A stretch of 46,505 bases of DNA from Lamprocystis purpurea DSM 4197 (lineage in GTDB: Bacteria > Pseudomonadota > Gammaproteobacteria > Chromatiales > Chromatiaceae): assembly GCF_000379525.1 (NCBI RefSeq), contig NZ_KB902363.1, forward strand, positions 191,954 to 238,458. The letters are read 5' to 3'. The notes under the pieces were generated by a model that saw only the letters and a program-made list of their open reading frames with translations, searched no databases and was not told the origin of the DNA. The position numbers and the translations under genes were made by a program. The number at the start of each line of letters is the position of its first letter. Position 1 is the stretch's first letter. Positions 1 to 46,505 of the stretch are shown here, one piece after another.

Positions 1-75
1 GGGCGACGGGTGGGGCACAATGACGCGATTCCGGCAGGTCACGTCGCCCGCAAGCGGGCTCCTACGGAGCTTGAT
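1..75. repeat. REP-type palindromic repeat, partial copy at window edge
   Basis: This stretch matches, almost base for base and in reverse orientation, the repeat between the radical SAM and flavoprotein genes near 20,900-20,975. It contains the palindromic core GCCCGCAAGCGGGC flanked by GTC and TCCTAC. The second arm of the pair would lie to the left of the window. A short motif near 105-124 (AGTCCGACAGG followed by TGCTAG) recurs near 21,084-21,100, so the similarity between the two loci is broader than the palindrome. Bases 76-184 hold nothing else recognisable apart from a purine-rich ribosome binding site just before 185. Confidence 0.7.
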
Positions 76-184
76 TCTTGATAGCGTCTTATTCGGAAAT
101 CGCCTAAAGTCCGACAGGTTGCTAGGTCCGGTTATCACGTCCGAATGCTAAAAAGTTTTCCGCGCAGGCGGGGAGGGGGGAACG

Positions 185-3171
185 ATGCAGATCACCGGGA
201 TGCTGTGGGGGGCGAAGCTCCTTGAGTATGTGGACTATCCGACCGCGGAGGTGCTGGGTCCGGACGCGACCGGCGCGCAGGTCAAGGACCTGATCGATCG
301 CTGGGGCAGCGTGCTGATCAAGCCCATCTTTAAGGGCGGCATCGGCAAGAAAGGCAAGTCCGGGTTGATTGGGCGGGCCACAGATCTGGCAACTGCCATG
401 CGCGAGAAGGAGCGGCTGTTTTTCGTCGAGCACCGGGTCGGCAATCAAGTGGCCAAGGCCGAGGGCGTCACCTTCGAGGGTGCTGTGCCGGCCGAGCACG
501 AGATCTATGTGTCGATCTCGGACGCAACCCGCTACCGTGCCCCGACGCTGACCATCACCCACCACGGCGGCGTCGACATCGAAGATCTGGCGTCCGACCA
601 GATCGCAACCATCCCCTTTGACGCCCTCACCGGCTTCAAGGGGTTCATCGTCGCCAATGCACTGGACAGCATCGACGCGCCGCGCGAGATCATCAGCCCG
701 CTGGTACAGAATCTGCCGAAGCTGTGGGACCTCTTCAGTAATTACGGCATGAGTATGCTGGAGCTGAATCCGATCCGCATGATGCCGAAGGGCCAAGGGC
801 GGTTGGTCCCGGTCGCCTGCGATTTCAAATGCTCCTTCGACGGCGACGACCCGGCCTGGCATCGGCTGAGTCTGCCCGACAACCTGGAATCCGCGAGCTA
901 CTCGGCCTTCGAGATTGAAGTCAACGCGGCGGCGCGCTGGGCGGCACCCATCCGGCCGAGTCGCTGGTGCCGGGCACGGTCGCCATCTATTCGAACTCCG
1001 GCAACTTCACGACCACGATCGCCGTCTATCTGCTGACCGCCGGCTGGGGGACCACCGTCTCGTTGTCGTCCGGCAAGGACGTCTATATTCACTTCGCGGC
1101 CGCGGAGTTCACGAACGCCTTCCACCACGACCGCCGCAGCCATGCGGCCGTGATGTACATCGAGCCCGGCGGCTACTACGAGCGGGACCTGGTGTTCGAG
1201 AAGCCGGTCATCGCCTGCATCGTCGGGCGCTGGAAGGACCGGTTGACCAAGGCCTGCGGCCACGCCGGTGCCATCGCCGGCAGCGGCGACAATGCCGCCG
1301 CCAAGGAGCGTTGGTTCATGGAGAAGTGCGGCGTCGATGCCGTCTATACCGCCGAACACCCGGTCTTCTCGGCCAAAGGGGCGGTCGTCACCAACATCGC
1401 CGACATTCCGTCGGCCATGACCGCCGTGATGGCGCTCAATCGCCGGCAGCCGGACTTCGCGCCGATCGGCGACCTGTCGATGAAGTGCTGGTTCGCCGAT
1501 GACACCGGGCTTGCGCTGCCTTCGGTGCTCGACGTCAAGCCGGTGCCGGCCGTCGATCCCTACAAGGGGCAGATCGAGGCGGTCAACCGCCAGCTCGGTG
1601 TGATCCCGCCGCGGGAGGTCATGAAGGACGCCTCCGGCGCATCCATGATGGACCCGGAAACGCAGATCACGCGCTTGCACGGCGTCAGCATCCTGGACCT
1701 GGCCACCCGTACCTACGAGGACAACCTGGTCCTGGCCCTGGTGCGCGAGTATCCCGACGACTCCGGCCAGGCGCTCGCCAATGTCGCGCTGAACGCCTAT
1801 GTCAATCTGCACGGCACGCCGATGCTGGCGGCGGCGCACGCCGCCCGCGAGGCCGGCAGCAGCCCGAACACGGCGCTGTGCGGGGCAGTGGCGCTGATCG
1901 GGCCGAAGCTGGTGGAGGGTGCCGGAACGGCCGTGCAAACGCTGCTGGACGTCTTGCGGCAATCGGGCATCACGGACCTGGCCGATCCGCATGCCGCCGT
2001 CGATGCGCGCATCGCCGCGACGACCCCGGAGCAGGCCGGCACCCTGCTCGCCGCCGCGCCGGACCCCTTGGCCGAGGCCATGCTCGCGGGTGCGCGGGCC
2101 CGCGGCGTGGTCGAGACCGCGATCCTGCGCTACCTGACCGGCCTGGCCGCTGCACAGGGCGGCCACCCGAGCGCGGACGCCGTGCTCGCCGCCATCTGCT
2201 TGCACCTCGCCTGGCGGCCGCTGCTGCACAAGCGGATCTCGGTGACGACCCTGGCCAATCTGCCCTGGCACCTGCGCGTCGCGGCGACGCTCGTCGGCGC
2301 GTCGGTGAGCCCGGCCCGCCAGGGCGCGGATCAGTTCGGCGGCGTCCCGGTGCAATCCCTGATCGATGGCTGGAGCTTCACCGAGACCGCCTACCTCGCC
2401 TTGCTGGGGTGCCGACCCGATGCCGATGGGCGCTTCGCCTTCTCGGTGCTGCTTGGGCTGACCGCCTCCAACGGCCCCGGCACCATCTCGGCCCAGGGCG
2501 CGAAGGGTGCGGTCAGCGCGGACGGGCCGGAGATGCCCGAGCGGGTCCAGATCAACAAAGGCTATCTCGGCTTTCTGAGCCACACCGGCTTTGCCCACGG
2601 CGGCAACGGCTTCGAGGCCATGCAGTTCCTGATCGCGCGCTTTCGCGGGCGCACGCTGGCCGATCCCGGCGATCCGCATCATGGCCTGGACCTGGTCCGC
2701 ATCGCGGCCGACTATGCCGTCGACTTCAAGCTCCAAAAGGCCAAGGCCAAGGCCGTCGGCAACCTGTCCTACGCCAAGATCCCGTGCGTCAACCACCCGA
2801 TCTTCAAGGGCAAGGAGGTCAATCTGGACCCCCGGGAGGTCTATGTCCGGGAACTCTTCCAGTCCCGCGGCAGCTACAACATCTTCCACGAGTTCTACCA
2901 CGAGCTGGTTCATGCCCTGGCCAGCTACGGCGTCAGCAGCAACGTCTATTGCGTCAACATCGACGCGGTCATCGCCGTGATCCTGCTGAAGATCTTGTGG
3001 CGGCCCTATGTCGCCGGCGAGGTCGACGCGAGCTTTTTGGAATACGGCGCCTTCACGACCTTCCTCTACGGCCGCGTCATCGGTACGGCCGCCGAGATCG
3101 AGGATCACACGACCCGCGGCCGCAATATGGATACGCGCACGGCGGCGAGCCAGTGCCGGTTCGTCGCCTGA
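185..3171 (+). pseudogene. ATP-citrate lyase-like protein, split by a frameshift
   Basis: The first frame (185 to about 930) is an ATP-grasp domain like the succinyl-CoA synthetase beta or ATP-citrate lyase N-terminus (GGIGKKGKSGLIG, then LELNPIRMMPKG). The second frame (open from 919, ending at 3171) carries a CoA-ligase domain with CGHAGAIAG near 1255, whose His matches the phosphohistidine of this superfamily. A C-terminal citrate-synthase-like domain follows (SHTGFAHGGNGFE, then NIDAVIAVIL). Together they make about 990 residues, near the length of fused ATP-citrate lyase. The frames overlap only between 919 and 1033, and sensible sequence on both sides (FEIEVN, then RGGALGGTHPAESLVPG) puts the break near 920-945, where one base seems to be missing in a GC-rich run. 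No slippery heptamer is visible, so a mutation or sequencing error is likelier than programmed frameshifting. If intact it would cleave citrate with ATP and CoA, but substrate assignment is uncertain because parts of canonical ATP-citrate lyase are not obvious. The start at 185 follows a purine-rich GGGGAGGGGGG. Confidence 0.65.
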
Positions 3172-3564
3172 TCGGCCGGCGGGATGCCGCCCGGCAGGGC
3201 GGCGACGTCTTTTCCGCCGGTTCCGAGTGGTTAACGTGCAGCGAGGCGTCGAACTGGCCCCTGGCGATCAGGGTGCTGCCGAGGCGCCGGATCGGCATGT
3301 TGGTCAGGGTGTAAGGTGATTTCCTGGAAACCATGAAAGGCGCGCAGCGACCCTGTGGGAGCGGCGTCCCGCCGCGATGGGGCCCGGCGCGTCGCCCTAC
3401 CGTTCGAGGTCACCGCGGCACTCATCGCGGCGGGACGCCGCTCCCACGGGGGACATTCATCTTCCGGGGTGGCTCATGTTCCTTCCATGGACGTTAGCCG
3501 GACGCGCCACCGCCGCCCGCAAAAGCCCGGGCCAGGTCTTGGTCGCTCCGCCGGGCAGACCCGG
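3172..3564. other. Intergenic region with a palindromic repeat
   Basis: I see no convincing gene here. The stretch holds the 24-bp inverted repeat listed at 3356-3448. It also holds a short motif, GTAAGGTGATTTCC near 3313, which recurs in inverted orientation near 21,010. Confidence 0.5.
3356..3448. repeat. Inverted repeat, 24-bp perfect arms
   Basis: Arms at 3356-3379 and 3425-3448 are perfect reverse complements and each starts or ends with GTGGGAGCGGCGTC or its complement. The left arm with about 15 extra bases upstream (from 3341) recurs as a 42-nt identical block at 30,301-30,342. This is a dispersed REP/BIME-like element. It may act as a transcription end or mRNA-stabilising hairpin after the citrate-lyase-like gene. 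Confidence 0.7.
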
Positions 3565-3895
3565 TCAGGGACCCCCATCAGTGGATCCGTCGGCCGACTG
3601 CACGCGACAGACGTCGCGCACCAGATCCATGAGCGCATCAAGATCGCGACAGGTCTGCAGGCGCTGGGCATCAATGCACAGGATCGGCGGGCCGTCCCCC
3701 AGACTCAGGACCGCCGGCAGGGTGACCTCAAAGTCCGGGAAGCGGGTTCGCAGCTCATCCCGATGCAGAAACGCGCAGTCGGTGTCGAGGGATTGCGGGC
3801 GCCATGGACATGCGGGCCTCGTAATAGGGCAGCGCGCCCTCGGCCACCAAGAGCCCCGCCAAGACGGCGAGGCCGACCCACAGGTCGAGACTCAC
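3565..3895 (-). pseudogene. Small membrane-anchored protein of unknown function, frameshifted
   Basis: A GTG at 3895 overlaps the stop of the glycosyltransferase (GTGA), typical of translational coupling. The reading frame opens with a hydrophobic segment (LWVGLAVLAGLLVAEGALPYY). About 30 codons in, it loses sense. Another frame then continues as a convincing soluble domain (FLHRDELRTRFPDF, then LSLGDGPPILCIDAQRL) ending with TGA at 3565. The total of 331 nt is 110 codons plus one base, so a single-base insertion explains the break. I do not recognise the family. Operon position suggests a role linked to the glycosyltransferase. Confidence 0.5.
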
Positions 3896-4599
3896 GCCGC
3901 ATCACCCCCTGAGATCGCGCCGCGTTGCCGTTCGTAGAGGGCCGCGAGGCGTTCAGGCGGGGCGCCCAGCAGGAAACGTGCGAGCAAGAGTCCGTTGGCC
4001 AGTTGCTGTCGCGCCGGCCCGTTCGCCAGGAAGCGGCTGGCCGAGGTGGTCACCGCGCTCGGCAGCTTGGCGATGCGGCTGCACCGGCGCACGCGGCGGG
4101 CCAGTTCCACATCCTCGAACAGCGGCCAGTCGGGGAAGCCGCCGACGGCAGCGAAGAGGTCGCGCCGGATGGTCATGGCCTGATCGCCGAAGGTCGTCAG
4201 CCGCGACTCGAAACGCGAGCCCCAGGCATAGGCGCCAAGCAGCCAGTGGCGCTGATCGAAGGCGATCCGGAAGCAGGCCATGCCGATGCCGGGGTCGCGA
4301 AAGGCGGTCTCAAGGACCGATCCGGCATCGCGGGGCAGGTCCGTGTCGTCGTGCAGGAACATCAAGAGTTCGCCCGAGGCGGCGCGGGCCCCGCCGTTGC
4401 ACTGAGTTCCGCGACCGCGCGGTGCCCTGACCAGTCGCCAGCCCGCCGGCAACCGCGGCTGCGCCTCGAGCGGATCCAGGTCGTCCGGCTCGCAGAGAAT
4501 GATCTCCGCGCCGGGGAGACACGCGGCCGTCCCGGCGCAGCGCTCGCGCAACGCCGTGCTCAGGCGTCGGGTCGGGATGACTACGGAGATTGGCCGCAT
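3892..4599 (-). CDS. TIGR04283-like family 2 glycosyltransferase
   Basis: This is a GT-A fold glycosyltransferase of 235 residues. It begins ISVVIPTRRLS. The middle motif PRGRGTQCNGGARAASG is followed by LMFLHDDTDLP, the metal- and nucleotide-sugar-binding Asp cluster. A later FGDQAMTIRRDLFAAVGGFP and LFEDVELARRVRR are typical of the TIGR04283 group. The N-terminal nucleotide-binding part is slightly divergent. The acceptor is unknown; relatives often sit in phosphate- or lipid-related glycosylation loci. It is followed with a 4-nt overlap by a broken small gene. Upstream (4600-4836) no gene is visible, so the promoter should lie there. Confidence 0.8.
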   Translation of the reverse strand: MRPISVVIPTRRLSTALRERCAGTAACLPGAEIILCEPDDLDPLEAQPRLPAGWRLVRAPRGRGTQCNGGARAASGELLMFLHDDTDLPRDAGSVLETAFRDPGIGMACFRIAFDQRHWLLGAYAWGSRFESRLTTFGDQAMTIRRDLFAAVGGFPDWPLFEDVELARRVRRCSRIAKLPSAVTTSASRFLANGPARQQLANGLLLARFLLGAPPERLAALYERQRGAISGGDAA

Positions 4600-4836
4600 C
4601 GGTAAGGTACTTCAAAGTTGGGGCGCCAAACTCCGAAGGTGGGTGCGTCGGGATTTGATAAAACCGTCCAGCGTCCCGGTCCCTCGGCACGGCGCTCCGC
4701 TTCCCGATTTGCTCGCGTCGTGACCGGGTTTGGCCGAGCGCCCCAGTGCGGAGGCCCGAGACGACACGGCACTCTTTGTGTGAAAACGACGCTTCAGGCG
4801 CTGACCAGGACTATCCCCCCCGACTGATGCAAACGT

Positions 4837-5235
4837 TCAAGTCTGCAAGGCGCGGTCACGCCGTTGGCCCAACCACCAGGTCAGACCGGCGATGGCGATG
4901 ATCACCAGTGTGGCGCCCACCAGGAGCATGATCGACTGCTCGAGCCACCCGATGGCAGGCACGGCAAGGAACAGCACGGCGCCCAACCCGCAGATCCGCC
5001 AGACCCGCGCCTGCAATCCGGCCATGAAGGTGCCGAGTGCCAACAGGGTCAGCATGACGAGCCCGGAGGCATTGGTGTTGAGCACACCCTGCACCCCCGC
5101 ATTGTATAGAATATAGGTGGCGACGATCAGCGCAAACCAGTTCAGCGCCTGCACCGTAACCAATTCCCACCGGGCCTCCGGCGTCGTGAAATGGCGCCAC
5201 CCCTCGATGATGCAGATGACGGCGTAGACCGGCAT
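4837..5235 (-). CDS. Small multi-spanning membrane protein at the end of the N-ATPase operon
   Basis: About 132 residues from the ATG at 5235, with four hydrophobic segments (MPVYAVICII, WFALIVATYILYNAGV, LVMLTLLALGTFMAGL, SIMLLVGATLVIIAIAGLTWW) and a basic C-terminus (GQRRDRALQ). The frame is open further upstream into atpG, but that part lacks protein-like character. HYWIFV just before the ATG is hydrophobic, so a GTG at 5238 is also possible. It begins 22 nt after atpG on the same strand and is probably co-transcribed. I do not recognise a named family. A role in ATPase assembly is only a guess from position. Confidence 0.6.
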   Translation of the reverse strand: MPVYAVICIIEGWRHFTTPEARWELVTVQALNWFALIVATYILYNAGVQGVLNTNASGLVMLTLLALGTFMAGLQARVWRICGLGAVLFLAVPAIGWLEQSIMLLVGATLVIIAIAGLTWWLGQRRDRALQT

Positions 5236-5257
5236 CACGAATATCCAATAGTGTGAC

Positions 5258-6145
5258 CTACAGCGTTGCCTCAAAGCCGGAGATGACGTCGAACAGTTCT
5301 TCGTCGATCGCGCCCTGGCGTAAGCGGTGGAACTTGCCGTTGAGGGCCTCCAGCAGTTCGTCGATGTTCTTGTCGGCACGCTGCATCGCGGCGAGGCGGC
5401 TGGCGTTCTCGCTCGCCAGCGATTCGGCGCAGGCGCGAAAGAGCGAGACGAAGAGATACTCGCGGATGAGCGCGCTCAGGGTCGCGGCTCCGGTACCCAT
5501 GACCTCGGGGAGGTTCCCGGTCGGCCAGGGGAGCGCGGCGAGCCGGCGTTGCCAGGCGTCGTCCAGCGGCAGCAGCCGCTGGCTGACGGGCGCATAGACG
5601 GCACCGGACGCCGGACGGTTGTAGTACAGATGGATCTGCGCGACGCGATTCCCGCGAGCCTCGCTTGCGACCAGGATCTGCCCGATGAGCGGGGTGATGG
5701 CCGCGACCGAGCCCGGCACGGCGAACCGGCCCACCACCGGCAAACCGGCATCCGTCAACCGCGCATGGACGCGCTCACCGACGGCCCAGACCAGCGGCCG
5801 GTCGGTCAGGGCGGCCAGGGCCTGCACCGCGTAGTCGGTCACTACATCGTTGAATTGGCCCACCAGTCCCTGGTCGGAGCCAAACACGATGCCACCGATC
5901 CGGCTCGTGTTCTTACCCCGATCCGGTTCGATCGGCGCCCCGGACATCGCCACGTCCGCCCCGCTGCCGCGGAAACAGACGCCGAGGCCAAGTTCCACCG
6001 TACGTGCATAATCGCCCAAAGCGCGCACCGCCTGCTCGTACTGGCCGATACTGGACGCGGCCAAGGTCTTCATGGTGCGGACAACGGATTGGAGATCGTC
6101 GGCGTTCCTGATCTGGCGGCGCAGGCTGGCGGTGCTGTCGCTCAT
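5258..6145 (-). CDS. atpG: N-ATPase gamma subunit
   Basis: A 295-residue F1 gamma-type subunit, the central rotor shaft linking the alpha/beta hexamer to the c-ring. The N-terminus (ASLRRQIRNADDLQSVVRTM, then KTLAASSIGQYEQAV) is the usual coiled-coil start. GGIVFGSDQGLVGQFND matches the conserved SDxGLxGxFN motif of gamma subunits. The C-terminal helix has LASENASRLAAMQRADKNID and ends with the second coiled coil. In N-type operons atpG is the last subunit gene, as here. Unusually it is separated from atpA by a DUF2254 gene, with only 11 nt between them, so all three are likely on one mRNA. Confidence 0.92.
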   Translation of the reverse strand: MSDSTASLRRQIRNADDLQSVVRTMKTLAASSIGQYEQAVRALGDYARTVELGLGVCFRGSGADVAMSGAPIEPDRGKNTSRIGGIVFGSDQGLVGQFNDVVTDYAVQALAALTDRPLVWAVGERVHARLTDAGLPVVGRFAVPGSVAAITPLIGQILVASEARGNRVAQIHLYYNRPASGAVYAPVSQRLLPLDDAWQRRLAALPWPTGNLPEVMGTGAATLSALIREYLFVSLFRACAESLASENASRLAAMQRADKNIDELLEALNGKFHRLRQGAIDEELFDVISGFEATL

Positions 6146-6156
6146 CGGGCCTCTGG

Positions 6157-7506
6157 TCAGTCTTGGTGTGCGCGGACGAATAGCACCGGTTCGGTTGCGA
6201 GCACGTCGCGCACCCGCGTCAGCCGGTTGCCGAGCCGCGCCCGGTCGTGTGGGGAGTCGATGGTGCGCTCGGCCGCCTCGGCGATTTCTTCGACAGTCTG
6301 TCCAAGCGCCCGGCGCCGATCGGGGCTCAGGGTCCGACTGGCGATGGCTTCAAGTGCGCCGAGCATCCGTAACAGGACGGCGACGTTGCCGCCGGCATTC
6401 TGGCGGATTTGGTCGAAGGACTCGCTCACCAGGCCCGCAAAGCTCGGGCCGCGGGCCATCACCCGCAATTCATCCTGGTCCAGCCAATGGGCGGCGGCAA
6501 TCCGCCGGGGGGCCAGCCGGACCAGGATGGCGGCCAGATAATCGACGCACATCACGGCGGTCGTGGTGTCGTTGACGCCGGGCGAGAGTGCCTTCATGGC
6601 GATGTCGACGATCTGCCGGATGCCGTAGGCGACATCCTGCTCCACGGTGCGCTGGCGGCTGACGACGAAGGGGGCGTTCAGTTCGGCCGTGATCCTGTCG
6701 TCCAGGCCGCCATGGTCGATCGCCGAGACCAGCGGCGTACCCACGACCACAAAATCCCCGATGCCGCGGTCCATCCGCACGATGGTCCCGTGCGCTCGGG
6801 CGACCGCCAGCAGCGCGTCCGCATCGACCGTCTGGATATAGCCGGTCCGTTCGGCCGGGACGGCCACCCAGGCCCGCATGGCAAGCGCCTGCGCCAGGTT
6901 GGCGTCCGTGTCTTCGTCCGCGTGGTCGCCAAGGGTCTCGGGGAAGAGTTGATCCACCGCCGCGAGGGTCTCCTGGGCAGCCGCGGCGATAATGCGCGAC
7001 GCCTGGATCGAGGTTGAGACGTAATGAATGAAGTAGATCAGCACGGCGATTCCGACGAAGGCCAGGATCAGGCCGCCCAGCACCGCCAGCGTCGGGACGA
7101 ACCCCCCTTCGTCACCCCCGCGAATCGTCCGCAGCACCACCAGGCAATAGGCAAAGATGCCGACGAAGACGCCGAGCACCGCCTGGTTGACGCGGTCGCG
7201 CATAAAGTTGCGAATGACCCGCGACGTATACTGGCTGGAGGCCAGCGCCAGGGCCACGAGCGTGATGGAGAACACCACCCCGGCGACCGTGATCATCGAG
7301 CCGGCGACCGCGGTGAGCAGGCCGCGGGCGCCGTCCGCGCCGGCGCCGAAGAGCAGCGGCCAGCGCTCGACCACATGCAGCTCGACGGTCACGTCCAAGG
7401 TGATCAGCAGGGTCGCGAGCGCTACGGCGTCCAGCACGATCACGGCCGGGACGAACCAGAAGCTGGAGCGTTTGGCTTGCCACCAGTAGTGCAGTTTCGC
7501 GAACAT
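6157..7506 (-). CDS. DUF2254 membrane protein inserted in the N-ATPase operon
   Basis: A 449-residue predicted inner-membrane protein. The N-terminal third has four hydrophobic segments (SFWFVPAVIVLDAVALATLL, GSMITVAGVVFSITLVALAL, AVLGVFVGIFAYCLVVL, LILAFVGIAVLIYFIHY). SSQYTSRVIRNFMRD sits between segments two and three and is the hallmark of the DUF2254 family. The C-terminal part is cytoplasmic, with the conserved DIAMKALSPGVNDTTTA region. Family function is unknown. The gene lies 17 nt after atpA and 11 nt before atpG, so it is co-transcribed with the ATPase. That placement, not the family, suggests a link to ion transport or ATPase assembly. Alternative reading: a chance insertion tolerated by the operon. 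Confidence 0.85.
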   Translation of the reverse strand: MFAKLHYWWQAKRSSFWFVPAVIVLDAVALATLLITLDVTVELHVVERWPLLFGAGADGARGLLTAVAGSMITVAGVVFSITLVALALASSQYTSRVIRNFMRDRVNQAVLGVFVGIFAYCLVVLRTIRGGDEGGFVPTLAVLGGLILAFVGIAVLIYFIHYVSTSIQASRIIAAAAQETLAAVDQLFPETLGDHADEDTDANLAQALAMRAWVAVPAERTGYIQTVDADALLAVARAHGTIVRMDRGIGDFVVVGTPLVSAIDHGGLDDRITAELNAPFVVSRQRTVEQDVAYGIRQIVDIAMKALSPGVNDTTTAVMCVDYLAAILVRLAPRRIAAAHWLDQDELRVMARGPSFAGLVSESFDQIRQNAGGNVAVLLRMLGALEAIASRTLSPDRRRALGQTVEEIAEAAERTIDSPHDRARLGNRLTRVRDVLATEPVLFVRAHQD

Positions 7507-7523
7507 GGGCTTTGACCTTGTCG

Positions 7524-9137
7524 TTATGGCGGGCTTGCTTCGGTCGGTTGCCCGGGGGCCGCCGTGTCCGGCGCACGGGCGGCCCCGCCCGGAGGATGCG
7601 GCACCGCCGGCGACTGGAATCCGCTGAGCGCCCGGCCGGCCAGGTCGATGAGCGCCTGCCGATCCCCGCCGCTCAAGGTCTCGGCGCCAGTCAGGCGCTC
7701 GCGCAGTTCGTCCGGGAGCTGCGCCGCGGCCGCCTGCACCGCTTGCTCGGCCGCCGTCATCCGCTCGAGGTCCACCGTGTCGAAGAGCCCCGCGGTCAGG
7801 GCCAGCAGGATGGCGAGCTGCGCCGGCACCGCCACCGGGGCGAGCTCCGACTGCTTGAGGCAGGCGCGGATGCGCTGCCCATGCGCGATGATCGCGCGGG
7901 TCGGTTCATCCACCCGGGCGCCGAACCGGGCAAAGGTCTCCAATTCCTCGAACTGCGCAAAGCTCAGCTTGAGGTCGCCCGCGACCGCGCGGTAAGCCGC
8001 CCGCTGCGCCTTGCCGCCGACACGCGAGACTGACTTGCCGACATCGACCGCCGGCAGCACGCCCAATGCGAACAGCGAGGGCGACAGATAGACCTGCCCG
8101 TCGGTGATCGAGATCAGATTGGTCGGAATATAGGCCGAGATGTTCTCGGCCTCGGTCTCGATGATCGGCAGGGCGGTGAGCGAACCCCCGCCGCGCTCCG
8201 GACTCAGGTGGGTGGCACGCTCCAACAGGCGCGAGTGGATGTAGAAGATATCACCGGGGAAAGCCTCGCGGCCGGGCGGGCGGCGCAGCAACAAGGACAG
8301 CTCGCGATAGGCGCGGGCATGGTGGGTGAGGTCGTCGTAGACGATCAGCACGTCGCGCCCGCGCTCCATGAAATGCTCGGCGATGCTGGTCGCGGCGTAG
8401 GGGGCGATGTAGGCGAGCCCCGGCGCGTCGTTGCCCTCGGTCACCACCACCACGGTATAGTCCAGTGCGCCCTGCTCCCGTAAGGTGGCCACCGCCTTGG
8501 CGATGGCGGACGCCCGCTGACCGATGGCGCAATAGACACACAGGACATCCTGGCCGCGCTGGTTGAGGATGCTGTCGATCGCAATGGCGGTCTTGCCGGT
8601 TTGGCGGTCGCCGAGGATCAGCTCGCGCTGGCCGCGGCCGATCGGAATAAGCGCATCGATGACCTTGATCCCGGTCTGGAGCGGGACGGTGACGGGCGCG
8701 CGGTCCATGATGGCCGCCGCCGGGCGTTCGATCGGCAGGCGCGCGTCGGTGCGCACCGGCCCCTGACCATCGAGCGGCCGGCCGAGCGGGTCGATGACGC
8801 GCCCCAACAGGCCATCGCCGACGGCCACGTCCATGACCCGGCCGGTGCGTTCGACCAGATCCCCGGCGTGCAACTGCCAGTACTCCCCGAGCAGCACGAC
8901 ACCGATCGCGTCCGCGTCCAGGTTGAAGGCGATGCCGAAGACCTCGCCGGGAAACGCCAGCAACTCCTCGAAGCCGACGCCAGGCAGGCCGGAGACCGTG
9001 GCGATACCGGTGGAGACGGTCGCAATGGTGCCAACCTCGTGTGGGGTCAGGTGCGGACTGAACTGTTCGCGGGCCTGGCCGATGGCGGCGAAGGCGCGAT
9101 CGAAGACCGGCTCCAGGCGGTCGGGCGCGGCCGTCAT
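7524..9137 (-). CDS. atpA: N-ATPase alpha subunit
   Basis: A 537-residue F1 alpha subunit, the non-catalytic nucleotide-binding partner of beta. The Walker A motif GDRQTGKT is present, followed by the conserved [15 protein letters not shown]. Further family signatures are [35 protein letters not shown] and [18 protein letters not shown]. The C-terminal tail ([19 protein letters not shown]) is a Pro/Ala-rich extension beyond the usual end. The start overlaps the atpF stop (ATGA), indicating translational coupling. N-type alpha subunits are slightly diverged from the housekeeping enzyme, consistent with this sequence. Confidence 0.95.
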
Positions 9138-9949
9138 GGGTGCGGTGCTGCGGTGTCTGAAGGGTCAGGCCCGGCCGCGGTGTGCGGCGGCCCCTTCTCC
9201 TTCAATAGCTCGCCGACGCCGCGTTCCAGCGACCGCAGGTAATCCGCGATGTCCCAGGCGATCTGTTGCCCATTCGCGGTGAGCACGATCCCGCTGACCA
9301 GGTCCGGCGCGGTCTCGAACCGGATCGGGACGGCCGGTGCGAAAGCGGTATGGATGACATCTTGAATCGCCGTGCGTTGCGCCGCGGGTAGATCGAAGGC
9401 GCTACGTACGCAGGCCGGGTCGGTCGCCGTCTGCAGCGCCAGCGCGAAGACGGCGTGCGCCGCGTCGTCCATCGTCCGCAGGCGCTCGATCAAGACCGCG
9501 ACCAACCGCTCTTCCAGACTCGCCCCAGCGAGATCGGTCAGCGTCTTGCGCGCAATCGCGAAGACCTCCTGCACGGTCCGGCGCCGCAGTGCCTGATCGA
9601 GTTGATCGGCTTCCTGTCGCAACGCGTCCCGGCGTTGGGCCCGCAAGGCATCGGCGGCTTGCCGGGCCTCTTCCAAGAGCCGCTGACGCTCGGCCTTCGC
9701 CTCGTCCATCGCGTGGGTAAAGAGGGCCGCACGCTGCTGATCGAAGGCTTCGTTCTTGTGCTGGAAGGTCTCGCGCTCGTGCTGCGCCGCCGCCCGTTGC
9801 GCATCGGCGTCCGCCAGTTCGGCGGCGATCCGCCGCTCCCGTTCATCGATGGCGTGGAGGATCGGCTGGTAGAGGAAACGCTTCAGCAACCACACCAGGA
9901 CGAGAAAATTGACCACCTGCGCACCGACGGTGAACCAATCGATGAGCAT
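9134..9949 (-). CDS. atpF: N-ATPase b subunit (long form)
   Basis: A 271-residue stator subunit. One N-terminal membrane helix ([19 protein letters not shown]) is followed by [19 protein letters not shown], the conserved start of the b-subunit cytoplasmic helix. A long charged coiled coil rich in Glu, Ala, Gln and Arg follows. At about 270 residues it is much longer than housekeeping b (about 160). No delta subunit gene is present in the operon. The extended C-terminus ([19 protein letters not shown], then [20 protein letters not shown]) resembles the C-terminal part of delta, so it may replace delta; this is an inference. It lies 3 nt after atpE and overlaps atpA by 4 nt. Confidence 0.9.
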
Positions 9950-9952
9950 GAC

Positions 9953-10234
9953 CTACCGACCCGCGGCCTGGGCGACGGCGAGGTTCCAGAACGGGTTGGC
10001 GAAGAGGAGGATCATCGAGACCACAAAGCAGTAGATGGCGGTGGACTCGATCATCGCGAGCCCCACGAACAGGGTCCGGGTGATGGTGGCGGAGGCATCG
10101 GGCTGTTGCGCCAGCGCGGTCAGCGCGGTGGCGACCGCGCGGCCCTCCGCCAGGGCGGGCCCCATGGTGCCGAAGCCGGTGGTGAGACCGGCGATGACGA
10201 TCGACGCGACGGCAATGATGGTGAAGCTATCCAT
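9953..10234 (-). CDS. atpE: N-ATPase c subunit, with Na+-type ligand motif
   Basis: A 93-residue two-helix ring subunit. Helix 1 contains TGFGTMGPALAEGRAV with a Glu near residue 30. Helix 2 contains VGLAMIESTAIYCF with the ion-carrying Glu near 63, followed by Ser64, Thr65 and Tyr68. That ESTxxY pattern is the ligand set of Na+-binding c subunits. The polar loop is LAQQPDAS. I chose the ATG at 10,234 because GAGGACC precedes it and the length fits. A TTG at 10,267 overlapping the atpB stop would add 11 residues (SPLRINPRTT) not typical of the family. Ion specificity is inferred from the motif. Confidence 0.93.
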   Translation of the reverse strand: MDSFTIIAVASIVIAGLTTGFGTMGPALAEGRAVATALTALAQQPDASATITRTLFVGLAMIESTAIYCFVVSMILLFANPFWNLAVAQAAGR

Positions 10235-10263
10235 GGTGGTCCTCGGGTTGATTCGGAGTGGGC

Positions 10264-10962
10264 TCAAGTGCCGGGCGCCGGTTCCGACGGCGCCGGCTTG
10301 CGTGTACGGGTCGCCGCGGCGATGTAAACAGCGGCCAGGATGCTGAAGATATACGCCTGCACCATGCCGGTGAGAAGCCCCAGCGCCGTCATGAGAATCG
10401 GGAAGAGGAAGGGCGTGATGGTGAGCAGGATGGCAATGATCATCGCGCCGCTCATCATATTGCCGAACAGACGCACCGCCAGGGCCAGGGTCCGTGAGAC
10501 CTCGCTGATGAGGTTGAACGGCAGCATCATGAAGGTCGGCTCCATGTAGGATTTCAGATAGCCGCCCAGTCCCTGGTCGGCGATGCCGAAGGCGGGCACG
10601 GCCACCAGGACACAGAGCGCCAATGCCGTCGTGGTCGAGAGCGAACCCGTCGGCGGTTCATAGCCGGGGATGACCGTGGCCAGGGCCGCCGCGGCGACGA
10701 ACAGGAAGAGGGTGCCGAGAAAGCCGAGATACTGTCTCGGTTGGGGCAGCCCGACCTCCGCGATCTGCCGTTCGATGCCGGTGACGAGGATCTCAAGCAG
10801 GTTCTGCCGGCGCGAGCGGGTCAGTTCGGTGGACAGCTTGCGCGTGATGAGCTTGGAGCCGACGGCGAGCACGAACATCAAGCCCCAGGTGAAGGCAATG
10901 GTGGCATTGAGCTTGATGAACCCGTACTGCCAGAGGAGCGTCTCATCAGGGCTCAGGTGCAT
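10264..10962 (-). CDS. atpB: N-ATPase a subunit
   Basis: A 232-residue integral membrane subunit forming the stator half-channels. The key signature is VRLFGNMMSGAM near residues 163-174; Arg164 corresponds to the essential Arg of the a subunit that faces the c-ring. Other family segments are SRRQNLLEILVTGIERQI, YLGFLGTLFLFVA and YIFSILAAVYIAAA. The start overlaps the end of atpR by 17 nt, and the stop sits just before atpE. The length is typical of the N-ATPase a subunit. Confidence 0.93.
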   Translation of the reverse strand: MHLSPDETLLWQYGFIKLNATIAFTWGLMFVLAVGSKLITRKLSTELTRSRRQNLLEILVTGIERQIAEVGLPQPRQYLGFLGTLFLFVAAAALATVIPGYEPPTGSLSTTTALALCVLVAVPAFGIADQGLGGYLKSYMEPTFMMLPFNLISEVSRTLALAVRLFGNMMSGAMIIAILLTITPFLFPILMTALGLLTGMVQAYIFSILAAVYIAAATRTRKPAPSEPAPGT

Positions 10963-11263
10963 GGGTCGTCTCCTGCATGGCGGATGGTTCCTCGACCGGC
11001 GGGCCGGCGCGTCGCGTCACGAGCCAGCGCGCCGCGACAAAGCCGATGAGACACGCGAGCAGCCGTTCCCAATGACCGTCGCCGACCAGATAAAACCCGG
11101 TCAGCACGACACCGGTGCGCAGCACCAGGCTGCTCAGGAGCCACCGCACGGGCCGCGGGGACTGCAGGCCCTTGCGCAGCGTCCACCACAGACCGCCGAA
11201 AAAGACCGCCCCCAGCAGCAGCCCCGCGGCCGCCGCCAGCCCGAGCGCCAGCGGCTCATGCAT
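10946..11263 (-). CDS. atpR: N-ATPase accessory protein AtpR
   Basis: A 105-residue protein with three hydrophobic segments (ALGLAAAAGLLLGAVFFGGL, LLSSLVLRTGVVLTGFYLVG, RLLACLIGFVAARWLVTRR) and a Pro/Glu-rich tail. AtpR is found only in N-type ATPase operons, next to atpQ and before atpB, as here. The conserved Arg in the middle segment (LRTGV) is proposed in the family to help c-ring assembly or stability; I infer this from family knowledge. The gene overlaps atpQ by 8 nt and atpB by 17 nt. Confidence 0.85.
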   Translation of the reverse strand: MHEPLALGLAAAAGLLLGAVFFGGLWWTLRKGLQSPRPVRWLLSSLVLRTGVVLTGFYLVGDGHWERLLACLIGFVAARWLVTRRAGPPVEEPSAMQETTHAPEP

Positions 11264-11604
11264 CGCGCTCCTCCTGTTCTTCCTGTTCTTCCTGTTCTTC
11301 CCGCATGGCCCGCTCCTCTTTGGCCACCCAGTGCCAGGCGTTGAAGCAGCCGAGCGTCAGTCCGGCCACCAGGAGCGCCAGCGCCCAGGAGTGGGTGCCC
11401 GGAAACTGTTTGTCGATCCAGAGCCCAAGCGCCGCGCCGAGCAGTGTCGGCACGACCACCGACCAACCGATCAACCCCATCATGCCGAGGCCGAACCAAA
11501 CCCCCGGCGTCGGGTTGCGCTGCGCCTTGAGCTTACGCGCGGCCTTGGCGCCGACCGCGTCGGCGAGGTCCGGGCCGGTATGCGAGGTTCCACTGACGGG
11601 TTCG

Positions 11605-11612
<8 letters not shown>
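11256..11612 (-). CDS. atpQ: N-ATPase accessory protein AtpQ (AtpI/AtpZ-like)
   Basis: A 118-residue protein with two membrane helices (GLIGWSVVVPTLLGAALGLWI and ALALLVAGLTLGCFNAWHWV) after a charged N-terminus. WIDKQFPGTHSW between the helices is the typical AtpQ/AtpI-like loop. The C-terminus is an unusual acidic run made by repeated Glu-Glu-Gln (EEQEEQEEQEE), encoded by a 9-nt tandem repeat. The start overlaps the end of atpC by 8 nt. The protein is presumed to aid Fo assembly or Mg/Ca handling as proposed for AtpI/AtpZ, but its role is not established. Confidence 0.82.
11272..11301. repeat. 9-nt tandem repeat inside atpQ
   Basis: Three exact copies of TCCTGTTCT and a partial fourth. On the coding strand they encode the Glu-Glu-Gln run at the AtpQ C-terminus. 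The repeat is in frame, so slippage would change only the length of the acidic tail. Confidence 0.85.
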
Positions 11613-13522
<1,910 letters not shown>

Positions 13523-13528
13523 GGTGGA

Positions 13529-13534
13529 CTCCTT
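13529..13534 (-). promoter_or_regulatory. Strong ribosome binding site of the N-ATPase leader ORF
   Basis: AAGGAG on the minus strand, 6 nt before the ATG at 13,522. It is the strongest Shine-Dalgarno sequence at the head of the operon. It decides that the small ORF, not atpD, is the first translated frame. The promoter must lie in 13,535-13,790, where I see no confident -35/-10 pair and no gene. Confidence 0.7.
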
Positions 13535-13790
13535 AAAGACGTGGAGATCGGGTGGAATCGACCCGCCTGGGACCCGCGACGCGGTGGGGACCAGCCCCTG
13601 CGGCACCACTGTCAGCCTCCATCATCAGCATACTGGGCGGGACGACGCGCAGCCGTCTGTTCGCTGCCCAACACAGGGCACGCGGCATCCCGCAAACACG
13701 ATCGGGTCCAGGACTCGGATGGTTCGCCAACAAGCCCGCGCTATCTGCAAACCGCGTTGTCGGACCCCTTCCGCATCGGCGGGTTTGCCC

Positions 13791-14651
13791 TCAGGCCGGG
13801 AGCGCACTGACACGGACCGCCACGCTCAGCGATGGGTGCTGATCGGGCCGGCCCAGGTAGCTTCCCGCCACCGGCGGCACCGCCTCCGGATGGCGTGCCA
13901 CGGCGACCGCAATGTGGTGGTTGCCGGTGACCTCGCCGCTGGTGGAATCGAACCCCTTCCAACCGGCCCCAGGCAGGTAGACCTCGGCCCAGGCATGGGT
14001 CGCGGCGTTGCCGGTGTCGCTGCCGGGGGTGTGCAGATAGCCGCTGACGAAGCGGCTGGCGAGCCCCAGATGGCGGCAAGCATCCATGAAGAGAGCCGCA
14101 AAGTCGCGACAGGAACCGCTGTTGCACTCCAGCGTCTGTGCCGGTGGCTGGACGCCCGGTTCTTCCCGCATCTGGTACCGAAACCCGTCCGCGATGGCGT
14201 GGTTCATCTGGTCCAATAGCATGAAGGTCTCCATCGGCCGGAGCAGGCCCAGACCGTCCAGCCAGTGCGCGACGGCCGGCTGGTCATCCGGGTAGACCAT
14301 CTGGCGGAAGGGTGCGAGTTCGATCCCATCCTCCTGCGCATAGTCGAAGGGGTGGGTGACGGCATAGTCGTTCACCAGGAAATCGAAAGGGTTGTCCTCG
14401 TAGTGTTGAATGACCACGCTGCTGGCGATGTGTAACCGATCGGCAGGCTCGGTGAAGCCGACCATCGCAACCGAGTTGTCCAATACATCGCGTTTCCACT
14501 GCACGGTGTGGGCGGGAACGATCTCCAGGAGTGAGGATTCGATCCGAACGTTGTGGTTCTCCCGCGGGCGCAACAGCAACCGATGGGGCAGCAGCGATAC
14601 GGGGGTGGGGAACCGGTACTCGGTGACGTGGCTGATCTTGATGCGCCGCAT
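13791..14651 (-). CDS. Transglutaminase-like cysteine protease family protein
   Basis: 286 residues from the ATG at 14,651. It starts RRIKISHVTEYRFPTPVSLL, the usual N-terminal beta-domain of bacterial transglutaminase-like proteins. The core domain has CNSGSCRDFAALFMDACRHL with the catalytic Cys, ATHAWAEVYLPGAGW with the His and FDSTSG with the Asp. No signal peptide is seen, so it is probably cytoplasmic. The frame is open upstream to 14,852, but that part runs through a MITE-like repeat and lacks family similarity, so I reject it. It may be a protease, amidase or transferase; the substrate is unknown. Confidence 0.88.
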   Translation of the reverse strand: MRRIKISHVTEYRFPTPVSLLPHRLLLRPRENHNVRIESSLLEIVPAHTVQWKRDVLDNSVAMVGFTEPADRLHIASSVVIQHYEDNPFDFLVNDYAVTHPFDYAQEDGIELAPFRQMVYPDDQPAVAHWLDGLGLLRPMETFMLLDQMNHAIADGFRYQMREEPGVQPPAQTLECNSGSCRDFAALFMDACRHLGLASRFVSGYLHTPGSDTGNAATHAWAEVYLPGAGWKGFDSTSGEVTGNHHIAVAVARHPEAVPPVAGSYLGRPDQHPSLSVAVRVSALPA

Positions 14652-14787
14652 GGGGTATCGCTCTTCAGTTGAATCAATGCATGACCTGATAGTATCGATA
14701 TGGAGACCTCGACCTGATGCGCGCGGTCCGCAGAGAAACCAGATCAACCCATCGCCGACGAGGGCGCGCCGGCTCGTCCTGCGTCGG

Positions 14788-14909
14788 CCTCGATCAAAAT
14801 TCCGGCCACTTGGGCTCGCCGGATGCGTCGTCAGGCCATCCTGGCCTGACACCGTCAGGGCTGGAAGCCCTGACTACGCATGCCACTGGCCGGGATGACG
14901 ATCAAGGCC
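14788..14909. mobile_element. MITE-like element, copy 1
   Basis: One of three copies (also about 15,273-15,394 and 27,275-27,398) of a ~120-bp element. The ends form imperfect terminal inverted repeats (GATCAAxATTCCGGCC at one end, GGCCGGGATGACGATC at the other). Inside are two adjacent hairpins, CAGGCCATCCTGGCCTG and TCAGGGCTGGAAGCCCTGA. There is no coding capacity. The right terminal repeat of this copy contains the ATG of the small HMA-like gene that follows. Confidence 0.75.
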
Positions 14910-15095
14910 AGCGCCGCGGCGCGCGCGTCGCTGGAGGACGCCATGCGGGGCATCGACGGGGTGATCGCCCCCCGCTTCGGTGCGGGCACCGAGCACCTGC
15001 TGTTGATCGCCTTCAATGCCGACAAGACGCGTCCCGCCGACTTGTTGGCGGCCGTGCGGCAGTCCGGCCACCAGGCCCAGTTGGTGGGCCTCTGA
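14895..15095 (+). CDS. Small HMA-like (ferredoxin-fold) protein, start inside a MITE
   Basis: 66 residues from the ATG at 14,895. SLEDAMRGIDGVIAPRFGAG, then LLLIAFNADKTRPADLLAAV and QSGHQAQLVGL, follow the alpha-beta-beta-alpha-beta pattern of heavy-metal-associated domains. The first strand with the CxxC metal site is missing. The first five codons (MTIKA) come from the terminal repeat of MITE copy 1, so the native 5' end was probably replaced by the insertion. An alternative ATG at 14,880 also lies inside the element. I cannot tell whether the truncated product is functional. Confidence 0.5.
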   Translation: MTIKASAAARASLEDAMRGIDGVIAPRFGAGTEHLLLIAFNADKTRPADLLAAVRQSGHQAQLVGL

Positions 15096-15402
15096 CCGGG
15101 GCGCTCCTGCGCCTGTTTTTTAAACGATCGGTCCCGTCAGCGCCTTTAGGCAGGAATCATCCCATTTCCAAACGCCCGTCGCTGCGGTCTTCGCCGCGCG
15201 GGTGTGGACAGACTCGCGGTGCGGGATTCAATACGACCCACCAAGCAGGACGCTTTTGATCGGCACCGCGGTCCTTGATCAAGATTCCAGCCACTTGGGT
15301 TCGCCCGGTGCGTCGTTAGGCCATCCTGGCCTGACACCGTCAGGGCTGGAAGCCCTGACTACGCACGCCGCTGGCCGGGATTACGATCAAGGCCACTTCG
15401 CG
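15096..15402. other. Intergenic region containing MITE copy 2
   Basis: No gene is visible. Bases 15,096-15,272 show nothing recognisable, and 15,273-15,394 is the repeat listed separately. Confidence 0.5.
15273..15394. mobile_element. MITE-like element, copy 2
   Basis: Same element as at 14,788-14,909 and 27,275-27,398, in the same orientation. It starts CCTTGATCAAGATTCCAGCC and ends GGCCGGGATTACGATCAAGG plus CC. The two internal hairpins are intact. It ends 9 nt from the stop of the NTF2-like gene, so it may serve as its transcript end. Confidence 0.75.
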
Positions 15403-15819
15403 TCAGGCGGGTGGCTTGTTGCTGTTCCAGATGTCACGGAAGACCAGCCACTCGCCGTTGGTCTGCCGCTTGTAGATCAGGATCCCCTTGCAGTCCGAGT
15501 AAATTGGGTTCCCACCAGCGCGCGGAATATCGACCGCTGTATCGTGGCCCTGGTCGAAGCCGAAGTCACCGCACACCCAGTTCATCGTCACGACCTTGGT
15601 CCACTGGGTCTTGAACGTCGTGAAGTAGCCGTCGACCCATTTTCGAATGTTGTCATGACCGACGACAATCGCGTCATCCGGCTGCAGGATCATGGCGTCT
15701 TTGTCGTACATGGCCATCACCTGGTCGGTGTCGTTTGAATTGATCGCCGCTTCATAGGCCTGGTGGGCCCGCAAGAGGTCGGGATCCAACTGGGGAGGTG
15801 TCGGTGTCTTCTCGGTCAT
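15403..15819 (-). CDS. NTF2-like (SnoaL/DUF4440-type) protein
   Basis: 138 residues with the cone-shaped NTF2-like pattern. LLRAHQAYEAAINSNDTDQV is followed by MYDKDAMILQPDDAIVVGHD, a signature of the SnoaL/DUF4440 group where a helix pair precedes the first strand. The C-terminus, GILIYKRQTNGEWLVFRDIW, is the usual final beta-hairpin. No signal peptide is seen. Family members bind small ligands or catalyse diverse reactions, so no specific function can be given. It lies downstream of the cyclase gene on the same strand, separated by a repeat-rich 146-nt gap. Confidence 0.8.
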   Translation of the reverse strand: MTEKTPTPPQLDPDLLRAHQAYEAAINSNDTDQVMAMYDKDAMILQPDDAIVVGHDNIRKWVDGYFTTFKTQWTKVVTMNWVCGDFGFDQGHDTAVDIPRAGGNPIYSDCKGILIYKRQTNGEWLVFRDIWNSNKPPA

Positions 15820-15833
15820 TTTCCTGGTCCTCT

Positions 15834-15934
15834 GTCGTTGTCGTTGTCGTTGTCGTTGTCGAGGTCATCGTAGCGGCCCGAATTCTTTTGCACGCCAAAT
15901 TCCATCGCTTCTCCGATTACGACAACGACAACGA
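15834..15934. repeat. GTCGTT hexamer repeat able to form a long hairpin
   Basis: Four tandem GTCGTT units start at 15,834. A complementary CGACAACGACAACGA lies at 15,920-15,934, so RNA or single-stranded DNA from this gap can fold into a stem of about 15 bp. It sits between the cyclase stop (15,966) and the NTF2-like start (15,819). It may reduce readthrough between the two genes. No T-run follows, so it is not a classical terminator. Confidence 0.65.
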
Positions 15935-15965
15935 TTGTGTTTGCATTTCACTTGTTCTTGACTCG

Positions 15966-18900
15966 TTACGCCTGGGCCTTCCGCAGGGATGATGGACGCA
16001 GGCGTTCAAGCAGCGCACGGGCCTCCTCCAGGTCTTTCGTGACCGGGCTTGCGGCGAGCCGGAGCTGGATGGGTGCGAGCACGCCCCGCGCGGCCTCGTG
16101 TTTTCCCTGTTCCGCCAGAAGCCCTGCCAGCATCACCGCGGAGCGCAATTCCCAGGACTTGGTGCCCTGCCGACGCGCACAGTCGATGGCGGCGCGCAAG
16201 ATCTGCTCGGCCTCCAGGTCGCGGCCCAAGCGCATCATGAGCCAACCCTTGATGCGCAGGACTTCGGCCAGCCAGATCCGCTCCTGGTAGGCCGGGCGCT
16301 CAATTTGTTCGATGCACTCGTCAATGAGCCGCATGGCTTCGGCCAGGTCGCCCGCCTGGGCCAGCGCCTGCGCGAGGACCGATTTCAGATAGGGGATGCG
16401 CACCCCGCCACCGACGTTAGCCCAATCGGCGATGCCGCGCCGCAGCAGGGCTATGGCGTCTTGCGTAGGCCCCTGCTGGAGCTGGCCGATGCCGGTCGCC
16501 TGCGGAATAGAGACCTGGTTGAAGAAGGTCAGACCCTGTTCCTGCGCGAGGCGGTCAGCCAGGACGAGGCGCTCGAGCAAGCGTTCCGGCTCACGACCGT
16601 AGGCGAATAGGTAGGCGGTATAGGTCAAGGACCAAACGCGATTGAAGGCATGTCCGACAGCGCGCGCGTGCGCACAGCTTTCGTCGCTGACATCCATGGC
16701 CCGTTGATAGTCGCCCTGCATCCAGATCCATTGACACGAATACACCCCGACAAAGGTCTTCAGGTCATGACCTGCCAGTTGAATCCACTGCTCGGCGCGC
16801 TGTGGGTCATAGAGCGCCAGGACCCGGTCGGCGTGGGTCTGCGCCTCGCGCAACTGGCCGAGGAGGAAATGCGTCACCATGGCGGCGGCGGGGCCGAAGA
16901 TCTTCAGGTCCACATCGTCGGTTCCCGCTCCCTCGTCCAGTAAACGCTGTGCCAATGGCAGCGCATCGGCGATACGGCCCTGGGTAATGGTATTGGTCCA
17001 CATCCACCACAGACCGATGATGAGGCTTCGGGTGTTGCCTTGACTCGCGGCCAACTGCAGGATCCTCGCCGTGTTGGTGCCGATCGCTGCGCCGGCCCAT
17101 CCTCCCAAGCCGGCCCAGACCGCATTGAGTTGCTCACGAATCGTGAGTTCGAGTGCGTCGCGATCCCGCGTTTCGGGTTGTTGGCTCGTGAGGGTCAAGG
17201 CCTTCTGCAGGTGGGCGAGCGCCTCGTTCAGCGCCACGCGCTCGATGGCCAGGGCGCCGGCTTGGCGCCACAGTGGGATGGCGTTGTCGAGGTGACCCGC
17301 CTGGGTGTAGTGGTGCGCCGACAGCTCGGGACTATGGAGCGACTGGTCGGGATAGTTCGCCTCCAGGGTTTGCGCAATGCGGGCATGCAGGGTTTGGCGA
17401 CGGCTCTTGAGCAGGAGTTCATAGGCGGCATCCTGCACCAGCGCGTGTTTGAATGTATAGATCACATCAGACGGTGTCTCCCGGCGACTGATCAGCTCCG
17501 CCTCGACCAGCCGGTCGAGGGCATCGTCGAGTCGATCGGTCTCCCATGCCGCCACGCGGTAGAGCAGCGCGCGGGAGAACTCCCGGCCGATGCAGGCGCC
17601 GATTTGCGCGATCTCCTTGAACGGGGCTAGGCGGTCCAGGCGTGCCGCGAGCGAATCCCGCAGCGATGTCGGAATGGCCAGAGCGGGCAAAGGGGCCGCG
17701 AGCGTGTAGCGGTTCCCAGCCTCGCGTAACAGCCCCGATTCCAGCACCGACTTGGTCAGCTCTTCGACGAACAGCGGAATGCCATCGGTGTGGGAAATGA
17801 TCTCGTTCAGCACCTCGGGCGGAAGTTGTCGGCCCCCGGTCAGGACGCCCACGATCGCACTGATCGTGCTCGGTTGCAGTCGACCAAGCGCGAGGCTGGT
17901 CACATAGGGTAGACCCGCGAAGGGCAGGGAATAACCGGGGCGGTGGGTCGCCACCAACAGCACCGGCAACCGTGGCAGCCGAAGTACCAAGGCGTCGAGA
18001 AACGCCTGGCTGGTTGGGTCCATCCAATGCATGTCTTCGAGAAGGATCAGGACCGGCTGCCTGCTCGATAGTGCTTCGACTTGTCCGACCAGCGCCTCCA
18101 GCGTCTTCTCTTTCTGTCGCTGGGGCGAAACGTTGAGGGGGGGATAACGCTCAAGGGGCAGCGACAGCAGGTCGGCCATGAGCGGTGCGGCCTGGGCCAC
18201 GAGGTCCGCATCCCCCGCGAGCAGGGCTTCGAGTTTGTCGAGCTTTTGCTCGGAGCTGTCCTCACGGGCCAGGTTTGCCGCCAGCTCGAGCTGCGCGATG
18301 ATTGGGTGAAGCGCGGAATTGGTGAAATGGGGAGAGCACTGGTAGCGCAGTGCGGTATGCGCTTCCGCGAGACCCTGCCGCAGCGCGTGGCACAGACGGG
18401 ACTTCCCGATGCCCGCCTCACCGCTGATGAGGACCACCTGGCCGTTCCCTTCACGCGCACGTTCCCAGTGGCCGCGGAGCAGTGCCAGCTCGTCCTCGCG
18501 CCCGACCATGTCGGTCAGTTGCTTCCCGGCATGAGCGGCGTCGAAGCGCCCCGCCGTTTGGCAAACGGCGTCGACGCGCCAGACCGGGACCGGCTTGGCG
18601 AACCCTTTTAGGCTGTGCGTGCCAAGATCCGCCAGGGCAAAGAGATCGCCGATCAGGCATCGGGTTGCAGGGTCGATGACCACCTGGTCCGGCCCCGCCA
18701 GGCTCATCAAGCGGGCCGCAAGATTCGGCGCCTCCCCGACGGCCAGCTTCGACTCGCTGTTGTCGGCGCGGGACGCCTCTCCCACGACGACGGTGCCGGT
18801 GGTCAAGCCCACGCGGACCGAGAGCGGGGAGGCCGCCCGAATGGCGTTGACCGCCCGTACGATCTCGAGCCCCGAGCGCACCCCGCGCTCGGCCTGGTCC

Positions 18901-19343
18901 TCGTGAGCCCGCGGCCAGCCGAAGTAGATCAGTAGTCCGTCCCCCAGATATTGCGCCACGTGGCCGTCATAGCGTGCGACCACATCACCACAGGCCTTTC
19001 GATAGGTTTGGATGAGGTCCCGCAGTTCCTCGGGGTCGAGATGCGTGGAAAGGGCGGTGGATCCCACCAGATCGCAGAACATCACGGTCAACTGCCGCCG
19101 CTCGCCCACCGAGTCGATCGCTGGAGGCTGCTCGGCGTTCCCGCGCGGGAGGTCGTCTGAACGCTGCGGCGCCGCGATTGCCTTGAGTATCCGTTTGCGC
19201 GGACCGAATCCCAGGCCGAGTTCCTTGAGGTCCGACTCTGTCAGGATTTTCAAGGTCTTCAGGTCGACCTCGTGCTCGACCAAGAGCGTCTCGAACTCGC
19301 CAAGGTCATGCGCCCGCAGCCAGTCACCCAAGGCCTGCGTCAC
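15966..19343 (-). CDS. SAM-domain / class III nucleotide cyclase / AAA ATPase / TPR protein
   Basis: 1125 residues from the GTG at 19,343, which overlaps the flavoprotein stop (GTGA). Residues about 1-60 are a SAM-like helical domain (WLRAHDLGEFETLLVEHEVD). Residues about 82-260 are a class III cyclase domain: RRQLTVMFCDLVGSTALS with Asp91 and YLGDGLLIYFGWP with Asp135, the two metal-binding Asp. Residues from about 275 form an AAA/STAND ATPase with Walker A GEAGIGKS (near 308) and Walker B LILLEDMHWMD. The last ~450 residues are helical repeats of TPR type. The architecture is known in proteobacteria as a signalling or regulatory protein; the cyclic nucleotide made and the signal sensed are unknown. 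The frame is open up to 20,075, but that part is antisense-like filler over the flavoprotein and is rejected. Confidence 0.88.
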   Translation of the reverse strand: MTQALGDWLRAHDLGEFETLLVEHEVDLKTLKILTESDLKELGLGFGPRKRILKAIAAPQRSDDLPRGNAEQPPAIDSVGERRQLTVMFCDLVGSTALSTHLDPEELRDLIQTYRKACGDVVARYDGHVAQYLGDGLLIYFGWPRAHEDQAERGVRSGLEIVRAVNAIRAASPLSVRVGLTTGTVVVGEASRADNSESKLAVGEAPNLAARLMSLAGPDQVVIDPATRCLIGDLFALADLGTHSLKGFAKPVPVWRVDAVCQTAGRFDAAHAGKQLTDMVGREDELALLRGHWERAREGNGQVVLISGEAGIGKSRLCHALRQGLAEAHTALRYQCSPHFTNSALHPIIAQLELAANLAREDSSEQKLDKLEALLAGDADLVAQAAPLMADLLSLPLERYPPLNVSPQRQKEKTLEALVGQVEALSSRQPVLILLEDMHWMDPTSQAFLDALVLRLPRLPVLLVATHRPGYSLPFAGLPYVTSLALGRLQPSTISAIVGVLTGGRQLPPEVLNEIISHTDGIPLFVEELTKSVLESGLLREAGNRYTLAAPLPALAIPTSLRDSLAARLDRLAPFKEIAQIGACIGREFSRALLYRVAAWETDRLDDALDRLVEAELISRRETPSDVIYTFKHALVQDAAYELLLKSRRQTLHARIAQTLEANYPDQSLHSPELSAHHYTQAGHLDNAIPLWRQAGALAIERVALNEALAHLQKALTLTSQQPETRDRDALELTIREQLNAVWAGLGGWAGAAIGTNTARILQLAASQGNTRSLIIGLWWMWTNTITQGRIADALPLAQRLLDEGAGTDDVDLKIFGPAAAMVTHFLLGQLREAQTHADRVLALYDPQRAEQWIQLAGHDLKTFVGVYSCQWIWMQGDYQRAMDVSDESCAHARAVGHAFNRVWSLTYTAYLFAYGREPERLLERLVLADRLAQEQGLTFFNQVSIPQATGIGQLQQGPTQDAIALLRRGIADWANVGGGVRIPYLKSVLAQALAQAGDLAEAMRLIDECIEQIERPAYQERIWLAEVLRIKGWLMMRLGRDLEAEQILRAAIDCARRQGTKSWELRSAVMLAGLLAEQGKHEAARGVLAPIQLRLAASPVTKDLEEARALLERLRPSSLRKAQA

Positions 19344-20860
19344 GCCCGCCCCCGGTCCATCGCCATCGCTCCGGCCTGCTGCGGGACCAGCAGCCCTGTA
19401 GGGTCCGCTTCGCGGACCAACGACCGTGCCGATCGCTCGGTGGCCGGGTCTATGCCCAAGGCCGCTCCGGCCTGCTGCGGGATCAGCAGCCCCCGAGAGA
19501 TCAGCCAATGGGCAATGGCCGATCCCTGTTGCGGCGGAACCCGGGGCATCCAGGATCGCACCAACTCGGGCGGGGTCATTCCCCGGCGGACACACCGCAA
19601 CAGGGGTGCGAGTTCCACTTCGCCGACGAAGGCGACGGGCGAGGCTAGACAGGGGTGTCGCACCGCGGGTCGGGGCTCGATGAACCGCTCCAATACGCAC
19701 GGCAGATCCACGATTTCCAGTCCCGGCGCCAGGTCCAAGGGGGTGCTCGGCGCGATCTGGGGAGCGGCTTGCGGCTGGGTGACCGCTGACGAGGCCGGGG
19801 CTCCGGCGCGTTGCCGCCAGAACCGCGTCGCCGCGGTACCGGCCACCTGCGCATAGTGGCCGCGTGCCCACAGCCGGTGCCGACCCGAGGCTTCGGCCAG
19901 ATGTTCGCGATAGAACGTCTGCGCCATTCCGTGCGACCGCGGCCGTTCCAGCAGCGTATTCACCACCACTGCGCCCAGCAGTGCCGATTGAATCGCCCGC
20001 TGCACTCCGCTGGACGATAAGGGGTCCAGCGCCAGCCCCGCGTCGCCGACTTTGATCGAGTCCCGCGTCACGCAATCCGCGTCGAGGTAGGGGGTGGCGT
20101 CGGTGGCCTGAACGGAGGAGAGCAGGTCCGCCCCGCCCCCGCGGGGCAGCAGCGATGAAGTGGCGATCAACGCGTGAAACTTGTCGGCCAAGGTGCCGGG
20201 CATCGCCCGCAAATCGCGTGGGTCAATGAAGACGAGCGCATTGTAGACCCCGTCCGGCAGCGGCACACCCCAAAACCAGGCGGCTGCTCCGGCCTCGATC
20301 CGCGGCTGCTCCGGCAATCCGTTCCCTTTCCAATAGCCGTACAGGGCCAGGGTCGTCGGGCCGGTTCGGTGGCGGCGACGCCCGAGTACGCCCGCTCGGC
20401 CCGAGGCGTCCGCGAGCAGCCGCGTCTCCAGCGCGACCCGGCGACCTTCGGACCTGACCGCCAGCCGCCATCCCGCCTCGCTCCGCTCCCAACCTTCCAG
20501 CGTCGCGGGTTGCAGGATGCGGACCCCGCACGCGCGTGCTTGCTCCAGCAGCAGGCCGTCAAAATGTCCTCGATCGACCAGCAACCCGTGGCCGTCGAGG
20601 TCCCGCCATCCCTGCTCCGCCCCCCAGCGCTGTTGAACCCCGCGTACCCGTGGGTAGCGCGCCGCTTCGAGGGCCGGCCCAGCGCCGATCGACTGCAGGA
20701 GTGGCAGCACCCCCGGAGTCAAAGACTCTCCCAAGTGGCGGCGCGGAAATGTCGCCCGCTCCACCAGGCAAACGCCCAGTCCGAATTGGGCGAGCCGGGC
20801 GGCGAGAACGCTTCCCGCCGGCCCGCCACCGATAATGCAGATGTCCGTCGTCACCGACAT
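19340..20860 (-). CDS. LodB/QhpG-like FAD-dependent monooxygenase
   Basis: 506 residues from the ATG at 20,860. DICIIGGGPAGSVLAARLAQ is the Rossmann FAD-binding motif, and PRRHLGESLTPGVLPLL is the substrate-side signature of the tryptophan-halogenase/geranylgeranyl-reductase superfamily. VGDAGLALDPLSSSGVQRAI is the second FAD motif. Next to a LodA-type oxidase and a radical SAM gene, it is best read as the flavoprotein that hydroxylates the precursor Trp of the quinone cofactor, the role of LodB, GoxB and QhpG. The C-terminus has an odd duplication: LLIPQQAGAALG and LLVPQQAGAMAM, from a 30-nt direct repeat. The frame continues upstream to 20,980, but that part runs into a REP repeat, so I use the later ATG. 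It overlaps the cyclase start by 4 nt. Confidence 0.85.
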   Translation of the reverse strand: MSVTTDICIIGGGPAGSVLAARLAQFGLGVCLVERATFPRRHLGESLTPGVLPLLQSIGAGPALEAARYPRVRGVQQRWGAEQGWRDLDGHGLLVDRGHFDGLLLEQARACGVRILQPATLEGWERSEAGWRLAVRSEGRRVALETRLLADASGRAGVLGRRRHRTGPTTLALYGYWKGNGLPEQPRIEAGAAAWFWGVPLPDGVYNALVFIDPRDLRAMPGTLADKFHALIATSSLLPRGGGADLLSSVQATDATPYLDADCVTRDSIKVGDAGLALDPLSSSGVQRAIQSALLGAVVVNTLLERPRSHGMAQTFYREHLAEASGRHRLWARGHYAQVAGTAATRFWRQRAGAPASSAVTQPQAAPQIAPSTPLDLAPGLEIVDLPCVLERFIEPRPAVRHPCLASPVAFVGEVELAPLLRCVRRGMTPPELVRSWMPRVPPQQGSAIAHWLISRGLLIPQQAGAALGIDPATERSARSLVREADPTGLLVPQQAGAMAMDRGRA

Positions 20861-20910
20861 GCAGATCTGGCCCCAGAATAAGGTAAGGAACGGTTCATGA
20901 ATCAAGCTCC

Positions 20911-20992
20911 GTAGGAGCCCGCTTGCGGGCGACGTGATCTGCCGGAATCGCGTCATTGTGCCCCCACCCGTCGCCCGCAAGCGGGCTCCTAC
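20911..20992. repeat. REP-type inverted pair, 23-bp perfect arms
   Basis: Arms at 20,911-20,933 and 20,970-20,992 (starting GTAGGAGCCCGCTTGCGGGC and its complement) are perfect reverse complements. Each arm is itself palindromic. The spacer and left arm match bases 1-75 of the window in inverted orientation. The element lies between the radical SAM and flavoprotein genes, inside the presumed operon, where it may cause partial termination or mRNA processing. Confidence 0.75.
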
Positions 20993-21059
20993 GGGTTGGA
21001 TTTTTCGCGGAAATCACCTTACGTTAGACTGTGGAGCAACAAAAAGCCTTTATGTTGAC

Positions 21060-22460
21060 TCATACCCTAATCCTAGGGGCTAAGTCCGACAGGCTGCTAG
21101 TCACCGCCGACGGGTCTGAAGCCGAGCCTGGCTCGGCCCCGGCCGACACGCGAAGATAAGCCCCGAGGCAGTAATGCAGCCAACCGCGGATGAAGTCGCA
21201 GGCGGGTCGACCTCGTCGTATCACCTCGTGGTGGCAACCGCCGCCGCAGAGATAGCGTGCCCAACACAGGGTACAGGGTGCTTGCCGATGCACGTGACGT
21301 TCCTTCAGCCAGGCGGCTTGGCGCCCTTGATCGATCCCCGTCGCCAGGGAGCCCAGGGCGCCCGTCGGGTCGCCGACGAACCGATGGCAGGCCGCAAGTT
21401 CCCCGTCCGCGGAGACGCCCAGATAGCCGGCCCCGGCTCCGCACGGATAAGGCCGGTGGGTGCCTTTGCCGATCTCCGTCATGGCGTTGACCATGTTGGA
21501 AAAGAGATAGCGCGCTCCGGTCCGGATCCGGCGCTCGTATTCCCGCCCACAGTCGATCATGGCCCCCAGCATCAGCTCCAGGTCGTCGCGTTGCATTTCG
21601 CCTTGGCCGGACGGTGCGCTAAGCAGCGGCGCAAAGCCGACGCTGTGAAATCCCTCGGCGATGAGCTGCTCCAGTGTCATCCGCAACCCGAGGTTGGCTG
21701 GGGTCACTGTCACCCGGGCCGACACCTGCATGCTCCGCTGGGTCGCCAACAGCGGACGCACATGCTCCATGATGCGGTCGTAGCTGCCGCGGCCGCCCTT
21801 ATACGGACGTAGCCGATCGTGCACCTCCCGCGGACCGTCAACACTGATGGTCACGGCAAACCCATAATCCTCGAAGAAGGCTCCGTCAGCCGGCTGCAGC
21901 AAGGTCCCATTGGTCGTGATGGAAAAGGTGATGTCCACCCCCCGCTCGGCCGCCCGTTCGGCGGCGTAACGGGTGGCGGCCTGCACGACCGGGCGATTCG
22001 CCAATGGCTCACCGCCGAGAAAGGCGAGGTTGAGGCGTGAGCCCGGCAGTGCGGCGTCCACGAGCAAATCGACCGCCTGGAGAGCCGTCTTCCGGCTCAT
22101 GTTCTGCGCCGCCCCGCCGAACTCCCCTTGCTGCGCGTAGCAATAGGTGCAACCCAGGTTGCATTGCTGCGCGACCGCCAGCGACAACGCGTGCAGCGGT
22201 GGCCCGGACAGTGCGGCATCGTCGATCGCCGGTGCCTCGTCCAGTCCGGCCTCGGCCAGCAGAGCGCCGACGGTCCAGTCGGTTTGGGCCGTGTCGAGCC
22301 GGGAGAACAGAATCGGATCCGCATCGAAGAGCCGACTGCCATCCGCGACAAAGACATGACTGCCGAGACCGGTCTCGAACAAGTGCACCGCGGCACTGCG
22401 CGGTGCCGAACGCGCCATAGCGCCGCGCGCGGTCACGCGTAACGCGTCGGCCGGCGTCAT
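21060..22460 (-). CDS. QhpD-like radical SAM/SPASM peptide-modifying enzyme
   Basis: 466 residues. The radical SAM cluster motif is CNLGCTYCYA (Cys100, Cys104, Cys107; CX3CX2C). LAFLGGEPLANRP and FSITTNGTLLQP are further family motifs, and VTISVDGPREVHDRLRP is typical of anSME/QhpD-like enzymes. The SPASM region carries CGAGAGYLGVSADGELAAC, then CTLCWARYLCGGGCHHE and later Cys residues for two auxiliary [4Fe-4S] clusters. QhpD of this family forms thioether bonds in the CTQ-bearing subunit of quinohemoprotein amine dehydrogenase. Its start overlaps the stop of the LodA-like gene (ATGA), so that oxidase is the obvious substrate. The exact bond formed is unknown. Confidence 0.88.
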   Translation of the reverse strand: MTPADALRVTARGAMARSAPRSAAVHLFETGLGSHVFVADGSRLFDADPILFSRLDTAQTDWTVGALLAEAGLDEAPAIDDAALSGPPLHALSLAVAQQCNLGCTYCYAQQGEFGGAAQNMSRKTALQAVDLLVDAALPGSRLNLAFLGGEPLANRPVVQAATRYAAERAAERGVDITFSITTNGTLLQPADGAFFEDYGFAVTISVDGPREVHDRLRPYKGGRGSYDRIMEHVRPLLATQRSMQVSARVTVTPANLGLRMTLEQLIAEGFHSVGFAPLLSAPSGQGEMQRDDLELMLGAMIDCGREYERRIRTGARYLFSNMVNAMTEIGKGTHRPYPCGAGAGYLGVSADGELAACHRFVGDPTGALGSLATGIDQGRQAAWLKERHVHRQAPCTLCWARYLCGGGCHHEVIRRGRPACDFIRGWLHYCLGAYLRVSAGAEPGSASDPSAVTSSLSDLAPRIRV

Positions 22461-24823
22461 GTCGATGCGTTCCCGGTCGGCGGAGCATCCGCGGTTCGAT
22501 CCCGCTCGACCCCGCCGATCTGGAATCGCAGGTAGTGCTCCCAGGCCCGGAACAGGTCGTCATAGTTGAGCAAACGGGCGTCCCGGTAGTCGTCGGGCAC
22601 ATAGTCCCCGGTGCGCTCCTTCTGCATCCAATTGTCGCCTTCGCTCGCCCCCGCGCTGTTGGGCTTCACGTTCACAAAGTCGGGCCGGGCGGACGCCCAG
22701 TAATAGCAGGAGCACTCGCGGTAGTCATTCTGCCAGGGGGAGCAGAGGCCCTGGGTCAGTTCGCCCGGTTTGGCCAATGTACGGGAGATCATCGCGCTGC
22801 CGTCCTCGAAAAAGGGCCGGACCCGCAGCGACAGCTTGAGAGTGTTCTGCGCATCGGCGACATCAAAGAGCGCCTGGGTGGACCAGACCGGTGTCTTTGT
22901 GAAATAACAGTCGACCGATTGTCCAACCCGTTGATTCAGGATTTGGGCCAGCGCATTCGACCACTCCAAAGGCAGCACGCCATCGGGGTTGCCGGTGAAC
23001 CCGAGCACGGTCGTGCGGGTACGCGGGTTATAGGGGGAGGGTCCGATCATCTGGGTGTATAGATTGGTGTCATCGACCCGGAGGAGTCGGTGCCCGACCA
23101 GATCGGGCAACGCCGGTCCGCCTTCAATTGGCTCCATTTCCATCACCAGACTGTCATACTCCCGCAACACGATGCCCTCGAACAGACGGCGCCAGACCGC
23201 CCGAAAGTCCATTTCCAAACCCGGGGTGCAGTTGCCCACCGACATCTCGGGCCGGGAGGCGAACGGATTGCCGGCGGCGACATGATGGATCTGCGCGTGC
23301 CGATTGCGTGCGATGAGCCGCTGCTGCGGGTTCGTCTCGGGCACCTCGGGGCCTGGGTGCAGCGGCAGACCCGAGCAGCGCAGGATCGCGTTGATCTGCC
23401 GGTAGGTGAGCGCAAGGTATCCGCCATCCGCACCGCACATCATCGCCGGCATCTTGCGCCGTCCGTGATCCGTGAAATCACCCACCTCGGTCGGCAGTCG
23501 CAACGCATGGGCAAACCACGGGGAGGCCCCCCCTTGGAGTGCGGCATAGACCTGTTGGTGAAGCGCCATGATCATCAGTGAGTCCGCGGTGCGCTCGGGG
23601 ACGATGGGCCGCATCATGCGGTAGACATCAAACGCCTCCTCAGCGGGCATGGTGTCGAAGTCGAGCGGATCGCGTCCATTGACGGGATTGCCGTTCATCA
23701 CCGCGACATTCAGGAAGCGCACCGTATCGAAGGCGCGACGGACAATGTCGAGGGCGCGTTCGCGGGTCTCTTCCGCGTGCTCCTCCGTGGGGACCCAAGG
23801 GCCATGGATCACCTGATCCAGATCGTCCGCCAGGGTGCGGAGAAACACCGTATCCGGCAACACCGCCGGCGGTCCGGAGCAGATCCGGGCGGCCGCCTCG
23901 AGGACCACGGAACCCATGTGCAGCCTGACTTCGACGACACCGTCACAGGTGTCGTCGAGATAGCCCCGACTCACGGCGATGTTGTCATTCAACCAACAGG
24001 GGCCGGGAGGGACGATGGCGTAGAGCGACGGCGGCAAGGTCTGAAGGGCGGCGAATTGCTCTGAGGGGTCTCCGTCGTCCTTCCCGAATTGAAGCCAATC
24101 CTTGCCGGGATCATAAACCGCCTGCTCGGGCGGCGGGGTCCACACGGATTGCTGCCAGGACGCTCCATAGAGTTCCTGCAGCTCACTGGAATCCAATCGG
24201 GGTCCGTAGATCTTGCCCGGTGCAGGGGTAAAGCGCAGGCGAATCTCGGGGTGACACGCCGTTGGCTTGATGTACTGCACCTGGCCGAGAGCGATCGAGA
24301 CCTCGGCATCGACAAAGTTGCGGCAATGCCCGCGCAGGGGCTGGGCGCCATGGGTCGAGAACCAGGGGGTCTGCGCCGACACCGCGTCGTCCGGGTTCGC
24401 GGTACGCCGGGCCACCTTGCGGTTGGCAACCGTTACCTGCCAGGTCACATCGGCCGGCGTCAAACCCTCTTCGAGCAGGATTTCGAGCGTCAGCGGAACC
24501 CATTGATCACCCTCGACCTGGGTCCAGACCTCGAGAAAGGGCGCGACGGGCCGGATGTGCTCCGTCGTCTCGCCGTCCGTATCGGCCTCCGGGGTGCGCA
24601 CCTCTTTGAAGGAGACGACCTCCGGGATGAACGCATCCACGATCTCCCCCGTTTCGCCGTCCACCCTGAAGGTCACGGCACCCTTGATGCGGGGAATGTC
24701 GAGCGGATGTTCCGGGTCCGCCTCGATCTCGTAGGCTACCAATGGCTCAGCGCCAGAACCGAGTCGACCGATCGCGAGCGGCGGCAGAATGCGTAGCGCC
24801 CTGATTCTCATTGGGATGCTCAT
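22457..24823 (-). CDS. LodA/GoxA-like CTQ-dependent amino acid oxidase
   Basis: 788 residues from the ATG at 24,823, which overlaps the stop of the ferritin-like gene (ATGA). The N-terminus (RALRILPPLAIGRLGSG) and RGHCRNFVDAEVSIALGQVQ are typical of the LodA family. In known members a Cys and a Trp are oxidised and joined to give cysteine tryptophylquinone. Candidates here are Cys532 in GNCTPGLEMDFRAVW and Trp697 in GLCSPWQNDYREC; the pairing is inferred, not shown. Family members oxidise lysine or glycine with O2, releasing aldehyde, ammonia and H2O2; the substrate here is unknown. No signal peptide is seen. A frame extension to 24,874 exists but overlaps the upstream gene and is not needed. 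Confidence 0.87.
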   Translation of the reverse strand: MSIPMRIRALRILPPLAIGRLGSGAEPLVAYEIEADPEHPLDIPRIKGAVTFRVDGETGEIVDAFIPEVVSFKEVRTPEADTDGETTEHIRPVAPFLEVWTQVEGDQWVPLTLEILLEEGLTPADVTWQVTVANRKVARRTANPDDAVSAQTPWFSTHGAQPLRGHCRNFVDAEVSIALGQVQYIKPTACHPEIRLRFTPAPGKIYGPRLDSSELQELYGASWQQSVWTPPPEQAVYDPGKDWLQFGKDDGDPSEQFAALQTLPPSLYAIVPPGPCWLNDNIAVSRGYLDDTCDGVVEVRLHMGSVVLEAAARICSGPPAVLPDTVFLRTLADDLDQVIHGPWVPTEEHAEETRERALDIVRRAFDTVRFLNVAVMNGNPVNGRDPLDFDTMPAEEAFDVYRMMRPIVPERTADSLMIMALHQQVYAALQGGASPWFAHALRLPTEVGDFTDHGRRKMPAMMCGADGGYLALTYRQINAILRCSGLPLHPGPEVPETNPQQRLIARNRHAQIHHVAAGNPFASRPEMSVGNCTPGLEMDFRAVWRRLFEGIVLREYDSLVMEMEPIEGGPALPDLVGHRLLRVDDTNLYTQMIGPSPYNPRTRTTVLGFTGNPDGVLPLEWSNALAQILNQRVGQSVDCYFTKTPVWSTQALFDVADAQNTLKLSLRVRPFFEDGSAMISRTLAKPGELTQGLCSPWQNDYRECSCYYWASARPDFVNVKPNSAGASEGDNWMQKERTGDYVPDDYRDARLLNYDDLFRAWEHYLRFQIGGVERDRTADAPPTGNAST

Positions 24824-26310
24824 GTGCAGTGCCCTCCAGTTCGCGGCAATCCACCTTTGATGAGATCGATCCAAGCCACCGACCTTTGATCCAACTGTCG
24901 CAGCGCCCTGAGATAGTTGGCTTCATCGATGGTCAATGCCGGAGCGAGCGGGTCGTCCCGCGTCAGTAAGGTATCGCAGATCGCGAGCGACGACATCAGG
25001 ATGTCCTGATGCTGTTGCCAGCAGTCCGGCTCGTCCGTGGGCAACGCCAGCGTGTAGGGCAGCTCGAACGGTGGCGCAGCGCACGCGTCCTCGGCCGGAA
25101 CGCCATCCCGCAGCGGGCGGCGCACCAGGATTCCGGCCAGCGCCTTCAGGTTGTACATCTCGCCAAAGACCTTGTGCATCACTGCCCCCCGGACATTGGG
25201 CTCGCGCGGGTCGACGAGCCGCGCCAACCGGAAGCTGTGGGTCAGGTAGGCGAGCAGGGCGCGGTAGCGCAGGTTGAACAAGGTCGCCCAAAGCCAAGAC
25301 GTCTGTTGCTCGATGCGGGTGCTGCCCTCCGGCTGATCGTGCGTGCCCAGGGTGCTCGGGTTGACCGGCACCTTGTACACGAATGCCTGCTCGCTTGCGG
25401 CCTGACGAAACGCATCCAGCAGACTCAGGAACCGCACGAAGTGGGACGGCTCCTGATCGTTCGCCGCTCTGAGGTGGGCCGCCTCGCCCTGCTTCCCGAT
25501 CTGCCGCAGGGCCGCGATCGCCTCGGTCCGGGTTGCCAGCCGCAGGACGATCACATTGCTGCGCTCGGCAATGGGCACCGCGGGAGGCTCGGTCTCGCCC
25601 GGCCGCGCCGGCGGGGGCCGGTAGCCGCGACCCCACTCGTCCCAGGACGCCTGATGCGCATAGGTATCCGGGCGAAAGACCGTGTCGGGGATCTGTGACG
25701 GGTCCGCAAGGACCTTGATGATCCGATCATAGAGTTGGCCCACGGTGTGGGCGTGGCCAGTGACCGGCGCGTCACCCACGCTCTGCACGACCATCCGGAT
25801 GTCTTCCCTCAGCGTGACGCTCGGGTCCTGACTGTGCTCGCGGAACAATAATTGCCAGTCGTAAGGCGCCTCCGCGTACACGTACCACGCCAACAACTGC
25901 GCGCTGACGGGCGCGAGGCGAAAAGGAAAAGGCAGAAAGTCGGTGTCGGCCGGAAAATGGGAGCGGTCGAAGCAAATCGGCCCCCCGATCAAGCAGAGCA
26001 GGTTCTGCACCGTCAATAAGTGCCCCATCTCCTCTTTGGCGACCGTCAGGAGCCGATTGCGCCATTCCCCGACCTGGCGGCGCTGTTCGGGGGTTCCAGT
26101 TTGGTCGTTGAGCGAGTAAGCCGCATAGAGATACTGGACCATCAGGCTATGCTCCAGCTCCGCACCAATATGCAGCAACATGATGAGGTAGTCACGCCAC
26201 CCCATGCCCTGCGGTTTCGGTGGAAGCGGGCGTTGCAGCGTTACCCAGTCCAGCGGCACCTGCGCTGCGGGGCCGTGCGTCTCGTCCTCCGGCTGTGATT
26301 CCTCCGTCAT
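24820..26310 (-). CDS. Ferritin-like (VioB/PF12902-type) protein
   Basis: 496 residues from the ATG at 26,310 with AGGTG just upstream. Residues about 40-110 hold the ferritin-like four-helix iron site: LLHIGAELEHSLMVQYLYAA followed by VAKEEMGHLLTVQNLLCLIG (ligand pattern ExxH). This is the domain of VioB and other iminophenylpyruvate-dimer-synthase-like proteins. A later helical region (VMHKVFGEMYNLKALAGIL) also fits. It is the first gene of the operon and coupled to the CTQ oxidase. VioB acts on an imine product of an amino acid oxidase, so it may process the oxidase product, or it may help build the cofactor; both are inferences. The frame is open to 26,451 but lacks domain similarity there. 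Confidence 0.83.
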   Translation of the reverse strand: MTEESQPEDETHGPAAQVPLDWVTLQRPLPPKPQGMGWRDYLIMLLHIGAELEHSLMVQYLYAAYSLNDQTGTPEQRRQVGEWRNRLLTVAKEEMGHLLTVQNLLCLIGGPICFDRSHFPADTDFLPFPFRLAPVSAQLLAWYVYAEAPYDWQLLFREHSQDPSVTLREDIRMVVQSVGDAPVTGHAHTVGQLYDRIIKVLADPSQIPDTVFRPDTYAHQASWDEWGRGYRPPPARPGETEPPAVPIAERSNVIVLRLATRTEAIAALRQIGKQGEAAHLRAANDQEPSHFVRFLSLLDAFRQAASEQAFVYKVPVNPSTLGTHDQPEGSTRIEQQTSWLWATLFNLRYRALLAYLTHSFRLARLVDPREPNVRGAVMHKVFGEMYNLKALAGILVRRPLRDGVPAEDACAAPPFELPYTLALPTDEPDCWQQHQDILMSSLAICDTLLTRDDPLAPALTIDEANYLRALRQLDQRSVAWIDLIKGGLPRTGGHCT

Positions 26311-26578
26311 CGGGCACCTCAGGCTCTGTATGCGTTTCCGATTGGACGGGCTGACTGCCCCGGCGACGACCTTGGCTTGACCGGATCGACAAGCCGACAG
26401 CCCAGACTCCTTAATTGTCGACTTTGGGGTTTTGTAAAGAAACCCAAGCAAAGCCCCTCGTCGTGACCGGACCCGGGCAGATGCAAGGCGGATGACCGCG
26501 CAATCGGTTACAGTTGGCGCGTGCCCAGCGGGCCGCTGTAGCCCCTGATCTCCTCCCTAATCAGTCGTAGATTCAGTC

Positions 26579-27103
26579 ATGTTGCAAGACATCGAGGGTC
26601 GCGCCACGGTCGATTACATGCTGCGGACCGCCCAGCAGAATCAGATGGCACTGACCAGCCTGGCCGACCAGAAGGCCAATATCGTACTCGGTCTGACCTT
26701 CCTCCTGACCACCTTGACGGCAACCCGATTCGCCCAGGGCGAGTTTCCGCCCGCGCTCCTGATGTTGCTGGTGTCCTCCATCGCGGCGGCTCTGTTCGCG
26801 CTGGCGGCCTTGATTCCCAGCTCCTCCGTCGTTCGCCGGCCCCCGGCCAAGGAGGGGGCTCCCGCCCCCAATCCACTGTTCTTCGGGGGCATCGCTGCCT
26901 TCGACTACCCGGACTACCTGGTCCGCATGACCGAGGTCATGCGCACAAACGCGAGCGTCTACGACGTGATCATCGCGGATCTTCATGCCGGCGCCTTGGC
27001 CCTGCGGCGCAAATATCTGTGGCTCCGGTACAGCTATGTCGCCCTGATGACCGGACTGGCGCTCAGCGGCCTGACGTGGCTGGCCCTCTATCTGACCGCC
27101 TGA
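26579..27103 (+). CDS. PycTM-like (DUF5706) membrane protein
   Basis: 174 residues. LTSLADQKANIVLGLTFLLT is the start of the first membrane helix and contains the family ADxKANI motif. A second helix follows (LLMLLVSSIAAALFALAALI), then NPLFFGGIAAFDYPDYLVRM with the conserved NxLFFG. The third helix is YSYVALMTGLALSGLTWLAL, preceded by LRRKYLWLRYSY. This is the architecture of the Pycsar effector PycTM (PF18967), which disrupts membranes after binding a cyclic pyrimidine nucleotide. No small PycC cyclase is adjacent. It is divergent from the CTQ operon, sharing a 268-bp intergenic region. Alternative role: a membrane protein of unrelated function. Confidence 0.75.
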   Translation: MLQDIEGRATVDYMLRTAQQNQMALTSLADQKANIVLGLTFLLTTLTATRFAQGEFPPALLMLLVSSIAAALFALAALIPSSSVVRRPPAKEGAPAPNPLFFGGIAAFDYPDYLVRMTEVMRTNASVYDVIIADLHAGALALRRKYLWLRYSYVALMTGLALSGLTWLALYLTA

Positions 27104-27274
27104 CGCCGACCGTCGCCGGGACAATCCCCGACGGCGATGGCCGCGCCCAACCCCGGCACTCGGCTACCCTGGGTCCGGTACGCTGTGCCATGAACACGGG
27201 ATCGCCGTGGCGCCAACCTCGTAGCCAATCGACGAGGACCACCGCGTGGTGTTGGTCAGCGCCGCGTCCGCGTG

Positions 27275-27398
27275 GGCCTTGATCAAGATTCCGGCCACTT
27301 GGGCTCGCCGGTTGCGTAGTCAGGCCATCCTGGCCTGACACCGTCAGGGCTGGAAGCCCTGACTACGCACGCCGCTGGCCGGGATGATGATCAAGGCC
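27275..27398. mobile_element. MITE-like element, copy 3
   Basis: Same ~120-bp element as at 14,788 and 15,273. Its terminal inverted repeats are the best preserved: GGCCTTGATCAAGATTCCGG at the left, and GATGATGATCAAGGCC at the right. In this copy GTAGTCAGG and CCTGACTAC bracket the two internal hairpins, so an alternative larger cruciform is possible. Confidence 0.75.
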
Positions 27399-27417
27399 TG
27401 AAACGGCCTTGATCATC
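27386..27417. repeat. 13-bp perfect hairpin at the end of MITE copy 3
   Basis: GATGATCAAGGCC at 27,386-27,398 and its exact complement at 27,405-27,417 are separated by TGAAAC. It is formed by the MITE right end meeting the start of another repeat block. No T-run follows, so terminator function is doubtful. Confidence 0.7.
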
Positions 27418-27535
27418 GTTTCGGCCAGCGAAGGTCTGTCCGCAACTGGAGGTCGAGGCTTTAGCCGGTGGCGATTCCAGAAATCTCAAATAAACGCAAG
27501 GTGCAGCAGTTGCCATCAAGCGGTCCCCTTGAGTA

Positions 27536-28143
27536 TCAGTCGGCGACAAGCGCATAGGGCCAGTCCCGCAGGCCGGTCGCTAAGCTGACCGCATGGAAAT
27601 TGCGCTGGCGTAGCAGCAGGGTGCCGACGGCACTGCGGCCGCCGCTCTTGCAGTAAACCAGATAGTGCTTCGCCGGATCGAGCTCGGCGAAGCGGTGCCG
27701 CAACGCCGGCAGGGGGATCAAGGACGGACGGCCGAGACCCGGGTCGCGACCGCGTCCGGCACGGCGCCGAGACCTCGGCCTAAGGTCTCCCAACTTGCCA
27801 GGTAGTCGAGTACCTCGGTCTCCACGCGCCCCAGGAGCGCACCCCCCACGGTCGAGAGGGTCATGGGCGCATCACCGGGAGCGAGCGTGATGCGCCTGGA
27901 CTCCGCGTCGCCCGGTCCATAGCGCACCGCGGTCGCGTCGTTACTCACGGCATCGAGATCCCCGTCGATGACATAAACGTACTCGCCGCCCCCGCTTCGC
28001 GACCGGATCGTCATCGATTCGCCGGGGCCCAAGTCGATGGGTCTCACGGCGTCCAATGCCTCTTGGAACCGGTGGTTCGAGAGGGCGGAGAACGGGTGGC
28101 AAGTCCGCAATCGCCCCAGTCTGCCGCGGGTGTCGGTGAGCAT
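27536..28143 (-). pseudogene. CNB-like/cupin-like plus rhodanese protein, frameshifted
   Basis: The first frame (28,143 to 27,718) encodes 141 residues with a beta-rich, cyclic-nucleotide-binding-like part (VRPIDLGPGESMTIRSRSGG, EYVYVIDGDLDAV). A second frame, offset by one base, continues with RHRFAELDPAKHYLVYCKSG, the C-terminal half of a rhodanese domain including its active-site Cys, and stops at 27,536. The join is near 27,720-27,790. One base appears missing and the N-terminal half of the rhodanese is absent, so both a deletion and a frameshift seem to have hit the gene. It follows the glutaminase-CNB gene on the same strand. Confidence in the CNB assignment is moderate. Confidence 0.55.
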
Positions 28144-28253
28144 GGTGTATTCGACTCCGTATCCAGTGACTGGCGTCGCGCTCGGTCACGGGTGTGTCTC
28201 TCCAGTACCGGCGGCCGCCCGGGGGTGCGGTGACTGCGGCAAGACGCGCCCGC

Positions 28254-30086
28254 TCAGCCCAACAGCCGCTGCACCCGCGCCTGTTCCGCCAGGCGTTCCG
28301 CAAGCTGTGAGGCGATGGTCGAGAGCAGCCGAATCTTGAGCCCCGCCTCGATCGCCGCAAAGGGAACGCGCCAGCAGGCGCCGCCGTCGCGCGCCACCAC
28401 ATCGGCCGAACGGGGTTGGCCGCTCGCCAGGGGTAATTCGCCGAAGTACATGCCAGGGGACAGGGTGGAGAGCCGCCGCGGCGGCTGCCCGGGGGCCGGC
28501 AACAGGACCTCGAAGCGGCCCTGGGCGATGAGGAACAGTGCATCGGCTGCTTCGCCGGTGCGAAACACCGGCGCCCCAGCGGCGAACTCCAGGCGCTGCG
28601 CGATGGCCGCAAGCCCGGCGCGCTCCTCGCCGGACAGCGTGACACAGAGGTCGTTGTCGGCAAGCGCGGTCTCTTGGGTCGGGTCGGTCGGGGGCGCAAG
28701 GGTCGCGATCAGTCGATCCTCCGCCCACTCCAGGGCGTGGTCGCTATCGCTGAATTGAAAGATCGCCAAATCCTGAGACTGCGGCCACGCCTGGGCCACC
28801 AACCGCATAAAGGCATACTTGTTGGCCGCCCCGGGGATCAGCACGGTGCGCCCCTGACCGGTGAGGTCGCGGGACAGGTCCGCCAGCATCCGGGCGGCGG
28901 CCTGATCGACGTTGACGACCCGCGCCAGGTCCAGGATCAACACCTCCACCCCCGCCAACTCGTCCAGCACCTCGTGGACCAGTGATTCGGTCGCCCCGAT
29001 GGTCAACTCGCCCTGGAGGTCGTAGACGCGCACGCGGTTGCCGTGTTGTGCCAGCAGGTCCCGCTCGGCCAGTCGGCGGCGGCGCTGGGAGCCGACCAGC
29101 GTGGCGTCATAGCGGGCGCGGATGATCGCGGCCGAGGTGGAGCGGCTGGTGTGGAAGAGGTGCAGATCGAAGTCCCGGGAGATCTCCTCGCACACCCGGA
29201 TGCCGCGACAACTGTTGCCGCGGGCATCGAGCAGCGGTGAAAACACGGCGATACCGACCTGACCGGGCAGGACGGCAACGATGCCGCCGCCCACGCCGCT
29301 CTTGGCCGGCATCCCGACGCTGTAGATCCATCCGCCCGAGTAGTCATACATGCCGCAGGAGGACATGACCGACAACACCCGCGCGACCTGGGCCTCCGGC
29401 AACGCGCGCACCCCGGTGACCGGGTTGACCCCGTTATTGGCCAGGCAGGCGCCCATCAGGGCCAGGTCGCGGCAGTTCACCAGCACCGAACATTGGCGGA
29501 AATACAGGTCGAGCCCTGGTTCCGGATCGGTCTCGATGACGTCGAAATTGCGCATCAGGTGGGCGAGTGCCCGATTGCGGTGCCCGGTGCGCGCCTCGGA
29601 GGCATAGACCCGCTCGTCGACCACCATGGGGTGACCGGTATAGCGCGCGAACATCTCGAGTATCCGTTGCTCGCGCTGCTCCGGGCTGTCCCCGGCGATC
29701 ATGCAGGTGGTGGCGATGGCACCGGCGTTGATCATGGGGTTCAGGGGGCGCCCGGTGCCGGGCTCCAGGCTGATCGAATTGAAGGCCTCGCCCGAAGGTT
29801 CGACTCCCACCTTGGCCAAGACCCGCTCGACCCCGAGATCGGCGAGTGCCAGCCCGTAGACGAAGGGTTTGGAGATCGATTGGATGGTGAAGGCCTGGCG
29901 GCTGTCGCCGACCTGATAGACATGACCATCCACCGTGGCGACGGCAATGCCGAACCACTCCGGGTCCGCGCTGGTCAGTTCCGGGATGTAGGAGGCGAGG
30001 TCACCTTCGCGCAGGTCCGCGACGCGCCCGTGCAGCGCCTCCAGGTATTTTTGAATCGGGGAGTCGACGAGCGCCTTGACCGCCAT
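28254..30086 (-). CDS. glsA: Glutaminase A fused to STAS and cyclic-nucleotide-binding domains
   Basis: 610 residues from the ATG at 30,086. Residues 1-310 are a serine-type glutaminase converting L-glutamine to glutamate and ammonia: FTIQSISKPFVYGLALADLG contains the catalytic Ser and Lys (SxxK), with LNPMINAGAIATTCMIAG and SGVGGGIVAVLPGQVGIAVF typical of GlsA. Residues about 345-470 are a STAS domain (VLILDLARVVNVDQAAARML). Residues about 500-605 are a CNB domain (ADALFLIAQGRFEVLLPAPG, then YFGELPLASGQPRSADVVAR, the phosphate-binding cassette). The fusion implies allosteric control of glutaminase by a cyclic nucleotide. The frame is open to 30,194 but begins outside the family. The upstream AGGTG is 14 nt away, so the start is slightly uncertain. 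Confidence 0.9.
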   Translation of the reverse strand: MAVKALVDSPIQKYLEALHGRVADLREGDLASYIPELTSADPEWFGIAVATVDGHVYQVGDSRQAFTIQSISKPFVYGLALADLGVERVLAKVGVEPSGEAFNSISLEPGTGRPLNPMINAGAIATTCMIAGDSPEQREQRILEMFARYTGHPMVVDERVYASEARTGHRNRALAHLMRNFDVIETDPEPGLDLYFRQCSVLVNCRDLALMGACLANNGVNPVTGVRALPEAQVARVLSVMSSCGMYDYSGGWIYSVGMPAKSGVGGGIVAVLPGQVGIAVFSPLLDARGNSCRGIRVCEEISRDFDLHLFHTSRSTSAAIIRARYDATLVGSQRRRRLAERDLLAQHGNRVRVYDLQGELTIGATESLVHEVLDELAGVEVLILDLARVVNVDQAAARMLADLSRDLTGQGRTVLIPGAANKYAFMRLVAQAWPQSQDLAIFQFSDSDHALEWAEDRLIATLAPPTDPTQETALADNDLCVTLSGEERAGLAAIAQRLEFAAGAPVFRTGEAADALFLIAQGRFEVLLPAPGQPPRRLSTLSPGMYFGELPLASGQPRSADVVARDGGACWRVPFAAIEAGLKIRLLSTIASQLAERLAEQARVQRLLG

Positions 30087-30688
30087 TGGCAGGGACACCT
30101 GAGTGGAACACGGGGGTAAAAAGCCCAAGCAAAGTCCGAGCCAGATAGGGACTTGGCCGGCCCGTGACTGGGCCGTGCTTGGGGCGCCCGGCACACAACG
30201 CTCTTCCTCGTGCCGCTGCGGCAGGCAAACCGGCCTTGATTGTCGTTTCGGCCGGCGTCCGGGCGTCGCGCGCTGGAGGTCTATGCTTTACCGTGAAAGT
30301 CGCGCAGCGACCCTGTGGGAGCGGCGTCCCGCCGCGATGGGGTCGGGCGTGTCACCGCTGCGTTCGAGCCGTCAAACCGAGGGCGATGCACCAAGGAGTG
30401 GCGCGGGGCACCGGGTACGGTCGGTTTCGGGGCAACCGCGCCAAGGCGACAGGGCAGGTCATGGCCGCCGGCCCGCCGGTGCCCGCAGGGATCAGCGCGA
30501 TTGGCGCAGGGCTGCGCCGTGCCCAGCGCGGTAGGCGATGTTCTTGGATGAGATCGGCCCCGGCAGACTCGACGATTGCTGGAGCTGGCGCGGTTTAGCC
30601 GTCATCGGGCTGGAATCCGTCCCGTCCGAGTCCTACTATCCCAATCAGTCTTCGGGAATCCCCTGGACAGAGTAAACAGGTTGTCTCC
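30087..30688. other. Intergenic region with dispersed repeats, no gene seen
   Basis: It contains a block at 30,230-30,290 related to 27,405-27,462, and at 30,301-30,342 a 42-nt copy of the repeat at 3341-3382. The rest (30,343-30,660) is GC-rich and open in several frames, but none looks like protein. The divergent promoters of the glutaminase and the HD phosphodiesterase should lie here. Confidence 0.5.
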
Positions 30689-31597
30689 ATGAATCAGCCC
30701 CAGGCCACCGGATCGCCGTTTCCCGACCTGTCCAGGGCACCCTTCGTCATCCTGTCCGAGGCCTCGCCGGAGATGGTCGCCAACGAGATCGTCGCTTGCC
30801 TCCAGGCCGTCGAGCAGTTGGAGCGGCGCACCTGCCGGGTGTTCGCGGCGGTGGCCGCCAACGTCGGGATGAGCCCGCGCGACCCGCTGGCCGTGGCCGG
30901 GACGCGCATCGCCGCCGATCTGGATGACGGGGTGACGGGTCAGGCCCGCAACGCCTACCACAACAGCCGGCACATCTGTGAAGTCTTGCTGTGCAGCCTG
31001 TTCCTCGCCAAGCACGCCGGGCTGGCGGGCGCGCAGCAGGCGCGGATCGCCGTCGCGGCCCTGGTGCATGACCTTCACCATGACGGCACCACCAACGCCG
31101 GCCAACCCTTTCGCCTGGAACGATTGGCGATGGACGCGGCCCGGCCCTGCCTGGCGGCGGCCGGGGTCGCGCAAGAAGAGATCACGCGCATCGCGGCCCT
31201 GGTGCTGGCCACCGAGGTCACCAGCGGGGGGCCTTATGCACGCTGCTGTTTCCGGCACTTTCACCAGGGCGGCCCGGCACCCGCGGTGCTGCCCGGTGCT
31301 GACCCCCTGGGGCTGCTCGCGACCGATCCGGACCTGGCGTTTCAGGCCGTCCTGCTGGCCGAGGCCGACCTGCTCCCGTCGATTGCCTTGACCTACGATC
31401 ACGCCATGCAATGCCAGGAGCGGCTATCGCGGGAGGATTGCCGCATCGCCGCCACACCCGCGCAGAAGCTGGCCTTTCTGGATCGACACCTGGCGGCGGG
31501 GCTCCTGGTTGCGCAGTTCTTTGAGCCCAATCTTGAGCAATTACGGTGCGTGATCCGGGCGTCTATGGAACAGTCGGCAGGCGGCTGTAGCACCTGA
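30689..31597 (+). CDS. HD-type cyclic nucleotide phosphodiesterase-like protein
   Basis: 302 residues. NAYHNSRHICEVLLCSLFLA followed by VAALVHDLHHDGTTNAGQPF reproduces the metal-binding pattern of class I (PDEase) phosphodiesterases, YHNxxHxxxV then HDxxHxGxxN. A third metal-side region is ALVLATEVTSGGP and a fourth is LLAEADLLPSIALTYDHAMQ. An N-terminal helical part of about 90 residues precedes the domain. It would hydrolyse a cyclic nucleotide or a related phosphoester; the substrate is not determined by sequence. The ATG at 30,689 is preceded by a modest AGG. It lies between a CNB-domain glutaminase and a toxin remnant. Confidence 0.8.
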   Translation: MNQPQATGSPFPDLSRAPFVILSEASPEMVANEIVACLQAVEQLERRTCRVFAAVAANVGMSPRDPLAVAGTRIAADLDDGVTGQARNAYHNSRHICEVLLCSLFLAKHAGLAGAQQARIAVAALVHDLHHDGTTNAGQPFRLERLAMDAARPCLAAAGVAQEEITRIAALVLATEVTSGGPYARCCFRHFHQGGPAPAVLPGADPLGLLATDPDLAFQAVLLAEADLLPSIALTYDHAMQCQERLSREDCRIAATPAQKLAFLDRHLAAGLLVAQFFEPNLEQLRCVIRASMEQSAGGCST

Positions 31598-31627
31598 TCG
31601 ACTCCCTAATCAGATTGCGTTTACCCG

Positions 31628-31948
31628 TCATCGCTTCGGTCTCCGTTGCGCCAGTTCGGCTTGAATCGCCTGCTTCAAGGCATGCTTCTCATCCTGACTG
31701 AGATCGGCCGCCTCGTCTTTGTCGTAGAGAGTGAAAAACCAGACTTGGTGATCGGCGGTGAGCAGGTAGAAAATGATCCGCAGCCCACCGCGCCGCGCGT
31801 CCTCCCAGCGCAGCTTGCGAAACTCGCCGGTGCCCGGAATGTTACTTTCCAAATCGGTTCGCTTGGTCGGCCTGCCACTGTTCAGTGCGGGTGATGGTCG
31901 CGCAACTCTCAGACGCTCTTCGTTTTCTTTGTGTCTTTGTGCGAGCAA
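31628..31948 (-). pseudogene. RelE/HigB-type toxin remnant
   Basis: 106 residues in the open frame. The part from IPGTGEFRKLRWEDARRGGL through IIFYLLTADHQVWFFTLYDK to LSQDEKHALKQAIQAEL is the C-terminal two thirds of a RelE-superfamily mRNA interferase. The first ~38 residues (HKENEERLRVARPSPALNSG) do not resemble the family N-terminus, so the 5' end is lost or replaced. No antitoxin gene is adjacent on either side. It is likely a non-functional relic, though the catalytic-side strands remain. Confidence 0.65.
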
Positions 31949-31973
31949 CTGCCGGATGAAAGCGACGGATGGG

Positions 31974-32549
31974 CTAAGGCAGAATCTCGACCGGCGTCCC
32001 CCTGGTCGTGAGTTCCCAAATCTCGTCGATTTCCATGTCGGAGACGGCGATGCACCCGAAGGTCCAATCGCCGGTGCGCCGCTCGCGCCGGTTGTTGGGC
32101 TGGCCGTGGATCATGATCAGGCCGCCGGGGTCGTTGCCCTGGCGTAGTGCGCGCAGGCGGTCTTCCTCGCGCGGGTACGAGATATGCAGGGCTTTGCGAT
32201 AGTTGCTCCCGTCGCTGCGTCGATCGATGTAGTAGCGCCCTTCCGGCGTGCGGCCGTCGCCTTGGCGCTGTTTGTGGCCGGTGGGCTGGTAGCCGAGCGC
32301 GATCTTGTAGCTGCGGATGGGTTCATTCCCGCGCATCAAATAGAGGCGGCGCTCCGCTTTCTTGACGAGGATTCGATCCGCCAGGCGCGGTTCGCCCGAA
32401 CGGTGCGATGGCGCCTGATGGGGCTGGGCTTTGGCCGCGTCTTGCGGGGCGGTCTTGGTCCAGGGGAAGGAGAAAGCCGAGGCGGTCAGGGGCGTGGCAA
32501 GCGCGCCGAGCAAGAGCAGTAGGCTGGGTAGATTTAACATAGAAAGCAT
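31974..32549 (-). CDS. L,D-transpeptidase (YkuD domain), secreted
   Basis: 191 residues with an N-terminal signal peptide (LPSLLLLLGALATPLTASA). The YkuD domain runs from about 60 to 190: ILVKKAERRLYLMRGNEPIR at its start, GGLIMIHGQPNNRRER with the His, and TGDWTFGCIAVSDMEIDEIW with the catalytic Cys. The HGx then SxGCI/A order is the family signature, here with Phe-Gly-Cys. It would form 3-3 cross-links in peptidoglycan or attach proteins to it. The gene follows the methyltransferase gene by 65 nt on the same strand. Confidence 0.9.
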   Translation of the reverse strand: MLSMLNLPSLLLLLGALATPLTASAFSFPWTKTAPQDAAKAQPHQAPSHRSGEPRLADRILVKKAERRLYLMRGNEPIRSYKIALGYQPTGHKQRQGDGRTPEGRYYIDRRSDGSNYRKALHISYPREEDRLRALRQGNDPGGLIMIHGQPNNRRERRTGDWTFGCIAVSDMEIDEIWELTTRGTPVEILP

Positions 32550-32614
32550 TAAGTTGAGAAGAGAAGTTAACCTTCCCTCTATTCTATCGAATCGTCCGCC
32601 GCGGTGTCACCCGG

Positions 32615-33859
32615 TCAGATGCGGAGGCCCCAGACAGCGTAGACCGGGTCCGCGGCGGCGAGCCGATCCGCATAGGGGTCGTCGGGCGGGCGCGGCAGGC
32701 CCCGCAGTGACCAGGTCTGGAGGTCGCGGTAGCGGCCGGAGTCGATGAAGTACTCGAGTACCAGGCCCGGCCGCTCGAATTCATGAAGTGCTTCCCAAAT
32801 CCGGATCGCCTTGGTCGGGAACCAGCGGTTGGAGAAGGTGATGACGAGACAGCCGCCGGGGCGCAGCACCCGTGCGGCTTCACGGAAGATCGCGCGTGGG
32901 TCGATCAGATACTCCACCGACACGGTGCAGACGATCGCGTCGAAGACCCCATCCGGAAACGGGAGCTCAGGTGCCGCGTTGAGATCCTGGACGACCCGGT
33001 CGGTCAAGCGCGGGTTCGCGTCCAGTTCCGCCTGATTCAGGCCGAGCCCGACCACCCGGTCCGCGGTCAAGGCGTCCGGCAGGTGTGAATGCCAGCTCGC
33101 CATCAGGTCCAGGATGCGGGCGCCCGGCGGGATGAGGCGGCCGTAGAGTGCGCTGATCTCGGCGATGGCGGCGCGGTCGAGGTGATCGACGAGGCGCGGG
33201 GCCTGGTAGAACATCGGATCCGGGCGCGCGTCCCGGCGCGTGAAGGGCTGGTCGGACCAGAAGTCCGTTGCCAGGGTGCGCCAGCGGGCCTGCATGCCCG
33301 GTCCGTTGGCGGTCACCAGGTCGGCCACGTCAGTGCAGCGGCCGCCGCGCTCCTCGCCGTGGGCCCAGATGGATTCGATGGTGACGGCGAGCTGGAGTTG
33401 TTGTTCGGCCAGCGGGTGATTGCAGTCCGCTTGCAGGCTGTCCGCGCGAACGTCGACCAGTCGCGGTGGGTGAGGCTTGCCCTGAACCGCGGTGGGCAGG
33501 CCATCGAACAGCGTCTTTGGATAGAAACGGCCGAGTCGCGGCTGCAGGTCCGTGGGTCCGCCGCCGGCGGCATTGAACTGGTGGCGATGCAGGCGGACAC
33601 AGGCTGCTTCGCGCCAGGGTTCGACCAGTTCACCGGGAGCGAACCGCTGCTCGATCCGGTGGCCGCGCGGCTGGCCCATCACCCGCGCATCCAGCCCCGG
33701 CGGGAACAGGTCCCGCCAGAGGTTGAGTTTGGTCGCGACCAGACTATCCTGGTGCCGTGCGCGCGGGCACTGCCAGGTCAGGTCGAAGCGCATCCGTGCC
33801 ATGGCCCGGCTGCTGGTCAGATCCAGTGATGCCGGGGTCTCGTCAGCCGCGTGTGACAT
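32615..33859 (-). CDS. FKBP/SlyD-like domain fused to a class I methyltransferase
   Basis: 414 residues. Residues about 70-170 resemble a SlyD-type FKBP prolyl isomerase: RFAPGELVEPWREAACVRLH, GRFYPKTLFDGLP and DCNHPLAEQQLQLAVTIESI, the last matching the NHPLAGxxLxFxV motif. Residues from about 220 are a type 11 methyltransferase: ARILDLMASWHSHLPDALTA (SAM-binding loop, diverged), VVGLGLNQAELDANPRLTDR and LPFPDGVFDAIVCTVSVEYL. The combination is unusual. The substrate is unknown. The gene follows mltD by 36 nt and precedes the L,D-transpeptidase, so it may be part of a cell-envelope cluster. The FKBP call is moderately sure, the methyltransferase call strong. Confidence 0.8.
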   Translation of the reverse strand: MSHAADETPASLDLTSSRAMARMRFDLTWQCPRARHQDSLVATKLNLWRDLFPPGLDARVMGQPRGHRIEQRFAPGELVEPWREAACVRLHRHQFNAAGGGPTDLQPRLGRFYPKTLFDGLPTAVQGKPHPPRLVDVRADSLQADCNHPLAEQQLQLAVTIESIWAHGEERGGRCTDVADLVTANGPGMQARWRTLATDFWSDQPFTRRDARPDPMFYQAPRLVDHLDRAAIAEISALYGRLIPPGARILDLMASWHSHLPDALTADRVVGLGLNQAELDANPRLTDRVVQDLNAAPELPFPDGVFDAIVCTVSVEYLIDPRAIFREAARVLRPGGCLVITFSNRWFPTKAIRIWEALHEFERPGLVLEYFIDSGRYRDLQTWSLRGLPRPPDDPYADRLAAADPVYAVWGLRI

Positions 33860-33895
33860 GCGGACGCGCCGGGTGTGTGGTGGTTGTAGTCGCGA

Positions 33896-35347
33896 TCAGG
33901 ATGCAAACTCGGACGCGCGCTTATAGATACGAATCACCGCGCCGTTGCGGGGTTCCGCGTTGCCCGCGACCGGATTCCAGCGCACCAGTTCGTCGACGGT
34001 GACACCATAACGACGGGCAATCGCGTCCAGCGATTCGCCCTTGCGCACCCGATGGGTGACCAGGGTGCCGCTGCTCGGGACGGCGCTGTCGGCGCTGCCG
34101 GGAACACGCAGGCTTTGCCCCGGCAGCAGGGGCTCGCGCGGCGCCATGGCGTTCAGTTCGGCCAGTTCGGTGAGGTCGACCCCACGGGCGCGCGCGACCG
34201 CGGCCAGGGTCTCGCCCGCTTTGACGACATAGACCTTTGACTCAACTGGAGCAGGGCGCGCACGCGGGATCGCCGCGGCGAGCGCCGGTGCGTAAGAACC
34301 TCCGGAGAGGGCCGTGGCGGCCATGACCCGTGCCTGGGGCAGGACGGCCGTCACGCGCTGACCGGTGCCGGCCGGAACGATGACCTGTCCCGGTCCTTCG
34401 GGCGAGGTTTGGCCGCGCTTGACGCCGGCGTTGAGTCTCTGGATTTCCGCGAGTCCGACGCCGCTGGCCTGGGCCACGCGCACCAGGTCCATGGGGCGCT
34501 CGGTACGGACGACTTCGAGTTGAGGTGCGCTGGGTACCGGCGGCAGGCGCAGGCCGTACTTCGCGGGTTCCGCGACCAGCCGCGCGGCGGCCAGAATCTG
34601 CGGCACGTAATTCTCGGTCTCGCCCGGCAGGTTCAGTGACCAGAAGTCGGTCGGCTTGCCGCGCGCCCGGTTGGCCGCCTGCGCGGACTCCACCCGCCCC
34701 GGACCGCAGTTGTAAGCGGCCATGGCCAGTTCCCAATTGCCGCCCAAGCGGCGCTGGAGTTGTTGCAGATAGTCCATGGCCGCCCGCGTCGAGGCCAGGA
34801 TGTCGCGTCGCTCATCGCGCCAGGCGTCTTGCCGCAGACCCATCTCACGGCCGGTATAGGGCATGAACTGCCACATGCCGGCCGCGGCCACCGGTGAGGT
34901 GGCGGCCGGGTTGTAGCGGCTCTCGACATGGGGTAACAAGGCCAATTCGGCGGGCAGTCCGCGCCGCTGGATTTCGCCGATGACGACATGCAGATAGGGC
35001 TTGGCGCGTTCCGAGAGCTTGGCGAGATACTGCGGGTCGCGGCGGAAGCTGTCGACCTTGGCGTCGATACGGGCATTGGCATGGAGATCGAGCTTCATGC
35101 CGGAACGGACGTTGGTCCAGAGGTCGCCATAGCTTCCCTGCGGCACGGCGTCACGTCGTGCGAAGCGTTTTGCCTCCCCCGCGGGACGGACATAACCGTA
35201 CTCACGGGCCGACACCATGTCGCCGTAGCCGTCGTCGGTGGCCGTGATCCGATCTTGGTTGCCGGCGCAGCCGCTGATGGCGGAAATGGCGACAAATAGG
35301 GCAGACGGCACGCCAAAGCGGCGTACCAATGGTTTGGAAAAGCGCAT
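33896..35347 (-). CDS. mltD: Membrane-bound lytic murein transglycosylase D
   Basis: 483 residues with a lipoprotein signal (FVAISAISGCAGN, lipobox Cys27). The SLT domain has LPAELALLPHVESRYNPAAT with the catalytic Glu, then GMWQFMPYTGREMGL and NWELAMAAYNCGPGRV. Two clear LysM domains lie at the C-terminus (VYVVKAGETLAAVARARGVD and VTHRVRKGESLDAIARRYGV); a degenerate third is before them. It cleaves peptidoglycan glycan strands to anhydro-muropeptides at the outer membrane. In many gammaproteobacteria it stands next to gloB, yafS, rnhA and dnaQ; gloB is missing here. Confidence 0.93.
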   Translation of the reverse strand: MRFSKPLVRRFGVPSALFVAISAISGCAGNQDRITATDDGYGDMVSAREYGYVRPAGEAKRFARRDAVPQGSYGDLWTNVRSGMKLDLHANARIDAKVDSFRRDPQYLAKLSERAKPYLHVVIGEIQRRGLPAELALLPHVESRYNPAATSPVAAAGMWQFMPYTGREMGLRQDAWRDERRDILASTRAAMDYLQQLQRRLGGNWELAMAAYNCGPGRVESAQAANRARGKPTDFWSLNLPGETENYVPQILAAARLVAEPAKYGLRLPPVPSAPQLEVVRTERPMDLVRVAQASGVGLAEIQRLNAGVKRGQTSPEGPGQVIVPAGTGQRVTAVLPQARVMAATALSGGSYAPALAAAIPRARPAPVESKVYVVKAGETLAAVARARGVDLTELAELNAMAPREPLLPGQSLRVPGSADSAVPSSGTLVTHRVRKGESLDAIARRYGVTVDELVRWNPVAGNAEPRNGAVIRIYKRASEFAS

Positions 35348-35667
35348 AAAAACCCCCCGATCTAAGCGTAAGTGCTTGCTTTACATAGCTTCTTACGGGT
35401 AATCTTCCGTATGATACGCAAAGACGGCAGTCATTACCAGACGTATGGCACGGTCTTGCGGTACGGGGCAGCGGGGACAGCGCCGCAAATACTGGGTACC
35501 ATGAGGCGCTCGGGAGACGCTGATTGAACCTGTTTGGCTGATGTTGTCCTGGATCGGCCAGGATCGGCGCGTGCCCGGATTCACGATGGCGGTGCGTCGC
35601 GGTGCGGTGCTTCGCTGCACCGCGGGGGCGTCGCGCGCGGCGGCGGTTCCTCTTGAGAGGCATTCAC
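35348..35667. other. Divergent intergenic region between mltD and the yafS-like gene
   Basis: No gene is visible in 320 bases. The region directly upstream of mltD is AT-richer (TACATAGCTTCTTACGGG) and is a plausible promoter, but I cannot place a confident -35/-10 pair. Confidence 0.4.
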
Positions 35668-36426
35668 ATGACCGCTTGCAAAGGCCCGGGCTATCCGTTG
35701 GCAAGTTTCGAAAACTGGTACCGGACGCCGCTGGGCAAGGCCGTCGCGGCCCAGGAGGCGGCTTGCCTGGAAGCGTTGTTACTCGATACCTTCGGGTATT
35801 ATCTGGTGCAGGTCGGGGTCGGCAGTTGCTTCCGGGAGGTCCTGGCCGCGACCCGCATCCGCCACCGTGTCTTGCTGCCCTGCCGCGCGCCGGCGGGGCC
35901 CCACGGACTCCAGGTCGTCGGCAACCCGGCGGCGTTGCCGCTTGCCGCCGACAGCATCGATGCGGCACTCCTGACGCATACCCTGGACTTCGTGTCGGAT
36001 CCCCGTCTGGTGCTGCGCGAGGTGGAGCGCGTGCTGATCCCCGAGGGGCGGGTGATCATTCTCGGGTTCAACGCCCTGAGCAGTTGGGGCCTGTTGCGGT
36101 TGCTCTATCGTTATCGGCGGCGCGTTCCCTGGTGCGGGCATTTCCTGACCCCGTACCGGGTCGAGGATTGGCTGTCGCTCTTGGGGTTCGACATTGAGGT
36201 TCGCAAGCAGATCATGTTCCGGCCGCCGATCCATGGTGCGCTGAGTCCGCGGCTGGCGGTCCTCGATACCCTGGGTCGCGCGCTCTGGCCGGCCTTGGGC
36301 GGTGTTTATGTCATTAAGGCGGTGAAGCGGGTCTCGACCCTGACGCCGTTGCGGCCCTCCTGGAGTGCGCGCCGTGCGCTGCTGCCGGCTGGGGCGATCG
36401 AGCCGAGTGCCCGCAACACCATGTGA
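35668..36426 (+). CDS. yafS: YafS-like SAM-dependent methyltransferase
   Basis: 252 residues from the ATG at 35,668, preceded by GAGAGG 7 nt away. ASFENWYRTPLGKAVAAQEA is the typical YafS start. ADSIDAALLTHTLDFVSDPR and VLIPEGRVIILGFNALSSWG are the methyltransferase post-II and post-III motifs. The SAM loop is diverged (LQVVGNPAALPLAADSIDAA). Function in E. coli is unclear. Position between mltD and rnhA matches the conserved gammaproteobacterial order. An upstream frame from 35,602 lacks similarity. Confidence 0.85.
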   Translation: MTACKGPGYPLASFENWYRTPLGKAVAAQEAACLEALLLDTFGYYLVQVGVGSCFREVLAATRIRHRVLLPCRAPAGPHGLQVVGNPAALPLAADSIDAALLTHTLDFVSDPRLVLREVERVLIPEGRVIILGFNALSSWGLLRLLYRYRRRVPWCGHFLTPYRVEDWLSLLGFDIEVRKQIMFRPPIHGALSPRLAVLDTLGRALWPALGGVYVIKAVKRVSTLTPLRPSWSARRALLPAGAIEPSARNTM

Positions 36427-36573
36427 TAGCCTGCGGACGTGATAACCGGACCTAGGGGCGGGTTTCAAACCGGCCCCGACACGAAGGTCTGTCTGGATAT
36501 CAGGTGCGAACGCTATCTGTTTCGCTGACCGCCGCGGCGGCGGCCTGGAGGGGAATGATGAAGGGGAGTGTCG

Positions 36574-37017
36574 ATGACTGAGGTTGTTCATGCCTTTACG
36601 GATGGCGCATGCAAAGGCAATCCGGGGCCCGGCGGTTGGGGGGCCTTGCTGCGCTTTGGTGAGACCGAGAAGGAGCTGTGCGGCGGGGAGCGCCAGACCA
36701 CCAATAACCGGATGGAGCTGATGGCGGTGATCGCGGCGATGGAGTCGCTCAAGCGCCCGACCCGCATCGCGATCACCACCGACTCGCAGTATGTCAAGCG
36801 CGGTGTGACCGAGTGGATGAGCCGCTGGAAGCGCAACGGCTGGGTCACCGCTGAACGCAAGCCGGTCAAGAACCGCGATTTGTGGGAGCGGCTCGACGGT
36901 GCTTTGGCGCCCCATCAGGTCGACTGGCACTGGGTCAGGGGTCACACCGGTCACCCCGACAACGAGCGCGCCGATCGGCTGGCCAATCAGGGTATCCCGC
37001 GCGGCGCACTTGGTTGA
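36574..37017 (+). CDS. rnhA: Ribonuclease HI
   Basis: 147 residues. The four acidic catalytic residues are visible: [16 protein letters not shown] (Asp), NNRMELMAV (Glu), TTDSQYVK (Asp) and [12 protein letters not shown] (His and Asp). It removes RNA from RNA/DNA hybrids. I chose the ATG at 36,574 with AAGGGGAG 5 nt upstream; a GTG at 36,568 would add two residues. It is followed by dnaQ, as in E. coli, but codirectional with it rather than divergent. Confidence 0.95.
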
Positions 37018-37118
37018 GCCCCAGGGGACTTCGTTGACGCCAAAGGCGTTCCCTATTGGCCCTGTTTCGCTGACTATCCCTTTCTCTGTCATCCGGTCCG
37101 AAGGAGTCCCCCCTGCCC

Positions 37119-37835
37119 ATGCGCCAAATCGTTCTGGACACCGAGACCACCGGGCTCGACCCGCGTGAAGGTCATCGTCTGATCGAGATCGGTTGTGTCG
37201 AGTTGATCGATCGCCGCCTCACCCGCAACAATTTCCACCAATATCTTCAGCCCGATCGCGAGATCGACGCCGATGCGGTCGCGGTCCACGGGATCGAGAA
37301 CGACTTCCTGCGCGACAAGCCCCGCTTTGCTGAGGTCGCGGAGGATTTCCTGCGCTACGTGACCGGCAGCGAGCTGATCATCCATAACGCCGCCTTTGAT
37401 ATCGGCTTTCTGGATCATGAACTGGTGCGGTGGCGCGCCGACGCGACGCGGATCAGCGACCTCTGCGAAGTCAACGATACCCTGCTGATGGCGCGTCGGC
37501 TGCATCCCGGCCAGCGCAACAGCCTGGACGCGCTGTGTAAGCGCTATGGGGTGGACAATTCGCATCGGGATTTGCACGGCGCCTTGCTGGACGCCGAGAT
37601 CCTGGCTGACGTCTATCTGGCCATGACCGGTGGTCAGGTGGTCATGCACCTGGGTGGGGACGCCGGCGCCGAGCCGGGACAGCGGAGCCTGTCGAATCAG
37701 CGCGGCCGGCTCGACCCGGGGCGTCAGCGGCTGCCGGTGATCGCGGCCGGGGAGGCGGCGCAACGTGCGCACGCCGCTCGGCTGGCGGCCATCGACGCCG
37801 CCAGTGCGGATGGGTGTCTGTGGCTTAGAGCTTAA
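37119..37835 (+). CDS. dnaQ: DNA polymerase III epsilon subunit (3'-5' proofreading exonuclease)
   Basis: 238 residues. The DEDDh exonuclease motifs are present: IVLDTETTGLDPREGHRLIE (ExoI), IIHNAAFDIGFLDHELVR (ExoII) and NSHRDLHGALLDAEILADVY (ExoIII with the His and Asp). It edits mispaired 3' ends in the replicative polymerase core. AAGGAG lies upstream at 37,101, with a slightly long 12-nt spacing. Its TAA stop overlaps the TAA of the convergent fnr gene, so the two transcripts overlap. Confidence 0.94.
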   Translation: MRQIVLDTETTGLDPREGHRLIEIGCVELIDRRLTRNNFHQYLQPDREIDADAVAVHGIENDFLRDKPRFAEVAEDFLRYVTGSELIIHNAAFDIGFLDHELVRWRADATRISDLCEVNDTLLMARRLHPGQRNSLDALCKRYGVDNSHRDLHGALLDAEILADVYLAMTGGQVVMHLGGDAGAEPGQRSLSNQRGRLDPGRQRLPVIAAGEAAQRAHAARLAAIDAASADGCLWLRA

Positions 37836-38590
37836 TTGTGCTGGTGCTGCTGACGCGTGAGTCCGGTGCCGTTGCTCAGGGCCTCCAGCCCGTCGAGATC
37901 GATCAGTTGGATGTGCTTGCGGTCGACGACCATCAGCCCGTCTTCCTGATAGCGGGTGAAGAGTCGGCTCACGGTCTCGACCGCAAGTCCGAGATAGTTG
38001 CCGATTTCGTGACGTGACATGCTCAGATGGAAGTCGGTTGGCGACAACCCGCGCTTTTGCAGTCGCTTGGACATGTTGAGCACGAAGGTCGCCAGCCGCT
38101 CTTCAGCGCTTTTCTTGCCGAGCAAGAGCAGCATTTCGGTTTCGTTGGAGATTTCTTTACTCAGCAGCCGGTACATCTGGCGTTGGAGGCTGGGGATCTC
38201 TGTACTCAGTTCTTCCAGACGGGGAAAGGGGATCTCGCAGAGTGCGGAGGTCTCCAGTGCCTTGGCGGCGCAGGCATGGGCGTCCTTGTCGATGGCGTCC
38301 AGTCCGATGATCTCCCCCGGCAGATGGAAGCCCAGCACGCGTTCGCCGCCTTCCGCGCTGGGCGCATAGCGTTTCACTGAGCCGGTCTTGACCACGTAAA
38401 GCGAGCGGAAGCGGTCGCCGTCGCGGAACAGGTAGTCACCGCGGTGCAGTGGGCGGGCCCGCTTGACGATGTTTTCAAGCCGCCCGATGTCCTCCGGTTC
38501 GAGCCCCAAGGGCAGGCACAGGGAGCCCACCGAACAATTTTTGCAGGCGACCCGAAGCGTCTCAAACGAAATGATGTTGCGCTGGTTCAA
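37832..38590 (-). CDS. fnr: FNR-type oxygen-sensing regulator (Crp/Fnr family)
   Basis: 252 residues if started at the TTG at 38,590, near E. coli FNR length. N-terminal VACKNCSVGSLCLPLGL holds three Cys (CX2CX5C) and a fourth lies in DAHACAAKAL, the full [4Fe-4S] ligand set. The CNB-fold domain includes DYLFRDGDRFRSLYVVKTGS. The C-terminal helix-turn-helix is SMSRHEIGNYLGLAVETVSR, with the recognition helix ExVSR contacting TTGAT half sites. A GTG at 38,674 in the same frame would put an FNR box inside the gene, so I reject it. It would control the switch to anaerobic metabolism. Confidence 0.92.
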   Translation of the reverse strand: MNQRNIISFETLRVACKNCSVGSLCLPLGLEPEDIGRLENIVKRARPLHRGDYLFRDGDRFRSLYVVKTGSVKRYAPSAEGGERVLGFHLPGEIIGLDAIDKDAHACAAKALETSALCEIPFPRLEELSTEIPSLQRQMYRLLSKEISNETEMLLLLGKKSAEERLATFVLNMSKRLQKRGLSPTDFHLSMSRHEIGNYLGLAVETVSRLFTRYQEDGLMVVDRKHIQLIDLDGLEALSNGTGLTRQQHQHN

Positions 38591-38642
38591 GGCGGCTGCC
38601 CCCAGTTGGCGTGTTCTCAATGCTCTATATTGAGGGCAAGCT

Positions 38643-38656
38643 TTGATCTGGATCAA
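38643..38656. promoter_or_regulatory. FNR box upstream of fnr
   Basis: TTGATCTGGATCAA is a perfect match to the palindromic TTGAT-N4-ATCAA consensus. It lies 53 nt before the TTG start of fnr on the minus strand, with a TATAGA hexamer between them at 38,629-38,624. The box is probably used for autoregulation; centred near -32 of the likely start site it would block polymerase, so repression is the better guess. Confidence 0.75.
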
Positions 38657-38739
38657 GTCAAAGTCGATTCGCACTTGTCCCGAACGACAATATGGGGCAG
38701 CCGGAGCGGCAACAGTTGGTCGAATCGCAGGTTCCAGGC

Positions 38740-38770
38740 AAAAAAAAGGCCGCGCCTGGTGGGCGCGGCC
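38740..38770 (-). terminator. Rho-independent terminator after the sulfur-globule-type gene
   Basis: On the minus strand a 9-bp perfect GC-rich stem (GGCCGCGCC with loop CACCA) is followed by eight T residues. It lies 28 nt after the stop of the gene at 38,798 and separates it from fnr. It is the clearest terminator in the window. Confidence 0.92.
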
Positions 38771-38797
38771 GGTGGCGTCGCGGACGCCTGCTTGTAG

Positions 38798-39307
38798 TTA
38801 CCTGGTCTCGGCGACCGGCGGGGCGGGCGGAGCCGGGGGGGCGCCGTAGGGACCCATCGGACCCATCGGGGCCATGGGCGCCGCGTAGCCGGGATAGCCG
38901 CCGCCGTAAGCGCCGCCCGGATAGCCGCCGCCGTAGCCGCCCGGGTAGCCGCCGCCGTAGCCGGGGTAGCCGCCGCCGTAGCCGTAGCCCGGATAGCCGC
39001 CGTAACCCTGATTGCCGTAGCCGTTGCCGTAGCCGCGCCCGTCGCCGCGCCCGTAACCGCGGCCATAGCCGCGACCGGTGCCGGTGCCGCTGCCGCTCAT
39101 GTTCATGTTGAAGTCGCCGGAGCCGTCACCCATCATGTCGTTCCACATGTCGCCCATGCCGCTGCCGTCCCCCCAACCGCCGCCGTTGTTGTTGCCGCCG
39201 CCGGGGCCCCAGCCGCCGGGCCCGCCCCAGGCCTGCGCGGTGTTCGCGGCAAAGGCAGCCGCGCCGGCGATGGCGACGACACTGATCAACTTGGCAAATT
39301 TTTGCAT
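38798..39307 (-). CDS. Secreted Gly/Tyr-rich sulfur-globule-type protein
   Basis: 169 residues from the ATG at 39,307 with AGGAG upstream. A signal peptide (LISVVAIAGAAAFAANTAQA) is cut before WGGPGG. The mature protein is built from Gly, Tyr, Asn and Pro repeats (RGYGRGYGRGDGRGYGNGYG, GGYPGYGGGYPGGYGGGYPG) with DFNMNMSGSGTG in the middle and a Pro/Ala-rich tail (APPAPPAPP). This composition and the NMNMS motif match sulfur globule envelope proteins of purple sulfur bacteria, which coat periplasmic sulfur globules. No sulfur-oxidation genes adjoin it, so the assignment rests on composition. A frame from 39,391 adds unrelated residues. Confidence 0.75.
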   Translation of the reverse strand: MQKFAKLISVVAIAGAAAFAANTAQAWGGPGGWGPGGGNNNGGGWGDGSGMGDMWNDMMGDGSGDFNMNMSGSGTGTGRGYGRGYGRGDGRGYGNGYGNQGYGGYPGYGYGGGYPGYGGGYPGGYGGGYPGGAYGGGYPGYAAPMAPMGPMGPYGAPPAPPAPPVAETR

Positions 39308-43940
<4,633 letters not shown>

Positions 43941-43949
43941 GTTAACCGC

Positions 43950-43979
43950 ACCGCGGACCAGTTGGCTCTGGTCCGCGGT
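43950..43979 (+). terminator. Perfect 12-bp hairpin between eno and ftsB
   Basis: ACCGCGGACCAG at 43,950-43,961 and its exact complement at 43,968-43,979 flank TTGGCT. It lies 9 nt after the eno stop and 22 nt before ftsB. There is no T-run, so it is more likely an mRNA 3' stabiliser or partial terminator that lowers ftsB relative to eno. Confidence 0.55.
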
Positions 43980-44001
43980 CGGCACCCTACCGCGCCCGTT
44001 C

Positions 44002-44313
44002 ATGCGCTTCCTGGTCGTCGTCCTGGTTGCTCTGGTCGTGGCTCTCCAATACCGGCTCTGGGTCGGGGCGGGGAGCCTCGCGGATCTGCATGGGCTGCAA
44101 CAGGAAATCGCCGCGCAGCGCCAGGATCTGGACCGCCTACGGACCCGCAACCAGGAGCTGCAGGCGGAGGTCGAGGACCTGCGCGGCGGGGAGGCTGCCC
44201 TGGAAGAGCGGGCACGCGGCGAACTGGGCATGATCAAGCCGGGTGAGGCCTTCATCCAGGTGATCGAGCGGCCCAAGGTGGAGGCGGCGGTGCCGGCGGC
44301 GCCGACGAAATGA
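44002..44313 (+). CDS. ftsB: Cell division protein FtsB
   Basis: 103 residues from the ATG at 44,002. A single N-terminal membrane helix (MRFLVVVLVALVVALQYRLW) is followed by a coiled coil (LQQEIAAQRQDLDRLRTRNQ, ELQAEVEDLRGGEAALEERA) and the family ending ARGELGMIKPGEAFIQVI. It joins FtsL and FtsQ in the divisome. Frame upstream of 44,002 is open but lies in the hairpin region. Confidence 0.92.
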   Translation: MRFLVVVLVALVVALQYRLWVGAGSLADLHGLQQEIAAQRQDLDRLRTRNQELQAEVEDLRGGEAALEERARGELGMIKPGEAFIQVIERPKVEAAVPAAPTK

Positions 44314-44428
44314 GGTCTTGATCGTCGGTCGTCGGTCGTCGGTCCTCACCGCTTATCGTGGGGTCCGCTGCGCGGACTACGCCCGCAATGCACGCGAATC
44401 AACTTCAATCAAAGCACTTGGCCATTCA

Positions 44429-45136
44429 TTGAGTACCATAAAAATCTGGGCGGTGGTGCCGGCCGCTGGCGTTGGCCGGCGACTCGGTGCTGTCATTCCC
44501 AAGCAATATCTGGATCTGGCGGGGCGGCCGGTGATCGAGTGGACACTCGACACCTTTCTCGCCGACGCGCGGATCAGCGGAGTCCGGGTCGCGCTGGGTC
44601 CTGAAGATGGCTTCTGGTCGGCCACGGCCTACGCCAATCATCCCAAGGTGCGGCGGGTGGCGGGCGGCGCCGAGCGCTGCCATTCCGTGCTGAACGCATT
44701 GGATGACCTGGCGGCTGAGGCCGACTTGGCCGACTGGGTGCTGGTGCACGACGCCGCCCGGCCTTGTCTGCGTCAGGCTGACCTGGATCGGCTCATCACC
44801 GCACTCGCCGACGATCCGGTGGGCGGCATCCTGGGCGTGCCGGTGCGCGACACCATGAAAGGTGCGAACCCCGACGGTCGGATTCGCGCCACCATCGATC
44901 GGGCGGCCCTGTGGCACGCCTTCACCCCGCAGATGTTCCGTCTCGGCGCGCTGCGCGACGCCTTGCGCGCCGCCATCAACGCCGGCGATCTGGTCACCGA
45001 CGACGCCTCCGCCATGGAGCTTAGCGGACTGAGCCCCCGATTGATCGAGGGGCACGCGGACAATATCAAGATCACCCGTGCCGAGGACCTTCCCCTGGCG
45101 CGTTTTTATCTCGACATGCAGGCACGCTCATGCTGA
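44429..45136 (+). CDS. ispD: 2-C-methyl-D-erythritol 4-phosphate cytidylyltransferase
   Basis: 235 residues from the TTG at 44,429. [20 protein letters not shown] is the nucleotide-binding start, with [19 protein letters not shown], then [19 protein letters not shown] and [19 protein letters not shown]. It adds CMP to MEP in the non-mevalonate isoprenoid pathway. No ATG stands near the expected N-terminus; TTG gives the usual length. The frame extends back to a TTG at 44,318, where tandem TCGTCGG repeats lie, but that adds no family sequence. Confidence 0.93.
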
Positions 45137-45600
45137 TCGGTCAGGGCTTCGACGTCCATGCCTTCGCCCCCGGGCGCCCGTTGATCCTGTGCGGCGTCAC
45201 GGTGCCGCACGACCAAGGGCTGGCCGCCCATTCCGACGGCGACGTGGCCATCCACGCCCTCTGCGACGCCCTGCTCGGTGCGGCTGGTCTGGGCGACATC
45301 GGTCACCACTTCCCGGACACCGATCAGGCCTATGCCGGAATCGACAGCCGCATCCTGCTCCAGCGGGTCATGACTAGCCTGGGCGGGCTGGGGCTCGCGG
45401 TGCACAACGCGGATGTGACCATCATCGCGCAGCGCCCGAAGCTGGCGCCCCACATCGCCGCCATGCGCGCCCTGCTCGCCGCCGACCTGGGCTGCGACCC
45501 GGCGCGCGTCAACGTCAAGGCCACCACCACCGAGCATCTGGGATTCACCGGCCGCGGCGAGGGGATTGCGGCCTTGGCGGTGGTGTTGCTGAATGAGTAG
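45130..45600 (+). CDS. ispF: 2-C-methyl-D-erythritol 2,4-cyclodiphosphate synthase
   Basis: 156 residues. [20 protein letters not shown] holds the metal-binding Asp and His, and [20 protein letters not shown] the next His. [20 protein letters not shown] and [20 protein letters not shown] complete the family pattern. It cyclises CDP-ME 2-phosphate in isoprenoid synthesis. The ATG overlaps the end of ispD by 7 nt. Confidence 0.96.
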
Positions 45601-45643
45601 GCGGTCGCGGGGTTCGTATAGCCTTCGGATCGCAATGCCGTAG

Positions 45644-45668
45644 GTTGGGGTGAGGAACGAACCCCAAC
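45644..45668. repeat. Short palindromic repeat at the junction with a truncated IS
   Basis: GTTGGGGT at 45,644-45,651 and ACCCCAAC at 45,661-45,668 form an 8-bp stem with a 9-nt loop. It lies 43 nt after ispF, and the transposase reading frame becomes recognisable immediately after it. Confidence 0.6.
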
Positions 45669-46505
45669 GCGGGCAACCGGCCGGGACGCCTGGCCTGGGT
45701 AACCGTGCTCCAGTTCGTTGAGAACCTGTCCGATCGCGCAGCAGCAGACGCGGTGCGGGGACGGCTGGATTGGAAATACCTGCTCGGGCTCGAGCTGACC
45801 GATCCGGGATTTGACCATACCGTGTTGAGCGAATTTCGTGCGCGCCTGACGACCGGACAGGCCGAACAGCGTCTGCTCGACACCTTGCTGGTGCAGTTGC
45901 AGGAGATGGGGTTGCTCAAGGCGCGCGGTCGTCAACGCACCGATTCGACCCATATCCTGGCCGCGGTACGCACCCTCAACCGACTGGAACGGGTCGGCGA
46001 AACGCTGCGTGCCGCGTTGAATGCCGTAGCAAGCGTAGTACCCGACTGGCTGTGCACGATCGCCCCGTCCGCCTGGTACGAGCGTTATGGCCACCGCATC
46101 GAAAACTACCGCTTGCCCCCGGGCAAGGAGGCGCGCGACGGTCTGGCGGCCGAGATCGGGAGCGATGGGCACGTGCTGTTGGACGCCATCGACGCGGCGC
46201 CCGCGCAGGCCTGGCTCAACAACCTCCCGGCGATACAGACACTGCGGCAGGTGTGGGAGCAGCAATACTGCCTGCGCGACGGCGCGCTCGCGTGGCGCCC
46301 GGGGCACGAATTATCCGCTCTAGCCGAGCGGATCGAGTCGCCTTACGACCCGCAGGCGCGCTACAGCACCAAGCGCAGCGTGGACTGGGTTGGCTACAAA
46401 GTTCACTTCACGGAGACCTGCGACCCGGGGACTGCGCATGTGATCGTGAACGTCGAGACCACGGTGGCGAGTGTTCCCGACGCCCACCTGCTCACGACCG
46501 TGCAT
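45669..46505 (+). pseudogene. IS1182-type transposase, 5'-truncated and cut by the window end
   Basis: An uninterrupted frame without a proper start runs to the window edge. RLAWVTVLQFVENLSDRAAA, DAVRGRLDWKYLLGLELTDP and DHTVLSEFRARLTTGQAEQR are the conserved N-terminal DUF772 region of IS1182 transposases. RQRTDSTHILAAVRTLNRLE holds the first catalytic Asp, and STKRSVDWVGYKVHFTETC lies in the DDE core. About 45 N-terminal residues expected before RLAWVT are missing, an in-frame TGA stands at 45,651 and the first possible start is a GTG at 45,705. The element probably lost its left end at the palindrome. The rest lies outside the window. Confidence 0.8.

Follow-up and report, generated by a model that had tools for sequence, protein, structure and literature searches.

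A predicted cysteine tryptophylquinone oxidase locus in Lamprocystis purpurea with a LodA-like scaffold and Qhp-type maturation enzymes

Gene content and distribution of the locus

Four genes lie on the minus strand of the window (the whole stretch of 46,505 nucleotides from Lamprocystis purpurea DSM 4197 that we analysed). They encode a ferritin-like protein of 496 aa (24820..26310, identified by its match to the profile PF12902); a LodA-like oxidase of 788 aa with its N-half and C-half in a single chain (22457..24823, identified by homology to LodA/GoxA); a QhpD-like radical SAM/SPASM enzyme of 466 aa (21060..22460, assigned from its best match, TIGR03906, and a tree); and a QhpG-type FAD monooxygenase of 506 aa (19340..20860, assigned from its NCBIfam score and a tree). 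The ORF coordinates bear out an earlier, sequence-only reading, which had placed these four genes on one strand in this order with the first three joined by ATGA: such overlaps occur at the ferritin/oxidase and the oxidase/radical SAM junctions. The length of the FAD protein is counted from the ATG that we chose (an upstream TTG gives 546 aa). The gap of about 200 bp between the radical SAM gene and the FAD gene contains a 26-nt inverted repeat, and the sole same-strand ORF of at least 20 aa in this gap has 40 aa and lacks cysteine. Short same-strand ORFs are also present upstream of the ferritin gene.

We surveyed the conserved families beyond the core and followed two clusters for the window. 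First, a gene for a protein with SAM_1, class III cyclase, AAA, and TPR domains (15966..19343, minus strand, from domain matches) overlaps the FAD gene by GTGA. Its homologue adjoins the system in 14 other loci, every one within L027-L047, and we consider it an accessory gene of the window's clade. Second, the next gene in the same direction (15403..15819, minus strand) encodes a small protein that is SnoaL-like by profile match. Seven other loci have homologues of it close to the system (the copy in L042 is just 27% identical).

Close relatives gave no match (92 other genomes, 7 of them congeners), and among 398 genomes of the phylum, the only matches were in the host genome itself and a weak one in genome G428. 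Because so few relatives were found within the phylum, we replaced taxonomic walking with scans of plasmids and genomes. One scan of species-representative genomes returned 195 related stretches. All five modules occur together in 76 of the 93 loci that we tabulated (with score thresholds that we set), which is more than chance, and so the four-gene block does recur elsewhere.

The oxidase and its predicted cofactor motif

On profile comparison, the window oxidase is a remote relative of LodA/GoxA and is homologous to them over both LodA domains. When compared to 13 LodA-type proteins with hhalign, the N-half gave 97.7% (E = 1.3e-12, alignment A2) and the C-half gave 94.4% (E = 8.5e-8). In a Foldseek search with the predicted structure, all 28 matches with E ≤ 0.001 were LodA/GoxA, with TMq of merely 0.22-0.30. 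Of 38 family members, 36 matched LodA_C and 16 matched LodA_N (E ≤ 0.01), and the host genome has one LodA_C match. Unlike LodA/GoxA, the window oxidase falls slightly below the Pfam gathering cut-off for LodA_C (23.1 bits against 25, E = 6.4e-5) and lacks a match to the NCBIfam LodA/GoxA equivalogs, or to any NCBIfam model at E ≤ 0.001. Single-sequence searches of the PDB with the oxidase or the ferritin-like protein found nothing useful, so profiles were needed. Another difference from LodA/GoxA is that the oxidase is often two polypeptides: it is a single chain in 49 of the 93 loci, with single-chain versions also in Flavobacterium and Dyadobacter, whereas L050 is a split locus that has the C-half as its own protein. 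Many relatives are split at the linker around residues 485-505 (23308..23371, minus strand), which has low pLDDT in the window's model (residues 490-505).

The predicted cofactor motif spans residues 694-715 (22679..22744, minus strand; LCSPWQNDYRECSCYYWASARPD, counted from L693) and was recognised by alignment and conservation. According to PMC4417212, the CTQ residues of LodA are C516 and W581. C516 aligns with C704 of the window oxidase, W581 (the tryptophan of WWP) aligns with W709, and D700 aligns with a conserved Asp of LodA/GoxA. We predict that C704 and W709 form the CTQ pair and that thioethers link C694 to D700 and C706 to D715. The sequence-only reading had named Cys532 and Trp697 as candidate cofactor residues, numbered correctly from the ATG at 24823. 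The alignment to LodA and GoxA favours a CTQ enzyme, with Cys704 and Trp709 on the CTQ sites, but not those two residues. Cys532 is absent from 5 of 92 C-halves and precedes PGLE, just as the thioether Cys7 of QhpC precedes PGWE; Trp697 is the W of PWQ, and it is Trp709 that aligns with W581 of LodA. Instead, C532 perhaps forms a third, optional thioether with E537 (NC-PGLE, 23213..23230, minus strand; compare C7-E16 of QhpC), as suggested by conservation (C532 is in 87/92 C-halves and E537 is in 91/92). The PGxE motif is also found in LodA-type proteins and in QhpC.

Each of the 92 C-halves has the complete 694-715 motif, a count that is biased because two stretches of this motif were the bait for the genome scan. 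The 11 plasmid loci that have a C-half, which were found by whole-protein tblastn, still show the motif, as does the window (12 of 12). The two extra cysteines are present in 0 of 13 LodB-type controls and in 7 of 7 QhpC controls (these represent 7 of the 13 genomes with Qhp matches and are all from one taxonomic family). Both occur solely in sets with a QhpD-like gene, with the exception of L034, where the motif is kept yet a search of the MAG found no radical SAM gene of this kind. Also, Marinomonas LodA has a cysteine (C507) one residue past the C694 position, so a cysteine near this position is not wholly tied to the radical SAM enzyme. The cofactor loop has low confidence in the predicted structure of the oxidase.

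These residues resemble those of the quinohemoprotein amine dehydrogenase (QHNDH). In its QhpC subunit, radical SAM thioethers join C7-E16, C27-D33, and C41-D49, and C37-W43 is the cofactor (PMC8172795). All 7 of the Qhp loci that we examined have the QhpC pattern LC-P---D---C...C-W-----D, and the system described here shares the LC-P---D---C..C..W-----D pattern as well as QhpD-like and QhpG-type enzymes. In contrast to QHNDH, the cofactor here would lie within a large LodA-like chain. The spacing differs as well: C704-x-C706 here corresponds to C37-xxx-C41 in QhpC, and C532 and E537 are 5 residues apart, versus 9 in QhpC. A profile comparison of the oxidase C-half to QhpC was weak (hhalign 5%, E = 0.008), and QhpC against LodA gave E = 1.2e-5. 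The host genome has no match to PF08992 (the QhpC gamma subunit), and no heme, propeller, protease, or transporter subunit was found among the seven proteins that we scanned around the locus.

The predicted maturation enzymes

The window's radical SAM enzyme matches Radical_SAM, and its best NCBIfam match is TIGR03906 (QhpD), at 324 bits, under the cut-off of 453. TIGR03906 was also the best match for all ten other members that we scored (out of 90), at 257-345 bits, again all below 453; two true QhpD proteins scored 772 and 780. PapB was the second-best model for the window and for 10 of 10 others, with QhpD ahead by only 1 bit in L020. Members reached 242-283 bits on PapB and 215-245 bits on the SCIFF maturase model. 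By these scores, the enzyme does not group with unrelated peptide maturases, an outcome that the sequence-only reading had considered. (In the tree, HxsB is the sole outgroup and is too distant to root the family relative to QhpD.) PapB, which matures ranthipeptides, is a relative among the SPASM radical SAM enzymes and introduces thioethers between Cys and Asp (PMC11002830), but it acts on a peptide, and its score is second to that of QhpD.

One alternative is that the conserved cysteines are ligands of a metal or cluster, or that they receive another radical SAM link (such as S-C alpha or C-C), and that the oxidase is not a CTQ enzyme. The PapB and SCIFF scores fit this idea, and we know of no chemistry for the family of LodA-like oxidases with a radical SAM enzyme. 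This seems unlikely because, in the alignment, the CTQ residues of LodA/GoxA fall on C704 and W709 and their conserved Asp falls on D700, and because PapB itself makes Cys-Asp links.

The window's FAD protein scores 320.9 bits on the QhpG model (NF049967, cut-off 240). Ten other flavoproteins of the family scored 260-335 bits, and the one full-length true QhpG scored 537. (For the controls, NCBIfam scores cover three of the 13 flavoproteins.) In a tree of 32 family, 14 LodB-type, and 2 QhpG proteins (one partial), the family lies on the QhpG side, apart from LodB (support 91/83). The LodB-type rows comprise every control except L137 (12 of 13) and the neighbours in L057 and L062, and the L020 flavoprotein sits on a long branch outside the groups. 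The sequence-only reading had proposed a hybrid that included LodAB-type maturation. With a flavoprotein that is QhpG-type by score (321 versus 240) and by tree, that part of the proposal is not supported, and neither are the named cofactor residues. What is supported is the combination of a scaffold of the LodA type with maturation enzymes of the Qhp type.

LodA and GoxA, the CTQ-containing lysine epsilon-oxidase and glycine oxidase, are partnered by LodB and GoxB. The system shares with LodA/GoxA and LodB/GoxB the N-half scaffold, the PWQxD---C and PGxE motifs, and the positions of the CTQ Cys, Asp, and Trp, but it differs in having a QhpD-like radical SAM gene, a QhpG-type rather than LodB-type flavoprotein, and two or three additional conserved cysteines. 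The QhpD-like gene was found in none of the 12-kb regions around the 13 LodB-type controls (the lone radical SAM gene near them, in L130, is HxsB). As the maturation of LodA and GoxA needs a flavoprotein alone (PMC7876137 and PMC4417212), the CTQ could be made as in LodA, by an autocatalytic first step and the flavoprotein, while the radical SAM enzyme has another target, for example an unlinked peptide. L034, with its oxidase but no such radical SAM gene, would fit. We consider this very improbable, given that the radical SAM gene is present in 90 of 93 loci (at over 300 bits), that the extra cysteine pair is confined to sets with a QhpD-like gene (bar L034), and that the flavoprotein is QhpG-type.

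The ferritin-like partner and a proposed mechanism

The ferritin-like protein matches PF12902 (E = 3.9e-27, 96 bits, Pfam cut-off 22.3), and E53, E93, E94, H97, E147, E276, H290, and E384 are present in 47 of 47 sequences in alignment A3 (the window and 46 of 73 candidate loci). Its AF2 model has a pLDDT of 85.6, and Foldseek matched it to bacterioferritin and Mn catalase with a probability of 1.00 and a best E of just 0.12, which is not significant. A profile search reached merely E = 0.018. It is probably a four-helix dimetal-carboxylate protein, judging by these residues and the model. The sequence-only reading had included a ferritin-like partner in the oxidase system, and this partner proved to be conserved and to co-occur widely across loci. 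A ferritin-like gene is also adjacent in at least 2 of the 13 LodB-type loci and in fungi (the latter mentioned in PMC4417212). In four loci (L018, L020, L021, and L022), oxidase halves carry a fused ferritin-like domain, which suggests product channelling or peroxide control.

As in VioB and other PF12902 proteins, the domain sits beside a predicted amine or amino-acid oxidase. The VioB model TIGR04492 matches the window protein (E = 1.5e-10) at 39.5 bits, far below the equivalog cut-off of 1250, and the window protein has about 500 aa, compared to 1003 positions in the VioB model. VioB dimerises the imine produced by an amino-acid oxidase (PMC9705886), so the ferritin-like protein might similarly couple the imine made by the oxidase to form a secondary metabolite, as opposed to removing peroxide or transferring electrons. 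This would be compatible with our main explanation, and the fusions agree with it, but we hold it only tentatively and rather doubt it: VioB has catalase activity of its own (same source), a catalase domain is recorded for 21 LodA-like proteins in Table 3 of PMC4417212, and Foldseek pointed to bacterioferritin and Mn catalase, albeit without significance. Given the first two observations, peroxide handling fits equally well.

Overall, we propose, with a probability of about 0.78, that the locus encodes a CTQ oxidase of amines or amino acids, built on the LodA/GoxA scaffold, with a cofactor domain matured in the manner of QhpC and a ferritin-like dimetal partner. We infer this chemistry from homology, residue conservation, co-occurrence, and operon and fusion architecture. 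The QhpD-like enzyme would form the thioether bonds Cys694-Asp700 and Cys706-Asp715 (and Cys532-Glu537 where present), and the QhpG-type flavoprotein would next hydroxylate Trp709 twice. Trp709 would then be joined to Cys704 and oxidised to CTQ. The quinone would deaminate a primary amine; the products would be an imine/aldehyde or a keto acid and, when O2 takes part, H2O2. The ferritin-like protein would be held on the oxidase as a dimetal partner and act on the imine or the peroxide.

More speculatively, the cofactor domains of LodA/GoxA and QhpC may have one origin, with this family as a living link that keeps both the thioether bridges and QhpG-type dihydroxylation of Trp. Either LodA-type proteins gave up the bridges while QhpC gave up the scaffold, or evolution ran the other way, and the working enzyme would be a complex of N-half, C-half, and ferritin-like protein that passes the imine to the dimetal site. 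We put the odds of this combined picture a little short of even.

Among the open-access literature matches listed, none described LodA-like oxidases with a radical SAM partner. In the two earlier systems, divergent strategies are said to give rise to the CTQ cofactors (PMC7876137); our proposal, if correct, would add a third type that bridges them. Cross-linking of Cys to Asp or Glu by radical SAM enzymes would then be seen in the core of a large oxidase and not just in a small subunit. The naturally split oxidases would be handy for maturation in vitro, and the predicted residues are testable. Judging by the number of related stretches in the species-representative scan, the system is common in bacteria.

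Proposed cofactor residues of a remote LodA/GoxA relative

The window's oxidase (22457-24823, with its ATG at 24823 and residues numbered from that Met) is clearly a remote relative of LodA and GoxA once profiles are used. A single-sequence search gave LodA_C alone (E 6.4e-5, below the Pfam cut-off) and no useful match in the PDB. When the 38 single-chain members (the window plus 37 of 44 candidate loci) were searched with an E-value limit of 0.01, 36 matched LodA_C and 16 matched LodA_N. Against 13 LodA-type proteins, hhalign gave 97.7% and E 1.3e-12 for the N-half of the oxidase and 94.4% and E 8.5e-8 for the C-half, E-values that refer to one-to-one comparisons. In the PDB, the oxidase profile matched GoxA and LodA (E 3.6e-5 to 0.0023). 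Also, an AlphaFold2 model (mean pLDDT 80.8, pTM 0.88) had 28 Foldseek matches with E up to 0.001, every one LodA or GoxA, at low TM scores (TMq 0.22-0.30).

The sequence-only reading had proposed Cys532 and Trp697 as the cofactor residues. In the profile alignment, LodA contributes PGDLTKRMACPWQADFFNC, whose last residue is C516, and LodA W581 (printed numbering) is the Trp that precedes PPQSP. These two, the CTQ residues of LodA according to PMC4417212, fall instead on C704 and W709. D700 aligns with LodA D512 and GoxA D678 (printed numbering), where the Asp is described as conserved across tryptophylquinone enzymes (PMC7876137). Cys532 lies in an NC-PGLE motif and is kept in 87 of 92 C-halves (it is replaced in L015, L017, L094, and L100, with a gap in the broken locus L043). 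Trp697 is the W in PWQ; in GoxA itself, the CTQ tryptophan is W697.

The motif around C704 and W709 (LC-PW--D---C-C--W-----D, with the predicted cofactor residues within 694-715) is complete in 92/92 C-halves from 93 loci (L019 is without a C-half); the genome scan used baits that contained parts of it, and in the bait-free set (the window and plasmid loci) it is found in 12/12. In QhpC, the CTQ is formed by C37 and W43, and three thioethers join C27 to D33, C41 to D49, and C7 to E16 (PMC8172795). Across seven Qhp loci, which come from one taxonomic family with little diversity, the 24-residue QhpC motif shows few changes, and its Cys, Asp, and Trp are kept in 7/7. PGWE of QhpC (E16) corresponds to PGLE (E537) in the window's family. 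The motif spacings are not identical, and the direct profile comparison of the C-half with QhpC is weak (E 0.008). Both extra cysteines are absent from all 13 LodB-type control loci (LodA-type loci from 11 genomes above cut-off, plus G079 and G058), and no QhpD-like gene was found in the ~12-kb regions of any of the 13. In Marinomonas LodA, C507 falls one residue past the C694 position.

One LodA-type oxidase with no radical SAM gene beside it (L140, 5682-8090) has its cofactor Cys and Trp a few residues apart (SCNVAWWP). It resembles the new family in this close spacing but lacks the extra cysteines, and is a possible evolutionary intermediate.

Probable maturases and the ferritin-like partner

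QhpD (TIGR03906) was the best NCBIfam model for the radical SAM protein of the window and for 10/10 others tested among 90, with scores of 257-345 bits, below the 453 cut-off; two true QhpD proteins scored 772 and 780. In L020, QhpD was ahead of PapB by just 1 bit. When 30 family rows and 7 QhpD rows were combined in one tree, the two sets fell on separate sides of one branch (100/99), with the root not placed. On the QhpG model, the flavoproteins (the window and 10/10 others tested of about 82) scored 260-335 bits versus a cut-off of 240, and a full-length true QhpG scored 537. The LodB-type control flavoproteins (3 of 13 scored) reached 163-205 and scored higher on LodB or GoxB. A hand count against solved QhpG (7ctq), over residues named in PMC7876137, shows conservation of the Glu and of one Trp close to FAD but not of one channel Arg. 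PF08992 had no match in the host genome.

The ferritin-like protein (PF12902) has E53, E93, E94, H97, E147, E276, H290, and E384 in 47/47 aligned sequences, a set that would suit a dimetal-carboxylate site. Foldseek matched it to bacterioferritins and one Mn catalase (probability 1.00, best E 0.12). Fusions of this domain with the C-half occur in L018, L020, L021, and L022, and L021 also has one with the N-half (Pfam confirmed PF12902 in L018, L020, L022, and the L021 N-half fusion), which argues that the ferritin-like protein is a physical partner of the oxidase. A PF12902 neighbour is also present in LodB-type loci L131 and L133 (of the 13, these two were scanned), and is reported for fungal lodA-like genes (PMC4417212), so the partner probably belongs to oxidase chemistry and not to radical SAM maturation. 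It may couple imines, as VioB does, which we consider less likely than not, or it may handle peroxide. Next to the Bradyrhizobium barranii system (L016), a divergent gene (3745-6498) encodes a single protein in which a PF12902 ferritin-like domain accompanies BNR repeats and an FlgD-like domain.

Gene layout and distribution

Gene calls bear out the positions first read for the four genes (19340-26310). ATGA overlaps join the ferritin-like and oxidase genes and the oxidase and radical SAM genes. A gap of ~200 bp separates the radical SAM stop from the start of the FAD gene, and it encodes no peptide of at least 20 aa with a cysteine on the same strand. The end of the FAD gene overlaps, by GTGA, a gene (15966-19343) that, by domain search, encodes SAM_1, nucleotidyl cyclase, AAA, and TPR domains; a SnoaL-like gene follows (15403-15819). 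Homologues of the cyclase gene (36-60% identity) accompany the system in 14 further loci, every one within L027-L047 (opposite strand in L040; cut by the contig end in L029, L032, and L038), and it occurs in 11 of the 75 loci that extend 3 kb or more past the flavoprotein gene (window excluded). As in the window, the cyclase gene of L035 begins with a 4-base overlap with the flavoprotein stop. The SnoaL-like gene is near the system in 7 other loci. A regulatory role for both genes is our guess.

The gap also holds a perfect 26-nt inverted repeat (20909-20994), whose core, GCAAGCGGGCTCCTAC, has a third copy at 50-65 (chance expectation mean 0.00). At 19367-19492, the 3' end of the FAD gene contains, in frame, a dispersed ~70-bp repeat (19395-19464; 41 matches listed in its own genome, itself included) bordered by 30-nt direct repeats (97%). 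The arrangement resembles the insertion of a small mobile element that duplicated the flanking sequence. A divergent gene (26579-27103) encodes a PycTM (Pycsar effector-like) domain (PF18967, E 1e-17).

Plasmid tblastn gave 20 records, of which 12 were retrieved, and the genome scan confirmed 195 relatives, of which 80 were kept; with the window, these are the 93 loci. By record titles, the genome-scan relatives are from Verrucomicrobiota, Planctomycetota, Acidobacteriota, Gemmatimonadota, Myxococcota, Bacteroidota, Proteobacteria, and Actinomycetota; the Nostoc members are from plasmids. All five modules (ferritin-like, N-half, C-half, radical SAM, and QhpG-type, called present by score thresholds that we set) occur together in 76/93 loci, the radical SAM in 90 and the flavoprotein in 82. 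Several of the 17 incomplete loci are cut by contig ends (e.g., L028, L031, L033, L038, L041, and L090). Others are incomplete without such a cut. No comparable radical SAM gene was found in the MAG of L034; in L106 it is several kb upstream, with no flavoprotein seen, and in L019 it is shortened, beside an IS3 element. The ferritin-like gene is divergent in L016 and was not seen at the locus in L017, L045, or L068, and L018, L021, and L022 had no flavoprotein above threshold. The N-half and C-half form a single chain in 49/93 loci and do not in 44 (including L019 and the broken L014 and L043). The search gave no match in 7/7 congeners, and the closest relative found is in an Opitutae MAG (72%), so horizontal transfer is likely.

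Some loci have noteworthy neighbours. L057, L062, and L105 each carry a LodA-like/LodB-type pair adjoining the system (weak profile matches), and an annotated LodA/GoxA oxidase is ~5 kb away in L012. In Mesorhizobium (L017), the system is followed at 12346-16271 by genes for a multicopper oxidase and a tyrosinase, an arrangement like that reported for LodA group ID operons (PMC4417212). In Bradyrhizobium septentrionale (L011, 1301-3956), genes annotated as a serine protease and as a cysteine peptidase of the C25 family are upstream, either of them a possible candidate for the QhpE role.

Proposed cofactor and maturation

Among the matches listed in the open-access literature searched, we found no published account of such a system, and it does not fully qualify as a member of either the LodA/GoxA or the Qhp family. 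We propose, with a probability of about 0.78, that the oxidase carries a C704-W709 CTQ and C694-D700 and C706-D715 thioethers on a LodA scaffold matured in the style of QhpC; a C532-E537 thioether is predicted with lower confidence. Maturation would run as in QhpC, and catalysis would run as in LodA.
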